Shown here: positions 1-64,000 of the stretch, one piece after another
Position numbering within the stretch: the stretch's first letter is position 1
Layout: each line of letters opens with the position of its first letter
Notes under the pieces: generated by a model
Database searches by the model: none
What the model was told of the DNA's origin: nothing
What the model saw: the letters and a program-made list of their open reading frames with translations, nothing else
Assembly (NCBI RefSeq): GCF_029873255.1
Contig: NZ_CP123622.1
Coordinates: 3,509,001-3,573,000 of the forward strand
Length of the DNA: 64,000 nt
Source: Pigmentibacter sp. JX0631
GTDB taxonomy: Bacteria > Bdellovibrionota_B > Oligoflexia > Silvanigrellales > Silvanigrellaceae
Direction: 5' to 3'
Program-made: the position numbers and the translations under genes

Positions 1-701
1 ATCTCCCACCGGATCAGAATCTTAATTGCAAAGAATCTGACGAGAGTTTTACCATCAGCGCAGAAGAAGCTGCTGATATATTAGGAGTCAATCGCTCAAG
101 GCTGTCGCAACTTACTAGCAAAGGTATTTTTTCGTTTGAAAAAAGAAAAATAGATACAAGAAATAGATTATTCTACAAATTAAGTGATTTATTAAATCAT
201 CAAAGGAATCAATTTCAAAATTCACATAATTATTTACCAAAAAATCAACAAGAAAATATTCCTATAATAGAACAGACTAATAATAGTTTTGTTGAAACTA
301 AGATAACGCTTAGTGATAAACCAAAAATTAATTCTATAGTTCAAACCAAAAACAATAAATTAAAAACGGCAAAAGAATTGTTTGAAATTGAACAAAGTAG
401 CAATAAAAAAAATGAACTTTATAATTTAATATATAAAAAATATGAGGATTTATTAATTGTCAAAGAAAAAATCACTCAAGCTAAACATATAGAGACAAAA
501 GAAAAAATTTATTTTCAAAATAAGTTAGATCAAATTGAAAATAAAGTTCAAAATATATTAAAAAAATTATCTATATTAGAAGAAAATTTTAGCAAAAAAA
601 AGGAAGAAGAAAAATCTAAAAAAATTGTTCCAAGTAAAAAATCTAAAAATTGGAAAACAAGAAAAACAAAATTTTTACCTACATTAACCACGAGTCGCTA
701 A
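1..701 (+). CDS. HTH DNA-binding protein with C-terminal coiled coil (5' partial)
   Basis: The reading frame that ends at the TAA at 699-701 is open all the way to the left edge (first full codon at base 3), so the start lies outside the window. The visible N-terminal part reads like a MerR/excisionase-type winged helix-turn-helix: the stretch beginning SAEEAADILGVNRSRLSQL, then KGIFSFEKRK and a YKLSDLL segment typical of the wing. After an Asn/Gln-rich linker, the last ~100 residues are Lys/Glu/Leu-rich and look like a coiled coil, ending in a basic tail (KSKNWKTRKTK). A DNA-binding role is inferred from the HTH; the target is unknown. Internal methionines, such as the one at 378, are not the start because they would cut off the HTH. 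The 3' end overlaps the convergent gene by 18 bases. Confidence 0.7.
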   Translation, partial: LPPDQNLNCKESDESFTISAEEAADILGVNRSRLSQLTSKGIFSFEKRKIDTRNRLFYKLSDLLNHQRNQFQNSHNYLPKNQQENIPIIEQTNNSFVETKITLSDKPKINSIVQTKNNKLKTAKELFEIEQSSNKKNELYNLIYKKYEDLLIVKEKITQAKHIETKEKIYFQNKLDQIENKVQNILKKLSILEENFSKKKEEEKSKKIVPSKKSKNWKTRKTKFLPTLTTSR

Positions 702-1139
702 GTAAAGCTGAGTTCCCATTTGTCGTACAAGTTCTAATTGCTGATTCATTAACGAATAATAACCTTTTTGGTGAATAGAAATTTTTTCTAATAAAACTTT
801 TAATTCTATATCATGTGTAATAAAATTTATCTTATTGCACAGCTCATAACAATTGGCTGCCATAGATCTATCTGAAACAAATATTTCTTCAACAGTTTGT
901 CCAATATTTAACTTACCTAAATTTTGGAGATCAAGATTATATTCTTCTTTTAACATAAAAGTAATAAGAGTATCTTGAAATTGCGAAACAATTTGTTTTT
1001 GGGTAGTTATTAAATTTGTAATTTTTTCATACCCCCAAAGCCCAACCATATTTTTATGAATTCTAAGTTGTTGTAATATAGTACCATTCAATTCAACTAA
1101 AGAAGATAACCCACTAGATAGCTCATTGGTCACTTTCAT
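684..1139 (-). CDS. Bacterioferritin-like protein lacking ferroxidase ligands
   Basis: This 151-residue protein aligns by eye along its whole length with bacterioferritin (about 158 residues). The clearest matches are LQNLGKLNIGQTVEEIFVSD at 71-90 (family: [20 protein letters not shown]) and the C-terminal LVRQMGTQLYL. Bacterioferritins form 24-subunit iron-storage shells with a di-iron site made, in E. coli, by E18, E51, H54, E94, E127 and H130, and a haem ligand M52. In my ungapped or nearly ungapped alignment these are N18, V51, F54, A94, Q124, Y127 and S52 here, so neither centre can form. The fold is probably a four-helix bundle with another role: structural subunit, partner protein or sensor. 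A strong ribosome site (GGAGAGGAG) precedes the ATG. It sits downstream of fusA but is separated by a terminator, so it probably has its own promoter. Confidence 0.7.
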   Translation of the reverse strand: MKVTNELSSGLSSLVELNGTILQQLRIHKNMVGLWGYEKITNLITTQKQIVSQFQDTLITFMLKEEYNLDLQNLGKLNIGQTVEEIFVSDRSMAANCYELCNKINFITHDIELKVLLEKISIHQKGYYSLMNQQLELVRQMGTQLYLATRG

Positions 1140-1196
1140 AATTTCTCCTCTCCAAATTACAATCTGTTTACTTTTATATTTTAAGAAAAATAATAC

Positions 1197-1240
1197 AAAA
1201 AAACCACATGAGAAAAAGATTTTAACTCATGTGGTTTTTT
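1197..1240. terminator. Bidirectional rho-independent terminator
   Basis: A perfect 12-bp inverted repeat, AAACCACATGAG at 1201-1212 and CTCATGTGGTTT at 1226-1237, is flanked by A-runs on the left and T-runs on the right. It can therefore act in both directions. Its obvious job is to end the fusA transcript, which reads leftward. Confidence 0.85.
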
Positions 1241-1271
1241 CTAAATAGAAATGCGCGTAGAAAATTAATTA

Positions 1272-3374
1272 TTATTTGTTTTCTGCAGCACGCTTCGCTT
1301 TATATTTTGCTACCATGTCTTCTTGAACATTTCTTGGTACCGCTGCGTACTTAGCAAATTCCATAGAAAACTCGCCTTTACCTTGTGTACCTGAACGTAA
1401 ATCAGTTGAGAAACCAAACATTTCTGTTAAAGGAACTTCTGCTTCAATTTGACAATATCCACCATTTCCAGAGGATCCCATAATCACACCACGACGTTGA
1501 TTTATCAATCCCATCATAGTACCTTGGAATTCTTCAGGTCCTTCAATTCCAACTTTCATAATTGGCTCAAGAATAACAGGTTTAGCATTCATATAAGATT
1601 CACGGAAACCAGTCATAGCACAAGTTTTAAATGCCATTTCATTAGAGTCAACTGGGTGATGTAAACCGTCATTAACGATGAGTTTAACACCAACAACTTG
1701 AGCTCCAATTAAGAGACCATTTTTCATTTGCTCTACAAAACCTTTTTCACAAGCAGGGATAAATTGTCTTGGAATAGATCCACCAACTGTTTCATCAGCG
1801 AATTCATAAATTTTATCACCAGCGTCAACTAAAGGCTCCATAAAACCAACAATACGCGCAAACTGACCAGAACCACCAGATTGTTTTTTGTGCGTGTAGT
1901 TAATTTCGGCACGTTGAGTAAGGGCTTCACGGAAATTAACTTGCGGTTTACCAACGATTGTTTCACAGTTAAATTCACGTTTCATACGCTCAACATAAAT
2001 TTCAAGGTGAAGTTCACCCATACCAGCGATGATAGTTTCACCAGATTCTTCATCACGAGAAACTCTGAAAGTAGGGTCTTCTTTTGTAAATTTATTTAAA
2101 GCTTTTGAAAAGTTTGTTTGAGCTGCTTTATCTTTCGGCGCAATAGCTAAAGAAATAACCGCATTTGGCACATACATAGAAGCCATTGTTACGTTAATTT
2201 TTCCATCTGTAAATGTATCGCCAGAAGCGCAATCAACACCAAATAGGGCAACGATGTCGCCAGCAGATGCTTCTTCAATATCTTCCATTTCATCAGAATG
2301 TAGACGCACAATACGGGGTACTTTAACACGTTTTTCAGAAGCCATGTTAATTAACATGTCACCTTTTCTAACTGTACCTTGATAAACGCGCATGAAAGTT
2401 AATTGTCCATAACGAGTTTCATCCAATTTAAATGCTAGCATTACTAATGGTAAATCGGGATCGGATTTAAGTTGGTATGGAGCTTCATTATTTGATTGAT
2501 CAAGACCTTCGTTAGAAACTTCATTTGGGGCTGGTAAATAAGCTCCAACAGCATCGAGAAGATTTTGAACTCCCTTATTTTTGAATGCAGAACCGCAAAA
2601 TACTGGCGTAAATTGTAGACTAATAACAGCTTTACGCATAACTTTAGCAGCTTCTTCTGCTGATACGTATTCATCACCTAAGAATTTTTCTGCTAAAGCG
2701 TCGTCAAAGTCGGCAAGCGCACCAATAAGATCGGAACGACGAGTTTTTGCTTCTTCAATCATGTCTACAGGAATTTCTTCTTCTCTTACATTTTCACCAT
2801 TTGCACCATCAAAGTAGAAAGCTTTCATAGTTAAAAGATCTACTACGCCTTGAAAACGGTCTTCCGCTCCGATAGCCATTTGTGCCATCCAAGCGTTATG
2901 ATTTAATTTTTCACGTAATTGTTGACAAACACGATAAGGATTTGCACCTGCACGATCCATTTTATTTACAAAAGCAATACGTGGAACGCGATAACGGCGC
3001 ATTTGACGGTCAACAGTTATCGACTGAGATTGAACCCCAGCAACTGAGCAAAGCACCAAAATTGCACCATCAAGCACGCGTAAAGAACGCTCAACTTCAA
3101 CAGTGAAGTCAACGTGGCCAGGAGTGTCAATTAGGTTTACCCACAAGTCTTTCCACTGACAAAAAGTAGCAGCAGACTGAATTGTAATCCCTTTTTCACG
3201 TTCTAGATCCATACTATCCATTGTTGCACCAACGCCGGATTTTCCTTTAACTTCTTCAATCTTGTGGATTTTTCCAGTATAGAAAAGGATACGTTCAGAA
3301 AGTGTTGTCTTTCCTGAGTCAATATGGGCAGATATCCCAATATTTCTTACACGGGCGAGGTCTTTAATAGTCAT
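1272..3374 (-). CDS. fusA: Translation elongation factor G (mitochondrial/spd EF-G1-like)
   Basis: This 700-residue GTPase drives ribosomal translocation in the cytoplasm. The G-domain motifs are intact: AHIDSGKTT at 16-24, DTPGH at 83-87 and NKMD at 137-140. The length is normal for EF-G, and the C-terminal domains IV and V are present ([10 protein letters not shown], then [20 protein letters not shown]). The segment after the P-loop ([24 protein letters not shown]) is of the kind seen in mitochondrial EF-G1 and the spd group of bacterial EF-Gs rather than the common bacterial form. In spd lineages a second EF-G copy takes over ribosome recycling; none is visible here. The gene stands alone rather than in the usual rpsL-rpsG-fusA-tuf operon. 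A GGA about 7 bases upstream supports the ATG start. It lies 132 bases downstream of ddl on the same strand and ends at a strong terminator. Confidence 0.95.
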
Positions 3375-3506
3375 GATTAATCCAACTCAACATAAAAATG
3401 GTTAAAATTTCAGTCCTAGCATGCGGACATTAAACAAGCCCTGTGTTATCTGATTTTTGATTGAATTTCAATAGCCATTTTAAAGGGAGTCTTTCAGCAG
3501 ATTTAT

Positions 3507-4712
3507 CTAAAGAGATGCTTTAATTCCATACTGACTTTTAATTGTTCTTTGTTTGCGAGAATAAGCTGCCTCTATAACTTCATCTATCCAAAGCTCACCT
3601 TTCACTCCTTCATATTCCCAAAGTTTTGGAAACATACTTATAGAGGTCAGACCTGGTATAGTATTGATTTCATTAAATATAAAAGTATTTGTTTTTTTAC
3701 AATTCCAAAAGTCTATTCTACAAAGACCTGAAATTCCCGTTATTACCGCAATAGTCTTTGCAAAATTTTTCAATTCTTGCATTTTCTCAGGAGTGAGACG
3801 AGCTGGTATAAATAATTCAGCTTTTGAGGTATTAGCATACTTTTCTTCATAGGAGTAAAAATCACTTGTTGCTATTTCTCCTGCAATTGTAATTTTTGGA
3901 TTACAAGAGTCCCCAAGAAATGCGCACTCAACTTCCGTTCCGGTCATAGGTTCCTCAACGAGAGCTTTTTGATCAAACGCAAGTGCTTCCTTTAAAAGAG
4001 TTTCTAATTCACTTCTATTTTTAGCTCTTCCCGTACCAACTGCAGAACCAAGGGAGTTCGGCTTTATAAAGCAAGGATAATTTATACTTTTCTCTATCCT
4101 AAGAATGGTTTCTTCAAGCTTTTTCTCAAAATGCTCTATTTCAATAAGTTCATATTTTGCAACTGGTACACCTGCAAGTTTTGCTAGGCGCTTCTGTATA
4201 TCTTTATCGATTCCTATTACGCTGGATCTGATATCACAGCCAACATAAGCCAAATCTGCTAATTCAAACAATCCTTGCAGCCGTCCATCTTCTCCATTTT
4301 GTCCATGCAACACTGGAAAGAAACATGAGGCATCTAAATTTAAAATTCTAATACTTTCTTTTTGCTCATTGGATTCATAAAAAAATTCTGTTTTATCATT
4401 TTTTATTTCGTCTTCTAAATAAGGTAACAAAATTGATTTTAAATTTTTCCTCCCAATAAATGCACTTGGTACACTTCCTTTTACTATAATAGCTAAATCA
4501 TCCGGAGTTATACTTGAAAAATCAGTTGATAAAAATGTGCCAGACAAACTACAATAACTTCCATTTTTATTAATCCCAACAGGGATAATCTTATATTTTA
4601 ATGGAATATTTTTTAGTATAAACACAGCTGAACGTAATGATATTTCATGCTCACTTGATCGTCCACCAAACATGACTGCTATTGTTTTTTCATTGCCTAT
4701 TTTTAAAGCCAT
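3507..4712 (-). CDS. ddl: D-alanine--D-alanine ligase
   Basis: This ATP-grasp enzyme joins two D-alanines for the peptidoglycan stem peptide in the cytoplasm. Evidence is the N-terminal VMFGGRSSEHEISLRSA, VLHGQNGEDGRLQG (family: HGxxGEDG), YPCFIKPNSLGSAVGTG in the ATP-binding lid region, and the metal/ATP motifs CRIDFW and FNEINTIPGLTS near the C-terminus. At 401 residues it is longer than the usual 300-370. The extra length sits mostly between the N-terminal domain and the HGxxGEDG motif (around residues 60-130), as in the longer VanA/Ddl-B type enzymes. The ribosome site GGGAG precedes the ATG. It is divergent from recA and upstream of fusA. Confidence 0.93.
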   Translation of the reverse strand: MALKIGNEKTIAVMFGGRSSEHEISLRSAVFILKNIPLKYKIIPVGINKNGSYCSLSGTFLSTDFSSITPDDLAIIVKGSVPSAFIGRKNLKSILLPYLEDEIKNDKTEFFYESNEQKESIRILNLDASCFFPVLHGQNGEDGRLQGLFELADLAYVGCDIRSSVIGIDKDIQKRLAKLAGVPVAKYELIEIEHFEKKLEETILRIEKSINYPCFIKPNSLGSAVGTGRAKNRSELETLLKEALAFDQKALVEEPMTGTEVECAFLGDSCNPKITIAGEIATSDFYSYEEKYANTSKAELFIPARLTPEKMQELKNFAKTIAVITGISGLCRIDFWNCKKTNTFIFNEINTIPGLTSISMFPKLWEYEGVKGELWIDEVIEAAYSRKQRTIKSQYGIKASL

Positions 4713-4812
4713 TTAATTTCTCCCGAACACAATTTTTATCCCAACGGAAAATATCCTGAGAACCCTTGAATTGAAACTAAACAAAGGATATGAAAAAATG
4801 GACAGTACAAAT

Positions 4813-4849
4813 GTATGGTATTCTTTCTACAAAAAAAGAATATACATAC
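4813..4849. promoter_or_regulatory. Interrupted inverted repeat in the recA-ddl intergenic region
   Basis: GTATG (4813-4817) plus TATTCTTT (4819-4826) is mirrored by AAAGAATA (4835-4842) plus CATAC (4845-4849), with one- or two-base interruptions. It lies about 80 bases upstream of recA in the divergent promoter region. It could be an operator or a transcript hairpin. It does not match the E. coli, Bacillus or Bdellovibrio LexA boxes that I know, so I do not call it an SOS box. Confidence 0.35.
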
Positions 4850-4929
4850 TTCAGAGGGTTGCACGTACACCAATTCCCAACATATATCTAAACATGTGCA
4901 ATTTACGTTTGCAATAAAAGGAGAAGCTC

Positions 4930-6090
4930 ATGTCCGCTAATGAATCAAATGCTAATAAATTTAAAGCTCTTGAAACGCTTTTTCACTCAGTTGAAAAACA
5001 ATTTGGCAAAGGCACTATTATGCGCCTTTCAGATGACGCCAAAATTGCACAAGAACTTCAAGTCATTCCTAGCGGCTCCGTCAGTCTAGATGTTGCTCTT
5101 GGCGTTGGAGGCTTACCTAAAGGTCGTATTATAGAAATTTACGGTACTGAATCGAGTGGGAAAACGACTCTCACGTTACATGCAATCGCTGAATGTCAAA
5201 AAAAAGGGGGTATTGCCGCTTTTATTGATGCAGAACATGCTCTTGATGTTAGTTATGCACGAAAAATCGGCGTTAATACATCGGATCTTCTTGTCTCACA
5301 ACCCGATCATGGCGAACAAGCTCTTGAAATTGTTGATATGCTTGTAAGAAGTGGGGCTGTGGATCTTATAGTTGTTGACTCCGTTGCTGCATTAACGCCT
5401 CGAGCAGAAATCGAAGGGGAAATGGGAGACAGCCATATGGGTCTACAAGCCCGCTTAATGAGCCAAGCTCTACGTAAATTAACTGGTAGTATATCTAAAA
5501 CAAATTGCATTGTTATTTTTATCAACCAAGTTCGTATGAAAATAGGTGTCATGTTTGGCAACCCAGAAACAACAACAGGAGGACAGGCTCTTAAATTCTA
5601 TTCCTCCGTCCGTTTAGAGGTAAGACGAGCTGCCGCCATAAAAAATGGAAATGATACAACTGGACATCGGACAAAAGTTAAAGTTGTGAAAAATAAAGTT
5701 GCAGCCCCTTTTAAAGAGGTTGAATTTGATATCATGTTTGGCCAAGGCATTAGTAAGGAAGGTGATCTACTTGATCTCGCTTCTTCACCTGAAGCCGAAA
5801 TCGTTCAAAAAAGTGGGACTTGGTTTACATACAATGGAGAACGCCTTGGCCAAGGAAGAGAAAATGCAAAAGAATATTTAAGAGAGCATCCCGAAACACT
5901 AGCAAAAATTGAAAATGCAGTCCGTTCCAGAGCAAATTTAATCAAAACAGCAAGCTCTGCAGAAAGCGACGCAGAGGACTCAACCGTCAAGTCGTTACCT
6001 GGAGCTGCTCAAGCTCTGCCAGCAAGTTCATCCCCACAACAGACTGCAAAGCCAGGGCGCAAAGGAGCTGCAGCTAGCGTAGAGCAATAG
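4930..6090 (+). CDS. recA: Recombinase RecA
   Basis: RecA forms filaments on single-stranded DNA, performs strand exchange in recombination repair and transformation, and triggers LexA self-cleavage. The 386-residue product has the family core: FGKGTIMRL, the Walker [10 protein letters not shown] at 72-80, Walker [13 protein letters not shown], loop L1 [47 protein letters not shown] spanning loop L2, and [17 protein letters not shown]. Walker A has Thr where most RecA proteins have Pro (GPESSGKTT). The C-terminus ends in an Ala/Ser/Pro-rich, partly basic tail rather than the strongly acidic tail of E. coli. A strong ribosome site (AAAGGAGAAGCTC) precedes the ATG. No recX follows; the next gene is convergent. 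Confidence 0.97.
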
Positions 6091-6112
6091 CTGCAGAAAA
6101 TTATTCGTTAAC

Positions 6113-6805
6113 TTAAAAATACATACCAATAGTAAAATTAGCAGAATACAAAGAATAACTACCTTCTCCACCGGAATACTTGTTCCCCTTACTATCTGTA
6201 GCATTTTGGTACACAATATAACCTCCTGAATAGAAAGCACTTGGACCGAAATAAATGCCAGTGCCCGAATCAAGAGCAATTTTAAAAAGAAAATGCAGCC
6301 CCATACCGTAATTTACATTGTGAATGATGTAAGGAGAGTATGTTTGCTGATAAGTGGGAGTATCAGTTGTTTGAAGCCAAGTATCGTAAAGAGAATAATA
6401 GATATAAGGATTTAAAAGAACCAATAACCAAGAAAAATTGAACTTATATCCCAAATCAATACCAACCATTAATGAATCGTATTGATGAGTATATGTTACT
6501 TGTCCATTAGTTGTACTTGGAGAATATGAAGCATTATCATATTTAACGCCAAGTCCTATAGAAGCATCTTTAGAGCTGCTAAAAGGAAATAAAACTTTTG
6601 CTACAGCTGAATATCCAATATATTGACTATTTTGAATTGTGATTACCGTATAGCCACCTGAAGCAAGAACATCAACAGAGTTTCCACTTGATCCAGAAAA
6701 ATCCTGAGATAAAGCATTAAAAGAAAAGAAAATCAAAACAACAGAAAATATAATATTAATCAAAATATATTTCCTTCTATAAAATGTTATAAGATCATAA
6801 TACAT
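6113..6805 (-). CDS. Putative outer-membrane beta-barrel protein
   Basis: A signal-peptide-like segment (basic RRK, then ILINIIFSVVLIFFSFNALS) is followed by about 200 residues of alternating aromatic/polar strands (IGLGVKYDNASYSPS, LMVGIDLGYKFNFSWLLVLL, YSANFTIGMYF). The protein ends on Phe, as outer-membrane barrels often do. I chose the ATG at 6805 (230 residues). A longer frame beginning with TTG at 6859 would overlap the upstream lipoprotein stop by 4 bases (TTGA), but it adds a second hydrophobic stretch and gives a poorer signal peptide. Neither start has a good ribosome site. It probably shares a transcript with the upstream RCC1-like lipoprotein. I do not recognise the family and give no transport function. 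Confidence 0.6.
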   Translation of the reverse strand: MYYDLITFYRRKYILINIIFSVVLIFFSFNALSQDFSGSSGNSVDVLASGGYTVITIQNSQYIGYSAVAKVLFPFSSSKDASIGLGVKYDNASYSPSTTNGQVTYTHQYDSLMVGIDLGYKFNFSWLLVLLNPYIYYSLYDTWLQTTDTPTYQQTYSPYIIHNVNYGMGLHFLFKIALDSGTGIYFGPSAFYSGGYIVYQNATDSKGNKYSGGEGSYSLYSANFTIGMYF

Positions 6806-6855
6806 AGATAAAACTCTACAAAAAAGAGTCAATAAAAATATGCTGAAAGCAAAAA

Positions 6856-8139
6856 TCAAGGATCATTTCTATTTAAAATTTTTATAGCGCTAGAAGACAT
6901 TGTTGTAGAATAAGAAATTCCTAAATAATGGCCGGAATTATTTTGTCCCCAGCAATACAAGTCATCATTAGAAAGTAAAACACAAGTTACGTTATCACCA
7001 CAAGCAATATCAACTACAGTTTCAGAAGCTGGTAAACCAACTACTTTTTGAGGTATAGTATATGAAGTTGTATTTCCATTTCCTAACTGCCCTGAATTAT
7101 TTTGTCCCCAGCAGTAAACACTTTTATTGTTATTTGTTACAGCACAAGCACGTTGAGCAGCGGTAATCATCATACTAACTCCAGAAATACTACTTACAGG
7201 AACAGGAGTAGCAGAAGCACTAGTTGTTCCGTTACCAAATTGTCCATAGGTATTTGTTGATCCAAAGCAATAAGCATTTTGATTATTATTTACAAAGCAA
7301 GAAAACTCTGCCCCTCCATCTCCTCCATCCCCACTAGCAACAAAAGCAGCATTAGCAGCAATAGTTGAAGGTGAACTTGAACCTGTTAATAATGTCCCCC
7401 AACATTTTAAGTCTTTATTACTTGTAATTGAACAGCTTGAAAAATCATTACAAGAAAATTCAACAACAGATGCGCCACCTAGGTTAGGAGATACTCCAGC
7501 TGCATTAAGGGTAGTCGTACCATCACCTAACTGCCCATTTGTATTTAGCCCCCAGCACTTTAAAGTTCCATCAGTAAAAATGGCGCAAGAATGTTGGTCT
7601 CCTGCATTAAATTTTTTAACAGTTTTACCACCTAAAGTACCTACGGCCACAGGAGATAATACATTTGCTGCTGCTGTTAAACCATTCCCTAATTTCCCGT
7701 TTGTTTGATCACCCCAACACTTAAATCCCGATTTAAAATAAGCACATGTGTGAAGTAAAACCGAAGTAACAGCAACTGCAAAATCACCTGAAGAAACACC
7801 AGATAGACCCAAATTAGTAGCTGTAACGGGAGTTTCCTGATTTACTAAGTTTCCTAATCCTAATTGCCCATTTGCATTGTTACCCCAGCATTTTATTTTA
7901 CCAGACTTCATAACAATACAGCTATCAATGTCTCCCATACTGATTAAACCGTATTCACCACCATTTGTTGTATAGCTGGGTACGTAGCCTATTTTTGTAG
8001 AATAAGAGACCAACTCATCAAGCGAATTAAAAGATCCTTCATTTATAGGTACTTTAGGATCAGGCAAATCGTATAAATCATTGCAAGCTGCGAAAAAAAG
8101 GCTTCCCATTAAAAAAATAATATTCAAAAAAAACTTCAT
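6856..8139 (-). CDS. RCC1-repeat (seven-bladed propeller) lipoprotein
   Basis: The N-terminus is a lipoprotein signal: MKFF, a hydrophobic stretch and the lipobox FAAC with Cys19. The +2 residue is Asn, so outer-membrane anchoring is plausible. After a ~40-residue linker come seven RCC1-like repeats, each ending in (K/Y)C(W/F)G followed by GQLGxG or a similar turn. All seven carry a second Cys 8-10 residues before the CWG cysteine (for example SCAIFTDGTLKCWG), so each blade is probably held by its own disulfide. Seven repeats fit the closed seven-bladed RCC1 propeller. Bacterial RCC1 proteins are usually surface or periplasmic interaction modules; the ligand is unknown. Its stop overlaps the TTG of the longest frame of the downstream barrel gene. 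The ribosome site is GGGTG. Confidence 0.8.
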   Translation of the reverse strand: MKFFLNIIFLMGSLFFAACNDLYDLPDPKVPINEGSFNSLDELVSYSTKIGYVPSYTTNGGEYGLISMGDIDSCIVMKSGKIKCWGNNANGQLGLGNLVNQETPVTATNLGLSGVSSGDFAVAVTSVLLHTCAYFKSGFKCWGDQTNGKLGNGLTAAANVLSPVAVGTLGGKTVKKFNAGDQHSCAIFTDGTLKCWGLNTNGQLGDGTTTLNAAGVSPNLGGASVVEFSCNDFSSCSITSNKDLKCWGTLLTGSSSPSTIAANAAFVASGDGGDGGAEFSCFVNNNQNAYCFGSTNTYGQFGNGTTSASATPVPVSSISGVSMMITAAQRACAVTNNNKSVYCWGQNNSGQLGNGNTTSYTIPQKVVGLPASETVVDIACGDNVTCVLLSNDDLYCWGQNNSGHYLGISYSTTMSSSAIKILNRNDP

Positions 8140-8264
8140 TATTCACCCTGTAAAATTATGTTGCTTTATTGATAATATTATTCAAAATTATTTAATTTAA
8201 AGTAAACTAATGTCAATTATGTGACAAAAAAATAAGATACAATTTAAAAAAAATGGGGTGAAAA

Positions 8265-8966
8265 ATGAAAAAATACATTGCTTTGTTTATTTTCACATTA
8301 ATAATAGATCTGACATCCCAAGCAAATGAATTTAACGATTTAAAAATATACACAGAAAATAATCCTCCTTATGTTCTAGTTAATGAAAAAAATGAGATTT
8401 CAGGATTAGTTGGGGAAAAAGTAGTAAAAGCATTAAAAAAATTAAAAATTGAAAACGAAGTAAAAATTGAAGTTGTTCCTTGGGCAAGGGCTTTAATAGA
8501 GGCAAAAAAACAAAAAAATGTAATGATATTTCCATTTGTAAAAACAAAAGAACGTTTAGGTATTTTTAATTTTGCAATTCTTGCTTATAAACAAACATTA
8601 AATTTTTATAAATTAAGAGATGCTAAAGGAATTGAAGTTCATAATTTAGAAGATGCAAAAAAATACACCACCTGTGTAGTACGAAATGATTACAGACATG
8701 AGCATTTACTACAAGCAAATTTTAGTAAAATTGAGGAAACAGCACAACAAACTCAAAATGTGCAAAAATTTTTAAATAAACGGTGTGAGTTAATCATTAT
8801 AGCAGAAGAAGGTCTTAAAGCAAAATTAAAGGAACTTTATAGCAATATGAGTATAGTTGAAAAAGTTCTTGAAGTACCAGAGTTTGATGGAAATATTTAC
8901 ATAGCCTTCAGTCCAGGAAGCGACTCATTTATAATTAATAAATTCAAAGAAGTAACTGAAAAGTAA
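8265..8966 (+). CDS. Periplasmic solute-binding protein, family 3
   Basis: A 20-residue signal peptide (MKKYIALFIFTLIIDLTSQA) precedes a small type II periplasmic binding fold: DLKIYTENNPPYVLVNEKNE, the inter-strand VVPWARALIEAKK and IFPFVKTKERLGIF. At 233 residues it is close to the minimum for SBP_bac_3 proteins. It has the same PW-x-RA and P-F-x-(K/R)-x-x-E-R signatures as the four-gene array at 13868-17053, so it is a fifth, detached member. No permease or ATPase is adjacent, which suggests it shares a transporter or feeds a receptor. The start has a GGGGTG ribosome site. It is divergent from the RCC1-like lipoprotein. Confidence 0.75.
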   Translation: MKKYIALFIFTLIIDLTSQANEFNDLKIYTENNPPYVLVNEKNEISGLVGEKVVKALKKLKIENEVKIEVVPWARALIEAKKQKNVMIFPFVKTKERLGIFNFAILAYKQTLNFYKLRDAKGIEVHNLEDAKKYTTCVVRNDYRHEHLLQANFSKIEETAQQTQNVQKFLNKRCELIIIAEEGLKAKLKELYSNMSIVEKVLEVPEFDGNIYIAFSPGSDSFIINKFKEVTEK

Positions 8967-9070
8967 CATATACTTTATTGTTTTGTAACACTTAAATTAA
9001 TATATTCCTATTTTTTTATTAATAATATCAAATAAATAAAGGAAATGTTGAACTATTTATTAAATTTATG

Positions 9071-9099
9071 TTGAATATTTAAGCATATTTGTTTAGTAT
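9071..9099 (+). promoter_or_regulatory. Candidate sigma-70 promoter for the small gene at 9127
   Basis: TTGAAT at 9071-9076 and TAGTAT at 9094-9099 are separated by exactly 17 bases. Each matches four or more positions of the -35/-10 consensus. The start codon follows 28 bases after the -10 box. In DNA this AT-rich such matches arise by chance, so the call rests mainly on its position. Confidence 0.4.
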
Positions 9100-9126
9100 A
9101 AGGAATCTTTTTTAAAGGAGAAGTTC

Positions 9127-9231
9127 ATGATTAAATATTATGTAGTACTTATTTTAACTTTAGTTGTTTTGTCAAACCATGATGAAATAAAAAATGAAAT
9201 CATTAGTTTTACTTCTGAGATTTCAAAATAA
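9127..9231 (+). CDS. Small hydrophobic protein, 34 residues
   Basis: An ATG with a strong ribosome site (AAAGGAG, 6 bases upstream, nearly identical to that of recA) opens a 34-codon frame. The product has a hydrophobic N-terminal helix (IKYYVVLILTLVVLS) and a charged C-terminal half (NHDEIKNEIISFTSEISK). A plausible promoter lies upstream and a good terminator follows 48 bases after the stop, so the unit looks like a separate ~210-nt transcript. It could be a single-span membrane microprotein, a type I toxin-like peptide or a leader peptide. There is no homology I can name. Confidence 0.5.
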   Translation: MIKYYVVLILTLVVLSNHDEIKNEIISFTSEISK

Positions 9232-9279
9232 ATTTTCAATAGTTTAGTAATACTAGAAGTAAAATATAAAATAAATTAG

Positions 9280-9317
9280 AAAAAGACTGTTATCAATTCT
9301 GATGCGCAGTCTTTTTT
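9280..9317 (+). terminator. Rho-independent terminator after the small gene
   Basis: AAAAAGACTG at 9280-9289 pairs with CAGTCTTTTT at 9307-9316, giving a 10-bp stem with a T-run. It can work on either strand, but only the 34-codon gene and the binding-protein gene lie upstream of it on the plus strand. Confidence 0.8.
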
Positions 9318-9415
9318 GTTTATTTAAGCTTCTTCAAAAAAATTCCTCTGCAAGTATTTGCCTAAAAAAAACTATAATGCTAATATTTTTAAAACTTTAC
9401 AAAAGTGAATGAAAT

Positions 9416-10708
9416 ATGTGCAAAAAGTTAAAAAACATACTGATAATTATTAGTTTAACAACTGGATATTTTTCTTTTGCTGCATTTGCACAAGAGAAAA
9501 TTATCAAGAAAATAGAATTCAAGAGTGATTCTGATGTTCCAGAAGATACCTTAAGAAATATAATAGAGATGGAAGAAGGCGATCTTTATTTTCAAAGTAA
9601 TTTAGATAGCGACATTCAAAACCTAAAAAACACAACTATTTTTAGCAAAGTCACAGCTGAAGTAAATGAGGATAAAGAAAAAAAAGTTAAAATAACTTTT
9701 AAACTAGAAAAAAAATGGACCTTTATTCCTTACTTCATTGCAGGATCGGGAGGTGGTACTAGTTATTATTCCTTTGGATTATTTGACTCAAATTTTTTAA
9801 ATAATCTTTACTCTTTTAATGTAAACTACAAAATAGAAAATAGTGAATCTAACTATAGTATATCTTTCATAGATAATTATGCATTTAAAAACAATTTTAT
9901 AAATGGAACAAGCGCTAATATTGTAAATAAAAAAATTACCTATTTTAAAAATGAACAAAAAATAGGCTTTTATTCATTCGAAGAACATTTATTAAATTTA
10001 TATAGTTTATACAAATTTAATAAATATTTAAATTTTGGCGGAGGAGTTGCTTTTAAAGAAGCAATTAAAATAAACTCTCAACTTTCAAATGATGAAATAG
10101 TTACAAATAATAATAACTTTATAAAAGACCCAACGAGTTACTCAAGCATTGGATTTCAATCTAGAATACAAATTGGAAAAATAAACTACCAGGAAATATC
10201 TCAAGAAGGAATTTTAGTTAATAATATTAATAATTCTTACGTTAGCCAAAATTCAAATGACGAAAACTTTAATGATGAGAATTTTCAATTACTTGGGTTT
10301 CTTGAATTGCCTAAATTAAATGACTCATATTTTGGTACAAGAATTGGTTTACAGTCTACCAATTCAAGAAATCCAGTAAATGAATTTTATTTAGGTGGTC
10401 TAGATAAAATAAGAGGATTTAATTATACACAATTAACAGGAAGAAATGCTTATTATCAAAATGTAGAGCTTCGTTTTACTCTGTATAAAAATAGCTTTAT
10501 TGCTTTTCAAATTGTTCCATTTTTTGACTATGGAAATACGACTGAACAATTTGATGATCTCTTTCATAATATTTATTCCAGTGTTGGGTTAGGTATAAGA
10601 ATACCATTAATGAAAATTAATAAAATTGCTTTAAGATTAGATTATGCAACAACAATGGCTCCATTTAAAATGAATGGATTTAGTTTTGGATTACTTCAGT
10701 TTTTTTAA
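9416..10708 (+). CDS. Small Omp85-family (BamA/TamA-like) outer-membrane protein with one POTRA domain
   Basis: A signal peptide ([25 protein letters not shown]) is followed by a single POTRA-like domain at roughly 28-97 ([28 protein letters not shown], then [28 protein letters not shown]-like strands). The rest is a membrane beta-barrel containing the Omp85 lid motif as GGLDKIRGF (family: GG-x(3)-(V/I)RG-(F/Y)). The C-terminus ends LLQFF, a typical barrel-insertion signature. At 430 residues it is far shorter than BamA (~800) or TamA (~580). It is therefore an accessory Omp85 protein for secretion or outer-membrane assembly rather than the essential insertase. Its 3' end overlaps the convergent chemoreceptor gene by 4 bases. 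Confidence 0.75.
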
Positions 10709-12180
10709 TTTCTTTTTTCTTTGTGACCCTGAATAATTAAATTCATTAAATCCATAATGTCTTTCAATTTATCACACTGTATATCAATTTCTTTTGCATA
10801 TTTTATTAAAGCATTCATCTGATCATAAGTTTCAGAATTGATAGAACTTGCAATGTTGACGGAGCTTACAACTGAACCAATACTGGAACTTTGTTGGGTT
10901 GTTGATTCTTGAATTTCTTTTGTATTATTATAAATATTAACCACTTCAGAAGATATGGCTTGGAAAGAATTAGAAACATTTTTGGAATTATCTTTCAACT
11001 CAAAAACACTATTATTCATGTCTTTTATTACAACTTCAGCTGCTTTTTGGCTTTCTGAAATTAATTGATCAATTTCTTTTGCAGCTTTTCCACTCATTTG
11101 AGCTAAATTTCCAACTTCTTCTGCTACTACAGAAAACCCTTTCCCCATAGGTCCAGCTCTTGCCGCTTCAATAGAAGCATTTAACGAAAGCAATTCTGTT
11201 TTTGAGACTATATTATTAATAACTCTTGCTTTCGCAGATATATCTTTAATTATTTTTGAAATATTTTGCAAATTGTCACTTGATTTACCAATTTTGCCCA
11301 CAGCCGAAATCATTAAGTCAACAATATGATTTCCCTCTTTTGTTTTATTATTTAGACTATCCACAATTTGAATACATTCATCAGCATTTTTTTTGGTTTT
11401 ATCAATCATTTTTACCATTTCATCCATTTGATTTTGAATTTGATCCATTGCTTCACTTTGTGATTTTGATAATTCAGAGACTTTAACAAATGCTTTACTA
11501 AGCTCCTTGTTTGTTGAGTTCAATTCATCAGACTGACTCCCAATTTTCTTTGTAAGTAATTGCAATGGAGCTGAAACAAATTTTTTCACTATAAGAAAAG
11601 AAAGAACAGAAATTAAAATAATACAGCTTATTAAACCAAGTACTGCCGTGAAAATCATTTTATAAATTTGTTTATTTAAATGGGTTAATTCTGATTCTAC
11701 TAAAATAACTCCGTCAAATCTATTCGATTCTTTATCAATAATTGCCGATATGTAAATTCTTTTATTTGAAGAAATAGAAATAGTTTCAACACCTTTTATA
11801 CTTTTTAAATCATCTATTTTAGTAAAGTTTGTAAGTTTAACATCATTCGTTATTTCATCAACAGTATTGCTATCTTTTTTCGTAGCTCCAGTAAATAAAG
11901 TCTTTTTTTCCCCAAAAATAAATACTTTAACAATATTTTCATTTATAAATAAACCTTTAATTGAGTTTAAGACATTTTGTTTTTCTAAATTATAAATATT
12001 AGCTGAAAGGGAGGGTTTTAATATAACAAGAGAATTAGAAATGGAGTGATCAAATTCTTCTTGCAATTGTCCTTTTGTATCTAAAATAGAGTAGATAAAA
12101 TAAATACTTAATGATAAAATGATAATAGGTATTACAACAATTAAAATTTTAAGGTTAAGAGACACATTTGAAAAATTCAT
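10705..12180 (-). CDS. Methyl-accepting chemotaxis protein
   Basis: An inner-membrane chemoreceptor of 491 residues. TM1 is at about 10-30 and TM2 at about 175-199, with a periplasmic sensor domain of about 140 residues between. The cytoplasmic part is a long coiled coil with the conserved signalling hairpin at 329-360 ([15 protein letters not shown], then [15 protein letters not shown]) that binds CheA/CheW. A complete HAMP domain is not evident after TM2, only a [12 protein letters not shown] start. There is no CheR-binding pentapeptide at the C-terminus. It is a close paralogue of the receptor just upstream at 12273-13754 and lies beside an array of periplasmic binding proteins, which could present ligands to it. 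A GAGGAT ribosome site precedes the ATG. Confidence 0.9.
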
Positions 12181-12272
12181 CAGATCTAATCCTCATCCGC
12201 AGTATTATAATCGGATTATTTTTCCTTAAGTTTAAGCTCATTACAAAAATATTTACTATAATTATCTTATAC

Positions 12273-13754
12273 TTACTTCGTTTTAGAAATTTTACTCGGT
12301 TTTCCAGCAATAATTAAATTCATTGACTGCATGACTTGGTTAAGTTTTTCACATTGATCATCAATTTCTTTTCCTAAATTAATCAATCCGCTCATTTCAT
12401 CTTTTGCATTAGAATTAATTGAACCTGCTAAATTTACTGAACTTTGTACTTCATTAATGCTTTGCGATTGAAGAGTAGTTGAATTCTGAATTTCTTTTGT
12501 ATTATTTAATATATTAACAACTTCTCCTGCTATTTCATGAAAAGATTTTGAAACATTACTAGAATTATTTTTCATTTCAAGAACACTATTATTCATTTCC
12601 AATATTACGGCATTAGCTACTTTTTGACTTTCTGTTATAAGATTATCAATTTCTTTAGCAGCTTTTCCACTCATTTTTGCTAAATTTCCAACCTCTTCAG
12701 CTACTACAGAAAATCCTTTCCCCAGTGCACCTGCCCTTGCAGCTTCAATTGAAGCATTTAAAGATAGCAATTCTGTTTTAGATACAATATTATTTATTAC
12801 AGTCGCTTTAGCAGAAATATTATTAATTATTTTAGAAATTTCTTTTAAATTTAAACTTGCTTTATCAATTTTTTCAACAGCAGAAATCATTGTACCAACA
12901 ATACTGTTCCCTTGTTTAGTCTTTTCATTTAAGTTGTCTACAATTCTATTACAGTCTTCTGCTCTTTTATTTGTAACATCAACACTTTCAACCATCTTAT
13001 TCATCTGTTGCAGTATTTTATCCATAGTTTCAGTTTGCGATTCTGATAAAGTTGATACTTTTACGAAAGAGACATTTAAATTTTGATTTGTCGCATATAT
13101 ATCATCTGATTTTTCACCAACTTCTTTTGTTAAATTTGCTAAAGGTTTTGTAATTATTTTATTTATAATATAAAAAGATAAAACAATAATCGAAATAACA
13201 CAAAACAAGACTCCAAGAATAGCACCGATGATCATTCGCAAAATTTGGCTAAAAAGTTTACTCAAATCGGCTTCAATAATCATAATTCCGTCAAATCTTT
13301 TTGATTCTTGATCAATAATTGGGGATATATAAATGCTTTTATTGCCTTTTGTTTTTGAAATGACACCTTGAATTGTTTTAAAATCAAGATCTTCAGTGAA
13401 ATCTGAAATTTTTGTCTCATCAGGAAGATCAATGTAAGTTTTATCAGGTTTTATTTGAACTCCGGTAAATAGTGTCTTTTTTTCACTAAAGATCAGTGCT
13501 TTATGAATATTTTCATTAATAAACAATCCTTTAATAGAATTAGATACGTTGTTTTTTTCTAAATTATAAATATTAGCTGATAAAGAGGGTTTTAAAATAA
13601 CCATAGAATTTATGATAGTATTGTCAAATTCTATTTGAAATTGTTTTTTTGTATCTATTATTTGATAAACGAAGTATAAACCTATCGAACATACTGTGAT
13701 AGGAATAATTATCAGCAAGATTTTTATATTTAAAGGTTTTTCTTTAATATCCAT
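12273..13754 (-). CDS. Methyl-accepting chemotaxis protein (paralogue)
   Basis: This 493-residue receptor has the same architecture as its neighbour: TM1 near 10-30, a periplasmic domain, TM2 near 175-200 and the signalling tip [20 protein letters not shown]. The pair share long identical stretches in both the sensor ([28 protein letters not shown]) and the tip, so they arose by tandem duplication. They differ most in the middle of the sensor domain (about residues 95-150), where ligand specificity could have diverged. The C-terminus (KPSKISKTK) lacks a CheR tether. GGTAGAAAG upstream supports the ATG start. It lies downstream of the binding-protein array on the same strand, after a 113-base gap. 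Confidence 0.9.
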   Translation of the reverse strand: MDIKEKPLNIKILLIIIPITVCSIGLYFVYQIIDTKKQFQIEFDNTIINSMVILKPSLSANIYNLEKNNVSNSIKGLFINENIHKALIFSEKKTLFTGVQIKPDKTYIDLPDETKISDFTEDLDFKTIQGVISKTKGNKSIYISPIIDQESKRFDGIMIIEADLSKLFSQILRMIIGAILGVLFCVISIIVLSFYIINKIITKPLANLTKEVGEKSDDIYATNQNLNVSFVKVSTLSESQTETMDKILQQMNKMVESVDVTNKRAEDCNRIVDNLNEKTKQGNSIVGTMISAVEKIDKASLNLKEISKIINNISAKATVINNIVSKTELLSLNASIEAARAGALGKGFSVVAEEVGNLAKMSGKAAKEIDNLITESQKVANAVILEMNNSVLEMKNNSSNVSKSFHEIAGEVVNILNNTKEIQNSTTLQSQSINEVQSSVNLAGSINSNAKDEMSGLINLGKEIDDQCEKLNQVMQSMNLIIAGKPSKISKTK

Positions 13755-13867
13755 CTTTCTACCAAAATAAAATTATGACAACTATTCGGTAGGCAATAGA
13801 TAAAATTTACCTAATTATATTTATGATTTAATATAATTATAGATTAAAGACTTGTAATATCTTCTAA

Positions 13868-14623
13868 TTAAGGATTTTTTCCGGTATACTTTCGCACGAC
13901 TGCAGCATATTGTGGTGTTTTTTTAAAGCTTTCAATTGCTTGTTTTACTTTATGAATAAGTTTTTCTGGGGTTTTTTGAGTCGTAGCTATATAATTTTCT
14001 TCAGTATCAATTTTATTCCCAAATGTATAATAATCTATATTTAATTTTTGCTCTTTCAAAAAACTAAGAGCTCCAATTACAGATGTATACCATGCATCAA
14101 TTGTTTTTTCTTCTAATGCTTTTATATTCTGTGAATCTTTTGGAGCTGGAATAATATTTTGTTTATTTAACTTTTGATTTAACAAAAATGTTTCATATGA
14201 AGTTGCTAACATTACACCTATTTTTTTATTTTTTACATCTTCAATTGAATTAATGGGTTTTGTACCTTTATAACTAATAAAAACGGTATCAGCATTATAA
14301 ATTTTCGAAACCCATAAATATTTTTTTTCTCTATCAGCATTTCTTGTAAATGGTATTATAAAAGATTTACTGTCAGTATTTGCCAGACAGTCTTCTTGTG
14401 CTCTAATCCATGGCTCCCAAATAATTTTAAATGTAATATTTTTATGTCTGAACGCTTGAGAAATAATTTCACCAGCTATTCCACCAATTTGATTCTCCCC
14501 CCATTTTTCAGTTTTAGAAGGAAAATCATGAGTGAATATAGTTACATCTTCTGCAAAAACTGTAAATGGAATAGTTGATAAAGCTATAATAGACGTCAAA
14601 AAATATTTTTTAAAAGTTGTCAT
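13868..14623 (-). CDS. Periplasmic solute-binding protein, family 3 (array member 4)
   Basis: An exported binding protein of 251 residues. A signal peptide ends near FAEDV, followed by a type II fold with the array's shared pattern: GENQIGGIAGEIISQA, IIWEPWIRAQEDCLANTD, SFIIPFTRNADREKKY, then KKIGVMLATSYE for the second lobe and a C-terminal helix KTPQYAAVVRKYTG. It is the last of four tandem paralogues on the minus strand, 29 bases after its neighbour. No permease or ATPase lies within the array. COG0834-type proteins bind polar amino acids or related small polar ligands; the actual ligand is unknown. AGGT upstream supports the start. Confidence 0.8.
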   Translation of the reverse strand: MTTFKKYFLTSIIALSTIPFTVFAEDVTIFTHDFPSKTEKWGENQIGGIAGEIISQAFRHKNITFKIIWEPWIRAQEDCLANTDSKSFIIPFTRNADREKKYLWVSKIYNADTVFISYKGTKPINSIEDVKNKKIGVMLATSYETFLLNQKLNKQNIIPAPKDSQNIKALEEKTIDAWYTSVIGALSFLKEQKLNIDYYTFGNKIDTEENYIATTQKTPEKLIHKVKQAIESFKKTPQYAAVVRKYTGKNP

Positions 14624-14652
14624 TTATTTACCTTTAGTAACTAATCAAAAAA

Positions 14653-15402
14653 CTACTTACCAGTATATTTCTTAATGATAGTTTTGTATTCAGCAGTCTT
14701 TTTAAATGCTTCAATTGCATCTTTAACTTTCTCTACTAGTTCCTTTGCTGTTCCTTTAGAAGTAGCAATATAATTTTCTTCAATATCTATTTTGTTGCCA
14801 AATTCAAAAGAATCTATGGCCATTTTTTCTACATTAAATGTAGCAATTGCACCAATAACGCCTGTATACCATGCATATATTTTTGTTGCTTCCAGTTTTT
14901 TTGCATTTGTTGCATCGTTGGGTACAGCTTCAATATCAGCTTTATTTAATCCGTTTTTTTCATTTGAAATTGCAGTTTCATAAGAAGAACCTAACAATAC
15001 ACCAATTTTTTTGCCTTTAGCTTCAGAAATAGAATTTAACTTAGTTGTTCCTTTTTTTGTGATAAATACAGTTTCTGCATCATAAAGTTTTGAAACCCAA
15101 TTATAGTTGGGTTCTCTTTCTGCATTTCTTGTAAATGGTATTATAAAAGATTGTTTGTCACTATTAGCTAAAGTTTCCTCTTGGGCTCGCTTCCAAGGTA
15201 ACCAATTCATCTTAAAACTTATTTTTTTTGCCGCCAATGCTTTTGTAATAATTTCACCACCTATACCACCAACTTGATTTTCTCCTAATTTATCCGTTTT
15301 AGAAGGTAATACTTGTGTACAAATGGTAATATCTTCCGCATATATTGAGCCACAAGCTAAAACAGAAATAGAAACTGCTAAAATTTTTAAATTTCTCTTC
15401 AT
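14653..15402 (-). CDS. Periplasmic solute-binding protein, family 3 (array member 3)
   Basis: A 249-residue exported binding protein with signal peptide MKRNLKILAVSISVLACGSIYA. The cysteine at 17 is not in a good lipobox, so a soluble periplasmic protein is more likely than a lipoprotein. Shared array motifs are GENQVGGIGGEIITKAL, WLPWKRAQEETLANSD, SFIIPFTRNAEREPNY, GKKIGVLLGSSYE and EENYIATSKGT. It is most similar to the next member upstream (15461-16210), indicating recent tandem duplication. Ribosome site GAGGAA. Differences cluster in residues expected to line the inter-lobe cleft, so the copies may bind different ligands. Confidence 0.82.
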   Translation of the reverse strand: MKRNLKILAVSISVLACGSIYAEDITICTQVLPSKTDKLGENQVGGIGGEIITKALAAKKISFKMNWLPWKRAQEETLANSDKQSFIIPFTRNAEREPNYNWVSKLYDAETVFITKKGTTKLNSISEAKGKKIGVLLGSSYETAISNEKNGLNKADIEAVPNDATNAKKLEATKIYAWYTGVIGAIATFNVEKMAIDSFEFGNKIDIEENYIATSKGTAKELVEKVKDAIEAFKKTAEYKTIIKKYTGK

Positions 15403-15460
15403 AAATTCCTCTATTTTTATTAATTACGCTAGGAATAAATTACTTTATACATTAATTGAA

Positions 15461-16210
15461 TTATTTTCCAGCATACTTTTTAATAATTGCCGCATATTGG
15501 GGAGTCTTTTTAAAGCTTTCTATCGCATCTTTTACTTTATTTGCCAATTCTGCTGGAGTATTTTTAGCTGTTGCAATATAATTTTCTTCACGGTCTATAT
15601 TTTTACCAATTTCTATTTTGCTAATTTCTATTTTTTCAGCTTTTAGAGCCGCAACTGCTCCTATTACTCCCGAATACCAACCATATATTTTTCCGGCGTC
15701 GAGTTTTTTTGCATTTGTTGCATCGTTCGGTACTGCTTCAATATCAGCTTTACTTAATCCATGTTTTGCATCTGCAATAAAGCCTTCATAAGATGAACCA
15801 AGTAAAACACCTATTTTTTTACCTTTAGCATCTGCTATACTATCAAGTTTTTTATTTGCTTTTAACGTAAGAAATGCGGTATCAGCATCATAAAGTTTAG
15901 CTACCCAATTGTAACTTGCCTCCCGTTCTGAATTACGCGTTAAAGGTATGACAAATGATTTTTTATCTGAATTAGCAAGTGTCTCTTGTTGTGCTCTTTT
16001 CCATGGTGACCAAACCATTTTAAAAGAAATTTTCTTAGCTTCTAAAGCCTTTGTAACAATATCGCCACCAATTCCACTAACTTGATTTTCTCCGATTTTT
16101 TCTGTCTCTGATGGAAAGTTTTCAGTTAAAATTGAAATATCTTGTGCTGTTGCGTTCGTAAATGCGAAAAAAAACAAAGGCAACAAAATAAATTTTTTTT
16201 GATTAATCAT
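15461..16210 (-). CDS. Periplasmic solute-binding protein, family 3 (array member 2)
   Basis: A 249-residue exported protein (signal MINQKKFILLPLFFFAFTNATA) of the same family, with GENQVSGIGGDIVTKALE, WSPWKRAQQETLANSD, SFVIPLTRNSEREASY, GKKIGVLLGSSYEGFI and a C-terminal KTPQYAAIIKKYAGK. It is the closest relative of the 14653-15402 copy; long stretches such as SKADIEAVPNDATNAKKL are shared with a single change or none. A GGAG ribosome site precedes the ATG. The 58-base gap to the downstream copy holds no obvious terminator, so the array is probably co-transcribed. Confidence 0.82.
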   Translation of the reverse strand: MINQKKFILLPLFFFAFTNATAQDISILTENFPSETEKIGENQVSGIGGDIVTKALEAKKISFKMVWSPWKRAQQETLANSDKKSFVIPLTRNSEREASYNWVAKLYDADTAFLTLKANKKLDSIADAKGKKIGVLLGSSYEGFIADAKHGLSKADIEAVPNDATNAKKLDAGKIYGWYSGVIGAVAALKAEKIEISKIEIGKNIDREENYIATAKNTPAELANKVKDAIESFKKTPQYAAIIKKYAGK

Positions 16211-16288
16211 AAAAACTCCTTAATAAAATTAGCTATCACTTAATTAAACAATTTACTTTCAAAATTACAAAGTCAATATTCTGTCAGA

Positions 16289-17053
16289 TTAGTTTTTATT
16301 AGGAACATATTTTTTTATAATTTCCATATATTTTTCAGTTTTTCTAAACTGTTCAAAAGCTTTAGCAACTTTTTCAATTAATTTAAGATCTGCCTTTAAA
16401 TTTGTTGCAATAAAATTTTCTTCCACATCAATTTTACTTCCATATTCAAACTGATTTAAATCTATCTTCTCAGCAACTATATTTGCTTTTCCAGATATTG
16501 AACTGGTATACCAGGCAAAAATTTCTCCAAGTAGTAATTTTTTCACATTTAATTGATCATATGGAACTGAAGCTACTTCATCTTTAAAAGCTTTTCCTTT
16601 TTGATTTAAAATTTTCTGCTCATAGGATGTACCTACTTGGACACCAATCTTTTTATCATTAATTTCTTTCAGACTATTTATTTTTTTGTTGCCTTTTTTT
16701 GTAATAAAGAATGTTTCAATATCACATATTTTAGCTACCCAAATATATTTTTTTTCTCTTTCAGGAATTCTGGTCAAAGGTAGGATAAAACTTTTCTTAT
16801 CCGCATTTTCTTGTACTTTTTGCTGTGCTAACTTCCATCTTGTCCAAATAAATTCATATTTAATATTTTGACTTTCAAGTGCTTGAGTAACTATTTCTCC
16901 AAATATTCCAGTTACTTTTCCATTATTCAGTCTTTCAACTTCTCCTGCAACATTTTCAGTAAAAATTTTTATATCTTGAGCATTTGTTTTATTTGTTATG
17001 TAACAAGAGCCAAATAAAGCAATTAGTGTGGATATTTTTTTATAATTCAGCAT
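16289..17053 (-). CDS. Periplasmic solute-binding protein, family 3 (array member 1)
   Basis: The first and most divergent gene of the array, 254 residues with a signal peptide (MLNYKKISTLIALFGSCYITNKTNA). It keeps the array's pattern: NGKVTGIFGEIVTQALE, WTRWKLAQQKVQENADK (Arg instead of Pro before the Trp), SFILPLTRIPEREKKY, DKKIGVQVGTSYE and EENFIATN. The start has a GGGAT ribosome site. It faces the ABC transporter operon across a 289-base divergent promoter region that contains repeated motifs, so the array and the transporter may be co-regulated. Confidence 0.8.
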   Translation of the reverse strand: MLNYKKISTLIALFGSCYITNKTNAQDIKIFTENVAGEVERLNNGKVTGIFGEIVTQALESQNIKYEFIWTRWKLAQQKVQENADKKSFILPLTRIPEREKKYIWVAKICDIETFFITKKGNKKINSLKEINDKKIGVQVGTSYEQKILNQKGKAFKDEVASVPYDQLNVKKLLLGEIFAWYTSSISGKANIVAEKIDLNQFEYGSKIDVEENFIATNLKADLKLIEKVAKAFEQFRKTEKYMEIIKKYVPNKN

Positions 17054-17133
17054 TTACATATCCCTAATTTTATAAATTTATAATTTATTATATTATCTAA
17101 GATATTTTTAAACAATTATAGTCAATTAATTGG

Positions 17134-17146
17134 CGAATTAAATTCG
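17134..17146. promoter_or_regulatory. 13-bp perfect palindrome in the divergent promoter region
   Basis: CGAATTAAATTCG is symmetric about its central base. It lies between the binding-protein array and the ABC transporter, a position that suits a repressor or activator site. No regulator is encoded next to it. Confidence 0.3.
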
Positions 17147-17148
17147 AT

Positions 17149-17213
17149 TTATTCCGCTTGAAAAAAAAAGAAGAATATTCGATAACAAAAATCTTATTCC
17201 GCTTGAAAAAAAA
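17149..17213. repeat. Two direct repeats, 45 bp apart
   Basis: TTATTCCGCTTGAAAAAAAA occurs at 17149-17168 and again, identical, at 17194-17213. Both are between divergent operons, about 130-195 bases upstream of the ABC transporter gene. Spacing of close to four helical turns would put two bound protein molecules on nearly the same DNA face. A regulator-binding role is inferred. Confidence 0.5.
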
Positions 17214-17342
17214 TTTACTTTTGTTAAATTCACAATTGACTTTTATAAAGTTATATTTTTTTTTGTAAAAATTTTTAATTTTTGGTATTTTAAGTGATTA
17301 AGGTATTTAATTTAATGGTTATGGAAAAAATGGGAAGCTAGC

Positions 17343-18083
17343 ATGATCGAATTTAAAGGTATTCATAAATGGTACAATAAAAAACTTCACGTTTTAAATG
17401 ATATAAATTTATTTGTAAAAAAAGGTGAAGTGGTAGTCGTATGTGGTCCATCTGGTTCCGGCAAATCTACTCTTATACGAACTGTTAACGCTCTTGAAAC
17501 TGTAGACGATGGTGAACTCATCGTTGACGGCACTAAAGTAACAGATCCGAAAATAAATTTAAATACACTGCGAGGAGAAATTGGATTTGTCTTTCAGCAA
17601 TTTAATCTTTATCCACATTTAACTGTTCTAGAAAACATAACTTTAGCTCCAATTAAAGTGAAAAAAATAAATAAATCCGCAGCTGAAAAAATAGCACTTG
17701 ATTTACTTAATAAAGTTGGACTTGCAAATAAAAAAGACTCCTATCCTGCGCAACTATCAGGAGGTCAACAACAGAGAGTCGCTATTGCCAGAGGTCTAGC
17801 TATGCAACCTAAAATAATGCTTTTTGACGAACCAACCTCGGCACTTGATCCTGAAATGATCGGAGAAGTTTTAAAAGTTATGAAGGATTTAGCAAAAGGC
17901 GATATAACAATGATGGTTGTTACTCATGAAATGGGATTCGCTCGTGAAGTTGCTAATAGAATAGTTTTTATTGATGCTGGTAAAATTGTCGAAGTTTCTG
18001 AGCCAAATGATTTTTTTAATCATCCTAAATCTGAAAGAGCGCAACAATTTTTAAAGCAAGTTTTAACACCAATGCAAGCTTAA
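17343..18083 (+). CDS. Polar amino-acid ABC transporter, ATP-binding protein
   Basis: A 246-residue ATPase of the GlnQ/ArtP/GltL type that powers uptake from the cytoplasmic face. Visible are Walker [10 protein letters not shown] at 35-43, the Q-loop [18 protein letters not shown], the ABC signature LSGGQQQR, Walker [16 protein letters not shown] and the H-loop VVTHEMGFA. The length is normal. A GGAAG ribosome site precedes the ATG. It is the first gene of a four-gene transporter operon (ATPase, binding protein, two permeases) with 12-, 34- and 1-base gaps. Confidence 0.95.
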
Positions 18084-18095
18084 TAGGAGTTTCAC

Positions 18096-18908
18096 ATGCA
18101 ATTAATGAACAGAAAATTATTTATTTCCATTCTTTCTTTAATCCCTTTTTTTTACGTTACAAGTGTTCAGGCTGACGTTAGCGAAATTAAGAAAAAAAAT
18201 ATCCTTGTTGTTGGTGTGAAAGATTCTTTGTATCCGTTCGGATTTGTGAATGAAAAATCTCGTACTCTAGAGGGTTATGATATTGATTTTGCAAAAGCTA
18301 TAGCTGATAAATTAGGAGTAAAAGTAGAGTTGAAACCAGTGACATCAGCTAATAGAATACCACTGCTAATGGAAGATAATGTTGACTTATTAGCTTGCAC
18401 AATGACTATAACTTCTGAACGAGCTAAACAAATTAATTTTAGTTATCCTTATTTTGTATCAAAACAAAAATTTATTGTAAAAAAGGGAACAGTGAAGTCT
18501 TTAAAAGACTTAGAAAATAAAAAAATAGGTACTACAAAAGGATCTACTTCGGAAATTAATGCTGCTAAAGCAATTCCAAGTGCTAAAATACTTTCTTTTG
18601 ATGACTATCCCCAAGCTTTTTTAGCTCTCCAACAAGGAAAAGTATTTGCTATAACTACAGATGAATCGATTTTGGCTGGAATTCTTTCAAAAGCTACTAA
18701 GAAAAATGATTTTGAATTACCCTCATTCGATATTTCTAAAGAACCTTATGGTATCGGTGTTAATAAAAAGAATCCTGAATTGTTAAAAATTGTAAATCAA
18801 ACTTTACTTGAAATGGAAAAAGATGGAAAAGCAGATGCAACATTTGTAAAATGGTTTGGCCCAAATTCCTCAGTTCCCTTAACAAAAGATTTTAAAATCA
18901 CGCCCTAG
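18096..18908 (+). CDS. Polar amino-acid ABC transporter, periplasmic binding protein
   Basis: A 270-residue exported binding protein (signal peptide ending VQADV). It has a classic family 3 fold: ILVVGVKDSLYPFGFVNEKS, LEGYDIDFAKAIADKLGVKVELKPV, DLLACTMTITSERAKQINFSYPYF, KKIGTTKGSTSEINA and a C-terminal DGKADATFVKWFG. The pattern TMTITxERAKxINFSxPYF is typical of glutamate/aspartate/glutamine-binding proteins (GltI/BztA/PEB1-like), so an acidic amino acid or glutamine is the most likely substrate. It differs clearly from the array proteins across the promoter region, which are shorter and carry PW-x-RAQ. Ribosome site TAGGAG. Confidence 0.92.
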   Translation: MQLMNRKLFISILSLIPFFYVTSVQADVSEIKKKNILVVGVKDSLYPFGFVNEKSRTLEGYDIDFAKAIADKLGVKVELKPVTSANRIPLLMEDNVDLLACTMTITSERAKQINFSYPYFVSKQKFIVKKGTVKSLKDLENKKIGTTKGSTSEINAAKAIPSAKILSFDDYPQAFLALQQGKVFAITTDESILAGILSKATKKNDFELPSFDISKEPYGIGVNKKNPELLKIVNQTLLEMEKDGKADATFVKWFGPNSSVPLTKDFKITP

Positions 18909-18942
18909 AAGAATAAACAATTAAATATTTAGGAATGATTTT

Positions 18943-19656
18943 ATGTCTTCTTATCAATTTGATTTCTCTATTCTACTAACAGAAAAATATACGAATATGT
19001 TAGTAAGTGGACTTGTCACAACAATTGAACTATCTGTCATTTCATGTGTACTTGCGTTTTTTCTAGGGTTAAATTTAGCAGTAATGCGTCTAGCACATTT
19101 TAGTCCTATAAGAATATTTGCTCAATGTTACCTTGAATTTTTTAGAAATACACCTCTCATTGTCCAATTATTTTTTTGGTATTTTGGTTCTTATCAAGTA
19201 TTACCAACCGTTGTTAACGATTGGTTAAATACTATGAATTTTGAATTTGCAGCAGCTGTTATAGCTCTAACATTTTATACTTCTGCTTTTATTGCTGAAG
19301 ATATTCGATCAGGAATTTCATCAATTCCAAAGGAACAAATGGAAGCAGCAAGAAGTAGTGGTTTTTCATATGTAAGATCTATGCATTATATAATTCTTCC
19401 TCAAGCTGTACGTTTAACAATTCCTCCATTGATAAATCAATTTTTAAATCTGGCAAAAAATTCATCTATGGCAATGGTTATTGGTGTTGCAGAAATTACT
19501 TACCAAGCGAGACAAATTGAAAGTCAATCATTTAAAAGTTTTGAAGCCTTTTTTGCTGCTACTTTAATTTATGTATGTTTTTCCTTTGTCATTTCTGGAA
19601 TAATTACAATTTATGACAAAAAAGTTCTAAACCCAATAGGCAAAGGAACTGTTTGA
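18943..19656 (+). CDS. Polar amino-acid ABC transporter, permease 1
   Basis: A 237-residue inner-membrane permease of the HisM/GltJ type with about five membrane spans. The coupling-helix motif that contacts the ATPase reads EQMEAARSSGFSYVRSMHYIILPQAVR, the hallmark of the polar amino-acid permease family. The N-terminal LLTEKYTNMLVSGLVTTIELSVIS also fits. It precedes a second permease by one base, so the two presumably form a heterodimeric channel. Ribosome site AGGA. Confidence 0.93.
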   Translation: MSSYQFDFSILLTEKYTNMLVSGLVTTIELSVISCVLAFFLGLNLAVMRLAHFSPIRIFAQCYLEFFRNTPLIVQLFFWYFGSYQVLPTVVNDWLNTMNFEFAAAVIALTFYTSAFIAEDIRSGISSIPKEQMEAARSSGFSYVRSMHYIILPQAVRLTIPPLINQFLNLAKNSSMAMVIGVAEITYQARQIESQSFKSFEAFFAATLIYVCFSFVISGIITIYDKKVLNPIGKGTV

Positions 19657-19657
19657 T

Positions 19658-20359
19658 ATGGAAAGTATCTTTGATCTCAGCGTATTACATAATAATTTTT
19701 TACAATTAATGATTGGACGCTATCCAAATGGACCTTTAGGAGGTTTGGCACTTACTATTATTCTTGCTTTTATTTCTGTTTCTTTTTCAATTATTGGTGG
19801 ATTAATTTTGGGATTACTTTGTATATCAAGAAGTTCTTTCATAAGAACCCCAGTTTCTTTTATTGTCAATTTAATCAGAGCAATGCCTTTATTGATGGTA
19901 ATTTTTTGGATGTTTTTTTTGTTACCTATTTTAACTGGCGGAAAATTTCCTGAGAATGGAACAGTTATTTGCGCACTAACTATTTTTACATCATGTTATA
20001 TTTCACAAATTGTGAAAGCAGGAATAGCAAGTATACCTAAAGGCCAAACAGAAGCTTCTATGTCAAGCGGAATGACTTATTGGCAAACCATGCGGTACGT
20101 TGTTCTACCTCAAGGCCTAAGGAATATGATTCCCTCATTTGTAAACCAATTTGTTTCTTTAATAAAAGATACTTCTCTTGGCTATATTGTTGGAGTTTCA
20201 GAACTAACCCAAGTTGCACAACAAATAAACAATAGAACACAAAACTATGCAGCTGAAATATTTATTTTTCTTGCAATTATTTATTTTATAATTTGTTTTG
20301 CATTCACAAGTCTAAGCAGATGGCTCGAAAAAGCATTAGCTTGGAAAAAGTCAATCTAA
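19658..20359 (+). CDS. Polar amino-acid ABC transporter, permease 2
   Basis: A 233-residue partner permease (HisQ/GltK type). It has GGLALTIILAFISVSFSIIGG in the first spans and the coupling motif GQTEASMSSGMTYWQTMRYVVLPQGLRNMIPS. It is translationally coupled to permease 1. It ends only 7 bases from the convergent dapD stop, so the two operons have little room for separate terminators and none is evident. Confidence 0.93.
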   Translation: MESIFDLSVLHNNFLQLMIGRYPNGPLGGLALTIILAFISVSFSIIGGLILGLLCISRSSFIRTPVSFIVNLIRAMPLLMVIFWMFFLLPILTGGKFPENGTVICALTIFTSCYISQIVKAGIASIPKGQTEASMSSGMTYWQTMRYVVLPQGLRNMIPSFVNQFVSLIKDTSLGYIVGVSELTQVAQQINNRTQNYAAEIFIFLAIIYFIICFAFTSLSRWLEKALAWKKSI

Positions 20360-20366
20360 ATAACTA

Positions 20367-21293
20367 TTAAATTGGTATTCCAGTTTCACGTAAAATATTA
20401 TTTAAACTTAATTTTGAATCACTTTTTGCACTTCGATAAGCAATAATATATGCACATTGAATTGGAACATCTCCACCAGGAAATGATTTTACTCTCGTAC
20501 CTGCAACAACAACAGCGTTAGGAGGAACAAAACCTCGGTATTCTTTTTTGTCCGAAGTAGTAACATCATAAATTGGAGTTGAAGAAGTTAATGACACATT
20601 TGCTGCTAAAACAGCGCCTTCACTAACAATAGTTCCTTCAACCACTATCACTCTACTGCCTAGAAATGCATTGTCGCCAATCATTACAGGTTTGGCATTT
20701 TCCGGCTCAAGAACGCCACCAATGCCAACACCTCCGGCAACATGAACATTTTTACCAACTTGTGCACAACTGCCGGCCGTAGCCCAAGTATCAATCATTG
20801 TTCCAAGTCCTACCCAAGCGCCTATATTCACAAAACTTGGCATTAATATTGCACCTTTAGATACATAAGCTCCTTCACGTACTATCGAGCCATAAACAGC
20901 TCTGACACCAAAATTAGCTAGATCTTTTCTCACATCAAGTTTGTCGTGATAACCCAAAACTCCTGCATGGACTCTTTCTTGTCCTAATACTTTTGAATTT
21001 CCTTCTAACTCCCATTTAAAACTTTCAACCGTTCTAATTTTCATAGCTAATAAGATAGATTGCTTAACCCAAGGATGAACTTCCCATTCACTAAGTTCTC
21101 GCATTTCAACTTCACCGCAATTTGGTCCCTCCCCTTTTGGAGATGCAACTCTCAATGTTCCATTTTCTAAGTAACGAAGACACTGATAAATAATTTCTTG
21201 TGAAGATTTTCTTTGTAAAAGGTCATTATCATTTACAAGTGTCTTAATACTAGTTTCGAGTTCTTCTAATTCTTGATATGTTAATGTTATCAT
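20367..21293 (-). CDS. dapD: 2,3,4,5-tetrahydropyridine-2,6-dicarboxylate N-succinyltransferase
   Basis: This enzyme transfers succinyl from succinyl-CoA to tetrahydrodipicolinate in the succinylase branch of the diaminopimelate/lysine pathway. The 308-residue product has the N-terminal helical domain, then the hexapeptide left-handed beta-helix (VYGSIVREGAYVSKGAILMP, NIGAWVGLGTMIDTWATAGSCAQVG, HVAGGVGIGGVLEP, IGDNAFLGSRVIVVEG) and the C-terminal strand region. GTMIDTWATAGSCAQ is diagnostic for DapD. The length is slightly above the ~275 of enterobacterial DapD, through a longer C-terminal tail. Its ATG overlaps the end of the upstream aminotransferase, so they are coupled. A GGAGA ribosome site lies inside that gene. 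Confidence 0.93.
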   Translation of the reverse strand: MITLTYQELEELETSIKTLVNDNDLLQRKSSQEIIYQCLRYLENGTLRVASPKGEGPNCGEVEMRELSEWEVHPWVKQSILLAMKIRTVESFKWELEGNSKVLGQERVHAGVLGYHDKLDVRKDLANFGVRAVYGSIVREGAYVSKGAILMPSFVNIGAWVGLGTMIDTWATAGSCAQVGKNVHVAGGVGIGGVLEPENAKPVMIGDNAFLGSRVIVVEGTIVSEGAVLAANVSLTSSTPIYDVTTSDKKEYRGFVPPNAVVVAGTRVKSFPGGDVPIQCAYIIAYRSAKSDSKLSLNNILRETGIPI

Positions 21294-22492
21294 AATTTAA
21301 TGTCTCCAGAATTTATTTTTGTTTGCCATATATTTAAACATTCAGAAATTTTATTAACAGTTGGGACTAAAGCCATTCTAAAATTTCTGTTACACGATTC
21401 ACCAAAAACAGACCCCGGTGTTAGCATAATACCTGTAGTTTCCAAAATTTTATTAACAAATTCAAAATCAGATTGATAAGAATTAGGAACATTACCCCAC
21501 ACATAAAAAGTCGCACAACTAGGTAACACTGAAATATTATTTGCCTTAAAAAAAGCATCGACTAATTCTCTTTTTTTCGCAAATATCTTGTTTCTTTCTT
21601 TCACATGAGTTGTATCAGACCAGGCAGAAATTGCTGCTTTTTGAATAAAATCAGGAGTTCCTAATCCAACATTTAAACGATATTTTGCATATAATGTTAA
21701 TAATTCAGAGTCTCCAGCAACAAATCCAGATCGATATCCAGTCATACCACTACGTTTACTAAGTGAAAAAAAACAAATTACATTTTTAAAGTTTTGTTTA
21801 CTAGATATTTCTAAAAAAGAATTAGGACTTTCGTTTCCTTCATAATACATATCTATATAACATTCATCTGATAAAATTATAATATCATGTTCACAAGCCC
21901 ACTCATATATTTTTTCCATTTGATTTTTTTTAATGACAGCACCTGTTGGATTATGTGGATAACATAACCATATTGCCGCAATTTGTTTTGTTAATTCAGA
22001 TGGTACTTCACCTGGATCGAAAATATAATTTTTATCCGTCTTCAACGGATTAACATAAGGAATTCCACCAGCTAAAACAGTTCCAGCTTTGTACACAGGA
22101 TATCCAGGCTCAGGACTTATAATCATTCTTCTAGCAGAAGATGAATTTAAAAGCACATGTGGAATATGAAATATTGCTTCTTTACTACCATTTGAAGAAA
22201 TTATTTGGTTTTGCGCGTTTATGTCTATTGATAATCTAGTTTTTATCCATCTTGCACAAGTTTGTCTTAATTGCAAAGAACCTACATTTTGTGGGTATTG
22301 GCTCACTGAATCAATATTTTCTATTAAAGCTTTTTTGATAAAATCAGGAGTTGGTTCTTTCGGATCACCTAAAGTGAAATCAAAAACTTCAATATTTTGA
22401 GCTTCTAATTTACTTTTTATTTCATCATTTTTTGTTAAACCAAAAGGTCTCAATGCTAACAACCAGGAGTTCAATTCATCTAACTTTGTCAT
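21290..22492 (-). CDS. dapC: Succinyldiaminopimelate aminotransferase-like PLP enzyme
   Basis: A class I/II PLP aminotransferase of 400 residues: FTLGDPKEPTP near the N-terminus, SSNGSKEAIFHIPHVLL, CYPHNPTGAV, ILSDECYIDMY with the PLP-contacting Asp/Tyr, and SLSKRSGMTGYRSGFVAG containing the Schiff-base Lys. Overlap with dapD places it at the next pathway step (N-succinyl-2-amino-6-ketopimelate to N-succinyl-diaminopimelate), so DapC is the best call; a general aspartate/tyrosine-type aminotransferase remains possible. I set the start at the ATG at 22492, preceded by GAGGTG. The frame extends 10 codons further to 22522 but without a ribosome site. Confidence 0.83.
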   Translation of the reverse strand: MTKLDELNSWLLALRPFGLTKNDEIKSKLEAQNIEVFDFTLGDPKEPTPDFIKKALIENIDSVSQYPQNVGSLQLRQTCARWIKTRLSIDINAQNQIISSNGSKEAIFHIPHVLLNSSSARRMIISPEPGYPVYKAGTVLAGGIPYVNPLKTDKNYIFDPGEVPSELTKQIAAIWLCYPHNPTGAVIKKNQMEKIYEWACEHDIIILSDECYIDMYYEGNESPNSFLEISSKQNFKNVICFFSLSKRSGMTGYRSGFVAGDSELLTLYAKYRLNVGLGTPDFIQKAAISAWSDTTHVKERNKIFAKKRELVDAFFKANNISVLPSCATFYVWGNVPNSYQSDFEFVNKILETTGIMLTPGSVFGESCNRNFRMALVPTVNKISECLNIWQTKINSGDIKL

Positions 22493-22564
22493 ACACACCT
22501 CGTACAAAAAATTTAAGTACAAAGTTGTATAACTTTTTGCAGTCTTAACAGCAAGAGTGTGTTA

Positions 22565-23065
22565 TTAACTCGCTGCTTTTTTCTTTGGATGTAAGTTGCT
22601 AAGAAAAAAAAGATAACTATCTGGATTGTGATCAAATTCCAAACGATTTTTGCAATTTGGGCAAAATCGTTCAGGACCATCTTCATATTTTTTTAATCCT
22701 GGTTGTATATCAAAACCTACTACTAAATTAAAAATATGAGTTGTATTATCATTTTCACAAACGTAACGTGCATCAAATGATTCTACATAAGATTTTTTAT
22801 TTATAAATTCTGGAACCATTGATAGTTGATCTACCACAGGAAATGAACAATTTATATAATGTAGTTCAACATCTTTTAATTTATCAAGAGCTAAAACCCA
22901 TTTTCTAACACCACTACTGTTAATTCTATGTACTCCCTTTAAATCTAAAAAAAGTACCTCGTGATGTTTTTTATATAACTCACTAAAATCAGCATTTTCA
23001 TCTACCATTCCTGATATTCTAACGTAGTCATCTTTTTCCCAATCAAAAGACAAAATATTCGTCAT
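22565..23065 (-). CDS. STAS-domain protein with C-terminal zinc-ribbon-like tail
   Basis: The first ~100 residues fit a STAS (anti-anti-sigma-like) domain: LFLDLKGVHRINSSGVRKWVLAL has the strand-loop-helix with the Ser-Ser pair where SpoIIAA-like proteins are phosphorylated. The C-terminal part has CPNCKNRLEFD (C135, C138) and an upstream C103, suggesting an incomplete or composite zinc knuckle. STAS proteins usually act as phosphorylation-controlled switches with a GHKL kinase. A GHKL-like protein is encoded at 37124-38092, but not next to this gene. Its ATG overlaps the upstream stop (ATGA), so it is coupled to the 100-residue gene. Confidence 0.7.
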   Translation of the reverse strand: MTNILSFDWEKDDYVRISGMVDENADFSELYKKHHEVLFLDLKGVHRINSSGVRKWVLALDKLKDVELHYINCSFPVVDQLSMVPEFINKKSYVESFDARYVCENDNTTHIFNLVVGFDIQPGLKKYEDGPERFCPNCKNRLEFDHNPDSYLFFLSNLHPKKKAAS

Positions 23066-23364
23066 GCAGGTTCACCTGTAATACAATTAGAATTCATTCG
23101 CTCTATGATATGCGCACAAAACTTCGCAAGTTCTTCTGGCTTATCACAACAAGAAATTAAGGTACCTAGTCTATGTGATAGAATAGTAGCAATTTCATCG
23201 GGTGGCAAAGAATCATTCATGACACCTTTTTTTATTAAATCATCAATTTCCATAGAAAGACGCCATAATCTTACTGTTTCTCCATCAGGAGCTTTAAGCT
23301 TTGAATTTTGTTTAGATTTTTCTTTTTGTTCTCTTTTTTTAGATAGTTGCACAATGCTTCCCAT
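23062..23364 (-). CDS. Hypothetical protein, 100 residues
   Basis: The N-terminal 30 residues are highly basic (KKREQKEKSKQNSKLKAPDG) and the rest is predicted helical (RLWRLSMEIDDLIKKGVMND, PPDEIATILSHRLGTLISCCDK). There is no signal peptide or membrane segment, so it is probably cytoplasmic. A GGGAG ribosome site, a 4-base overlap with the STAS gene and a 28-base gap to the TPR-like gene upstream make it a real operon member. It may be the partner of the STAS protein. I do not recognise a family. Confidence 0.65.
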   Translation of the reverse strand: MGSIVQLSKKREQKEKSKQNSKLKAPDGETVRLWRLSMEIDDLIKKGVMNDSLPPDEIATILSHRLGTLISCCDKPEELAKFCAHIIERMNSNCITGEPA

Positions 23365-23392
23365 GTCATCTCCCTAAATTGCTAGGTTTCTC

Positions 23393-26167
23393 TCACCATA
23401 ATAACTTATCGGCTTCATCTGGCATATTCTTTTTGAACCATAAGTCTGCGGCATCTTTGACGAGGGGTACTTTTGCTTCTTTTCTTAACTTTCGATATAT
23501 TTCGATCACTTCTTTATCCTGCTTCCCTCTATTTTTCTCAATCCTTTGAACATATTGTAGCCATTCTTCACTAGCATCTGCTAATCCTTTATTTTGTAAA
23601 TATGGGTATAAAATTTTTTCATCAAAAGTACTATCAGGGTTTTTTAGAAAATATGTAAAAATTGCTTTCGCAAACCCTTTTTCACAGGGTAAATTTTTCT
23701 CATTTTTTTTGTCGCTTAAAAGGATTATCCATTCTTTACTTGCCTTTAAATCTAAAATTTGAAGCCATTTTTCTTTATTGAAACTAGGAGAAGATCTTAA
23801 CATCCATGCACAAAATGTTGTTGAAGAAAAAATTTGTTTTGGCTCTTTAAATAAATCTTGAGAAACTGCTGTACTTAGTAGATTATTCGAAGACTTTGAA
23901 GATAATAAATCGAATTTTATGAGCTCTCTTAACGTTAATAATGACCAAAATTCTTTATTTAAAATAAAATCAAATTGAGCTCTTTCAACTTTAGCTAAGT
24001 CTTCTTTCCAACTTTCATTTGATTTTTTTAAGCTATCATAGGCTCTTAGGGCATTATCTACAGAAGGATTGAACATCATTCGATAAAATTCAGAATGCAA
24101 GGGATCTCCATCACTTCCTACCTCAGATTTTCGCATTTCATTCCAAATTGGAAAATCCTTCACAAAAGCGCTACATCTTAAAACTTTTAGCTTTTCTTCT
24201 TTTTCCCACTTTAATCCTTTGACATAATGATGATTATTTTTCTCAAGAGATTGAATAGCTTCTTTATTTTTTTTGAAGTAGTCAAGAAGCTCAAAACAGG
24301 CATTTTCGGTTGCTAAAAATGTTCCAACAGAAAGCTCTAACTCTTTTAATCTACTATTAAAAAGACCTAAAAATTCACTATCTGGAAATTCTTTCGCATA
24401 ATTATCTATTGCCTTCTTTTGTTTTAAAGATTTCTCTACGACATTGTTTTTACTATCTATTTCTGCATCTGCTTGAAGATTGTCCAAATCAACTTTTAAA
24501 AGACAAGCCTTAGCTTGCTTTTTTAGCAAATCTCTCGCATCTTTAATTTTCTCCTGGACTTTTGCATATTCAACCATTCTAGCCCGTTTACTTAAAGAAT
24601 TTTCGTATAAACAAAAAAGTCTAACTTGTGCATCAGCCGAAACAGGATGTTTATTAAATTTTCGTAAAAGCATTTCATATTTATTTTTGGCCTTGTCACT
24701 TTCACCTTGTCTTTCAGCAATCTCAGCCAGTCTTAAATATGCCCAAGGACCATATTCAGGATCTCCAATAAGGGATGTAAATCTTTCAAATCCTTTTTTT
24801 GCGATATCATAATAACCCAACCAATAAGCAGTTTCAGCTCCATAAAAAAGTGAACTTGGAACTTTCAGAGCAAAAGGTTTTGATATTAATTCCGCCCAGG
24901 AATATGATCTTCTAGCCCATCTTAATAAATCTAAATCAAAATAGGCGTTGGCAGATAAGGTAAAAAGTAACGAAGAAATTTCAGGATGTCCCTTTTTTAA
25001 AATTCCGGCTGCGATGTATTCAAGAGCTTTGCCAGGATCTTTTGCTTTTAACATAGCAGATGTTCTAAATAAATCTGAGGCTACTAAAAAATCAGTATTA
25101 TTTTTAGGAGATATATATATTTCTCTAGTTACCAATGGTCTATCAAAGATTTCTATTGGTGAACCTTCTGGCATTTTTGGATAAACAAAATAATCAAAAT
25201 ATTTTTCTAATTTTAAGGCTGAATTAAATGCCCTTTGCCACAGAAGAATTCCTTGATTCATAGCCATAGTATTCGCATAAACAATAGGCATAACTGTCTG
25301 AATCCACAAAAGTGGATCCAAATGTTCCGGAATAAATGTTACTGTAGTTTTTTTTGAACTAATTTTAGTAGAAACTTTGAAAAAAACTGGATTTTCAAAT
25401 GCGTGTTTGTAAACATTTTCAATTACCTTAGTTTTTTCTTTAGGCAAGTATAGTGAATCATCTATTTGGTTTGCGACATACGCAAAAATGGCTCTCGCCA
25501 TTGCATAGTGATCCCCTTCAGTAAATTCTTGAGGAGAAGGAGGAATCGTTTTTGCATTCCAAATATGTACGTCTTTTACTTCATTTGTAGCTAAATAAAG
25601 AAAAAGAAAGCCATGCAATATGTTTACTTGAATTCGTGTTAACGAATTTATTGGAACATTATCTTTTGCTAGATCCATTTGCAGAAAAAACATACAGTCA
25701 TATGCTTTTTGTAACCTTTCTTCTAACCAGAATCCTTGGCAAACATTAAGTCTTGAAATGTATTTGTCATCGCTAAAAAAATATCCAATTACATTTAAAT
25801 TATATGCTGGGAAAAAGATTTGGAGTGGAGGTCTTTTCAATTCTGGAGGAAATCCATGAATTAAAGATTTTTCAGGATCTTTTTTCGATTCAAACCACCC
25901 TTTTGGTAATTCTCCTTTTGTACTGCTGAGAAAATCTGCAATAAAATAAAATGATTGATAAATTTTATTCCGTACGTCATCTGATGACATTTTTTCAAAA
26001 GTTTTCGCAGTCATCTTTTCTATTTTTTTGAGATCATTTTTATTTTCAGGAATGATATCTTCTGGAAGAAAAAGGGTTGGCCATTCTTGAGCAATTACAA
26101 ATTTTGCTGTAAGTAGCAGCTGCAAAATTCCAAGAATGTATAAAAATCTAATTTTTTTGCCGAGCAT
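23393..26167 (-). CDS. Large exported helical-repeat (TPR-like) protein
   Basis: A 924-residue protein with an N-terminal signal peptide (MLGKKIRFLYILGILQLLLTAKFVIA). The middle contains tetratricopeptide-like repeats, for example SSLFYGAETAYWLGYYDIAKKGFERF, PWAYLRLAEIAERQGESDKAKNKYEMLLRKF and HPVSADAQVRLFCLYE, resembling the periplasmic TPR proteins of gliding or flagellated deltaproteobacteria. It has no enzymatic motif. It follows flbD by 65 bases in the same orientation, so a motility or envelope-scaffold role is a reasonable guess and no more. GGAT precedes the ATG. Confidence 0.7.
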   Translation of the reverse strand: MLGKKIRFLYILGILQLLLTAKFVIAQEWPTLFLPEDIIPENKNDLKKIEKMTAKTFEKMSSDDVRNKIYQSFYFIADFLSSTKGELPKGWFESKKDPEKSLIHGFPPELKRPPLQIFFPAYNLNVIGYFFSDDKYISRLNVCQGFWLEERLQKAYDCMFFLQMDLAKDNVPINSLTRIQVNILHGFLFLYLATNEVKDVHIWNAKTIPPSPQEFTEGDHYAMARAIFAYVANQIDDSLYLPKEKTKVIENVYKHAFENPVFFKVSTKISSKKTTVTFIPEHLDPLLWIQTVMPIVYANTMAMNQGILLWQRAFNSALKLEKYFDYFVYPKMPEGSPIEIFDRPLVTREIYISPKNNTDFLVASDLFRTSAMLKAKDPGKALEYIAAGILKKGHPEISSLLFTLSANAYFDLDLLRWARRSYSWAELISKPFALKVPSSLFYGAETAYWLGYYDIAKKGFERFTSLIGDPEYGPWAYLRLAEIAERQGESDKAKNKYEMLLRKFNKHPVSADAQVRLFCLYENSLSKRARMVEYAKVQEKIKDARDLLKKQAKACLLKVDLDNLQADAEIDSKNNVVEKSLKQKKAIDNYAKEFPDSEFLGLFNSRLKELELSVGTFLATENACFELLDYFKKNKEAIQSLEKNNHHYVKGLKWEKEEKLKVLRCSAFVKDFPIWNEMRKSEVGSDGDPLHSEFYRMMFNPSVDNALRAYDSLKKSNESWKEDLAKVERAQFDFILNKEFWSLLTLRELIKFDLLSSKSSNNLLSTAVSQDLFKEPKQIFSSTTFCAWMLRSSPSFNKEKWLQILDLKASKEWIILLSDKKNEKNLPCEKGFAKAIFTYFLKNPDSTFDEKILYPYLQNKGLADASEEWLQYVQRIEKNRGKQDKEVIEIYRKLRKEAKVPLVKDAADLWFKKNMPDEADKLLW

Positions 26168-26232
26168 TAACAGATCCTAATATTATGCTAATGCTTTTCG
26201 GTATTAAATTTGAAATTAAAACTCAGGAAAAT

Positions 26233-26490
26233 TTATGTCTTTTGGGAACTTTTTTCCTCATTCTCGAATTTGGTATTTAGAAAATAATTTTCTGGTGAAG
26301 CAACTGTTAACTGTTGCTCTATTTTCAATTCGACTCTTATTAAGTTTAAAACTTCTTCAATTTTTTCTTTGACTATTATTCTAGCTCCATTCATTACGGT
26401 TATGGTAGTGTCTGGGATGCATTCTATCCATTGAATGTTCATATGATTCAAAAAAATTTCAGTCCCATCTATTCTAGTAAGTTTTATCAC
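26233..26490 (-). CDS. flbD: Flagellar protein FlbD
   Basis: An 85-residue protein of the FlbD family (Pfam: Flagellar FlbD), which in other bacteria sits among flagellar genes next to motA or flgE and is needed for motility. The conserved pattern is MIKLTRIDGTEIFLNHMNIQWIE, then PDTTITVMNGARIIVKE and EEVLNLI. The start is GTG with an unusually strong ribosome site (AAAGGAGGT). The tail after residue ~60 is not conserved. No other flagellar structural gene is adjacent, unlike the usual context. Confidence 0.85.
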   Translation of the reverse strand: MIKLTRIDGTEIFLNHMNIQWIECIPDTTITVMNGARIIVKEKIEEVLNLIRVELKIEQQLTVASPENYFLNTKFENEEKSSQKT

Positions 26491-26897
26491 TAGATACCTC
26501 CTTTTATTTTGGATAACTTCCCTATCATACCAATATATTTAAAATGTATGTTAAACATCCAGCAATTTTTTTTAATATACGCTTTCCATACATCAGTGAG
26601 TAAATTTCAAGAATTAGTCGAATTTTTTGATTTTTTGCAGAAAAAAAAGGAAAAAAATGGTACTTTAAAGCTTCTACTAAAGTACTAATCATATACACTA
26701 TTGAGATTTTTTTAAGATTCAATTTTCTCGGCATTCACGGGAAGTTTTAATTCTTCTTAACAATAGATTTTTTTCTGAAAAAAATCTTATTTCCTTTGCA
26801 TGTTTTATCTTTTTATCATAATTCCAATTTGGAAACGAAGTTCAACTTATTCTCCTATTTCTTTGTTTTTCTTTTCATTTAAGGATTTTTTATACAT
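26491..26897. other. 407-base divergent intergenic region
   Basis: This separates flbD (minus) from yceD (plus) and must contain both promoters. A 69-codon frame at 26525-26734 on the minus strand has no ribosome site and biased low-complexity content, so I do not count it as a gene. I see no clear inverted repeat or RNA motif. Confidence 0.5.
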
Positions 26898-27530
26898 ATG
26901 AAAAAAAACATTTCTCTAAGCATCCCTAAAATTGGCAATGAAGTAACAGTTATTTTTGGGAAGAACGACAAACCACTTGGAAATGTATTGTATTTAGAAG
27001 ATGGCCTAGTTTCAGAAAGTACCATTGGATTTCTAACTGAATTTTCTTTGACTCCAAATTTCCAAGAATACAAAAGCATAACTGGATTCTTAAAAATAGT
27101 AAAAGAACATATGCTTTTTAGAATTTCTGGAGAAATTGAGTTTGAACCTCTTCTCGAATGTGTACGTTCTTTAACTGAATTTAGAAGCAAACTTTCAGCA
27201 CAAATAAATTGCTTTTATACACCGCAATCAGCCCAAGAAAAATCTATTTCAAATACTTTTAAGGGAAGTAATTCGAAAAACGAGCAGGATGAATGGGAAA
27301 TTGGATTAGAAGATCTTGAAACTTATTACTACAATGGAAATATCTTAATATTCGATGAAATGATAATAGATTCATTGTATTGTGCAATTCCTGAATTGCC
27401 TTTATGCCGCGAAAATTGCTTGGGGCTATGCTCTGAATGTGGAGAAGAATTGAATTTAACTGACATAAATGGAAAATTAAGAACAGTTAATCATAAGAAA
27501 AACTGCAGTAATTTTAACAAATTAAATTAG
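26898..27530 (+). CDS. yceD: YceD/DUF177 family protein (23S rRNA accumulation protein)
   Basis: A 210-residue cytoplasmic protein with the DUF177 C-terminal signature: DSLYCAIPELPLCRENCLGLCSECGEELN (a CxxxC-x3-CxxC cluster likely to bind zinc), ending in a second Cys. The family is required for normal accumulation of 23S rRNA/large subunits in E. coli and plants. It is almost always directly upstream of rpmF (L32); here a LysM-like gene follows after 137 bases and no L32-sized frame is visible. The upstream AAGGA is 12-14 bases from the ATG, a long spacing. Confidence 0.8.
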   Translation: MKKNISLSIPKIGNEVTVIFGKNDKPLGNVLYLEDGLVSESTIGFLTEFSLTPNFQEYKSITGFLKIVKEHMLFRISGEIEFEPLLECVRSLTEFRSKLSAQINCFYTPQSAQEKSISNTFKGSNSKNEQDEWEIGLEDLETYYYNGNILIFDEMIIDSLYCAIPELPLCRENCLGLCSECGEELNLTDINGKLRTVNHKKNCSNFNKLN

Positions 27531-27541
27531 CAGGTATCTTT

Positions 27542-27564
27542 AAGATTTTTCAAATCTTTTCTTT
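27542..27564 (+). terminator. Weak hairpin downstream of yceD
   Basis: AAGATTT (27542-27548) pairs with AAATCTT (27552-27558) over a 3-base loop, followed by TTCTTT. The stem has only one G-C pair, so termination would be inefficient. Confidence 0.3.
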
Positions 27565-27667
27565 AAATTCTATAAAATATTAGCTATTTATCTAAATCTA
27601 TTCATTATCTATAAATAATTTTCCGAAAAGAAAATAAGGTTTTCCTTCATTAGAATGAGGGTATTGT

Positions 27668-28774
27668 ATGTGCTTTTTGCAATTTATAGTAAGAAAAATG
27701 AAAGTAAAATGGACAATTTTGGTTCTTTTTACCGTATCTTTTTCTGCATTTGCAAATGAAGAAGTTTATGAATACACAGTGCAACCTAATGATAATCTTT
27801 CAACTGTATTGCAAAAACTTTCACTAAAACCAATTTATGGAAAAAATGGATCTTTAGCAGAAGTACTTAAACTTAATCCAGATAAACAAGAGAGCAATGG
27901 TAATTGTATTTATGTTGGTGAGGTGATTATCTTACCAAAAAGCATGCTAACAAAGCAAAATCAATCTTCTGAAATAAAAACAGAAGTTGCTAAAAAGAAT
28001 GAAATTAAAAAACCCAATAATAATAACAATGTAGTAATCTCTCAACAGCCTAAAGAACCAAAAATACCTCTCCAAAAAAGCGAAAAAATTGTTACTCAAC
28101 AGCCTAAAGAACCAAAAATACCTCTCCAAAAAAGCGAGAAAATTGTTTCTCAACAGCCTAAAGAACCAAAAATACCTCTCCCAAAAAGCGAGAAAATTGT
28201 TACTCAACAGCCTAAAGAACCAAAAATACCTCTCCAAATAAATGAAAAAATAGTTACACAACAACCTTTATCAGTGCCTGAAAAAAAATTAACCAGTACT
28301 GAAATTAAAAAAATTGAACCAGGGCAAACATTAGCAAGTGAAAATTTACATCTCGAAAAAAAGAGTCAAATTGTTTCACCTTCAGAAAATGAGAATAAAA
28401 AATCCTTCAACAAATTAAATGAAATATTTTCTTCAAATTCTAAATTAAGCTTCAGTAAGCAGATATCTAAAAATAATTTAGAATTTGATAATAAATCAAA
28501 AATTGAAAATCAGCTTTTTCCTTCCCAAAAAACTATTTTGCTTGCACTTCCTCTAAAGAAGCAGGATATAAATAGAGAAGATACTTTAAGCAGTTCGAAT
28601 TCCAAAAATTCTTCAACAACAAATTTACTTTCTCGAAAAGAAGTTTTTCTTTCTGAAGAAAATAGTTGCGATATATTTCCTAGTTGCAAATTTTGGTTAT
28701 GGGATTTAAATAATAAATGTTGTCTTCCAAAAAAACCTTACTTTATGATAAGTAATGAAAATTCATTAAAATAA
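27668..28774 (+). CDS. LysM-like exported protein with 18-residue tandem repeats
   Basis: A 368-residue protein: signal peptide (hydrophobic stretch ending SFSAFA), then a LysM-like domain (YTVQPNDNLSTVLQKLS, PIYGKNGSLAEVLKLNP, IYVGEVIILP). This variant contains the inserted PIYGKNGSL segment shared with three other genes in the window. A Lys/Pro/Gln-rich linker with four 18-residue repeats (consensus QQPKEPKIPLQKSEKIVT) follows, then a Ser/Asn/Lys-rich region and a Cys-containing C-terminal patch (CDIFPSCKFWLWDL, KCCLPKK). LysM domains bind N-acetylglucosamine polymers, so peptidoglycan attachment is likely, with the basic Pro-rich part as a periplasm-spanning stalk. The start is the ATG at 27668 because GAGGG lies 6 bases upstream; the in-frame ATG at 27698 has no ribosome site. 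Confidence 0.75.
   Translation: MCFLQFIVRKMKVKWTILVLFTVSFSAFANEEVYEYTVQPNDNLSTVLQKLSLKPIYGKNGSLAEVLKLNPDKQESNGNCIYVGEVIILPKSMLTKQNQSSEIKTEVAKKNEIKKPNNNNNVVISQQPKEPKIPLQKSEKIVTQQPKEPKIPLQKSEKIVSQQPKEPKIPLPKSEKIVTQQPKEPKIPLQINEKIVTQQPLSVPEKKLTSTEIKKIEPGQTLASENLHLEKKSQIVSPSENENKKSFNKLNEIFSSNSKLSFSKQISKNNLEFDNKSKIENQLFPSQKTILLALPLKKQDINREDTLSSSNSKNSSTTNLLSRKEVFLSEENSCDIFPSCKFWLWDLNNKCCLPKKPYFMISNENSLK
28043..28258 (+). repeat. Tandem repeat, 4 units of 54 bp
   Basis: Units begin at 28043, 28097, 28151 and 28205, each starting CAACAGCCTAAAGAACC. They encode the 18-residue QQPKEPKIPLQKSEKIVT motif. The first three units are almost identical in DNA, and the fourth diverges in its second half. Near-identity implies recent expansion and probable copy-number variation. 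Confidence 0.95.
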
Positions 28775-28778
28775 TGAG

Positions 28779-29420
28779 TTAATTTAATCTCTGCAACAAA
28801 AAGAAAATCCAACCTTTTAATTGCTGCCACATTGTTAATGAGTTTTCTTTTGATGTTATATGCAATCCAAGGAAAACTGCTAAAAAAATCAAGCACCAGA
28901 ACAAAATGAAATGCATATTTTTGCGGAAAAATTGGAAAATTATTTTCTTTCTAAGATTTTTAAACTCAAAAAAGAAAAGCTTTTGTGGTGAATCCCATTC
29001 AGCAACATATTTGTCAAATAAATGTTTTTCAAGATTAGAAAAATATTGCAGTGAATTTTTAGCATCGATAATTGCAAGTTCATAAGGATCACACTTTTCT
29101 AAAAGCCAACTAACTCTTGCTATTTTTATTTCTTCTGCTGCTGCTAAAAGAAATTTTTCTTTAAATTTAGCATAAGAAAAAATGGAAAAAAGAGCTTTAA
29201 AAGGCTTCCGATCAGAAATAATGGAATACTTTTTTAATAATTTTTGAAAAAATTCACTTATTTCTGCAGTTTCCGATTTAACATTGGAGAACATCGCTAC
29301 TTTTATGAGTGCATTAGTCTCAGTGTCACAAAAGTCAACCTCATAACCTATTGAATCTATAGGATTAGACTTCCTTTGGATGTGATACTTTTTACTTATA
29401 GTATTAGAACTTAGATTCAC
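28779..29420 (-). CDS. Hypothetical protein with C-terminal membrane anchor
   Basis: A 213-residue protein with no signal peptide. Residues ~1-165 look helical and soluble, and one membrane span near 172-190 (FILFWCLIFLAVFLGLHI) is followed by a short tail. The topology suggests a tail-anchored inner-membrane protein with a cytoplasmic N-terminal domain. The GTG start overlaps the stop of the upstream Cys-rich gene (GTGA), so the two are coupled. I recognise no family. Confidence 0.6.
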   Translation of the reverse strand: MNLSSNTISKKYHIQRKSNPIDSIGYEVDFCDTETNALIKVAMFSNVKSETAEISEFFQKLLKKYSIISDRKPFKALFSIFSYAKFKEKFLLAAAEEIKIARVSWLLEKCDPYELAIIDAKNSLQYFSNLEKHLFDKYVAEWDSPQKLFFFEFKNLRKKIIFQFFRKNMHFILFWCLIFLAVFLGLHITSKENSLTMWQQLKGWIFFLLQRLN

Positions 29421-29686
29421 AAGAGATCTATCTCACTAAAATTGCTTAAACCACTCACTTCGGGCAAATACTCTATATCGTTCTTCGGAACAAGTACTTG
29501 TCGCTCAGCACCTCTAACATGAGTCACATATCGGGAACACTCTTTATGTGAATTATCTTTAAAAGGGGCGTGAGGACAAACCGAACCACAAGCTGACTTC
29601 ACTCCACAGACATCACTTAAAATTAATTTTCCCTCAGAATCAACTAATCCTTGCTTAACATGATAGGGGCAACGACTTTCTTTCAT
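29417..29686 (-). CDS. Small Cys-rich hypothetical protein
   Basis: 89 residues with five cysteines at 6, 27, 33, 37 and 50 (CPYHVKQGLVD, VCGVKSACGSVCPHAPF, KECSRYV) and several histidines nearby. The spacing suggests a metal (zinc or iron-sulfur) site, but it does not match a motif I can name. There is no signal peptide. GGTGA upstream supports the ATG. It is coupled to the downstream membrane-anchored gene and is divergent from dprA. Confidence 0.6.
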   Translation of the reverse strand: MKESRCPYHVKQGLVDSEGKLILSDVCGVKSACGSVCPHAPFKDNSHKECSRYVTHVRGAERQVLVPKNDIEYLPEVSGLSNFSEIDLL

Positions 29687-30012
29687 ATTTCACCCTACAA
29701 AAGTAAGTTAAAAAAAAAGATTTGCGTACAAAATATAAATTTTGTACAGACAAAAATGACACTTATTTAAGCTTTATTTGCTTTAAACTGAGTAAAGCAT
29801 AATGAATTTACCTAGTCAAATTTTTTCCAATGCAAAATAATAATATTATCTTAACTTTATGCGTCATTTTTTTGATTTCATTAAAATATGGACAAAGACA
29901 AAAAATTTGTGATCAAAATTAAAAATTATATTAATCAAATAAAAAATTATTTAATTCAATTATTCTTATTCATTTTTTTTCCTTCGATTTTTCTTAAGAA
30001 AGTATTTTAATA
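29687..30012. other. 326-base divergent intergenic region upstream of dprA
   Basis: Very AT-rich, with runs such as AAAAAAAAGATTTGCG near 29712. It holds a 40-codon frame (29888-30010) that stops 2 bases before dprA but has no ribosome site and a low-complexity Lys/Ile/Phe composition. No terminator or known RNA motif is visible. Confidence 0.45.
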
Positions 30013-30885
30013 ATGAATTTCAACAGTAGTAGTAAGATTTTAAGCGATAAAGATTTATGGTTTTTGCAAACAAAATTAAGCATTAAAGAGATAATTAGAG
30101 TTCAAAACTTACTTACAGGAAAATATTTATTTGAATTTAGTGAGCTAAATTTAGAAAAAATAGCGAAATTATGCAATTTAAATATTAATTATGAAACTAT
30201 TCATAAAAAAGATTATGAGAAAAATATACTTTCTTTTCAAAATCTTGAAAAAATAATTTATAGAAAATGGGAGCATCCATGTTTACTTGCATATCAATAT
30301 TATGGAAATTTACAAATTTTGAAAAAACCTAAAATTGGAATAATAGGATCAAGAAAACCAACTTTTTATGGAAGAAAAATAGCTTCTGATTTTTCTAAAG
30401 AACTTGCAATTGCTGGTTGCACTATTATCTCTGGAGGTGCTATTGGAATAGATTCTATTGCAAACGCAGTCGCTTTTGAGTACGGAAACACTTGTGCAAT
30501 AATTGGTTCAGGGCTAAAACAATTATATCCAACCTCTAATTTATCTTTATTCAATAAAATGATGTGTGCTGAAAATTCTTTATTAATGAGCGAATTCCAT
30601 CAGTATTGTACGCCAAAAAAATGGAATTTTCCACGTAGAAATATATCAATTGCAGCTATTTGTGATTTTATATTGGTCGTAGAAGCTGGAAAAACGAGTG
30701 GAAGCCTAATAACAGCGAATGCTGCTATAGATTTAGGTTGCAATGTTGGAGCTATTCCAGGTGATATTACCAGCTCAAATAGCGAAGGCTGTAATCAACT
30801 TATAAAAAATGGAGCTTACTGTATACAATCACCAAAAGATATCTTAGAAATTATAAATTCTCTCAGTTATATATCTAGAGGGTAA
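30013..30885 (+). CDS. dprA: DNA-processing protein DprA (Smf)
   Basis: DprA protects incoming single-stranded DNA during natural transformation and loads RecA on it. The 290-residue protein has the Rossmann-like core: PKIGIIGSRKPTFYGRKIA, TIISGGAIGIDSIANAVA, CAIIGSGLKQLYP, NFPRRNISIAAICDFILVVEA and GSLITANAAIDLGCNVGAIPGDI. The C-terminal winged helix found in many DprA proteins is absent; the frame ends just after the core. The N-terminal SAM-like part (residues 1-90) is divergent. It is the first gene of dprA-addB-addA, a sensible grouping of DNA-end processing genes. Confidence 0.9.
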   Translation: MNFNSSSKILSDKDLWFLQTKLSIKEIIRVQNLLTGKYLFEFSELNLEKIAKLCNLNINYETIHKKDYEKNILSFQNLEKIIYRKWEHPCLLAYQYYGNLQILKKPKIGIIGSRKPTFYGRKIASDFSKELAIAGCTIISGGAIGIDSIANAVAFEYGNTCAIIGSGLKQLYPTSNLSLFNKMMCAENSLLMSEFHQYCTPKKWNFPRRNISIAAICDFILVVEAGKTSGSLITANAAIDLGCNVGAIPGDITSSNSEGCNQLIKNGAYCIQSPKDILEIINSLSYISRG

Positions 30886-30917
30886 TCCACTAATTTCTTT
30901 CTTCATAAGGAAATTAT

Positions 30918-33701
30918 ATGAAAAAAGAATTTTTTGAACATTCTATGTTTCTATATAATTATAAAATAATAGCAGAATTTATTGAACATTACTGCGAAAA
31001 ATCTAATACAAAAAACAATCACTGGTCTATAGTTTGCGAGAGAAAAGAAGATTTAATCACAATTCGTAATCAAATTTTTTATGAATTAAAAAAGTTTAAT
31101 TCTAGTAAAAATAAGTTTAATTCTGTACATGGCATTTCAATGTATACTTTAGATAATTTAGCTAGAAACTTTTGTGCTTCATTAGCCGCAAGTGACAAAG
31201 CAATTCTAAATAAAATTCCAAATTTAATATTTAGTCCTTATTTAGATGTTATAAATCAAGAAAAATACATTGAATATTCATTAAAAATGTTTAATTACTT
31301 TAATAATGACTCATTGCCTATTGCAAAACAAATTCTATCGTTAATAGATATAAATTGGCCGGAAAATATCTCACTTGCTAGTTTACTATTTGAAACACAA
31401 AATAGTGAACAAATAAAAAATGTCCAAGAAATAAATGAAATATCTTTAAAGCAAATTATAGCAACTTATCAATTTTGTAAAGAAGGTTTAACTCATTTTA
31501 GTCGCCTTCAATCTCTTGTAAAAAATTATTTAAATATCGATTACATAGAGCATCTTTATTCATTCGAAGGTAAACTTATACTACCTTTTAATTTTTTAAA
31601 AAGTAATATTATTTGGATTTCAGCGCCTGAATTTATTAATAACCATAACAATTCAATAAATATTAAAGAAAATAATTATGAATTACTAAACACTATTAGG
31701 CCTGGAAATTTTCAAAGTTATGTTGTTGATGATTTAAAAAATTCTATTTTAAAAACAAAAGATATTCTAAATTATAAAAATTCATTTTTCTGGATAAATA
31801 GAACTATTATAAAAGAATCTTCCAATGATATCAATATAAGTGATGTTAATATTTCTATTAAAATATCAAATAACAATCACTGTTTTATAAAAAAAATAGA
31901 TGAAGAAATTAACTCCAACAATTCTTTCAAAATTTTAGCAGATTATGACCCTGGAAATTTAAAACTCTATTTGCCAAGTGCAACTGGTAAATATCCTATC
32001 AATGACAATATGATAGAAAATTGGGACACCAATAATATCAGTTATCATAATGCTGAAGAAATTTATCCACAAATTGATAAATACTACAATGAATTTATTG
32101 AATACATTTCATTAGTAGAAAATACAGATAAAATTGAAAAAATAGCAAATATTTATTCAATAAAAACAAAAATAAATAGTTACTTTACTCATTCATTGCT
32201 TAAAAATTTTTTATTGCAGCAAACTATCCAAATTGGGGAACAACATCCCATTAATAATCTTCCAAAAGCTCTTTCTTTTTTTAATACTTCCTCAACACCT
32301 AGTAACATAATTTGCATTGGAAGAGCCCATGCCCCTACAAACTCAAGTTTTAATGTAAAGGTTCTAAATAATGCTATTTCCCTGTTGAGAAAAAATGGAG
32401 TATTGATCGATCTTCCTGCTAGTGAAATTATGTACAAAGGTTTTTGGAAAAATATCTGCAATTCATTAATACCAATTACATTTTTGCTAAATAATATTGA
32501 AGATTTAGATAAATTTCCTCCCTATATAAAGATAAATAAAAATATCGAATTTTTCGGAGAAAATTTAATATTTAATTCTACGAATAGTTTAAGTATTAAT
32601 TTGAATGAAAATAGTAATAGGAAAATATGGGAAAGATATTTAATTAATAATAAAAATAAAATATCCGTAACTAGCTTTGAAAAATATGTAAATTGTCCAT
32701 TAAATTTTTATCTCCAAGAAGTACTTAAAATAAAAAAAGAAAAAGACAATTTTTTAAAATCTGACCCTTTAGTAATTGGTAGTAAAATGCATTTAATTTG
32801 CGAACAACTAATTTCAAGACTAGTAACAATTCTAGGAAATCAAAATTATAATAAAGTAATGCCAAAAATTTATGAAGAAATTATTTTTCATTTTAAAAAT
32901 GAAGAATTCTTTATTTCACAGTCAATTATTGAATGGAAAAAATGTTTTAAAAATATTTTGATAAAAAATGGTTTTATTTTCTTTGACCAAATTTTCTCTG
33001 CATTTGAAGAAAGCCTTGACTTAATATGGAATACAAATGAAAATGATTTTCATTCAATTCAAGAAAGAGAAATTCTGAAAAGAACATTTTATAGATTTAT
33101 TTACATTGAAAAAGAACTTTCTGCAAAAAGAGAAAACTCATTAGTGGGAGTAGAAAGAGAAAGACCAATTCAAATTGAAATTGAAGGAATATCCCTAGTA
33201 GGAAAAATAGATCGAATTGATTGCACTCCTGATGGTATTCAAATTATCGACTATAAAACGGCAAATATTCCTAAAACAGAAAAAAAACTCGCAATACTTC
33301 CTTCAGAATTAAAAAGACCAAACAATAAATCTTCTAAACTTAGCGTCCAAGGTGCTTTATATTGTTTAGCCTGGGCTAACAAACACTTATTTGAAGATGA
33401 TGGTGAAAACATAAACCGAAATCAAATATCTTGCTTTTCTTTATTTCATTTAAAGAATCTTGATACTTCACAAAATCCAATATTAAATTATGAATTTGTC
33501 GAACCTTTGAAAAAAGATAGTAAATTTTTCTCAGAAATATTAAAAGAATATTCTGAATATGTAAGAAAATTAAAACAAGGTTATTTTCAACCTTCACCAC
33601 TGAAGGAAGGAAATTGTAATTTTTGTGATTTCAAGAACATATGTCCAGCAAAATTAAATTCAAACAAATCAGAAGATGCATTTGGAGAGGAAGCTAATTA
33701 A
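30918..33701 (+). CDS. addB: AddB-like nuclease subunit of an AddAB helicase-nuclease
   Basis: A 927-residue protein whose C-terminal third is a RecB-family nuclease domain: GKIDRID-x-TPDGIQIIDYKT with the catalytic Asp and D-x-K residues, and QGALYCLAW downstream. The four cysteines of the AddB iron-sulfur staple are present: one in YVNCPLNFYLQ and three in CNFCDFKNICP (C-x2-C-x5-C). The N-terminal helicase-like part is poorly conserved and no Walker A (GxxxxGK(S/T)) is visible near residue 30, so this subunit is unlikely to hydrolyse ATP. It is shorter than Bacillus AddB (~1160). It lies between dprA and addA, and AAGGAA supports the start. Confidence 0.85.
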   Translation: MKKEFFEHSMFLYNYKIIAEFIEHYCEKSNTKNNHWSIVCERKEDLITIRNQIFYELKKFNSSKNKFNSVHGISMYTLDNLARNFCASLAASDKAILNKIPNLIFSPYLDVINQEKYIEYSLKMFNYFNNDSLPIAKQILSLIDINWPENISLASLLFETQNSEQIKNVQEINEISLKQIIATYQFCKEGLTHFSRLQSLVKNYLNIDYIEHLYSFEGKLILPFNFLKSNIIWISAPEFINNHNNSINIKENNYELLNTIRPGNFQSYVVDDLKNSILKTKDILNYKNSFFWINRTIIKESSNDINISDVNISIKISNNNHCFIKKIDEEINSNNSFKILADYDPGNLKLYLPSATGKYPINDNMIENWDTNNISYHNAEEIYPQIDKYYNEFIEYISLVENTDKIEKIANIYSIKTKINSYFTHSLLKNFLLQQTIQIGEQHPINNLPKALSFFNTSSTPSNIICIGRAHAPTNSSFNVKVLNNAISLLRKNGVLIDLPASEIMYKGFWKNICNSLIPITFLLNNIEDLDKFPPYIKINKNIEFFGENLIFNSTNSLSINLNENSNRKIWERYLINNKNKISVTSFEKYVNCPLNFYLQEVLKIKKEKDNFLKSDPLVIGSKMHLICEQLISRLVTILGNQNYNKVMPKIYEEIIFHFKNEEFFISQSIIEWKKCFKNILIKNGFIFFDQIFSAFEESLDLIWNTNENDFHSIQEREILKRTFYRFIYIEKELSAKRENSLVGVERERPIQIEIEGISLVGKIDRIDCTPDGIQIIDYKTANIPKTEKKLAILPSELKRPNNKSSKLSVQGALYCLAWANKHLFEDDGENINRNQISCFSLFHLKNLDTSQNPILNYEFVEPLKKDSKFFSEILKEYSEYVRKLKQGYFQPSPLKEGNCNFCDFKNICPAKLNSNKSEDAFGEEAN

Positions 33702-33712
33702 CTGAGGTTTTT

Positions 33713-36700
33713 ATGCAAAGTTTTACTGAAGAACAAAAAAAATGTATTCATTTCTATCCAAGTCATTCGGCAAATAAAAAGCATCTTTTAATAGAAGCTG
33801 GAGCTGGAGCTGGAAAGACAGCTGTGCTAATGGAAAGAGTAAAGTGGTTACTTTTAACAAAAAAAATAGATCCTGCTCGATTATTTATTGTTACTTTTTC
33901 AAATGATGCTGCCGAACAAATACGCTTGAGAATAGAAAATGACTTTTCTAAAGAATATTATTTAAATGAATCTTTAGGTTCATTGCATATTTCAACTATC
34001 GATAGTTTTTTTTCAGATCTAGTAAATTGTATATATCCAACTTGGTGGGAAAAGAACCAAACTGTTCAAAAATTTAGTATGCCCCCAAAATTACAGTTAA
34101 TTGATGAAAGTATTATTCTAGATGATCTTAAAAAATCTATTAAAAAATATTTTTTAAGTAACAAGTTAGAGCTCAGAGAATTAGCAATAGCTATCGATTT
34201 TCTCCTATCAGGAGCATTAAATACTGGGTTTTTACAAACTGCAGGAACTTTTAATTACATTTTAAAAGCTCTCTGTAATGACACATTTTTGGCTACTTCA
34301 AATGAAAATATTAGAATAGCTGCAAGTAACATGCATCCAGCAACTCAACTATTGCTTAAAGAGTTCCATTCTCTTGCTAGGAAAGAATATTTAAAACGTA
34401 TTCAGCGAGGGGAATTTACATACTCTGATAGAACTTTATTTTTAAAAGAAGAGCTTCAATCAAATATTCCTATAAAAGTTCAAGAACTCATTGTTGATGA
34501 ATACCAAGATACTAATCATATTCAACATGATATTTTATACCATTTAGTTCAAAGTAATAATGCTAGAATGATCGTAGTAGGAGATCCGAAGCAAAGTATT
34601 TATGGATTTAGAAATGCCTCTGTTGATGTTTTCCAAGGTTTGAAAAATCATTTTAACTGGGAACATTTAGAATTGAAAAAAAACTTTCGTTCTAATCCAA
34701 AATTATTAAATAAAATTAATGCGCTATCAAAAATTACTTTTGATTGGAGCAATCCAAGATTTCCAGCAGAATTTAAAGATTCTTATTTCTACAAAGAGGC
34801 TTTGAAAAAATATATTGCAGAAAATGCCCTAGACCCAGGTAAAAGTCTTGAAGACATTTCTAATTCCATAGAAAGTTTAAATATTGTAACTTGTTCATTA
34901 AATAATTCAAGGTTAATAAATTCTAGTGAAGATTTACTAAAAAAAATAAATTCAGTTAATTTAGAAAACTATTCTATTCAGTGCTATGTAAAATTCATAA
35001 ATTATTGGAGAAGTATTGTTTCATGCGATTGGAATGATATGGTTATTTTATGCGAAGAAAATTCAGATATAATAAAATTTCATAATTTTTTAAAATATCA
35101 CAATATACCTGTTAATATTTCAGTAGATAAAAATAATAAAATAGAAAATATATTAGAATATAATGTTTCTTTATCACTAATAAAATGTCTTGCAGAAGAA
35201 AATGACGACTATGATTTATTTATACTTTTAATAAGTCCAATTTGCAAGCTTAATTTTGATGAAATAGAAAATTTCTTTATAGATAAAAAATCAAAATCTA
35301 AAAGCCTTAGTAATGTCATAGAACTGATTGAAAAATATAAAAAAGTTGCAAAAGATAACTTTTTTCTAGCTTGGCAACAATTACGTTGGGAAATATTTTA
35401 CTTATTTAATAATGAATACATCGACATAAATTCTATCCATTTTATTATAAGTATGGATACATTTGCAGACGCTTTAATTAAAAAACTTTTATATCATGAA
35501 TTTTCAAATGAGTTAGAAAAAAAAATTAAATTAAATTTATCTGAAAAACCTAATATTAAAGATAAGAAAAATGTCCAACAAATTATACCAATTAATTTAG
35601 AACAATGGAGTATTAAAAATGTCACTAATAAATTACATGAGCAGCAAAATTCTTTAGAACTTAAAACTGTACATAAAGCAAAAGGCTTAGAATGGAAACA
35701 TGTTTTCTTTTATCCAAAAAATGGCCGTGTAAAACAAAGTGGTAAATTTGTAACTGCATTATCTGAAAGATTTATAGATGTCACATGGTTACAAGATGAT
35801 ATTGAAAATATGTCTATATTACAAAGGGTAAATAATCCTAAATTCACTGCAGAAGATTATTTTGAAGAATTCAATTCAAAAGGAAACTTAAAAGAAAAAT
35901 ATTTTTATCCAGAATTAAGAAAACAGGCTGAATTAGACTTTGAACGACAAAGAGTATTTTATACAGCATTTACAAGAGCCATAACTTCACTAACTATCTT
36001 TCAAGCAAAAAGACATGTTCAAAAAAAAGTTGGTTTACGAGATGATATTTCCGAATATTCTTCTATTGATACAATCCCAGATCAAAAATATCTTGAAGAA
36101 GAGGTTATTATTAAATTTTTAAGAAATAATTTTGATCTCACTACTGATAAAATAAAACAAGGTAGAAAACAAATTTCTATGCAACAGAAACCTCCATGGT
36201 TTCAGGATAATGAAAGTTTTCCTGTCCCTTTAAAAGGTCAGCAAAATTCTTTTTCTTTTTATGATTTCGGACCTCAATTTATTAATTTATATGAGCCAAA
36301 TTTTAATGATAAAAATGAAACTAATAATTCTTCTAGTGCTTCGAATTTTATAAATGACTTTCATTTTAAAGCAAACGGTATTTATAGAAAAACTTTAAAT
36401 TTAAAGACAGTTTCTTCACAAATTGAGGAAGATTTTAGCAAACGAAAAACAGAGAACATTAATGAATTAATCCAAAAAAACCTCATAGCAAGGAAGTCGA
36501 TTGCAAAAGGAATCTTATATCATGCAGCTATAGAAAACAAACCGGCAAGAGCAAATACATTAAACCATTTTATAAAAATGCATGCAAAAAAGGTTTATCA
36601 CGAGCTTGAAGTTTGGAAAGAAGCTGAACCTATAAATTATTTTACTATGACACAAAGAAATATACTTGATTTAGTTGCAATTATACCTATAGAAAAATTA

Positions 36701-37048
36701 GCTTATCTCCCATTTATCCCTACATTTAAGACAGTTTCTAATGAGCTGTTGAATTTTCAAGAATTGCAAGATCAATCTCTGAATAGTAATTTAGTGTGGA
36801 TTGTAGATTATAAAACAGGAATACCAAGTGAATTACATATTGAGCAAATAATAAATTATATGGAAATCATTAGTCAGCTCAATATCCAAGATTCAAATAC
36901 TCCTTGTAATATTTTAGCCTCAATCTGTTACCCAAAAAAATTAATTCCAGAATTATTTACTTTAGATACAAGATCTTTTAGTTTAAATTTTTTTGATTTC
37001 TCAAACAAAGAAAGTATCTGCTTACTAATGAGAAAAAATTCCTACTAG
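33713..37048 (+). CDS. addA: AddA-like helicase subunit (UvrD family) of AddAB
   Basis: A 1111-residue superfamily 1A helicase that unwinds DNA at double-strand breaks. Motifs in order are Walker A AGAGAGKT at 29-36, Ia IVTFSNDAAEQIRLRI, II IVDEYQDTNHIQHD, III VVGDPKQSIYGFRNA, V TVHKAKGLEWKHVFF and VI YTAFTRAITSL. The C-terminal region contains VWIVDYKTGIPSELHIEQI, the D-x-K half of a RecB-type nuclease. The preceding G-x-x-D strand is not apparent, so this nuclease site may be incomplete. It starts 11 bases after addB. GAGG precedes the ATG. The pair presumably works with RecA, encoded at 4930. Confidence 0.9.
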   Translation: MQSFTEEQKKCIHFYPSHSANKKHLLIEAGAGAGKTAVLMERVKWLLLTKKIDPARLFIVTFSNDAAEQIRLRIENDFSKEYYLNESLGSLHISTIDSFFSDLVNCIYPTWWEKNQTVQKFSMPPKLQLIDESIILDDLKKSIKKYFLSNKLELRELAIAIDFLLSGALNTGFLQTAGTFNYILKALCNDTFLATSNENIRIAASNMHPATQLLLKEFHSLARKEYLKRIQRGEFTYSDRTLFLKEELQSNIPIKVQELIVDEYQDTNHIQHDILYHLVQSNNARMIVVGDPKQSIYGFRNASVDVFQGLKNHFNWEHLELKKNFRSNPKLLNKINALSKITFDWSNPRFPAEFKDSYFYKEALKKYIAENALDPGKSLEDISNSIESLNIVTCSLNNSRLINSSEDLLKKINSVNLENYSIQCYVKFINYWRSIVSCDWNDMVILCEENSDIIKFHNFLKYHNIPVNISVDKNNKIENILEYNVSLSLIKCLAEENDDYDLFILLISPICKLNFDEIENFFIDKKSKSKSLSNVIELIEKYKKVAKDNFFLAWQQLRWEIFYLFNNEYIDINSIHFIISMDTFADALIKKLLYHEFSNELEKKIKLNLSEKPNIKDKKNVQQIIPINLEQWSIKNVTNKLHEQQNSLELKTVHKAKGLEWKHVFFYPKNGRVKQSGKFVTALSERFIDVTWLQDDIENMSILQRVNNPKFTAEDYFEEFNSKGNLKEKYFYPELRKQAELDFERQRVFYTAFTRAITSLTIFQAKRHVQKKVGLRDDISEYSSIDTIPDQKYLEEEVIIKFLRNNFDLTTDKIKQGRKQISMQQKPPWFQDNESFPVPLKGQQNSFSFYDFGPQFINLYEPNFNDKNETNNSSSASNFINDFHFKANGIYRKTLNLKTVSSQIEEDFSKRKTENINELIQKNLIARKSIAKGILYHAAIENKPARANTLNHFIKMHAKKVYHELEVWKEAEPINYFTMTQRNILDLVAIIPIEKLAYLPFIPTFKTVSNELLNFQELQDQSLNSNLVWIVDYKTGIPSELHIEQIINYMEIISQLNIQDSNTPCNILASICYPKKLIPELFTLDTRSFSLNFFDFSNKESICLLMRKNSY

Positions 37049-37123
37049 AATTCCGACATTTGTTTTTGACCCAAAGAGAAAAAAAAGTAAGAATTTTATT
37101 AAATCAATATTATAAGGACAATA

Positions 37124-38092
37124 ATGTCTGCAGTTTGCTTTTACATAACAGAAAATTTAAGCAAAATTCTCAACCAGAATCAACTGGATGCCATTGAACT
37201 TGCTTGTAAAAATACCTCACATGTATTGCAAAAAAACATACCAAATACCGAGATTGTAACAAAGTTTAACAAATCCGGTAACGAGTTTATATTGTGCGAT
37301 GGTGTTGATTTTTTATTTTTTGTTAATAAAGCAAAAGAATTAATTACTGATAAATTGATTTTAATGCCGAATGAAAAAGAACTTGGTGTATTTGAAAAAT
37401 ACAAAGAAGAAATGAAAAATATAAGATTTTTAATAGGTTTAATCCATCAAGAAATATTAAAAGCCGTAATTATTCAAATATTATCTTTCAAAAAAAGTAA
37501 AGCAAAAAATATTATCCAAAATTTGTCTTTAAAATCTCCTGAAACTTATGAACAATCTATTGAGCATTCTTCTGAAAGAGTCATTATTCAAAGTAAAGTA
37601 GCCGATTTCTTTTCACAACTCATCCAGCAAAAAAAAGATAAACTCGTGGCAGGATCTGCTTCATATGCAAAAATTTTAAGTGATATTGTGGATGAGTTTT
37701 TAATGAATGCCATTTGGGATGCATGCCCAGCTAGAAGTAACATTGATAGAACACAAACTGTTGCTTTAGAAGAAAATGAAAGAATTGAATTAAAATGTTT
37801 ATTTTCAGATACAACTTTGGTTTTAAGTGTTGAAGATAAATTTGGAACCTTTAAGGGTGAAGGAATTGCAAAATATATTAGATTTGGTGTGGGGTACAAG
37901 GAAACAGAGCCCATTCAAGAAGGTTACCCAGGAGCTGGATTAGGTATCTTTATGATCTTGCAAAAAATTGGAATTCTCATTTTTGAAGTTGATAAAGGCA
38001 AACTCACCCGCGCAACAGTGGTTGCTAGAGGCGATCAATCCATCCGCGATGTCCAACGGAAACCTAAGACGGTTTTATTTTTTGAAAAATAA
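37124..38092 (+). CDS. GHKL-type ATPase-domain protein
   Basis: 322 residues. The C-terminal half has a histidine-kinase-like ATP-binding fold: N box DEFLMNAIWDA at 190-200, G1 VEDKFGTF at 236-243 and G2 GAGLGIFMI at 270-278. There is no DHp domain with a phosphorylatable His, which points to an anti-sigma-factor/SpoIIAB-like Ser kinase rather than a two-component sensor. The N-terminal ~150 residues are unfamiliar and soluble. A possible STAS partner is the protein at 22565-23065, but the two genes are 14 kb apart. AAGGA precedes the ATG. Confidence 0.7.
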   Translation: MSAVCFYITENLSKILNQNQLDAIELACKNTSHVLQKNIPNTEIVTKFNKSGNEFILCDGVDFLFFVNKAKELITDKLILMPNEKELGVFEKYKEEMKNIRFLIGLIHQEILKAVIIQILSFKKSKAKNIIQNLSLKSPETYEQSIEHSSERVIIQSKVADFFSQLIQQKKDKLVAGSASYAKILSDIVDEFLMNAIWDACPARSNIDRTQTVALEENERIELKCLFSDTTLVLSVEDKFGTFKGEGIAKYIRFGVGYKETEPIQEGYPGAGLGIFMILQKIGILIFEVDKGKLTRATVVARGDQSIRDVQRKPKTVLFFEK

Positions 38093-38383
38093 TTAATGTT
38101 TACAACCTTGAGCACATACATGGCGCATGGCCAATCTAGCGGCACGCGCTGAAGGGGAATCGTTTTTTGAATTCAATGCTTGAAATGGATCAGATGTATT
38201 TTCCTGACTAGATTTAGTTGAAGATAAGCTAAAATTAGTCACACTCCGATGTACAGCATGTCCACATGTAGGACAGTTTTTTAAAGGTTCATCTTTAAAA
38301 GATTGAATAGATTCAAAATAGCAGCAATCATTGACTGGTTCTTCTAGTGACCAAAGGGTGGGTTCATAAACATATATAGGCAA
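38093..38383 (-). CDS. FmdB-family zinc-ribbon-like protein, one CXXC missing
   Basis: The 96-residue protein has the FmdB family layout: MPIYVYEP start, FESIQSFKDEPLKNCPTCGHAVHRSV. The second CPxC pair is present. The first CxxC, normally just after MPxYEY, is replaced (YEPTLWSLEEPVNDCCYF); two adjacent Cys occur a few residues later. A C-terminal CAQGCKH could supply extra ligands. The start is TTG: the family always begins MPxY, and AAAGGA lies 7 bases upstream. The role of the family is unclear (originally a putative regulator of formamidase genes). Confidence 0.75.
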   Translation of the reverse strand: MPIYVYEPTLWSLEEPVNDCCYFESIQSFKDEPLKNCPTCGHAVHRSVTNFSLSSTKSSQENTSDPFQALNSKNDSPSARAARLAMRHVCAQGCKH

Positions 38384-38455
38384 TTTTTCATCCTTTCAAT
38401 TTCCATCATCATTTCTAGAGGGAATTAAAAAACATACTAGTTTTTTTTAAATTAA

Positions 38456-39562
38456 ATGCTAGATTTTTGCAAACAAAAGATTCCGCTTGAATCTTTTCTT
38501 TATCTAAACAAAAGGTACATTAAAGTGAAATTACAAAACATAAATCTTGAAAACAACTTAAAAACTTTCACAAATTTTGCTGAAAACCATAGTAATGAAA
38601 TTCCATATTCATTAACCCTCGATTTTAAAAAACATAAAGGTCATATTGTTTTTTCAGGTTTGGTACATGGAAACGAAACAGGTTCCTTACCTGCAATTAT
38701 AAGAATCATTCAGGATCTCTTGTCTAAAAAAATTTCTTATGGAGGAAAAATTTCTTTCTTTTTAGGAAACATACCTGCAGCCCAGCAAAATGTGCGTTTT
38801 ATTGAAATGGATTTGAATAGAAGCTTTGGAGAAAGTGCAGCAACAAATACCACTATTGAAGCAAAAAGAGCGAGAGAACTCACCCCTTTATTGCAACAAG
38901 CAGATGTTTATTATGATTTTCATCAAACAATTATGCCTTGTTTACGCCCATTTTATATTTTCGAAATGGATTTCCAAAGTTACTATTGGGCTAGATCTAC
39001 TGGGATAGCTAATACATACGTCACTAGAAAGAAAGGTGCAGCATTTTCAAATTTAGGGATGTGTACAGATGAATATGTTCGTTCTCTTCAAAAAGTAGGA
39101 ATTACTATTGAACTTGGCGAAAAAGGATTTCAGAAAGATGCTGAACTTTATGCTTACTTAATAATGAAAAGAGCTATAAAAAATATGGATTTAGTATATT
39201 TACATAACTGTTCCATTAAAAAATTAGCTCATAAAAATGAAGATTTTGAATTTATGCAAATAAAGTATAAAGAAAAATTTGATCATCCTAATAAACGGCT
39301 TCATCAAGGATTTAGTAACTTTAAGTTTATAGATAAAAATGATTCTATTGGCTTCGATGGTAATAATAAACCTCTAATAGCCCCGCTCAGTGGAAATCTA
39401 TTATTTCCTAAATATCCACCGCGTGATGAAAATAATCAAGCAAAATCACCATTGCCTGGAGAACTTTATGTGATTGCTCAAAAGATGAATTTTCATCCTT
39501 TAAAATGGCTTTCTGCTTACAAATCAAGAGAAAATCCAAGTCGTACACCAAACTCTAAGTAA
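38456..39562 (+). CDS. AstE/aspartoacylase-family zinc hydrolase
   Basis: A 368-residue M14-like deacylase. Zinc and catalytic motifs are IVFSGLVHGNETGSLP (HGNE), VRFIEMDLNRSFGE and VYYDFHQTIMPC, plus TIELGEKGF, which carries the catalytic Glu. The family hydrolyses N-acyl amino acids (succinylglutamate, N-acetylaspartate) or related amides. No arginine-catabolism ast genes are nearby, so the substrate is open. The ATG lacks a clear ribosome site. The 3' end overlaps the convergent barrel gene by 46 bases. Confidence 0.8.
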   Translation: MLDFCKQKIPLESFLYLNKRYIKVKLQNINLENNLKTFTNFAENHSNEIPYSLTLDFKKHKGHIVFSGLVHGNETGSLPAIIRIIQDLLSKKISYGGKISFFLGNIPAAQQNVRFIEMDLNRSFGESAATNTTIEAKRARELTPLLQQADVYYDFHQTIMPCLRPFYIFEMDFQSYYWARSTGIANTYVTRKKGAAFSNLGMCTDEYVRSLQKVGITIELGEKGFQKDAELYAYLIMKRAIKNMDLVYLHNCSIKKLAHKNEDFEFMQIKYKEKFDHPNKRLHQGFSNFKFIDKNDSIGFDGNNKPLIAPLSGNLLFPKYPPRDENNQAKSPLPGELYVIAQKMNFHPLKWLSAYKSRENPSRTPNSK

Positions 39563-40527
39563 TTTAGATTTATTGGAGAAGTTTTTAGATAAAAAGAATT
39601 ATAGTAAAGGTTTGTACTAATTGACCAATCTGATTTTTTAAAAATAAATTCTGGACCAAATTCATAGCCAAAACCATTTACAGTTCCATAATTAGGAACT
39701 TGGACAGGAATAATACCATTACAGACTCCATATACATTAAACTCTAAATGGTCAGTATAAAAAAGATGAAATCCAATTGTAGCATTTATTTTTGGTAATA
39801 AAATTGTTTCAATAACAGTGGTATTTGAATTTAAAGCTCTAAATGCAATTAATCCTCCGTATTGCAATTCAGGTTTTAAATATATTTTTTCAACAATATC
39901 GTATTTCATCCCAAAAACTGCATTAACTATTCTATTTAATGAATTATAAACATTAATTCCAGCTGTTGAAGATGAAACTTGTAATACTGAGTAATTTACT
40001 TTTTGGAAAGTTTTTAAGTCTGGACTCCAATTTTCTGTTAAACCTATTTCTTGCAATGTAACAGCTTTAAACAGAATTGTCTGTGAAATATTATAGTTCT
40101 TATCTGTTCCTGAAATTTGATAGTAATGAATATTTCCATTTAATTCATAGGAAAAAAAACTTTGTCTTATTTCTTTAGTCGTTCTATTATCAATCGACAA
40201 AGTTTCTTTATTGGCTTTTTCTTTTTCCATTATAATTTTCAAATCACTTTCTTCTGAGTTGATTAAAAATTCACTTTCCTGTGACTTTAATTCAGTACTT
40301 GGCGAAGTATTTTCCTGCGACTTTAATTCAGTATTTGGATTGTTATTATCTGGTTTAATTACTTCAATATCATTAAATTTAGGATCAATAGGATTTACTA
40401 TTGTACTTGAATTTTCTAAATTAGAAGCATCATTTTGTGGATAACAAGGTTGCATAATTAAAAATAATATCACAAGAAAATTATACTTAGAGAAAATAAA
40501 TTGTATCAGAATACGTATACAATTCAT
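39517..40527 (-). CDS. Exported outer-membrane beta-barrel protein (LysM-barrel family, no LysM domain)
   Basis: 336 residues with a signal peptide (MNCIRILIQFIFSKYNFLVILFLIMQPCYP), a ~90-residue Asn/Ser/Glu-rich linker with a short ELKSQE repeat, and a C-terminal barrel of about 215 residues. The barrel resembles that of the 48399-49484 protein: QEIGLTENWSPDLKTFQKVNY against VELGLIQHWTSDFKSFLGINY, and a common ending (YYNSFYLK..NLNYLEFGVRL against YYNHYSTY..FDYTEVGISI). Its ATG overlaps the stop of the LysM-barrel gene upstream (ATGA), so the two are made together. Function unknown. Confidence 0.65.
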   Translation of the reverse strand: MNCIRILIQFIFSKYNFLVILFLIMQPCYPQNDASNLENSSTIVNPIDPKFNDIEVIKPDNNNPNTELKSQENTSPSTELKSQESEFLINSEESDLKIIMEKEKANKETLSIDNRTTKEIRQSFFSYELNGNIHYYQISGTDKNYNISQTILFKAVTLQEIGLTENWSPDLKTFQKVNYSVLQVSSSTAGINVYNSLNRIVNAVFGMKYDIVEKIYLKPELQYGGLIAFRALNSNTTVIETILLPKINATIGFHLFYTDHLEFNVYGVCNGIIPVQVPNYGTVNGFGYEFGPEFIFKKSDWSISTNLYYNSFYLKTSPINLNYLEFGVRLGFSLDL

Positions 40528-42059
40528 TGATTTTCCCCTAATGGAAATGTTACTTCAGCTATCAAACCAAAATTTGCTTCATTAGAATTAACATCAGAAG
40601 TTTTTATATTTTTATTTATGTAAAATAGTTTTGTAGTAAAATCAAAATTTTCGAAAGCTTTAAGAATGGATAAATTAATTTCATAGCCACTTCCTAGGCC
40701 ATTATTATTAACAAAACTTAAGGAAGAAATATAGCCAATTTCAGAAAATATATCTACTAATTTTGTTTTATAAAAATGCAGACCCAAATACAGCATATTA
40801 TTAAAAACATAAATACTTTGTAAATTTGAATTATTACTGTATGGTTTATATATTACATCTTTTCCAAAATTTAACTTTTCATGAATGTGCACATTTTTAT
40901 GTAATTGATAATTTAATCCTAAATTTAATCCAAATAGTAACACAGGATTTCCTGAAATATTATAATAACTACTGTTTAAAAAATCTAGATAAGAAAATTC
41001 TAACGATGAATAAGTCCCAAACTGTTCATTCCAATTTTTTAAGTAACCTAAACCAATAATTGGACTTAATGAAGTATAAAGAACATTGTCAGTATTATTG
41101 GATGTATTATATTCGTGATATGTATAATATGCAGTTCCTACATTTAATTTAATATTACTTTCATGATAGGCTAATAAAAAAGAAGGAATTTCTATAATAT
41201 TAGAAGTTCCTAATTCCTTTTCATCATTAATAGCTTTTACTTGATAGAAGTAAGTTCTGTTTCCTTGAATATTCATATCTGAAAAGTTAGTATCAACACT
41301 ATTAAGTAAAATAGACTTAAATTCATCTTCAATTTTAGATTTTCTAAGTAGAATATATTTAGTACTACTGTTTTCATCTATAGATTCCCATTCAACATGA
41401 ATTGTTTTATCTTTTAACATACCCTTCAAGCTTGTATAAAAAATTGGTTTATAAATTATTTTTAACTCATTTGAATTTAAAATAAGACCATTTCCATCTT
41501 TAACCATTACAAGATATTTATATTCTTTATCTAAAATTAAATCTTTATCTTTAAAATCTTTAACAGTAATATTATCTTCTATTGTTTTAAATTCATTTTC
41601 ATCAGATAATGCTCTTTTTACTTCATATTTATATTCTGAATTATCAGGAAAAATATCCCATTTTAAATGAACAGTATTTTTTTCTAACATTCCGCTTAGT
41701 ATTAAAACTGGTTCTTTTTTTTCAACTTCTTTATCTTCTCGTATAATTTCACTAGCAATTACTTTATTTCCTTTTCTAAGTTTGAAATAAGGTATTTTTA
41801 TTTTTTCTCTAGGATATATCAAATTTCCTTTTGATTTCTTTTTCTTTGGATTTAAATCTAATGTGCGTTTTAAAGATCCTTTTTTTCCAAAAATTGGATT
41901 TAATTTATATTTCTTTAATATTTTATATAAAGTATCATTCTTTTTTACCGTGTAAATTACAAAATTTTGCTTCTTTGCGTAAGCTTCATTTCTCCAAGAA
42001 AAATGAGTTACGGTTAAAATGATCAAAAATTTAAGAAATAAATTTTTTAATTTGAGCAA
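40524..42059 (-). CDS. LysM-like / FN3 / outer-membrane barrel protein
   Basis: 511 residues in four parts: signal peptide (ending EAYA); LysM-like domain at ~34-90 (YTVKKNDTLYKILKKYKL, PIFGKKGSLKRTLDLNP, IYPREKIKIP) with the same insertion as in the other three genes; two FN3-like modules at ~115-295 (NTVHLKWDIFPDNSEYKYEV and KTIHVEWESIDENSSTKYIL); and a C-terminal barrel (~215 residues) rich in aromatic strands. The layout suggests an outer-membrane protein whose N-terminus grips peptidoglycan. The start is TTG with AAGGG 8 bases upstream; there is no ATG in a suitable place. It is coupled to the downstream barrel gene. Confidence 0.7.
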   Translation of the reverse strand: MLKLKNLFLKFLIILTVTHFSWRNEAYAKKQNFVIYTVKKNDTLYKILKKYKLNPIFGKKGSLKRTLDLNPKKKKSKGNLIYPREKIKIPYFKLRKGNKVIASEIIREDKEVEKKEPVLILSGMLEKNTVHLKWDIFPDNSEYKYEVKRALSDENEFKTIEDNITVKDFKDKDLILDKEYKYLVMVKDGNGLILNSNELKIIYKPIFYTSLKGMLKDKTIHVEWESIDENSSTKYILLRKSKIEDEFKSILLNSVDTNFSDMNIQGNRTYFYQVKAINDEKELGTSNIIEIPSFLLAYHESNIKLNVGTAYYTYHEYNTSNNTDNVLYTSLSPIIGLGYLKNWNEQFGTYSSLEFSYLDFLNSSYYNISGNPVLLFGLNLGLNYQLHKNVHIHEKLNFGKDVIYKPYSNNSNLQSIYVFNNMLYLGLHFYKTKLVDIFSEIGYISSLSFVNNNGLGSGYEINLSILKAFENFDFTTKLFYINKNIKTSDVNSNEANFGLIAEVTFPLGENQ

Positions 42060-42151
42060 ATCTCAATCCCTTTTTAGACTTTCCCGCTTTGTTGTTTCGG
42101 ATCTTAGAGAAATGCTTAAATTTTAAGGATTAATTTTTGACGGCTTAAGGT

Positions 42152-42985
42152 TTACTTGATATGGGTAGATATATCTGTAAGAACTGTAATTGAATCACCT
42201 ATTTTAACGTGTTTTAGTAATTCCCAAGAGACAGAACAGCTATTCTGGTTTGCAGCTGAATATTCTATTTTGTTTGTGGAACCTTGTGTTTGCAATAATT
42301 GAGCTGGTTTTAGCAATAGAACGTCCCCATTCCCAACTTCGATATATGAAGTCTTGAAATCACAAACTTGCATTAGACTTAAAAAATTTCTTATAACTCC
42401 TCCGTGTGTGGACCAAATAAAAATATCCTGAGAAGTACCATCTTGCATTAAATCAATTTGAGGATTCTCATTAACTTGATTGGAAAAGAAGTTATTTAAT
42501 TCTAAAAGATAAGGAAGAATTCTTTTGGAAACCATATTCCAAGACTCTGAATTTTCACCAGGATATTTGGCATTTAATGGATCATCTTTGTAGTCAGAAA
42601 AATATTTTTCTAACTTTCCTGGATTTTTTCCAAGATATTCATCAATTGTATAGTTTTCTAAGTCACCTGCATGGTATTCTCGCAAATTTGGATCACAAAT
42701 AAAATTTAAATTTTCTCCTAAACGAGTTGAGATTACTTTACTTACAACTTTCGCAGATAAAAAAGATCTCTGTAAATCTGATGTTCGACATTCGATTATT
42801 TTTGAATTAGGAAATTTCATAAAAATATCTGTTAATAATTCACTAATAGTATCACCTGTTTTTTGGACTTGTTCCAACCCATTCATATTTAATGGACAGT
42901 TTTGCTGCCCTTGAAATCGTTTTTCTGCATTGTAATCAGTCTGACCATGTCTAAATAAAATAACAAGAGGATTTATTTTTTTCAT
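42152..42985 (-). CDS. Histidine phosphatase superfamily protein
   Basis: 277 residues with the phosphohistidine motif LFRHGQTDYNAEKRFQGQ (RHG at 12-14) and the conserved downstream TSDLQRSFLSAKVVS and WSTHGGVIRNFL (second catalytic His). These match the phosphoglycerate-mutase-like fold. The long insertion between the two motifs and the operon with acetoacetyl-CoA synthetase argue against a glycolytic mutase; a broad-specificity phosphatase is more likely. It follows aacS by 10 bases. Confidence 0.8.
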   Translation of the reverse strand: MKKINPLVILFRHGQTDYNAEKRFQGQQNCPLNMNGLEQVQKTGDTISELLTDIFMKFPNSKIIECRTSDLQRSFLSAKVVSKVISTRLGENLNFICDPNLREYHAGDLENYTIDEYLGKNPGKLEKYFSDYKDDPLNAKYPGENSESWNMVSKRILPYLLELNNFFSNQVNENPQIDLMQDGTSQDIFIWSTHGGVIRNFLSLMQVCDFKTSYIEVGNGDVLLLKPAQLLQTQGSTNKIEYSAANQNSCSVSWELLKHVKIGDSITVLTDISTHIK

Positions 42986-42995
42986 ATGATGTGCT

Positions 42996-45035
42996 TTATT
43001 CTAATCTTAATTCAGGATGATTTTCATAATAAGTTAAAACTTCAGGATTTGCCATTGCCTCCTTATTTTTAACCTCCAATCCATTTATCACACTTTTAAC
43101 AGCCGTCTCAACTATTTTTCCAGATCTTGTCCTTGGAATATCTGGAACTGAAATTATCTTTGCAGGAACATGTCTTGGAGAACAATTTATTTTTAATTTA
43201 TTTTTAATTTCACTTACTAATGAAGAAGTTAAATCTTTATCTATTTTTAGTTTAACAAATAAAATTACTCTTGTGTCATTTTGCCATTTCTGCTCGACTG
43301 CTATACATTCCAATATTTCTTCAAACTGTTCTACTTGGCGATAAATGTCAGAAGTACCTATTCTAACTCCACCAGGATTTAAAGTAGCATCAGATCTCCC
43401 ATAAATAACAATGCCACCTGAAGATTTTATTTCCGCCCAATCACCATGCTGCCAAACGTTATTATATTTATTAAAGTAACTACCATAGAATTTTAAATTA
43501 TTTGGATCATTCCAAAAATAAATTGGCTGCGAAGGAAAAGGTAAAGTACAAACTAATTCACCCTGCTCGCCTTTAACACTTTTACCTAAATCATTAAATA
43601 TTTCTACCCGCATCCCAAGTCCAGGAGTTTGAATTTCTCCTTTAAAAACTTTCCCAATTGGATTTCCTAATACAAAACAAGAAATAATATCAGTTCCACC
43701 AGACAGAGATGATAAACATACATCTTTTTTTATATTTTGATATACAAATTCAAAGCTTTCGTCATGAAGTGGTGACCCAGTTGATCCAATAATATCTAAC
43801 TTATTTAGAGAGTATTTCTTTTTTGGGATAAAATTACTTTTTTTAATAGCATCAATATATTTTGCAGAAGTTCCAAAAAATCGGATTTTTTCTGTATCAA
43901 TATAGTCAAATAGTATTTCAGGAGAAGGTGAAAAGGGAGAACCATCATAAAGCATAATTGTACAGTTTGATGCCAGGGCTGAAACCAACCATTGCCACAT
44001 CATCCAACCACAAGTTGTATAATAAAATACGTTATCACCTTCTTTAAAATCACAGTGCAGTTTATGCTCTTTTATATGTTGAATTAAAGTACCACCAGTG
44101 CCATGTACAATACATTTAGGAATACCTGTTGTACCAGAAGAATACATTATAAAAAGAGGATGATTAAAAGCAAATTTGGGAAATAAAATTTCTTTATACT
44201 CAAATTTTTTTACTGTAGATAAATAATTACTATATTTTAGATCTTTTTGTAAATTTAATTTATCACTATTATCAGTTTCTTTGTTAAAGTAATTGATTTC
44301 TAAAATATTTTTTAATGATTTTAAATTACTTACTATTTCTGATAATTTTTTAAAATCTTGAATAATTTTTCCATTATAAATACTTGAATCTGAATAAACT
44401 AAAAGTTTTGGTTCAATTTGTCCAAATCTATCTAGGACTCCTTGCACTCCAAAATCTGGTGAACAAAATGAGCAAACTGCTCCTAAACTAGCTGCGGCTA
44501 AAAAAATAGTTATTGTTTCTGGTATGTTCGGTACATAAAAAGCAACACAATCATTTTTTTGAATACCTATAGAAATAAGAAACTGTTGCATTTTAGAAAC
44601 ATGTATATTTAGTTCAGACCATGTTAATTTTTTTTCAAATAAATTTTCACCGCGAAAAACAATTGCTAAATCTGTGTCATTTTTTTTCAATAAATTTTGC
44701 GTGAAATTTAACTTAACAGATGGGAACCATTCTACTTTTTTAAAATTATCAATATTTAGAACATTATACTCTCCAAAATTGTCATGAATAATATTATTAT
44801 ATTCCAAAATACTTTGCCAAAATAATACTACTGAATGGTAATCTTTGTTATTTTCAGTTTCACCTATTGACCATAAATATAAGTCTTTAAAATTTGTTAA
44901 TTTAAGATTGTATTTTTGATTAAGATAATTTCTATATAAAGTTAAATTTGCCGATTTTATTTTTTCTGCCGAAGGCTCCCAAAGACATTCACTCTCAACT
45001 GAATTAAACATTTGAATACAATGGGATTTAAACAT
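42996..45035 (-). CDS. aacS: Acetoacetyl-CoA synthetase
   Basis: This enzyme activates acetoacetate with ATP and CoA in the cytoplasm. The 679-residue length and N-terminal LWEPSAEKIKSANLTLYRNYL are typical of AacS, and AMP-binding motifs follow: FIMYSSGTTGIPKCIVHGTGG, TTCGWMMWQWLVSALAS, SGGTDIISCF, HGDWAEIKSSGGIVIYGRSDATLNPGGVRIG and RTRSGKIVE with the catalytic Lys. The GTGGTLIQH-x-KEH segment separates it from acetyl-CoA synthetase. The ATG at 45035 has GAGGAAAG upstream and lies 3 bases after the thioesterase stop. With that gene it suggests ketone-body or poly-hydroxybutyrate use. Confidence 0.92.
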   Translation of the reverse strand: MFKSHCIQMFNSVESECLWEPSAEKIKSANLTLYRNYLNQKYNLKLTNFKDLYLWSIGETENNKDYHSVVLFWQSILEYNNIIHDNFGEYNVLNIDNFKKVEWFPSVKLNFTQNLLKKNDTDLAIVFRGENLFEKKLTWSELNIHVSKMQQFLISIGIQKNDCVAFYVPNIPETITIFLAAASLGAVCSFCSPDFGVQGVLDRFGQIEPKLLVYSDSSIYNGKIIQDFKKLSEIVSNLKSLKNILEINYFNKETDNSDKLNLQKDLKYSNYLSTVKKFEYKEILFPKFAFNHPLFIMYSSGTTGIPKCIVHGTGGTLIQHIKEHKLHCDFKEGDNVFYYTTCGWMMWQWLVSALASNCTIMLYDGSPFSPSPEILFDYIDTEKIRFFGTSAKYIDAIKKSNFIPKKKYSLNKLDIIGSTGSPLHDESFEFVYQNIKKDVCLSSLSGGTDIISCFVLGNPIGKVFKGEIQTPGLGMRVEIFNDLGKSVKGEQGELVCTLPFPSQPIYFWNDPNNLKFYGSYFNKYNNVWQHGDWAEIKSSGGIVIYGRSDATLNPGGVRIGTSDIYRQVEQFEEILECIAVEQKWQNDTRVILFVKLKIDKDLTSSLVSEIKNKLKINCSPRHVPAKIISVPDIPRTRSGKIVETAVKSVINGLEVKNKEAMANPEVLTYYENHPELRLE

Positions 45036-45038
45036 AAG

Positions 45039-45482
45039 TTAACTTTCCTCTAAAACAAAATTATGATGTGTAGATCTACCAAATTTATCTATTTTTACAA
45101 ACACGAGGTCACAATTTAAAATAGTACGGAGTCTGTCCTCAGTGTCAATCTGTTTTGCACGACAAACACATTCTACAGTTATTGAAGATTTTCCAATTGC
45201 TTTTACACAGCATAGAAATTCTAACACATCACCAAGTTTTGCTGGTTCATTGAATAACACTTCAGAAATTTTTTTTGTTACCACATGATGAGTTTTTAAA
45301 ATTTCCATTACAAAAATTCCTGCACATTCATCTGCCCACTGTACTAGCAATCCTCCAAATAAATTATTTCCTGCATTTAAATGTGCGCTGAGCACCAAAT
45401 GCGATGTTACACGAATATATGTTCTGTTATTGATATTGACTTCACTTGGGTTAGCAACCCTTATTTGATTTATACTTGACAT
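45039..45482 (-). CDS. Acyl-CoA thioesterase, hotdog fold
   Basis: 147 residues of the YciA/acyl-CoA-hydrolase type: VLSAHLNAGNNLFGGLLVQWADECAGIF, the conserved helix of the hotdog fold with the catalytic Asp, and LGDVLEFLCCVKAIGKSSITVECV for the strand region. It hydrolyses acyl-CoA to free acid and CoA. It heads the aacS operon and is divergent from the FliG-like gene. GAGGC upstream supports the ATG. Confidence 0.85.
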   Translation of the reverse strand: MSSINQIRVANPSEVNINNRTYIRVTSHLVLSAHLNAGNNLFGGLLVQWADECAGIFVMEILKTHHVVTKKISEVLFNEPAKLGDVLEFLCCVKAIGKSSITVECVCRAKQIDTEDRLRTILNCDLVFVKIDKFGRSTHHNFVLEES

Positions 45483-45574
45483 ACTTGAGCCTCAAGAGCG
45501 TTAGGTTAACCCAGTTTAAAAATGCTAAAATAAAGGGATGAATATAAAAAATCAAATCATTAAGGAAAAAGTAC

Positions 45575-46558
45575 ATGACTCCCAGCCAAAAAGCTGCTGC
45601 AATTCTTGCCTTAGCAGGAGAAGAAAATGCTGCAAAACTTATCCAAAACATTCCTGAATTTGAAACGAAAAAAATTCTAAGAGCCTTTTCGCGTTTACCT
45701 ACTTTAAGTGAAAAAGATATTGAAAAATTAGCAAAAGAATTCGTTGAACTTGTTAAAAAAATAGATTCTTACAATGGAGCTTTTACACTAGATAGAGCGA
45801 AACAAATTTTATCTAAAGCAAATTTAACATTAAAAGATCCAAGTTGGATAGAAACTATTTCAGACTCGTATCTACTTGATGAAATTAGAAAAATTCTTGA
45901 TAATATTTATGAAAAAATTTTAATTCAGTGGTTAAAACTTGAACATCCTCAAACAATTGCTCTCATATTGTCAATTGCCTCTCCTGATAAATGTTCTTCT
46001 ATTTTTAGACAAGTTAATGAAAATGTTAGGACTGAGATTCTTCTCAGAATTAGTATCTTGAATCATGTTGACACCCCTGAACTTGAAAATGTGCATGAGG
46101 AGCTTGAAAAATTACAAAAAAACATGAATTTAAGAAATTCGACCCCAAATGGGATAGAAAAAATAACTCAAATGCTTCAAGCGACGAATAGTGAATTTAG
46201 AACTCAATTACTTGCTGGATTAGGCTCTAAAAATCCCGATTTAGCTAATAAAATAGCATATGATTTGCTCACTTTGTCTCGCATTTCCGAACTAAACAGT
46301 AATCATCTTAGTATATTATGTTCGAATTTAAGCGATCAAGTTCTATCTTTAGGATTGCGCTTAGAAGATGAGTCCATAAAAGAAAAATATCTTTCCTGTG
46401 TTGCAAAAAAAAGGAGACATTTAATTGAAGGTGAGTGGGAAAATGGGAAGGTACAAAAAAAACTAGTTGAAAATGCTGTTTCAACTATTATAAAAAAAGC
46501 TATAGAACTAAAGGAAAAGGGGAAAATAACATTTCCTTGGGAAGAAACTTTGGTATAA
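45575..46558 (+). CDS. FliG-like protein, divergent C-terminal domain
   Basis: 327 residues. The N-terminal SQKAAAILALAGEENAAKLI and the middle-domain EHPQTIAL motif at 123-130 are diagnostic for FliG, the flagellar switch protein that links the MS ring to MotAB and transmits torque. The three-domain length is right. In the C-terminal domain, however, the usual LDDRSIQ-x-x-LR-E torque helix reads LNSNHLSILCSNL, so the charged residues that contact MotA are largely missing. It is probably a paralogue with a different function; a second, canonical fliG should exist elsewhere. It is not in a flagellar operon here. AAGGAA precedes the ATG. Confidence 0.75.
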   Translation: MTPSQKAAAILALAGEENAAKLIQNIPEFETKKILRAFSRLPTLSEKDIEKLAKEFVELVKKIDSYNGAFTLDRAKQILSKANLTLKDPSWIETISDSYLLDEIRKILDNIYEKILIQWLKLEHPQTIALILSIASPDKCSSIFRQVNENVRTEILLRISILNHVDTPELENVHEELEKLQKNMNLRNSTPNGIEKITQMLQATNSEFRTQLLAGLGSKNPDLANKIAYDLLTLSRISELNSNHLSILCSNLSDQVLSLGLRLEDESIKEKYLSCVAKKRRHLIEGEWENGKVQKKLVENAVSTIIKKAIELKEKGKITFPWEETLV

Positions 46559-46576
46559 GAAGAAAATTAAAAATTG

Positions 46577-46596
46577 GGTAGTTGTTACCCTTTACT
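46577..46596 (+). terminator. Short hairpin between the fliG-like and cobW-like genes
   Basis: GGGTA (46577-46581) and TACCC (46587-46591) form a 5-bp, mostly G-C stem, followed by a short T-rich stretch. It may be a weak terminator or attenuate the GTPase gene whose ATG follows at 46610. Confidence 0.3.
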
Positions 46597-46609
46597 TATG
46601 GAGTCTTCA

Positions 46610-47587
46610 ATGACACAACAGCAAAAAGAATTTCCTGTTACCGTAGTTACTGGATTTCTAGGATCAGGAAAAACTACTCTGTTAAATAGAATGTTACAAG
46701 AAAATCATGGAAAAAAAATAGCCGTAATTCTAAATGAAATTGGTGATGTTAATTTAGATTCTGAACTTGTCGTACAAAGCATTGGTGAAGAATTAAAAAT
46801 TATGAATAATGGTTGTGTTTGTTGCACGGTGCGCGGAGATCTCACTAAAATTTGTCTTGATTTAATTAAAAAGAAAATAAATTTTGACCATGTTGTTATT
46901 GAAACTACAGGCATGGCTGATCCAAGCCCTGTCGCGCAAACTTTTTTTATGGATGAAAATCTTCGTAAATATTTTTATCTCGATGCTGTTGTAACTGTAG
47001 TAGATGCAAAGCATATTGATCAGAACTTGGCTGAAATAAAAGAAACTCAAGATCAAATAGGTTTTGCTGATGTTATATTATTAAATAAAGTTGATACAAT
47101 TGATGAGAAAAGACTTCAAGAAGTAGAAAATAAAATAAAAACAATTAATCCAATTGCAAAACTTTTTAGAACTGTTAATTCTAATGTACAAATTGGTGAA
47201 GTTCTTGCAATAAATGCATTTGATCTTCAAGCAAGAATTGAAATAAATCCAGACATTACAAAAGAATATCATGAGCATTCACATGATGATGCTATCCAAA
47301 GTATATATCTAGAAGAAAATAGACCACTGGATATTGAAAAAGTAAATCGTTTTATGCAACTCGTCTTAAATGAATTAGGAAATCAAGTTTTAAGATATAA
47401 AGGAATATTATATATTAAGAATGAATCTAAAAGAATTGTTTTCCAAGGTGTGCATACTACTATGGGAAGTAACGAAGATAGAGAATGGCTACCTGATGAA
47501 GAAAAGAAAACAAGAATTGTCTTTATTGGTCGTCATTTACCAAAAGATGTTTTGGAAGAAGGAATATCCCTTTGCGTGGCTAAGTAA
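46610..47587 (+). CDS. CobW/COG0523-family GTPase (metal chaperone)
   Basis: A P-loop GTPase of 325 residues: VTGFLGSGKTTLLNRML (Walker A), ILNEIGDVNLDSELV, the metal-binding GCVCCTVRGDL (CxCC), ETTGMADPSPV and ILLNKVD (NKxD). A His cluster (HEHSHDD) lies in the linker before the CobW C-terminal domain. Family members insert zinc, cobalt, nickel or iron into target enzymes; which metal cannot be told here. I place the start at the ATG at 46610 because GGAG lies 7 bases upstream. The frame extends to a TTG at 46574 and another ATG at 46598, both weaker. Confidence 0.88.
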   Translation: MTQQQKEFPVTVVTGFLGSGKTTLLNRMLQENHGKKIAVILNEIGDVNLDSELVVQSIGEELKIMNNGCVCCTVRGDLTKICLDLIKKKINFDHVVIETTGMADPSPVAQTFFMDENLRKYFYLDAVVTVVDAKHIDQNLAEIKETQDQIGFADVILLNKVDTIDEKRLQEVENKIKTINPIAKLFRTVNSNVQIGEVLAINAFDLQARIEINPDITKEYHEHSHDDAIQSIYLEENRPLDIEKVNRFMQLVLNELGNQVLRYKGILYIKNESKRIVFQGVHTTMGSNEDREWLPDEEKKTRIVFIGRHLPKDVLEEGISLCVAK

Positions 47588-47609
47588 CATTTGTTTCTTA
47601 AATGTTTTT
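47586..47609 (+). terminator. Weak terminator after the CobW-like gene
   Basis: AACATTT (47586-47592) pairs with AAATGTT (47600-47606), followed by TTT. It has a single G-C pair. It overlaps the last codons of the convergent EcsC-family gene. Confidence 0.35.
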
Positions 47610-48230
47610 AAGGAATGCTTTTTTTGCGACATTTCCTATAGCATTTGTGGTTATTCCATCAAAAGCAGCACCTATAACCCCACCTAGTAATGGAACTGCT
47701 TTACCCAGAACTATTGGGCTCTTTCCACCGGATTTTGCTAATAAACGAAAGCCTATGGCTTTATTCAATTGCATAATAGTTTCTTTACTAATGTTTTGAA
47801 TCACATTATGCAAAACTTTAGAACCTATATTGATCCCAACTTTTTTCAATATCTCTGCCCCAGCAGATCCGCACAAACAAGCAAATACCATTGTTTTCAC
47901 ACGGTCATCATGCACATCATACCCATTCATAATTGCTATAGCAGCAATCATTCTGATTTGGACGAAAGATACACCAGCAATATTAGAAGGTAATGTTACA
48001 GGAATAGCAATAATACCGCCCAACCCAGTTATAAAACCTAAAGTAGCAGCTTTTGTGTTCTGCCAACGGATCAAACTATCAATTTTTTCTTCTAATGAAC
48101 CGTCTTGTTTTAAATATTGTTCTGCTAAAGTAAAAGCACTATCCAAACCAGGTAAATTTTGAGTTAAGGCTTTCTCATAAGCCCAATTTAAAGTCTTTAA
48201 AATTAATGATTCATTTAATTTTTCTACCAT
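47598..48230 (-). CDS. EcsC-family membrane-associated protein
   Basis: 210 residues matching the EcsC family pattern: a helical N-terminus, WQNTKAATLGFITGLGGIIAIPVTLPSNIAG with glycine-rich hydrophobic helices, SFVQIRMIAAIAIMNGYD, and C-terminal GKAVPLLGGVIGAAFDG. EcsC was named from the Bacillus Ecs transporter operon, but the family is widespread and its biochemical role is not defined. AGGT precedes the ATG. It faces the CobW-like gene with a 10-base gap. Confidence 0.75.
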   Translation of the reverse strand: MVEKLNESLILKTLNWAYEKALTQNLPGLDSAFTLAEQYLKQDGSLEEKIDSLIRWQNTKAATLGFITGLGGIIAIPVTLPSNIAGVSFVQIRMIAAIAIMNGYDVHDDRVKTMVFACLCGSAGAEILKKVGINIGSKVLHNVIQNISKETIMQLNKAIGFRLLAKSGGKSPIVLGKAVPLLGGVIGAAFDGITTNAIGNVAKKAFLKNI

Positions 48231-48398
48231 TTATTTACCTTTAAATTATTAAGAAGTAGTAAAATTTCCAGAATACTTGCATAAGCTAGGAAAATTTATC
48301 CTTATGTAGCAAATTTTTGGTAAAATAAAAACAAAATTTTATAAAATCTTAAAATATAACGAATATATGAATGAATTTTCTATTACGAAAGCAACCGA

Positions 48399-49484
48399 TT
48401 GAAAGTGATCACTTTTAATATAAAATCTAAATATTTGTTTTTCGTTACCTGTTCACTTTTATTGAACTTTCATCTTTCTTTTTCTATGGAAAACTCAAAT
48501 AAATTAAATAATAATACAGAAATTGAATTTAATAAAATTGATCACCAATCACATGAAGTTAATTTTGATGAATTAAAAAAAAGTAAAGTAATACATTTAA
48601 ATGAACCAAAAAATATTTCATGTGAATTATATAAAACAAATGAAGGAGAAACTCTTACTAGTATTTTAAGAAAAAAAAAGTACTTTCCAATTTATGGAGA
48701 AAATGGATTTTTAAAAAAAACACTAGAAGTAAATCCTAATATTTCAAATTACAACTTTATACTTCCAGAAGGTGAAAGTATTTGTTTACTTGAAAACAAA
48801 TCAGAAAAAGAGAATAGCGAGCGAAATATAGATGCAAATTTTCACTCATTATTCTTAGAAGGAGGGATAAAATACTTAAGATTGATTGAAATTGATTCTA
48901 CAACAGGTACTGAAGCAAAGCTTTTATCAAGGGCAATACCTTTTGTTGAATTAGGTTTAATTCAACATTGGACAAGTGACTTTAAAAGTTTCTTAGGAAT
49001 TAATTATGCTGTTTCCCAAATTATACAATCCGATTCTAGTGTTGTAATTGGAGACAGTATAATTAGATTAACAAATTATTTTTTAGGTCTAAATTATAAA
49101 TTTAATTATTTATTTTATTCTGAAGTTACAATATCATATGGTGATACATTAGTTGTAAGAGCTATTAGCGATAATACATTAAAAATTGAAAAAATGTCGA
49201 ATATAAAAGCAAAATTTTTAGGAGGTATTAATTTTTTAGCAATTGACAATATTTTATTTAATAGTGAAATTGGTTTTTTATTAAATACAAAATATAACAA
49301 TGAAATATACAATTCAGATTATGGAAAAGGTTACGAAGGAGCTTTAGTAATATTATTAATTAGCAAAGACTGGGAATTAAGAGGAAGATTATATTATAAC
49401 CATTATTCAACATACGTGCAACCCGTTACTTTTGATTATACAGAGGTTGGTATTTCAATTCGCCTTACAGCAGATCTGGAGTAA
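48399..49484 (+). CDS. LysM-like exported outer-membrane barrel protein
   Basis: 361 residues: signal peptide (KYLFFVTCSLLLNFHLSFS), a short acidic linker, a LysM-like domain with the shared insertion (CELYKTNEGETLTSILRKKK, PIYGENGFLKKTLEVNP), and a ~215-residue C-terminal barrel related to the one at 39517-40527. The start is uncertain. The frame begins with TTG at 48399, with a GTG two codons on; the first ATG is at codon 30, after the signal peptide, so a non-ATG start is needed. No good ribosome site is visible. It ends 2 bases from the convergent DsbA-like gene. Confidence 0.65.
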   Translation: MKVITFNIKSKYLFFVTCSLLLNFHLSFSMENSNKLNNNTEIEFNKIDHQSHEVNFDELKKSKVIHLNEPKNISCELYKTNEGETLTSILRKKKYFPIYGENGFLKKTLEVNPNISNYNFILPEGESICLLENKSEKENSERNIDANFHSLFLEGGIKYLRLIEIDSTTGTEAKLLSRAIPFVELGLIQHWTSDFKSFLGINYAVSQIIQSDSSVVIGDSIIRLTNYFLGLNYKFNYLFYSEVTISYGDTLVVRAISDNTLKIEKMSNIKAKFLGGINFLAIDNILFNSEIGFLLNTKYNNEIYNSDYGKGYEGALVILLISKDWELRGRLYYNHYSTYVQPVTFDYTEVGISIRLTADLE

Positions 49485-49486
49485 TA

Positions 49487-50584
49487 TTAATTAATTTCAT
49501 TTTTTATCCTACTTTCTAATTCATTCATAGAAAAATTCAATTCCCTTTTATTTATATATAAAGTAGGTGATCCTTTAAAACCATTTGTTGAATATAATTT
49601 ATTTTGGACAGAAATTAATGTATCATTTATTTTTCTAGATTCTAAACAAGTACTAAAATTTTTTATCTCAATTTTCGTATTTCCTGCAATACTTATTACT
49701 TTCTTTTTAATTTCATCACTTTTTAAATTTTCATTACTACTATTCTTTGCTATCTGCGCAAGAACTTTTCTAGAATAATCCCAATATTTGTCATTACCTT
49801 GCTCTTGAGCACAAAATGCACCTTTTGCAAAATAGCCACTTTGCGAATCTAAATTTGCAGTATAAGGTATATTTATAAAATTAATTTTTCCCCCATATTT
49901 TTTATAAATATCTTCAATTTTATTTTCTAGATCAATACTTTTAGGATTTGTAAAATCAATAATACTAATTAAAGATATATTCGTATTCATATTTCCACGT
50001 TTTGGAAATACACTCACATCAAATAGTAAAGGATCACCTAAAGGTTGGTTTATATATGTTGTATATTTTTTATTACTTATTAATTCTGATATTTTCTGCT
50101 CAGAAATTAAATTCATTTTTTCATAATTAAGTTGAAATTGAATTTGAATTTTTAATTTATCAAATCCTTGGCCTGCAAATACATTAGCACCATGTTCTTT
50201 CATCATTTTATTATAATAGTTCAATGCATCTTCTTCAGTAGCCTGATTAAATTTTACAAGATCAAATAAACTTGGAATGTAATTTTTATCAAAATTTTTC
50301 TTTTGTTCTTTGGCTAGTATAATTCTTAATGCTAAATGATCTGCAAAGCGTTTTTCGGCATTATAAATATTATTTTCAATATTGGTATATTCTAAAATCA
50401 AATCATTTGGCAAATCAGCATTTGTCCAATCTTTATCATCTATTTTAACAATTTTTTTTACCAATATATTTTGATTTAAAGAAAATTTATTTTGAATAAA
50501 ATGATATGCTAGAAAAAGAAGTAATCCTGTTAGCACTCCAGAGACATATAAAAAAAAATAAAATAATTTGATCCGCTTCTTCAT
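49487..50584 (-). CDS. DsbA-like thioredoxin-fold protein without a CXXC active site
   Basis: 365 residues anchored by one N-terminal membrane span (LFYFFLYVSGVLTGLLLFLAYHF), with the rest probably periplasmic. The C-terminal ~170 residues follow the DsbA/BdbD pattern: LISIIDFTNPKSIDLENKIEDIY (family: DFxCPxC), INFINIPYTANLDSQSGYFAKGAFCAQEQGNDKYWDY, STCLES and GSPTLYIN (cis-Pro loop). The CxxC is replaced by NPKS at about 213-216, so it cannot be a thiol oxidant. A ~110-residue helical domain precedes it. It directly follows the giant FN3 lipoprotein on the same strand (47 bases) and may assist it as a chaperone. The start is the ATG at 50584 with AGGGGGAT; a TTG one codon earlier is possible. 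Confidence 0.7.
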   Translation of the reverse strand: MKKRIKLFYFFLYVSGVLTGLLLFLAYHFIQNKFSLNQNILVKKIVKIDDKDWTNADLPNDLILEYTNIENNIYNAEKRFADHLALRIILAKEQKKNFDKNYIPSLFDLVKFNQATEEDALNYYNKMMKEHGANVFAGQGFDKLKIQIQFQLNYEKMNLISEQKISELISNKKYTTYINQPLGDPLLFDVSVFPKRGNMNTNISLISIIDFTNPKSIDLENKIEDIYKKYGGKINFINIPYTANLDSQSGYFAKGAFCAQEQGNDKYWDYSRKVLAQIAKNSSNENLKSDEIKKKVISIAGNTKIEIKNFSTCLESRKINDTLISVQNKLYSTNGFKGSPTLYINKRELNFSMNELESRIKNEIN

Positions 50585-50631
50585 CAAAGTATCCCCCTAA
50601 AATTGAATTCTAGGAATTATAATAGCATACT

Positions 50632-51470
50632 TTAATAGATACTAATTCCATATCCTTTTCCAAACCCAGAGCTGCTAGAACAACTAGCGGCTGAAGGAAT
50701 TGAACCATTGGCAGCGATAGGACACGAATAAACAACCCCAACTGAATTTACAATATAGACATCACTACTATTAGGTGTACTTGTTATTGCCCATATTGTT
50801 CCAAAACCATTTGCAGTATTCGTACAAGTTGAACTAGCAGGAAATACTCCGCTAGTGAATGGACAGACGTACACGTTTCCATTTGAATACCCACCTACAT
50901 ATGCGTAACTACCATTATAACCCATACCCCAAGCACCTGTAAAAGTACTAGATTGTGAACAACCAGAAAAGTTTGGAACGACTCCACCGCTTAATGGACA
51001 AGATGTTACTTTATTAACAGAAGAATAATTTGCAAGATAAAAATAATTATTTTTTACAAAACCGGCATAAGCCTTATTAAATCCAGTTCCAACTGAGCAA
51101 CCACTAGAATTTGGAATTGAACCGTTACCTTGTACAGGACATGAATATATTGTACCTGCACTATACATGACTACATACACATAATTATTAGCATAATAAA
51201 TTGTTGGATAGGCAGGAAATGAATCACTGAATCCTGTACTTTTTAAACACCCTGAAGCAGTTGCTGGGATAGTATTATTTGTTATGGGACATGCATAAAC
51301 AAAACCAGAACTATTTACCACGTACAAAAATGAACTTGAAGCAGATACGCTGTACAAACTTCCATACCCCGTTGATGCAGCACAACTTGCAGCATTAGGC
51401 ACCGCTCCACCAGACAAAGTACAAGTATAAACAGAACCATTATTATCACCGATATATGTTACTGTCGCTG
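50632..51470 (-). repeat. Six-bladed Cys-paired C-terminal propeller of the giant lipoprotein
   Basis: Six repeats of about 45-50 residues, each with a YV-type strand, (T/S/A/V)C(P/T), a Gly-Ser turn, IPxSxxC and GFG. Every blade has two cysteines 12-14 residues apart. The count suits a closed six-bladed beta-propeller at the tip of the fibre. Confidence 0.65.
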
Positions 51471-54400
51471 GAACTGGAAAATTAACTGTGTATGCACTGC
51501 GAACAATTTCCATATTACTAAAATTTAATGCAGCATTTGTCCATGCTGCAGCAAATGCTAAGTATCCATTCAATGTAAAATTTTGTTGAGTTCCATTCCT
51601 TGGAAAATTTCCTAATATAAAATTACCGCCTCCTAGAGCTGAAGCATTTGTTGAAGGTAATGTTTGAGTTCCATTTGTATCTAAAATATTTGAAGAACCG
51701 CTTAAAGATCTACCGACAAAATTATATCCAACATTACTGTTCGTAATTGTTTGATTTGCTAAATCATCTCGAAAATTATTTCCACTTCCATTATTAAAAC
51801 CAAATCCATTTGTTGAACTCGCTGATGAATTATTTGAATATCCAAAAATTCCATTAAAGTTAGTTGAACTAGGATTTTGTGCATAAGCTACTATTGTTGA
51901 AGGTTGTGTTGAATTAAATATTGAAGAATTAGAAATTGCTATTCCATAATTAGGAGCTGGCGCCAAAGCAGAGCTACCTAAAACACCATTTTGATCCCAA
52001 GCAAATGCAGCTGTAGATAAAGTAGAATTATGTTGATCACAATATAAGTCAAACACAGTTCTATTACTTATGCTTCCATATCCTGCATTTTGTTGTTTTT
52101 GCATTGCATATAACACATCTGGAATAGAAATATTATTTGTAATTAAATTATCAAGGAAATTTTTAATTTGCCCTTGCCCAGCAGCTGTTAATGAATATCC
52201 AGAGATACTGCTAACTCTATTTGTATAATCTGTTATTATTCCATTTGTATTTATTCCATTTGTTGTTGAATTTCCATTAATACAAACTTTACTACTACCT
52301 AAAAAGTTTGAACATGTTACACATGAAGTCAACACTTTACACAGATCGGCTGTTTGAGTAGTATAAGTTGAAGAAGTAGCACCACTTATTAAATTATTAT
52401 TTGCATACCAACTATAAGTACAATTTGAAGAATCGCTCCATGTACCTAAAGTAGTCGATAAAACATTTCCTGTTGAGGTAATAATATTTGAATTAGAACT
52501 AAATCCTGCACCTGACAAAACAGGCACTACAGTATTAACAGGTGAGCTATAAGTTACGGTTGCAATATTAGAGTTTGCAGTAGTATTAAAAGCATTCGTG
52601 GCTGTAACAACATAATAATAAACTGTTCCATTAACTGGATTTGTTAAATCTGAACAGAACGTATTTGTCAAATTAGAATTAGCGCAAGTTCCGGAAGTTA
52701 AAGTTACATATCCACTGCCTGATGCTGTAGAGCGTTTTACCGTATAAGTTATTGTTGCATTTCCTGGACTTGCTGTCCAATTTACAGAAATAGATCCAGC
52801 CCCAGAAATTGTAGCTGTAACACCTGTTGGAGGAGTTGTTTGAGTAACAGTGCTAACAGAGCTTGATTGAACAGTCGTTCCCGCTGAATTAATTGCTTGT
52901 ACTGCATAATAATAAATATTTCCGGGAGAACCTCCTGTATCAGAACAAGTTAATGAACTAATACCTGCAGGAGTACAAGTTCCTGTTGCAAAAGTTGAAA
53001 AGCTTCCAGCTAAATTAGTTGACGATCGTAATACGATATAACTTATTGCAGAATTTCCTGGACTTGCACTCCAAGAAATATTTATCGTCGTAGTATTAGT
53101 AGCTGTTGCTGAAATTGTTGTTGGTGTATTCGTCGGTAATGTAACAGTTACATTACTTGAAGTTGTAGTTGTTCCTCCTGCATTTGTGGCTGAAATATTG
53201 TAAAAATAAATATTTCCTGCAGTGGCAGTAGAATCTAAACAATTTGCAGTAGATGCTGTGACTGTTACGTTGCATACTATTTGTGAAAAACCAGATCCAC
53301 TATTTAACGATCGAAACACATTATATGTTGTGGCAGCTGATCCGGGACTCACAGTCCAAGATAGGGTTACAGAAGACGAAGAAGTTGCCGTCGCACTTAG
53401 ACCAGTTGGAGTAGTTGTTAAAGTTGTTGCTGTTGTTTGGACAGAATTTGAAGTTGTTCCCGCACTATTCGTTGCTGTAACCACATAGTAATATTGTGTT
53501 CCTATCGTTAATCCAGAATCAGTACATGTAATACCTGATAAATTCCCAAAACATCCACTGCCACTAGGAATAGCAGTAAATGTTGTCCCATTTATGGAAC
53601 GCAAAACATTGTATGTAACAGAGGCACTGCCAGGACTTGCTGTCCAATTTAAAGCTATTGAAGTTGTACTTGCAGTAGTAGCAACAAGTGTTGTTGGCGC
53701 TGTTGTTGGTAATGTTACTGAAACTTCAATGGAATTAGCTGAAGTACTTCCTCCAGTTGATGCCGTGAGAACATAATAATATGTAACACCCGGAAGAACA
53801 CTCGCATCATTGCATGATACCACTGGTGAACTTAGCGCACTACTACAGGTTCCAGATGTAGGAGATATATAAGGCCCACCTGTTGTTGTCGATCTTTTAA
53901 TATTATAAATTACACTACTTCCAGGGCTTGCTACCCAGCCGATATTAACTAACACTGAACTTGCTGCAGTTGCAGTTATTGAAGTAGGAGCAGTTGTAGG
54001 AGTTGTTACGTTTATTTCAAATGAATTAATCGATGCTCCTGCTGCTGTATTTGCTTTAATTATATAAAAATATTTTATACCAGGTGTGACAGAAGTATCT
54101 TGACAAGTTAAAACTGTTATATTTCCTGTGCATGCTCCACTTGTTAAAGTTGTATATGGACCACCTGTTACTAATGAACGAAATATTGTATAAGTTATAT
54201 TTGTTGTACCAGGACTTACTGACCAAGATAAATTCACTTGAGAAGAACTGGCTGCCATAGCGGTAAATGTATTTGGGGGAGAAGTAAAACTAGTTGCAGA
54301 TATTTCACTCGAATTTACTGAAGTACCACCAGGATTTGTCGCTGTTAATACATAAAAATAAGTTGTTCCTGGTGCAACAGTACTATCAATACAAGTAACG

Positions 54401-57400
54401 GCGCTAATATTTTTACAACCAGTAACTGGTGAATAAGCTCCTCCAGAAGTAGATGATCGACTTAATGTATATGTTGTACCAGAAGAATTCCCAGTTACTG
54501 TTGACCAGTTCATTTGAATTTGAGTTGTATTAATAGGATTGGCAGTTAATGAAGTTGGTGGATTTGGTGGTGAAGTTACTGTAATTTCATTTGAAAATGC
54601 GGTTGTTCCTGCACTATTTGTTGCTGATATAACATAGTAATACGTCGAACCAGATGCAATACTTGAATCTGTACATATGTTAGTTGTTACTATAGCACCA
54701 CAAGTTCCACTAGAACCACTTAACGAAACATAACCACTACCACTAACATTAGAGCGAAAAATGTTATAATTTATTGCAGAGTTACCAGGACTAACAACCC
54801 AATATAAATTAGCACTTGTTGTTGTTAACGATGCTAAACTTAATCCACTGGGGGGATTTGTTGGTAAAGTTAATTGTTTTTCAGAGGTAGATAATATATT
54901 TCCTGACGAATTTTGTCCTTTAATTCGCATAAAATATGAATTTCCTGGCGACAAATTATTTAATGCTATTGAAGTTGTTGTTACAGGTCCTTGACTACCA
55001 GTGTATGTACCAGAAACAGCACCATATTGAAGAGTATAATTTTGTGCACCACTTGCTGACGACCAATTAATATTAGCGGATGTTGAATTCACTGGGCTCA
55101 AACTTGTAAAATCAAAAGGGGCAATTGACATTCCTGAAATTTCAGAACTTTGAAATGTTCCACCTACAGATAAGTTTGCAACTAAGGCAAAGTAATAGGT
55201 AACCCCGTTAGATAAGCCTGTAGCAGTACAACTAGTTCCAACTAAATTAGAGCATCCTGATGCTATTTGGCCGCCACTTATAGCATTTCCTGATGAAGTT
55301 GAAAAATAAATATTATATGTAGTTGCATTTACTACACTAGCCCAATTTAATGAAATTTGCGATGAAGCAATTCCTGAAATTGTCAAAGTATTACCTAATG
55401 GTGTACTGCTTACTTCTGAAGTTGAATTAGTTGCGCTTGAATTTACACCAGTGTTATTTGCAAAAACAGTAAAGTAATAAGTTGTTCCGTTTGTTAACCC
55501 TGTTGCAGTACACGTTAAAGTAACAATAGAAACACAACCTGTAACATTAGTACCTGAAGATGAACCACCTAAAGTGGTAGATGATTTCACAGTATAATTT
55601 GCCGCGCCAGAAGCAGAATTCCAATTTAAAGTAATTTGGCCAGATGAAGAAGAAATAGTTGTAATCGAAAAAGATCCAATAGGTGTTACAGTAACTTGAT
55701 TTGAATTAGCAGAAACTCCACCACTTGTATTTGCATTAACAACATAGTAATAAGTTGTGCCAAGAAAAACCGAATTATCTGATGCTGATGTTGAATTAAT
55801 ACCTGATTGGACGACTGAATATGAGGCTCCAGAAGTTTGGGAACGACTTAATGAATAAGTAATTAGTGCCGCAGTACCAGTACTTGCTGTCCATGTAAAA
55901 TTCACAAATGATCCGCCGGCAGTTGCAGATAAACCAGTAGGTGCCGTTGTTGGTGTTACTGTATTTATTTCTATAGAATTTCCTGTAGTACCATTTGAAT
56001 TCGTCGCTCTAACGATATAAAAATATGCAGTACCAGCCGCAACAGAACTATCAGTACAATTTAATGAACTAATAGCTACACAACCAACGACATTTGTATA
56101 TGGTCCACCTGTTGTTGAAGAACGTAAAACTGTATATGTATTAGGAAGAAGCCCAGGACTTGGAGCCCAAGTCATCACAATATTAGTTGAAGTTATAGTA
56201 GTAAATGAAAATCCTGTCGGAGGACTGGTCGGCATATTTACTGTTACTTCATTTGAAGCTATTGATGTTCCCCCTGAATTTATTGCTGTGACAATATAGT
56301 AGTATTTATATCCGGGTAAAGCTGTAGAATCTATGCAAGTTAAAACTGTTACGTTATTACAACTCCCTGAAGTTAACGGAGAGTAATTAGAACCACTAGT
56401 TACTGATCTGCTAACTTGATATGTTACATTTGCAGAACCCGTACTCGCGCCCCAAGCTAAATTTACATTTGTACTACTTGTTGCAGTAGCAGTTAAAGTC
56501 GATGGCGCATTTGTTATCGTAGTTGCTGAAACTTCACTCGATAATGGAGAACTACCCCCTCCATTTATTGCTGTTATTGTATAGAAATAAGTAACTCCTG
56601 CAGACAATCCTGAATCAGAACAAGAGCTAGTTGAGGTACTTAAATTTCCTGAACACCCTCCACTTGCTACGTTAACATACCCACTTCCAGATGTAGTTGA
56701 TCTACCAACAACATAACTGATAACAGAATTTCCTGGACTTAAATTCCATGAAAGATTTATAGTTGAAGACGATGCAGTTACTGCAACTACATTTGTTGGT
56801 GCAGTAGTAGGTACTGTTACTGTTACTTGATTTGAATTATTTGTTGTACCTGCAAGATTAGTTGCATTTACTATATAATAATAAACAAATCCTGGATTTA
56901 CTGAAGTATCAGTACAATTAGTTACACTAAGCGCACTATTTGAACAAGTGCCTGCAGTTACTAACGAATAAGATGATCCAGAAATAACAGATCTTTTAAC
57001 AGTATATGAAACAGATGATCCACTACTCGGACTAGCAGTCCATGACAAATTAATTGCCGAGGAAGAACTGGCTGAACCAATTAAATTAGTGGGAGCCATT
57101 GTTGGCATTGTTACTGAAGCCTCAACTGAATTAGCTGAACTCCCTCCCGCTGTATTTGCAATTACGACATAGTAATACACAGTTCCGGGTGACAGATTTT
57201 GATCTGTACACGTTGTACTTGCCACAAGCGCAGAACATGTTCCAGAAATTATAGAAGTATAACCACTACCACTTACAGTTGATCTTTTTACTGTATAAGT
57301 AACGTTATTTGTTGAACCCACACTAGCAGTCCAAGATAAGGTAACAGAAGTTGACCCTGTAGCTGTAGCTACCAAATTTGTAGGTGTGTTAGCAGCGGTA

Positions 57401-60400
57401 GTTGCTGTTACTTCTGTTGAATAAGGAGAATTCCCCCCTGCTGTTGTTGCAAGAAGAACATAAAAATACTGAGTTCCTGGACTAACTGTCGTATCAGAAC
57501 AAGTTAGGCTTGAAATTGAAGAACAACTTGTTACTAAAGTATAAGGTCCACCACTTACTCCAGAACGCATTAATGAATAAGTTATATTTGCAGTCCCTGG
57601 ACTAGCTGTCCAAGAGAAATTTATTACAGATCCACTCATAACATTAGCAACTAAATTTGTAGGAGAAAGCGTGGGAGTTGTTGCAGTAACCGCTGTTGAA
57701 TTTGCACTCGATCCTGCAGCAGTTATTGAGTTAACTATATAGTAATATGTTGTTCCAGGCAGTACATTTTGATCAAAGCAATTTGTTGAACTTACCGCAG
57801 TTTGACAACTTCCTGCTAAAATAGCTGTATAGGTAGATCCATTTAAAGAATGTTTAGCTAAATAAGTAACGGCATTACTTCCAGTAGTTCCTGTCCAATT
57901 AAGAGAAATAGAAGTTGTATTCAGAGCAGCAGCTGTTACATTAATAGGAATATTTGCAAAAGTTGTAACTGAAGTTTCATTTGAATTTCCTGATGTTCCA
58001 CCAGAAGTTACTGACTGCGCAACATAATAATATTTTGTTGCAGTTTGTGCAGTCGTATCTTGACAATTTAAAGTAGGATAATTTATATTGCCAGCACATC
58101 CGCCAGTAGTTAAAGCTGTATAAGGCCCTCCACTTTGGGTTGAACGTAATATTATAAAACTAAGTGAAGCACCCCCTGAATTACTAGACCAAGATAAATT
58201 AACTGCATTTGCATTTGCTGCTGTAGAAATTAAATTTGTAGGAGCTGAAGCTTGGGAAGTTAACGATAGTTCTGTTGAATTTCCTGTATTACCGGCAGCA
58301 TTACTAGCTGAAACAACGTAAAAATAATTACTTCCAGAAATAATTGATGTATCAGTGCAACTTGCAGAAGTTATATTTGTACAACCTACAACATTTGTAT
58401 AAGGACCTCCACTTAAATTTGCCCTTTTCAATGTATAACTAATTGGATCGGTACCTAAACTTGGATTCCAAAATATAAACACAGCCGAACTACTAGCTGC
58501 ATTGCCTGCTAAACCTGTAGGTATTGTTGTTGGAGTTACTGCATTTGCTTCTGAAGAATTAGAAGAAGTTCCACCAGTATTGCTTGCTTTGACAATATAA
58601 AAATATTTGTTTCCTGCTGAAACGCTCGTATCAGTGCAACTAGCTGTAGAACCACTTAACGTAACAGGACATGAAATTGTAGTGTAAGGTCCTCCTGAAG
58701 TAGAAGAAGTTTGAACAATATAATTAATGCTTGAATTGCCTGGACTGATATTCCAAGATAAATTAATAGTGGAACTACTTGCCGCAGTAGCTGTTACATT
58801 AGTAGGAGGTGTTGAAATTAGTGTAGTTGAAAATTCTGAATTCGAATTTACATTTCCTTGTCCATTATTTGCAACTATTTTAAAATAATAAGTAGTTCCT
58901 GCATTCAAATTAGATATTGTTGCTGGTGATGTGGTATAAGGACCGCTTGAAAAAGTGTATGTGCCAGAAACTATCCCATAAATAATATTGTAAGAACTTG
59001 CACCTACTGCAGAACCCCAACTTATTTGTGCACTACTTGCCGATAACCCTGTTACAGCTGTGAAATCAAATGCGCCTATAGGCGTTGCAAAAATTTCTCC
59101 ACTATTAAAACTTCCACCCGTTGATAAATTTGCAACCATTGCAAAATAGTATTTTGTTCCGTTTGTTAAACCTGTCGCTGTGCAAGAATTTAAAGTTATT
59201 GAACTACAACCAGTAGCTAAAACTCCACCAGATATGGCATTACCTGAAATTTGTGAAACATAAATATTGTAATTATTAGCATTTGGTATTGCATTCCAAT
59301 TAATTACTACTTGACCTGTTCCAGCAGTAATTGTTGTAAATGGAGTATTAAAAGGAGTACTTGTAGCCTCACTAGAAGAATTACTCGCAGTAGATCCTAC
59401 TCCCACATTGTTTGCAAATACAGTATAGTAATATGTCGTACCATTTGTAAGCCCAGAATTAATTACACAAGTTGTCGAAGCTATTGCTGAGCAATTGGTA
59501 ATAATTGAGCCAGAACTTGAGCCACCCATTGTAGTAGATTGTTTGACAGTATAATTTGTCGCACCCAAAGCTGTGTTCCAAGTTAAAGTAACTTGATTAG
59601 GAGCTGTGATATTTCCAATAATATTTAAACTGCTAATTGGTGTCACAGTAATTTGATTTGAATTTCCCGAATTTCCACCACTTGTCATTGCCTGAACTAC
59701 ATAATAATATGTTGTCCCATTACTTACATTAAAATCACTATAACTTGTCGAAGAAATATTAGTATCAATTACACTATATGGACCACCAGAAGATAATGAT
59801 CTTTTAATTATATAGCTGATAGAACCTGCAGTACCACTACTCGCTGTCCATGTTAAATTAACAACACCCCCTCCATTTGCTGTTGCAATTAAACTTGTAG
59901 GGGCATTTGCTATAGTTGTTGCAACAACTTCATTAGAATAAGCAGACACACCTCCAGCTGTAGTTGCAGTTAATACATAATAATAACTAGTTCCTGCTAC
60001 TACTGTTGTATCTGTGCATGAAGTTAAAATAAGAGATCCACTACATCCACCAGAAAGTATCGTTGTATAGGGTCCGCCACTCGTTGTTGCACGAGCAACA
60101 TCATATGAAATACTTGCTGTTCCCGGACTTGTTGTCCAAGATAAAGAAACGGAAGAAGAACTTGTCGAATTAACATTATTTAAAACAGGAGGAGTTGTAA
60201 AAGTCGTAGCTTGGGCTTGTGTTGAATAAACAGATTCACCACCAGCAGTTATTGAAGTAACAACATAATAATAAGTAGTACCTGCTATTAAATTTGTATC
60301 TGAACAAGAATTAATTGTTACATTATTACAAGAACTAACTATAGAAAAAGGACCTGTTCCAGATGTTGAACGATATAAATTATACAATATACTTGTTGTA

Positions 60401-63400
60401 CCAGGACTTGTTGTCCAAGTAAGATTTATAGAAGAAGTGTCTTGCGAAGTAGCTGTTAAGTTAGTAGGAGCTGATGTAGGTAAAACAACATTAACTTCAG
60501 CCGAATTAGTTGAAACTCCACCAGCTGTTGTTGCTTTTACTACATAATAATAAGAATTTCCCGGTGATGCGCTAGTATCAGTACATGTAAAGGTATTGAC
60601 TAAGCCACTTTGACAAGTACCAGATGATATTGCCACATAATTAATTCCTCCACCAGTTAGACTACGCAGGACTGTATAAGTAATTGTTGCGTTACCAGAA
60701 CTAGCTGACCAAGTAACATTTACTGCGCTTGTTCCCAAAGGACTTGCAGTTACATTAGCTGGTGGATTTGTAATGGTTGTTGCATTTGCTTCTGAGGAGT
60801 AAACAGATACTCCACCTGTTGTTGATGCAGTAACAACATAAAAATATTTTGTTCCTGGAAGAACATCATTATCTACACAAGTAACGATAGGAGATAGTAT
60901 ATTTGTTCCACAAGTTCCATTTACTATTTGAGAGTAACCTGATCCGCTTGTCGTAGAACGAAACAGTGTGTAACTTATTTGTGCGCTTCCTGGACTCGCA
61001 GTCCAAGATAAATTGATAGAATTTGTTCCAGCTGAAGCGGCTGTTAACGTTGCTGGAGCATTTGTTGGAGTAGTTGCCGAAGCAAAACCTGAATTTCCTG
61101 ACGTACCTCCTGCAGTTGTAGCTGTTATAATATAGTAATAAGTTGTTCCTAGAGTAACTGAACTATCTATACATGATGTAACAGATAAACTTCCTGAGCA
61201 TCCACCAGAAGCTATAGCAACATAACCACTAGAACTACTTGTCGAACGTAGCACTATATAGGTTATGGGAACCGTTCCTGGACTTGCAGACCAATTAATA
61301 TTGATACTCGTACTTGATAACGTGGTAGCTATCAAATCAACCGGAGGGGTTGTAGTTGTCGTGGCATTAGCTTCAGCTGAAAAAGAAGATATGCCCCCAT
61401 CTGTTGTTGCCGTAACAACATAGTAATATTTCTTCCCCAGATCGACGGCTGTATCTACACAGCTTGTAACTCCAACAGAAATAACTTCACAACTTGCTGA
61501 AGGGACTAAAATATAACCAAATCCTGAAGTTTCAGAACGATAGACTTGATATGTAATTAAAGAAGAACTCCCTGGACTTGCAGTCCAAGATAAATTAACA
61601 GACGAATTTCCAACTGCGGTAGCAGATAAACCAGTTGGTGCATTTGTTGCAGTCACAGCATTAGCTTCAATTGAATTGCTTGTAGTCCCTCCCGCAGTAG
61701 TAGCTAAAACGACATAATAATAACGCAATCCTGGTGATGCACTTAAATCAGTACAAGTTGTTACTGTAAGGCTTGAATTACTGCACGTTCCAGATGCAAT
61801 TGCTGTATAAGGTCCACCGCTATTTGTTGCTCTTTTTACTTGATAAGTAATAGGAACACTCCCAGGACTGGTTTGCCAATTTAAAGAAATTGAAGAGGAT
61901 GAATTTACAGTCGCTATAATATCACTAGGAGGTGTAGTCAGAGTTGCTGTTGTAGATTCACTTGAATTAGGAGAAGAGCCGCCACTGGTTGTTGCTAGTA
62001 CAACATAGTAATAATTTGTCCCAGGAGAAAGTCCATTATCACTGCAACTTGTTCCGTTAATTCCAATACAATTTGGAACTGGTAAATAATTACTACCCGA
62101 TGTTGTAGATTTAAAAACTGAATAAGTTATCTGCCCAGCAGTACCAGAGCTTGGAGTCCAAGAGAGTTGTAATGAATTAGCAGTAATTGCAGAAAATACT
62201 AACCCAGTTGGAGAATTGGGTTGTGTAGTTAATGCCAATTCTGCACTATTTGCTGTCGTCCCAACAGAATTTGTTGCACTAGCAACATAAAAATATTGAG
62301 TACCTGCAGATACCGAACTATCCGTGCAATTTACAACACTAATATTTATACAGCCAACTACATTCGAGTAAGGACCTCCTGATGCAGAAGATCTTTTTAA
62401 TGTATAAGAAATAGGAACATTTCCAGGACTTTGGAGCCATTGAAGAACTGCTGAACTTGTCGTTACAAGTGGACTATATAAATTGGTTGGAGGAGTTGTT
62501 GGAGTTACAACAGAAGCTTGAAGAGAATTAGGGGAACTTCCAGCCGAATTACTAGCAGATACAACATAATAATATTGCATTCCTGGTAAAACGGAATTAT
62601 CGGCATAAGTTAAAGTAGCAGAGTTTAAATTACTTGCGATAAGATCATATGGCCCGCCAGAAACTATTGAACGACTGACTTGATAGACGATTGTCCCCAA
62701 ACCAACAGCAGCGTTCCAACTTACATTTGTTAAATTAGAACTAGCAGCAACCGCTGTTACTGCTGTTGGAGCAAATGGAGGCGCAAGTGGAGTTGCTGTA
62801 CTGATGTTACTTATGACACTACCAGCATTATTGGTAGCAGTAACTTGAAATTGATAGGTTGTTCCATTGTTTAAATTAGGAATAATTGTATAAGTAGATT
62901 GCAAATTGGTTATGGTATCCGTAAATGGACCTGGGAATATGCCATAATTAACTGAATAAGTTTTAGCAATATCAACCGCATTCCAAATTAAATAAACGGT
63001 TTTGTCGCCAGATATCGCATTCACAGATTGAAATGGACCAACAGTAGCTGCAATTTCTGTTTTAGAATCCGTATTCCCATAGGCATTTTGCGCAGTTACT
63101 TTAAAATAATATTGTATACCGTTTTGCAATGAAGGAATGTTGCAAACAATCTGTGCGTTACATGAAGTTACTGAATTTGTATAATTTTTTGATGAAGTTC
63201 CGTACCAAACAGTGTAACTTTTAGCTTTTTGTGCTTGCCCCCAAAGTAACGAAACCTGACTATCACTTGCTAAAACATCTGTGATTTCAAAAATTTTAGG
63301 AGTAGATAAAAATGGGCTATTACCGTCGTCAACATGAGAATTTGATCCTCCTAATGGATTAAAATTGCAGCCATATGACGCGAATAAAAAAAACAAGAAA

Positions 63401-63441
63401 ATTAAAATTTTTTTAGTAAATAACGCCCGTAACAACTCCAT
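50632..63441 (-). CDS. Giant multi-FN3 surface lipoprotein with C-terminal propeller
   Basis: 4269 residues. In order: lipoprotein signal with lipobox SYGC (Cys25, +2 Asn); about 38 FN3-like modules of 85-98 residues from ~45 to ~3630, most with the pattern APTNLTATASSSSxINLSW, YTVxRSxxSGGPYT, TYYYVVTATxxGGTSxNS; one Ig-like module with GTWSDSSNCTYSWYANNNLI; a ~250-residue region with WDQNG, NGIFGYSNN and NFILGNFPRNG, resembling a LamG/concanavalin-like sandwich; and six ~47-residue blades, each with two cysteines (for example GSVYTCTLSGGAVPNAASC), ending GKGYGISIY. Most FN3 modules also hold a Cys pair before the F strand. This is a long, disulfide-stabilised surface fibre with a binding head, probably an adhesin. 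It has no enzymatic motif. Composition is Ser/Thr/Asn-rich. The ribosome site is close to the ATG (AGGATATG). Confidence 0.85.
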   Translation of the reverse strand: MELLRALFTKKILIFLFFLFASYGCNFNPLGGSNSHVDDGNSPFLSTPKIFEITDVLASDSQVSLLWGQAQKAKSYTVWYGTSSKNYTNSVTSCNAQIVCNIPSLQNGIQYYFKVTAQNAYGNTDSKTEIAATVGPFQSVNAISGDKTVYLIWNAVDIAKTYSVNYGIFPGPFTDTITNLQSTYTIIPNLNNGTTYQFQVTATNNAGSVISNISTATPLAPPFAPTAVTAVAASSNLTNVSWNAAVGLGTIVYQVSRSIVSGGPYDLIASNLNSATLTYADNSVLPGMQYYYVVSASNSAGSSPNSLQASVVTPTTPPTNLYSPLVTTSSAVLQWLQSPGNVPISYTLKRSSASGGPYSNVVGCINISVVNCTDSSVSAGTQYFYVASATNSVGTTANSAELALTTQPNSPTGLVFSAITANSLQLSWTPSSGTAGQITYSVFKSTTSGSNYLPVPNCIGINGTSCSDNGLSPGTNYYYVVLATTSGGSSPNSSESTTATLTTPPSDIIATVNSSSSISLNWQTSPGSVPITYQVKRATNSGGPYTAIASGTCSNSSLTVTTCTDLSASPGLRYYYVVLATTAGGTTSNSIEANAVTATNAPTGLSATAVGNSSVNLSWTASPGSSSLITYQVYRSETSGFGYILVPSASCEVISVGVTSCVDTAVDLGKKYYYVVTATTDGGISSFSAEANATTTTTPPVDLIATTLSSTSININWSASPGTVPITYIVLRSTSSSSGYVAIASGGCSGSLSVTSCIDSSVTLGTTYYYIITATTAGGTSGNSGFASATTPTNAPATLTAASAGTNSINLSWTASPGSAQISYTLFRSTTSGSGYSQIVNGTCGTNILSPIVTCVDNDVLPGTKYFYVVTASTTGGVSVYSSEANATTITNPPANVTASPLGTSAVNVTWSASSGNATITYTVLRSLTGGGINYVAISSGTCQSGLVNTFTCTDTSASPGNSYYYVVKATTAGGVSTNSAEVNVVLPTSAPTNLTATSQDTSSINLTWTTSPGTTSILYNLYRSTSGTGPFSIVSSCNNVTINSCSDTNLIAGTTYYYVVTSITAGGESVYSTQAQATTFTTPPVLNNVNSTSSSSVSLSWTTSPGTASISYDVARATTSGGPYTTILSGGCSGSLILTSCTDTTVVAGTSYYYVLTATTAGGVSAYSNEVVATTIANAPTSLIATANGGGVVNLTWTASSGTAGSISYIIKRSLSSGGPYSVIDTNISSTSYSDFNVSNGTTYYYVVQAMTSGGNSGNSNQITVTPISSLNIIGNITAPNQVTLTWNTALGATNYTVKQSTTMGGSSSGSIITNCSAIASTTCVINSGLTNGTTYYYTVFANNVGVGSTASNSSSEATSTPFNTPFTTITAGTGQVVINWNAIPNANNYNIYVSQISGNAISGGVLATGCSSITLNSCTATGLTNGTKYYFAMVANLSTGGSFNSGEIFATPIGAFDFTAVTGLSASSAQISWGSAVGASSYNIIYGIVSGTYTFSSGPYTTSPATISNLNAGTTYYFKIVANNGQGNVNSNSEFSTTLISTPPTNVTATAASSSTINLSWNISPGNSSINYIVQTSSTSGGPYTTISCPVTLSGSTASCTDTSVSAGNKYFYIVKASNTGGTSSNSSEANAVTPTTIPTGLAGNAASSSAVFIFWNPSLGTDPISYTLKRANLSGGPYTNVVGCTNITSASCTDTSIISGSNYFYVVSASNAAGNTGNSTELSLTSQASAPTNLISTAANANAVNLSWSSNSGGASLSFIILRSTQSGGPYTALTTGGCAGNINYPTLNCQDTTAQTATKYYYVAQSVTSGGTSGNSNETSVTTFANIPINVTAAALNTTSISLNWTGTTGSNAVTYLAKHSLNGSTYTAILAGSCQTAVSSTNCFDQNVLPGTTYYYIVNSITAAGSSANSTAVTATTPTLSPTNLVANVMSGSVINFSWTASPGTANITYSLMRSGVSGGPYTLVTSCSSISSLTCSDTTVSPGTQYFYVLLATTAGGNSPYSTEVTATTAANTPTNLVATATGSTSVTLSWTASVGSTNNVTYTVKRSTVSGSGYTSIISGTCSALVASTTCTDQNLSPGTVYYYVVIANTAGGSSANSVEASVTMPTMAPTNLIGSASSSSAINLSWTASPSSGSSVSYTVKRSVISGSSYSLVTAGTCSNSALSVTNCTDTSVNPGFVYYYIVNATNLAGTTNNSNQVTVTVPTTAPTNVVAVTASSSTINLSWNLSPGNSVISYVVGRSTTSGSGYVNVASGGCSGNLSTSTSSCSDSGLSAGVTYFYTITAINGGGSSPLSSEVSATTITNAPSTLTATATSSTNVNLAWGASTGSANVTYQVSRSVTSGSNYSPLTSGSCNNVTVLTCIDSTALPGYKYYYIVTAINSGGTSIASNEVTVNMPTSPPTGFSFTTITSTNIVMTWAPSPGLLPNTYTVLRSSTTGGPYTNVVGCVAISSLNCTDSSVAAGTAYFYIVRATNSNGTTGNSIEINTVTPTTAPTGLSATAGGSFVNFTWTASTGTAALITYSLSRSQTSGASYSVVQSGINSTSASDNSVFLGTTYYYVVNANTSGGVSANSNQVTVTPIGSFSITTISSSSGQITLNWNSASGAANYTVKSSTTLGGSSSGTNVTGCVSIVTLTCTATGLTNGTTYYFTVFANNTGVNSSATNSTSEVSSTPLGNTLTISGIASSQISLNWASVVNATTYNIYFSTSSGNAISGGQIASGCSNLVGTSCTATGLSNGVTYYFALVANLSVGGTFQSSEISGMSIAPFDFTSLSPVNSTSANINWSSASGAQNYTLQYGAVSGTYTGSQGPVTTTSIALNNLSPGNSYFMRIKGQNSSGNILSTSEKQLTLPTNPPSGLSLASLTTTSANLYWVVSPGNSAINYNIFRSNVSGSGYVSLSGSSGTCGAIVTTNICTDSSIASGSTYYYVISATNSAGTTAFSNEITVTSPPNPPTSLTANPINTTQIQMNWSTVTGNSSGTTYTLSRSSTSGGAYSPVTGCKNISAVTCIDSTVAPGTTYFYVLTATNPGGTSVNSSEISATSFTSPPNTFTAMAASSSQVNLSWSVSPGTTNITYTIFRSLVTGGPYTTLTSGACTGNITVLTCQDTSVTPGIKYFYIIKANTAAGASINSFEINVTTPTTAPTSITATAASSVLVNIGWVASPGSSVIYNIKRSTTTGGPYISPTSGTCSSALSSPVVSCNDASVLPGVTYYYVLTASTGGSTSANSIEVSVTLPTTAPTTLVATTASTTSIALNWTASPGSASVTYNVLRSINGTTFTAIPSGSGCFGNLSGITCTDSGLTIGTQYYYVVTATNSAGTTSNSVQTTATTLTTTPTGLSATATSSSSVTLSWTVSPGSAATTYNVFRSLNSGSGFSQIVCNVTVTASTANCLDSTATAGNIYFYNISATNAGGTTTTSSNVTVTLPTNTPTTISATATNTTTINISWSASPGNSAISYIVLRSSTNLAGSFSTFATGTCTPAGISSLTCSDTGGSPGNIYYYAVQAINSAGTTVQSSSVSTVTQTTPPTGVTATISGAGSISVNWTASPGNATITYTVKRSTASGSGYVTLTSGTCANSNLTNTFCSDLTNPVNGTVYYYVVTATNAFNTTANSNIATVTYSSPVNTVVPVLSGAGFSSNSNIITSTGNVLSTTLGTWSDSSNCTYSWYANNNLISGATSSTYTTQTADLCKVLTSCVTCSNFLGSSKVCINGNSTTNGINTNGIITDYTNRVSSISGYSLTAAGQGQIKNFLDNLITNNISIPDVLYAMQKQQNAGYGSISNRTVFDLYCDQHNSTLSTAAFAWDQNGVLGSSALAPAPNYGIAISNSSIFNSTQPSTIVAYAQNPSSTNFNGIFGYSNNSSASSTNGFGFNNGSGNNFRDDLANQTITNSNVGYNFVGRSLSGSSNILDTNGTQTLPSTNASALGGGNFILGNFPRNGTQQNFTLNGYLAFAAAWTNAALNFSNMEIVRSAYTVNFPVPATVTYIGDNNGSVYTCTLSGGAVPNAASCAASTGYGSLYSVSASSSFLYVVNSSGFVYACPITNNTIPATASGCLKSTGFSDSFPAYPTIYYANNYVYVVMYSAGTIYSCPVQGNGSIPNSSGCSVGTGFNKAYAGFVKNNYFYLANYSSVNKVTSCPLSGGVVPNFSGCSQSSTFTGAWGMGYNGSYAYVGGYSNGNVYVCPFTSGVFPASSTCTNTANGFGTIWAITSTPNSSDVYIVNSVGVVYSCPIAANGSIPSAASCSSSSGFGKGYGISIY
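52550..63300 (-). repeat. Array of ~38 FN3-like modules
   Basis: Counted by the recurring (T/N)xPPTxLxATAxSSxxxxLSW start and TxYYYVVxAT-xxGGxSxNSxE end of each module. Modules are diverged in DNA sequence, not recent copies. A non-standard three-module cassette (lacking the RSxxSGGPY segment) occurs as modules 14-16 at ~58820-59640 and as modules 28-30 at ~54868-55679. Confidence 0.8.
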
Positions 63442-63640
63442 ATCCTAATTTAAAAATTTACTTTATTATATCTAAAAAATGAATGTTTTTCTATTAACTT
63501 TTTCTTCATTATCTTAAATATTTACTATGCAAATTTTTCACTGCCAGAAAAAATATCCTTAAAATCATCTCTGTTACAAAGAATTATAACAAACCGAAAC
63601 GTTTATATAAAGTTAGAAAAGTTTTAACAGGTAAAAGGGT

Positions 63641-64000
63641 TTGAGAATAAAAATTTTAAAAGAAAATTTAATTAAAAAAATTTTAATGCTGTTTGTAATT
63701 TTATTTTGTCAAATGAGTGAAAATACTTTTCCTAGAGAATTAAAAAATATCCAATACAAAGTGCAAAAAAAAGATACTCTCCTAGGAATTCTAAAAAAAT
63801 ATTCATTAAAACCAATTTATGGGAAAAACGGTTCCTTAGTTGAAATATTAAAACTAAATCCCCATAAAATTAATACAAAAGGAAATCTTATTTATCCGGG
63901 AGAAATATTAACGCTGCCATTAAAAAAAGAAATTGAAAATAATTCTTTAAATAATAACAATAATAATAGTAATTCAACTATAAATTCAGAAGCAAAAAAA
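63641..64000 (+). CDS. LysM-like exported protein (3' partial, runs off the window)
   Basis: A frame starting at TTG 63641 (AGGT 8 bases upstream) and open to the right edge encodes 120 residues. It has a basic/hydrophobic signal peptide (KENLIKKILMLFVILFCQM), then a LysM-like domain (YKVQKKDTLLGILKKYSL, PIYGKNGSLVEILKLNP, IYPGEILTLP) and an Asn-rich linker. The domain is the closest match to that of the 27668 gene. What follows, a repeat linker or a barrel, lies outside the window. It is divergent from the giant lipoprotein across 199 bases. Confidence 0.75.
   Translation, partial: MRIKILKENLIKKILMLFVILFCQMSENTFPRELKNIQYKVQKKDTLLGILKKYSLKPIYGKNGSLVEILKLNPHKINTKGNLIYPGEILTLPLKKEIENNSLNNNNNNSNSTINSEAKK

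Follow-up and report, generated by a model that had tools for sequence, protein, structure and literature searches.

The long form of the LysM domain (Pfam PF01476), typified by Escherichia coli Kbp (YgaU), combines the common LysM fold with a GD(T) loop, an LN(P) motif, a terminal strand and an 'IYGK' segment, and in Kbp it is preceded by a BON domain. Some LysM domains have other roles, Kbp being a potassium-binding protein. In the inverse autotransporters of the intimin/invasin type (type Ve; intimin, YeeJ) a leader and a periplasmic LysM are combined with an outer-membrane barrel, which is followed by a C-terminal passenger. This LysM-barrel order is known from both intimin and YeeJ; in YeeJ, a barrel adhesin, it is the LysM that attaches to peptidoglycan, since its deletion abolishes the binding, while that of intimin also dimerizes (PMC5595812).

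Here we describe a genuine LysM variant with a long loop, new as a variant, from Pigmentibacter sp. JX0631. It shares the fold, the GD(T) loop, LN(P), the terminal strand and 'IYGK' with the Kbp/YgaU form and differs from it in having about five extra residues before YG, two after NP and a fixed P..G..G; moreover, the variant proteins show no Pfam match to BON. Most of them share the leader, LysM and barrel with the intimin type. However, here the barrel ends the protein instead of preceding a passenger, fn3 spacers can sit between the LysM and the barrel, unlike in intimin/invasin, and genes 2, 3 and 4 show no Pfam match to the PF11924 translocator barrel of the type Ve systems.

The window, i.e., the whole stretch of 64,000 nucleotides that was analysed, extends from base 3509001 to base 3573000 of a 3.65 Mb genome that consists of one contig. 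The original prediction held that four of its genes code for this variant, and a six-frame scan finds exactly four matches to the motif, all in frame in these genes; the positions it had cited for the motif are gene ends. The relevant features are:

27668..28774, + strand: gene 1 (368 aa), with a leader, variant LysM, linker and C-terminal four-cysteine motif
27698, + strand: ATG, the likely start of gene 1, beginning a signal-peptide-like leader
27761..27943, + strand: variant LysM of gene 1, with PIYGKNGSL at 27830-27856
39517..40527, - strand: barrel paralogue without LysM, homologous to the gene 3 barrel (E 1e-23)
40524..42059, - strand: gene 2 (511 aa), with a leader, variant LysM, two fn3 and a C-terminal barrel
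41784..41966, - strand: variant LysM of gene 2, modelled with AlphaFold2, with PIFGKKGSL (first base 41897)
48399..49484, + strand: gene 3 (361 aa), with a leader, variant LysM and C-terminal predicted ten-strand barrel (about 48840-49475)
48615..48797, + strand: variant LysM of gene 3, found by the family profile, with PIYGENGFL at 48687
50632..63441, - strand: giant protein (4269 aa) between genes 3 and 4, a candidate partner
63641..64000, + strand: 5' part of gene 4 (1022 aa in total), which runs on to 66709 as counted in the window's numbering
63743..63925, + strand: first variant LysM of gene 4, with PIYGKNGSL at 63812

A stricter form of the motif pattern likewise matches four times in the window as against none in 100 mononucleotide shuffles. 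Across the 3.65 Mb genome, a degenerate DNA pattern finds five sites, all within 36 kb, and none in the reversed control; the fifth lies just beyond the window end and belongs, like the fourth, to gene 4. A profile built from these five domains recovers two further, more divergent domains in one gene near genome position 19,500, bringing the total to seven domains in five genes. By comparison, Pfam LysM detects only three ordinary domains in this genome, two in one long-form LysM protein and one in a transglycosylase-like protein (MltD-type, as named by eye), and therefore the variant is its commonest LysM. Searches of phage, plasmid and viral collections returned no matches, and a phage or plasmid origin was rejected on these grounds.

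All four proteins start with an N-terminal hydrophobic leader, judged by eye, in keeping with their anticipated export. Gene 1 continues after its LysM into a disordered-looking linker of Pro/Lys/Gln-rich repeats, and its orthologues keep the LysM and the C-terminal Cys motif with a diverged linker. The motif itself, CDIFPSCKFWLWDLNNKCC (28660-28771, +), is retained in orthologues despite this divergence. The start of the barrel paralogue shares 4 bases with the end of gene 2, and the two likely form one operon. Gene 4 has a leader, two variant LysM, six fn3 and a C-terminal barrel. As it continues past the window end, three of the four proteins, and not two as initially counted, end in a barrel.

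The loop of the variant is of invariant length. Across 45 distinct domains from ten genomes, the spacing between the acid of GD(T) and the asparagine of LN(P) is 29 residues in all 45, as compared to 21 in a short LysM and 24 in a Kbp-type long LysM, counted on the sequences. Thus, the 'about eight residues' said to be added between the helices are right relative to a short LysM. In the numbering of the gene 2 domain, L17, P24, G27, G30 and N39 are kept in 42-45 of the 45, with the loop residues P, G and G present in 44, 42 and 43 of them, respectively. The motif positions therefore rank among the most conserved of the domain, as the argument from conservation to a specific function had assumed, although part of this conservation reflects paralogy. 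Elsewhere in these domains, the GD(T) position is always an acid, the LN(P) asparagine and core leucine are near-invariant, and the second loop often lacks its PG. The variant is present in two or three copies in several genes.

The profile of the variant aligns end to end with ordinary LysM (hhalign E 3.4e-15). In this comparison its YGK coincides with that of the long form, five additional residues preceding the YGK and two more following NP; a HMMER alignment of the variant to solved Kbp agrees with this placement. In 28 relatives the Pfam LysM match spans, read by eye from a table, are at most 147 bases for ordinary domains and 162-165 for the variant with none between, so the insertion is real. 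At the same time, 'IYGK' is already present in an ordinary long-form LysM of the same genome (KKIYGKASNWKKIAELN), and the new motif aligned on the long-form YGK, so the motif is half old. On these alignments, what had been proposed as an inserted motif is a lengthened long-form loop with about five extra residues before 'IYGK'. Pfam LysM at E<=0.01 matches 11 of 22 variant domains. The gathering cut-off of PF01476 (20.9) is passed by the domains of genes 2 (27.2 bits) and 4 (23.3 bits), that of gene 1 (17.8 bits) falls below it, and that of gene 3 is without any Pfam match. Hence, the profile does not stay apart from known families but merges with PF01476, the outcome that had been named in advance as contrary to the original prediction.

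AlphaFold2, run with six relatives, models the gene 2 domain as strand-helix-helix-strand (E4-8, H15-21, H34-40, E57-61) with a pLDDT of 82.8, i.e., the beta-alpha-alpha-beta order of LysM, and the LysM in the gene 3 model is likewise strand-helix-helix-strand. Solved LysM domains head the Foldseek list: the closest solved fold is the intimin periplasmic LysM 2mpw (E 0.025, probability 0.99), with Ecp6 and further LysM domains next on the list. No match attains E 0.001, as is unsurprising for a domain of 68 residues. Given the end-to-end alignment with ordinary LysM, the LysM order of the model and the match to intimin, we conclude that it is a LysM variant; the status of a separate new domain family is rejected.

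The tight variant is present in seven of the eight genomes of the genus, the lone exception being 72% complete, and in all three genomes of a second genus of the same family. Other matches among the 58 genomes covered by the phylum search, which did not include Bdellovibrio and Halobacteriovorax, are few and weak, and a scan of named genomes with a narrow peptide pattern gives matches in three g4 genomes only. As judged from these sequences, the tight form is restricted to two genera of one Silvanigrellaceae-like family. Following the weakest matches, we found that five other families of the class have a looser form, GxG...SxxxLYGxxGW; as profiles, it and the tight form align (E 5e-13). Thus, the lineage first envisaged was too narrow: lineage specificity holds for the tight form, and confinement to this lineage is rejected for the wider one. 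In two of these five families, the looser LYGxxGW proteins L129, L142 and L130 show, by eye, barrel-like C-termini with a final aromatic residue.

By sequence comparison, genes 2, 3 and 4 end in homologous barrels, to which that of the 39517-40527 paralogue is also homologous; hence, the notion that the remainder of each protein differs fails for these three. The barrel family has exactly four copies genome-wide, all within about 27 kb, and save one weak match is confined to this genus among the relatives searched. The gene 3 model predicts a barrel of about 210 residues with ten strands of 9-19 residues (pLDDT 68, pTM 0.57). At E<=0.001 it has 48 solved matches, nearly all of them outer-membrane barrels, with low TM-scores to be read alongside the pLDDT of 68; this supports the outer-membrane type earlier assigned to these C-termini. 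The best barrel-sized matches are OmpT/Pla-type barrels and OpcA, which have the same strand number and fold class as the predicted barrel at about 10% identity, with NalP and EstA also among the matches. A sequence-profile search of the barrel against solved chains gave no match, and no solved relative was found by sequence. Between the LysM and the barrel, the number of fn3 domains varies from none (gene 3) through two (gene 2) to six (gene 4). In orthologue pairs no part is better conserved than the LysM, which the barrel at most equals: between gene 2 and its counterpart in G006, identity is 84% in the LysM, 32% in fn3 and 47% in the barrel.

Genes of type 3 and 4 flank a giant gene in all seven domain-carrying genomes of the genus. 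The giant of the window has a lipobox-like N-terminus (SYGC-NFNPLGG), 38 fn3 and Cys-rich propeller-like C-terminal repeats. The giants of these seven genomes share a lipobox-like start of the form C-[ND]-[FY]-N-P-L-G-G, and in the six genomes where they were read whole their lengths are 2,802-4,269 residues with 22-38 fn3 repeats; that of the seventh (G002) is seen in two pieces and also as a 4,269 open frame. The C-terminal part shows 27-35% identity in most pairs and a weak resemblance to lactonase-type propellers. Between species the repeat number and C-terminus vary and the gene order is fixed. In two of the three genomes of the second genus, the LysM gene is followed after about 60-100 bases, on the same strand, by a different giant. 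The latter is lipoprotein-like and has Ig-type (Big_9) repeats, to which the one giant that was read to its end adds repeats that are RCC1-like by eye. This arrangement, with a giant of about 2,400 residues, is located at L066:5834-6988 and in G010 (contig 1, bases 512379-519806), the length in G010 being taken from two overlapping stretches of one contig. Genes 1 and 2 do not adjoin such a giant.

We propose that the long-loop LysM domains probably function as periplasmic peptidoglycan anchors of small (10-strand) outer-membrane barrels, like the LysM of intimin; the fold and barrel are as predicted by the models, and we infer the export, topology, peptidoglycan binding and role of the loop. 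After export, the LysM, close to the N-terminus of the mature protein, would be periplasmic and would grip the glycan chains of peptidoglycan via the groove usual for LysM domains. For three of the window's four proteins, the C-terminal barrel of about ten strands would reside in the outer membrane, with the fn3 domains (0, 2 or 6) as a spacer between the two, such that the protein ties the outer membrane to the wall. The P-(I/V)-(Y/F)-G-x-x-G-x-L loop between the helices would be a fixed structural element with one of two roles, namely to shape or extend the face that binds the sugar, or to provide a surface for contacts. Such proteins would offer outer membrane-wall tethering without OmpA-like or Braun-type domains, and the sharply defined, searchable LysM subtype has a loop open to testing for glycan specificity.

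Counting against a wall anchor, the groove-side positions are only partly kept in the sequences. A rather unlikely alternative that would account for this makes the variant mainly a protein-contact module, with the loop as the docking site between barrel proteins or between these and the giant lipoprotein, and with peptidoglycan binding weakened or lost. The fixed loop length and near-invariant P and two G alongside varying groove-side positions, the two or three LysM copies in several genes, the constant neighbourhood with giant lipoprotein-like proteins and the dimerization of the intimin LysM (PMC5595812) all agree with it; however, the near-invariance of the GD(T) acid, LN(P) asparagine and core leucine is that expected of an intact LysM. 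It is unlikely that the loop has no special function, being merely structure inherited as an ancestral LysM-barrel gene duplicated locally. While the homologous barrels of genes 2, 3, 4 and 39517, all four genomic copies of which lie within about 27 kb, are as such duplication would leave them, in gene 1 and the g4 proteins this domain is joined to partners of a quite different kind, and the loop length persists, as do P, G and G, at about 30% overall identity. We consider it improbable that the LysM and fn3 form a passenger exported through the barrel to bind chitin or foreign glycans at the surface. The order of N-terminal domains before a barrel at the C-terminus is indeed that of classical autotransporters, the barrel matches include NalP and EstA, and one member of the family parasitizes the zooplankter Daphnia (PMC12321486); yet the barrel is small (about ten strands, 210 residues), matches no autotransporter Pfam family and has OmpT/Pla-type barrels and OpcA as its best matches of comparable size.

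The strongest hint to function in these sequences is that different repeats come with the same plan and the same neighbour, although gene order is not proof of interaction. We tentatively entertain, as a possibility short of likely, that giant surface lipoproteins with Ig-like repeats have the long-loop LysM proteins as their dedicated partners. As peptidoglycan-anchored barrels, the latter would help to position or brace a lipoprotein that measures roughly 2,400-4,300 residues and has a propeller-like tip. We found no description of such a two-part surface system of a LysM-barrel protein and a giant lipoprotein. The fusion of the variant mostly to outer-membrane barrels beside giant-protein genes suggests a way to pin surface machinery to the wall, and the conserved neighbourhood points to how Silvanigrellaceae may build very large surface proteins.

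The interval that separates gene 3 from the giant contains, at 49487-50587 (-), a gene for a membrane-anchored protein, thioredoxin-like by eye but without CxxC, which has no significant match in Pfam; most relatives have no gene at this place. At 45575-46558 (+) is a fliG with the Pfam FliG N, M and C domains, whose neighbours are not flagellar-looking.

Follow-up and report, generated by a model that had tools for sequence, protein, structure and literature searches.

Outer membranes need a firm attachment to the cell wall, for which few mechanisms are known. In OmpA and OprF, a small barrel is joined to a peptidoglycan-binding part. The Bdellovibrionota, which include the bacterium studied here, belong to the Gracilicutes. 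The OmpM/SlpA tethers of Veillonella and Deinococcus combine an N-terminal wall-binding part, a periplasmic linker and a C-terminal barrel, and OmpM is absent from the Gracilicutes, according to PMC10628300. LysM domains also occur ahead of outer-membrane barrels in inverse autotransporters such as intimin and YeeJ, and according to PMC5595812 this domain of YeeJ binds peptidoglycan and contributes to the surface localization of the protein.

Here we describe two adjacent genes, ORF1 and ORF2, in a window of 64,000 nucleotides from Pigmentibacter sp. JX0631 (contig NZ_CP123622.1, positions 3,509,001 to 3,573,000). This bacterium belongs to the Silvanigrellaceae; the family has been little studied, and Spirobacillus, a parasite of Daphnia, is one of its members. 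ORF1 resembles the OmpM/SlpA tethers in its order of LysM, fibronectin type III (FN3) and barrel, which corresponds to a wall-binding part, a spacer that would be periplasmic and a C-terminal barrel. It differs in its wall-binding domain (LysM, not SLH), in its spacer (FN3, not a coiled coil) and in its predicted strand number (10, against 16 in OmpM and 30 in SlpA); a Pfam search of ORF1 and ORF2 (E up to 1) gave no SLH match. With the inverse autotransporters (type Ve), ORF1 shares an outer-membrane barrel preceded by a signal peptide and LysM, but its barrel ends the protein with no passenger after it, its FN3 part precedes the barrel, and the Pfam search (E up to 1) did not return the inverse-autotransporter barrel PF11924. 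Compared with OmpA/OprF, ORF1 has the reverse order, LysM rather than the OmpA domain (PF00691 has no Pfam match in ORF1 or ORF2) and 10 predicted strands rather than 8. On this comparison, the general architecture appears to be already known from OmpM, and the ORF1 version would differ in its parts. Our literature searches found no paper joining LysM, fibronectin type III and the outer membrane in Bdellovibrio, none on LysM in Silvanigrellales, and none on fibronectin type III with beta-barrel and LysM. The titles and abstract openings of papers on LysM domain, porin and outer-membrane tether mention no such protein, and 'LysM', 'fibronectin' and 'outer membrane' are absent from the main text of PMC12321486.

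Gene structure and domain content of the pair

ORF1 (40524..42059, minus strand) starts with TTG and encodes 511 aa, with a signal peptide, a LysM domain, two FN3-like domains and a predicted C-terminal 10-stranded barrel. The LysM domain (residues 36-90; 41790..41954, minus strand) matches Pfam PF01476 at 27.2 bits, above the cut-off of 20.9. The FN3-like domains (41202..41711, minus strand) score 19.6 bits with Pfam fn3 (PF00041), below its cut-off of 25, and were delimited with a profile built from a neighboring giant FN3 protein (residues 117-198, i-E 5e-8; residues 217-286, i-E 7e-6). The barrel follows at about residues 300-506 (40542..41162, minus strand). ORF2 (39517..40527, minus strand) starts with ATG and encodes 336 aa, with a signal peptide, a linker and a predicted C-terminal 10-stranded barrel (about residues 125-335; 39523..40155, minus strand). 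Pfam returned nothing for ORF2 up to an E of 1, LysM included, and the protein has no FN3 domain. The two signal peptides were called by eye. This division of domains, with LysM and FN3 in one product and neither in the other, agrees with the original prediction. A beta-propeller in ORF1 was set aside as a weak Pfam match below the cut-off (E 0.013 for a cupredoxin in the related gene A, discussed below and likewise set aside; E 0.023 for the propeller).

The predicted ATGA overlap of two minus-strand reading frames is present at 40524..40527, where the ORF2 start meets the ORF1 stop. Its exact form is not conserved: the junction is TAATG in genome G002, with 1 nt shared, and in G006 a 24-nt gap leads to a TTG start behind AAGGAGG. 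Tight co-directional adjacency is nevertheless kept in all three genomes that hold the pair. A promoter scan of 39300-42400 was uninformative (24 sites against 20.7 expected by chance). Against G002, dN/dS is 0.16 for ORF1 and 0.15 for ORF2, so that both have the appearance of real, constrained genes under purifying selection. This gene structure could also arise if two independent barrels merely share an operon, with ORF1 as a tether, ORF2 as a small porin-like barrel, and coupling that sets their amounts only. Tight spacing is common in bacterial operons, and ORF2 has its own signal peptide and a strongly constrained barrel (dN/dS 0.076), so we consider this explanation quite possible, if on the unlikely side; the type counts given below are what argue against it.

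Predicted barrels and their nearest folds

AlphaFold2 gave 10 barrel strands in each protein, counting two broken ORF1 strands as one each. The models were built on 4 and 5 sequences, and their LysM, FN3 and linker parts are of low confidence (mean pLDDT 62.2 and 54.5). OpcA is the best solved fold for both ORF2 (Z 18.3, rmsd 2.9, 195 aligned) and ORF1 (Z 19.1, rmsd 2.6, 190 aligned). OpcA and the omptins are 10-stranded, and together with a designed 10-stranded barrel, OpcA and the omptins OmpT and Pla score Z 15 to 19 against the two models. The barrels of these proteins and of a porin of the Legionella Dot/Icm machine are thus similar in fold to ORF1 and ORF2 (Z 15 to 19), but identity in the fold alignments is 6 to 15%, the predicted loops of our models are short, and no shared function is implied. 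For the omptin proteases, the likeness is one of fold alone, with no omptin Pfam match in ORF1 or ORF2. Foldseek by itself also placed OpcA first for ORF2, but loosely (TM 0.43 by query, rmsd 7.5) and followed by many other outer-membrane barrels. Soluble beta-barrels match as well (2fr2 against ORF1, Z 13.5; 4tq2 against ORF2, Z 9.6). A sequence search of the PDB returned one chance-level match (E 2.6), and NCBIfam gave nothing near cut-off for ORF1, ORF2 or their relatives A and B. From these models, ORF1 and ORF2 are each predicted to be a 10-stranded outer-membrane barrel.

Several features of the models bear on function. Inter-strand loops are 2 to 9 residues long in both, as would suit an anchor more than an adhesin or enzyme with large loops, and both proteins end no more than five residues after the last predicted strand. 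Of the six residues invariant in all 20 aligned barrels, one is a Trp (residue 167 of ORF2) that the ORF2 model places in the first periplasmic turn, where it may form a shared contact. The nearest folds, OpcA and OmpT, act as monomers, as independent barrels would. The order of signal peptide, repeats and C-terminal barrel in ORF1 is also that of a classical autotransporter, and the fold comparisons include autotransporter barrels (Z about 9 to 12), as expected if the LysM-FN3 part were a passenger taken outside by its own barrel. We regard this as very improbable, since autotransporter barrels have 12 strands against the 10 predicted here, the Pfam search (E up to 1) returned no autotransporter family, the scores of OpcA, the omptins and the designed barrel are far higher, and LysM outside the cell would find no wall to bind.

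Ancestry and distribution of the two barrel types

The window encodes further relatives of the pair on its plus strand. Gene A (48399..49484), the nearest relative of ORF2 in the genome, encodes a LysM-like segment and a barrel; the LysM lies below Pfam detection (no match at E up to 1) and was called from similarity to ORF1 (37 residues, 46%). Gene B, the nearest relative of ORF1, starts at 63641 (63641..64000 within the window) and continues past the window end (L020:2641-5709); its product of 1022 aa has two LysM domains, six FN3 domains and a barrel. As originally predicted, the barrels are related to each other and to the 48399 product, with 93.6 bits between ORF2 and that product, 45.1 bits between ORF1 and that product and 35.4 bits between ORF1 and ORF2. 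In a tree of 20 barrel rows, ORF2 falls with the 48399 product (type A) and ORF1 with B (type B), and the split has support of 100/100; adding a distant 21st row gives 85/94 and 94/89. A tandem duplication of one barrel gene, which would make ORF1 and ORF2 sisters, is rejected (p-AU 4.8e-5). Because ORF2 groups with A and ORF1 with B, the pair is a second copy of a two-type set.

The age of this copy is less constrained. A long-branch warning applies to the placement of ORF2 among the A rows. A recent origin of the pair from the A and B genes of G000, G002 and G006 is not rejected (p 0.35 and 0.45), and a clade of A by itself is neither established nor rejected (p 0.47). The LepA tree unites the three pair genomes in 24% of 200 bootstrap trees and does not resolve lineages with and without the pair. 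Judged on these trees, gain and loss of the pair appear indistinguishable.

The genus-level group is small, with aquatic and host-associated members; types A and B occur in seven of its eight genomes, three of which also carry the ORF1/ORF2 pair. The two types are equal in number in 7/7 genomes with any (10 and 10 overall), with two of each in G000, G002 and G006 and one of each in G003, G004, G005 and G007. ORF1 and ORF2 lie side by side in G000, G002 and G006, and searches with ORF2 in 96 genomes and with ORF1 in 8 turned up neither one on its own. Four genomes have A and B but lack the pair, which is thus dispensable in the group. Co-conservation of neighbors in three related genomes can be inherited synteny. 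Equal type counts and the presence of both types at a second locus, however, are unexpected for barrels of unrelated function, and together with the 100/100 split favor a two-type complex. The hetero-oligomeric complex of the original prediction is therefore partly supported, by co-conservation and by the equal type counts, and stands as a candidate.

Among the genomes covered, the barrels are confined to this genus. With a profile of the 20 barrel rows, 7 of 14 family genomes gave matches (20 barrels in total), and these 7 belong to one genus. No relatives outside the genus were found by single sequences (ORF2, 96 genomes; A, 56 class genomes) or by barrel profiles (14 family genomes; 58 class genomes). 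A scan of the genome contigs with ORF1 gave no confirmed match, and one with profile A3 gave two loci. The LysM profile reaches wider, with matches in 11 of 56 class genomes, including four that do not belong to the genus, and the confinement is thus a property of the barrel and not of LysM.

A candidate wall-tethered set of two barrels

We favor a reading, to which we give nearly an even chance, in which ORF1 and ORF2 form a second, diverged copy of the A and B set, with ORF1 tethered to peptidoglycan and ORF2 as its LysM-free partner, likely docked beside it. ORF1 would be held in the outer membrane by its predicted 10-stranded barrel. Since both termini of an even-stranded barrel are periplasmic, the FN3 spacer and LysM of ORF1 would face inward, where LysM would bind peptidoglycan and tether the outer membrane to the wall. 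ORF2 would share an mRNA with ORF1, its translation probably being coupled, and would most likely dock beside ORF1 and use its wall anchor, so that the two are probably in one complex. The two-type ancestry predicts one A-type and one B-type chain per complex. If true, this would be a further barrel-to-wall link besides OmpA/Pal and OmpM, a heteromeric one, and the LysM-FN3-barrel protein with a LysM-free barrel partner would be a new arrangement in the Silvanigrellaceae.

The surroundings of A and B suggest a wider role. A, a thioredoxin-like gene, the giant FN3 protein gene and B occur together in 7/7 genomes with data, and the FN3 domains of B and ORF1 are related to those of the giant protein. 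That the A/B copy adjoins the giant gene suggests that the complex may hold or display surface proteins. The same facts would fit a module in which A-type and B-type barrels with the thioredoxin-like protein export or anchor the giant protein, ORF1/ORF2 being a spare or retargeted copy. We think this improbable, as no giant FN3 protein gene lies beside ORF1/ORF2, an ORF1 search of its own genome met FN3 only in one giant frame and B, and a folded passenger would not fit through a 10-stranded barrel. A bolder form of the tethered set, unlikely as a whole but worth stating, is a group-specific complex built from two different 10-stranded barrels, their two genes having been duplicated as one unit; in it, type B (ORF1) would anchor both, and the A/B copy would hold or display the giant protein together with a CXXC-less thioredoxin-fold protein. 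The thioredoxin-like neighbor was set aside as a disulfide-making enzyme, since an alignment by eye shows CXXC absent in 7/7 copies from what is presumably its expected place in the fold. Elsewhere in the genome, three other loci match the OmpA domain (PF00691) and may tether on their own.

ORF1, ORF2 and their predicted barrels

The original prediction placed two translationally coupled genes at 39517-42059, and both were recovered there, on the minus strand: ORF1 (40524-42059; 511 aa, TTG start) and ORF2 (39517-40527; 336 aa, ATG start). The predicted ATGA overlap is likewise present, with the four bases at 40524-40527 common to the ORF1 end and the ORF2 start. Between the window's own genome (G000) and a relative (G002), dN/dS is 0.16 for ORF1 and 0.15 for ORF2 (0.076 over the barrel of ORF2), with nine other neighbourhood genes at 0.04 to 0.19, and by this measure both look like real genes. 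The ORF2 3′ end overlaps the 3′ end of a convergent aspartoacylase-like gene by 46 nt (39517-39562), an arrangement identical in G002. The claim that one protein carries LysM and FN3 modules and the other neither also held. The single LysM of ORF1 clears the Pfam cut-off and its fn3 match stays under it; a profile built from 27 FN3 segments of a neighbouring giant FN3 protein picks up two FN3-like domains in ORF1 and, at E up to 1, nothing in ORF2 or the related barrel protein A.

Neither barrel comes near a cut-off in Pfam or NCBIfam. The AlphaFold2 models, built from 4 and 5 sequences, predict a C-terminal 10-stranded barrel in each protein (ORF2 residues 125-335, ORF1 about 300-506), with loops and turns of 2 to 9 residues when two interrupted ORF1 strands are each counted as one. 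Barrel-block pLDDT is mostly 70-90, with two weaker ORF1 blocks at 53 and 59. Averaged over each whole model it drops to 62.2 and 54.5, owing to poor prediction of the linker, LysM and FN3 regions. In the closer fold comparison, the best PDB match is OpcA (Z 18.3 for ORF2, 19.1 for ORF1), and OmpT/Pla, a Legionella porin and the designed barrel TMB10 are also among the top matches. Autotransporter barrels rank lower (Z about 9 to 12), and the soluble barrel 2fr2 matches the ORF1 model at Z 13.5. Foldseek alone also puts OpcA first for ORF2, but with a loose fit. These matches of predicted models speak for fold, not function. A ten-stranded outer-membrane barrel has its two termini in the periplasm, and thus the FN3 and LysM parts of ORF1 should face the wall.

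A duplicated set of two barrel types

Besides A (48399-49484), a search of the same genome recovered B, a 1022-aa protein with two LysM, six FN3 and a barrel. Only its first 360 bases, from 63641 on, fall inside the window. A tree of 20 barrels separates type A (A and ORF2) from type B (B and ORF1) with support of 100/100 and rejects ORF1 and ORF2 as one clade (p-AU 4.8e-5); branching order inside each type is unresolved in this tree, and a long-branch warning touches ORF2. Adding a distant third barrel leaves the groups supported at 94/89 and 85/94. This barrel-like C terminus belongs to a third LysM protein of 440 aa, encoded elsewhere in the genome (L021:8463-9785, minus strand). Profile-profile comparison nevertheless aligns type A with type B across 207 columns, at a probability of 99.65. 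The proposed kinship of the barrels therefore stands, yet ORF1 and ORF2 are not mutual nearest relatives; on these sequence comparisons the two together are a second instance of the A and B combination found in the main cluster. Type A and type B counts are equal in every genome having any, with 2 + 2 genes in G000, G002 and G006 and 1 + 1 in G003, G004, G005 and G007. The better evolutionary frame is a duplicated two-type barrel set, found in only one genus-level group among the genomes searched.

Seven genomes of this group (G000, G002-G007) have the barrels, and profile search found none in the eighth, G001 (72% complete). The group includes Fluviispira multicolorata (G005), a genus placed by NCBI in Silvanigrellaceae, Bdellovibrionota, and Spirobacillus cienkowskii (G003), a genus likewise placed in Silvanigrellaceae by one paper (PMC12321486). 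With the barrel profiles, the remaining seven of 14 family genomes (G001 among these) and 51 of 58 class genomes gave no match. The LysM type is spread wider than the barrel (11/56 class genomes, four of them outside the genus). A further LysM-type protein in the window (27668-28774), without a recognised barrel, has tandem repeats around QQPKEPKIPLQKSEKIV and a LysM just under the Pfam cut-off.

Gene neighbourhoods of the pair and the main cluster

Conservation of the pair, a check proposed with the original prediction, was found in three genomes (G000, G002, G006), where ORF1 and ORF2 are both present and adjacent, flanked by histidine-phosphatase and aspartoacylase-like genes; overall, the earlier observation is confirmed and its interpretation partly supported. 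The junction differs among the three genomes: it is ATGA in G000 and TAATG in G002, and in G006 the two genes lie 24 nt apart, with AAGGAGG ahead of the ORF2 start. The pair is absent from G003, G004, G005 and G007, and in G003 and G007 a thioesterase directly adjoins the aspartoacylase-like gene. The latter is one frame of 358 aa in G003 and two overlapping frames in G007 (L075:11469-12543). The histidine phosphatase just upstream of ORF1 (42152-42985) has the distribution of the pair: at E up to 1e-15, a search of seven genomes other than G007 matched it in three, namely G000, G002 and G006.

The main cluster, from A to B (window 48399-64000 plus L020:2641-5709), keeps A, a thioredoxin-like gene, the giant FN3 protein and B together in all seven genomes having A and B. 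The neighbour of the thioredoxin-like gene is A in two genomes (G000, G002) and B in the remaining five. The giant, of 4269 aa with a lipoprotein-like start, gives 38 FN3 matches when i-E values up to 1 are counted; its G006 counterpart is represented by a 3947-aa frame and a partial view in the cluster layout. As read by eye, the thioredoxin-fold-like protein (49487-50587) has its CXXC replaced (NPKS and the like) in 7/7 copies, and two other cysteines are kept in the proteins without CXXC; the one NCBIfam match, to a thioredoxin-like lipoprotein family, is weak. Cysteines lie at both ends of the type A LysM segments, 54 or 55 residues apart, in 17/17 cases (16 by pattern, one by reading), and flank none of 14 type B or three ORF1 LysM segments. 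The type A LysM is possibly disulphide-stapled. Pfam detects no LysM in A itself.

A putative wall-fixed pair

The equal numbers of the two types, together with the presence of both in the second locus, lead us to infer an ORF1-ORF2 heteromer. Most likely, the two would form an outer-membrane pair: the LysM of ORF1 would fix that protein to peptidoglycan by way of an FN3 spacer, while ORF2, lacking LysM, would be held beside it. The LysM of YeeJ is known to bind peptidoglycan (PMC5595812). ORF1 shares with OmpM and SlpA (PMC10628300, PMC9388160) the order of wall-binding part, spacer and barrel, but has LysM in place of SLH, FN3 in place of a coiled coil, and a smaller barrel. A Pfam search found no SLH domain in ORF1, which is therefore not an OmpM, although it may work like one; the same search placed it in neither the inverse autotransporters nor the OmpA family. 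The OmpA domain occurs at three loci of the genome, which would thus have other candidate tethers besides ORF1/ORF2. Type B proteins carry between 1 and 6 FN3 domains, as would suit a spacer whose length can be adjusted. One Trp is invariant in 20/20 barrels and sits in the first predicted periplasmic turn, which makes it a candidate contact.
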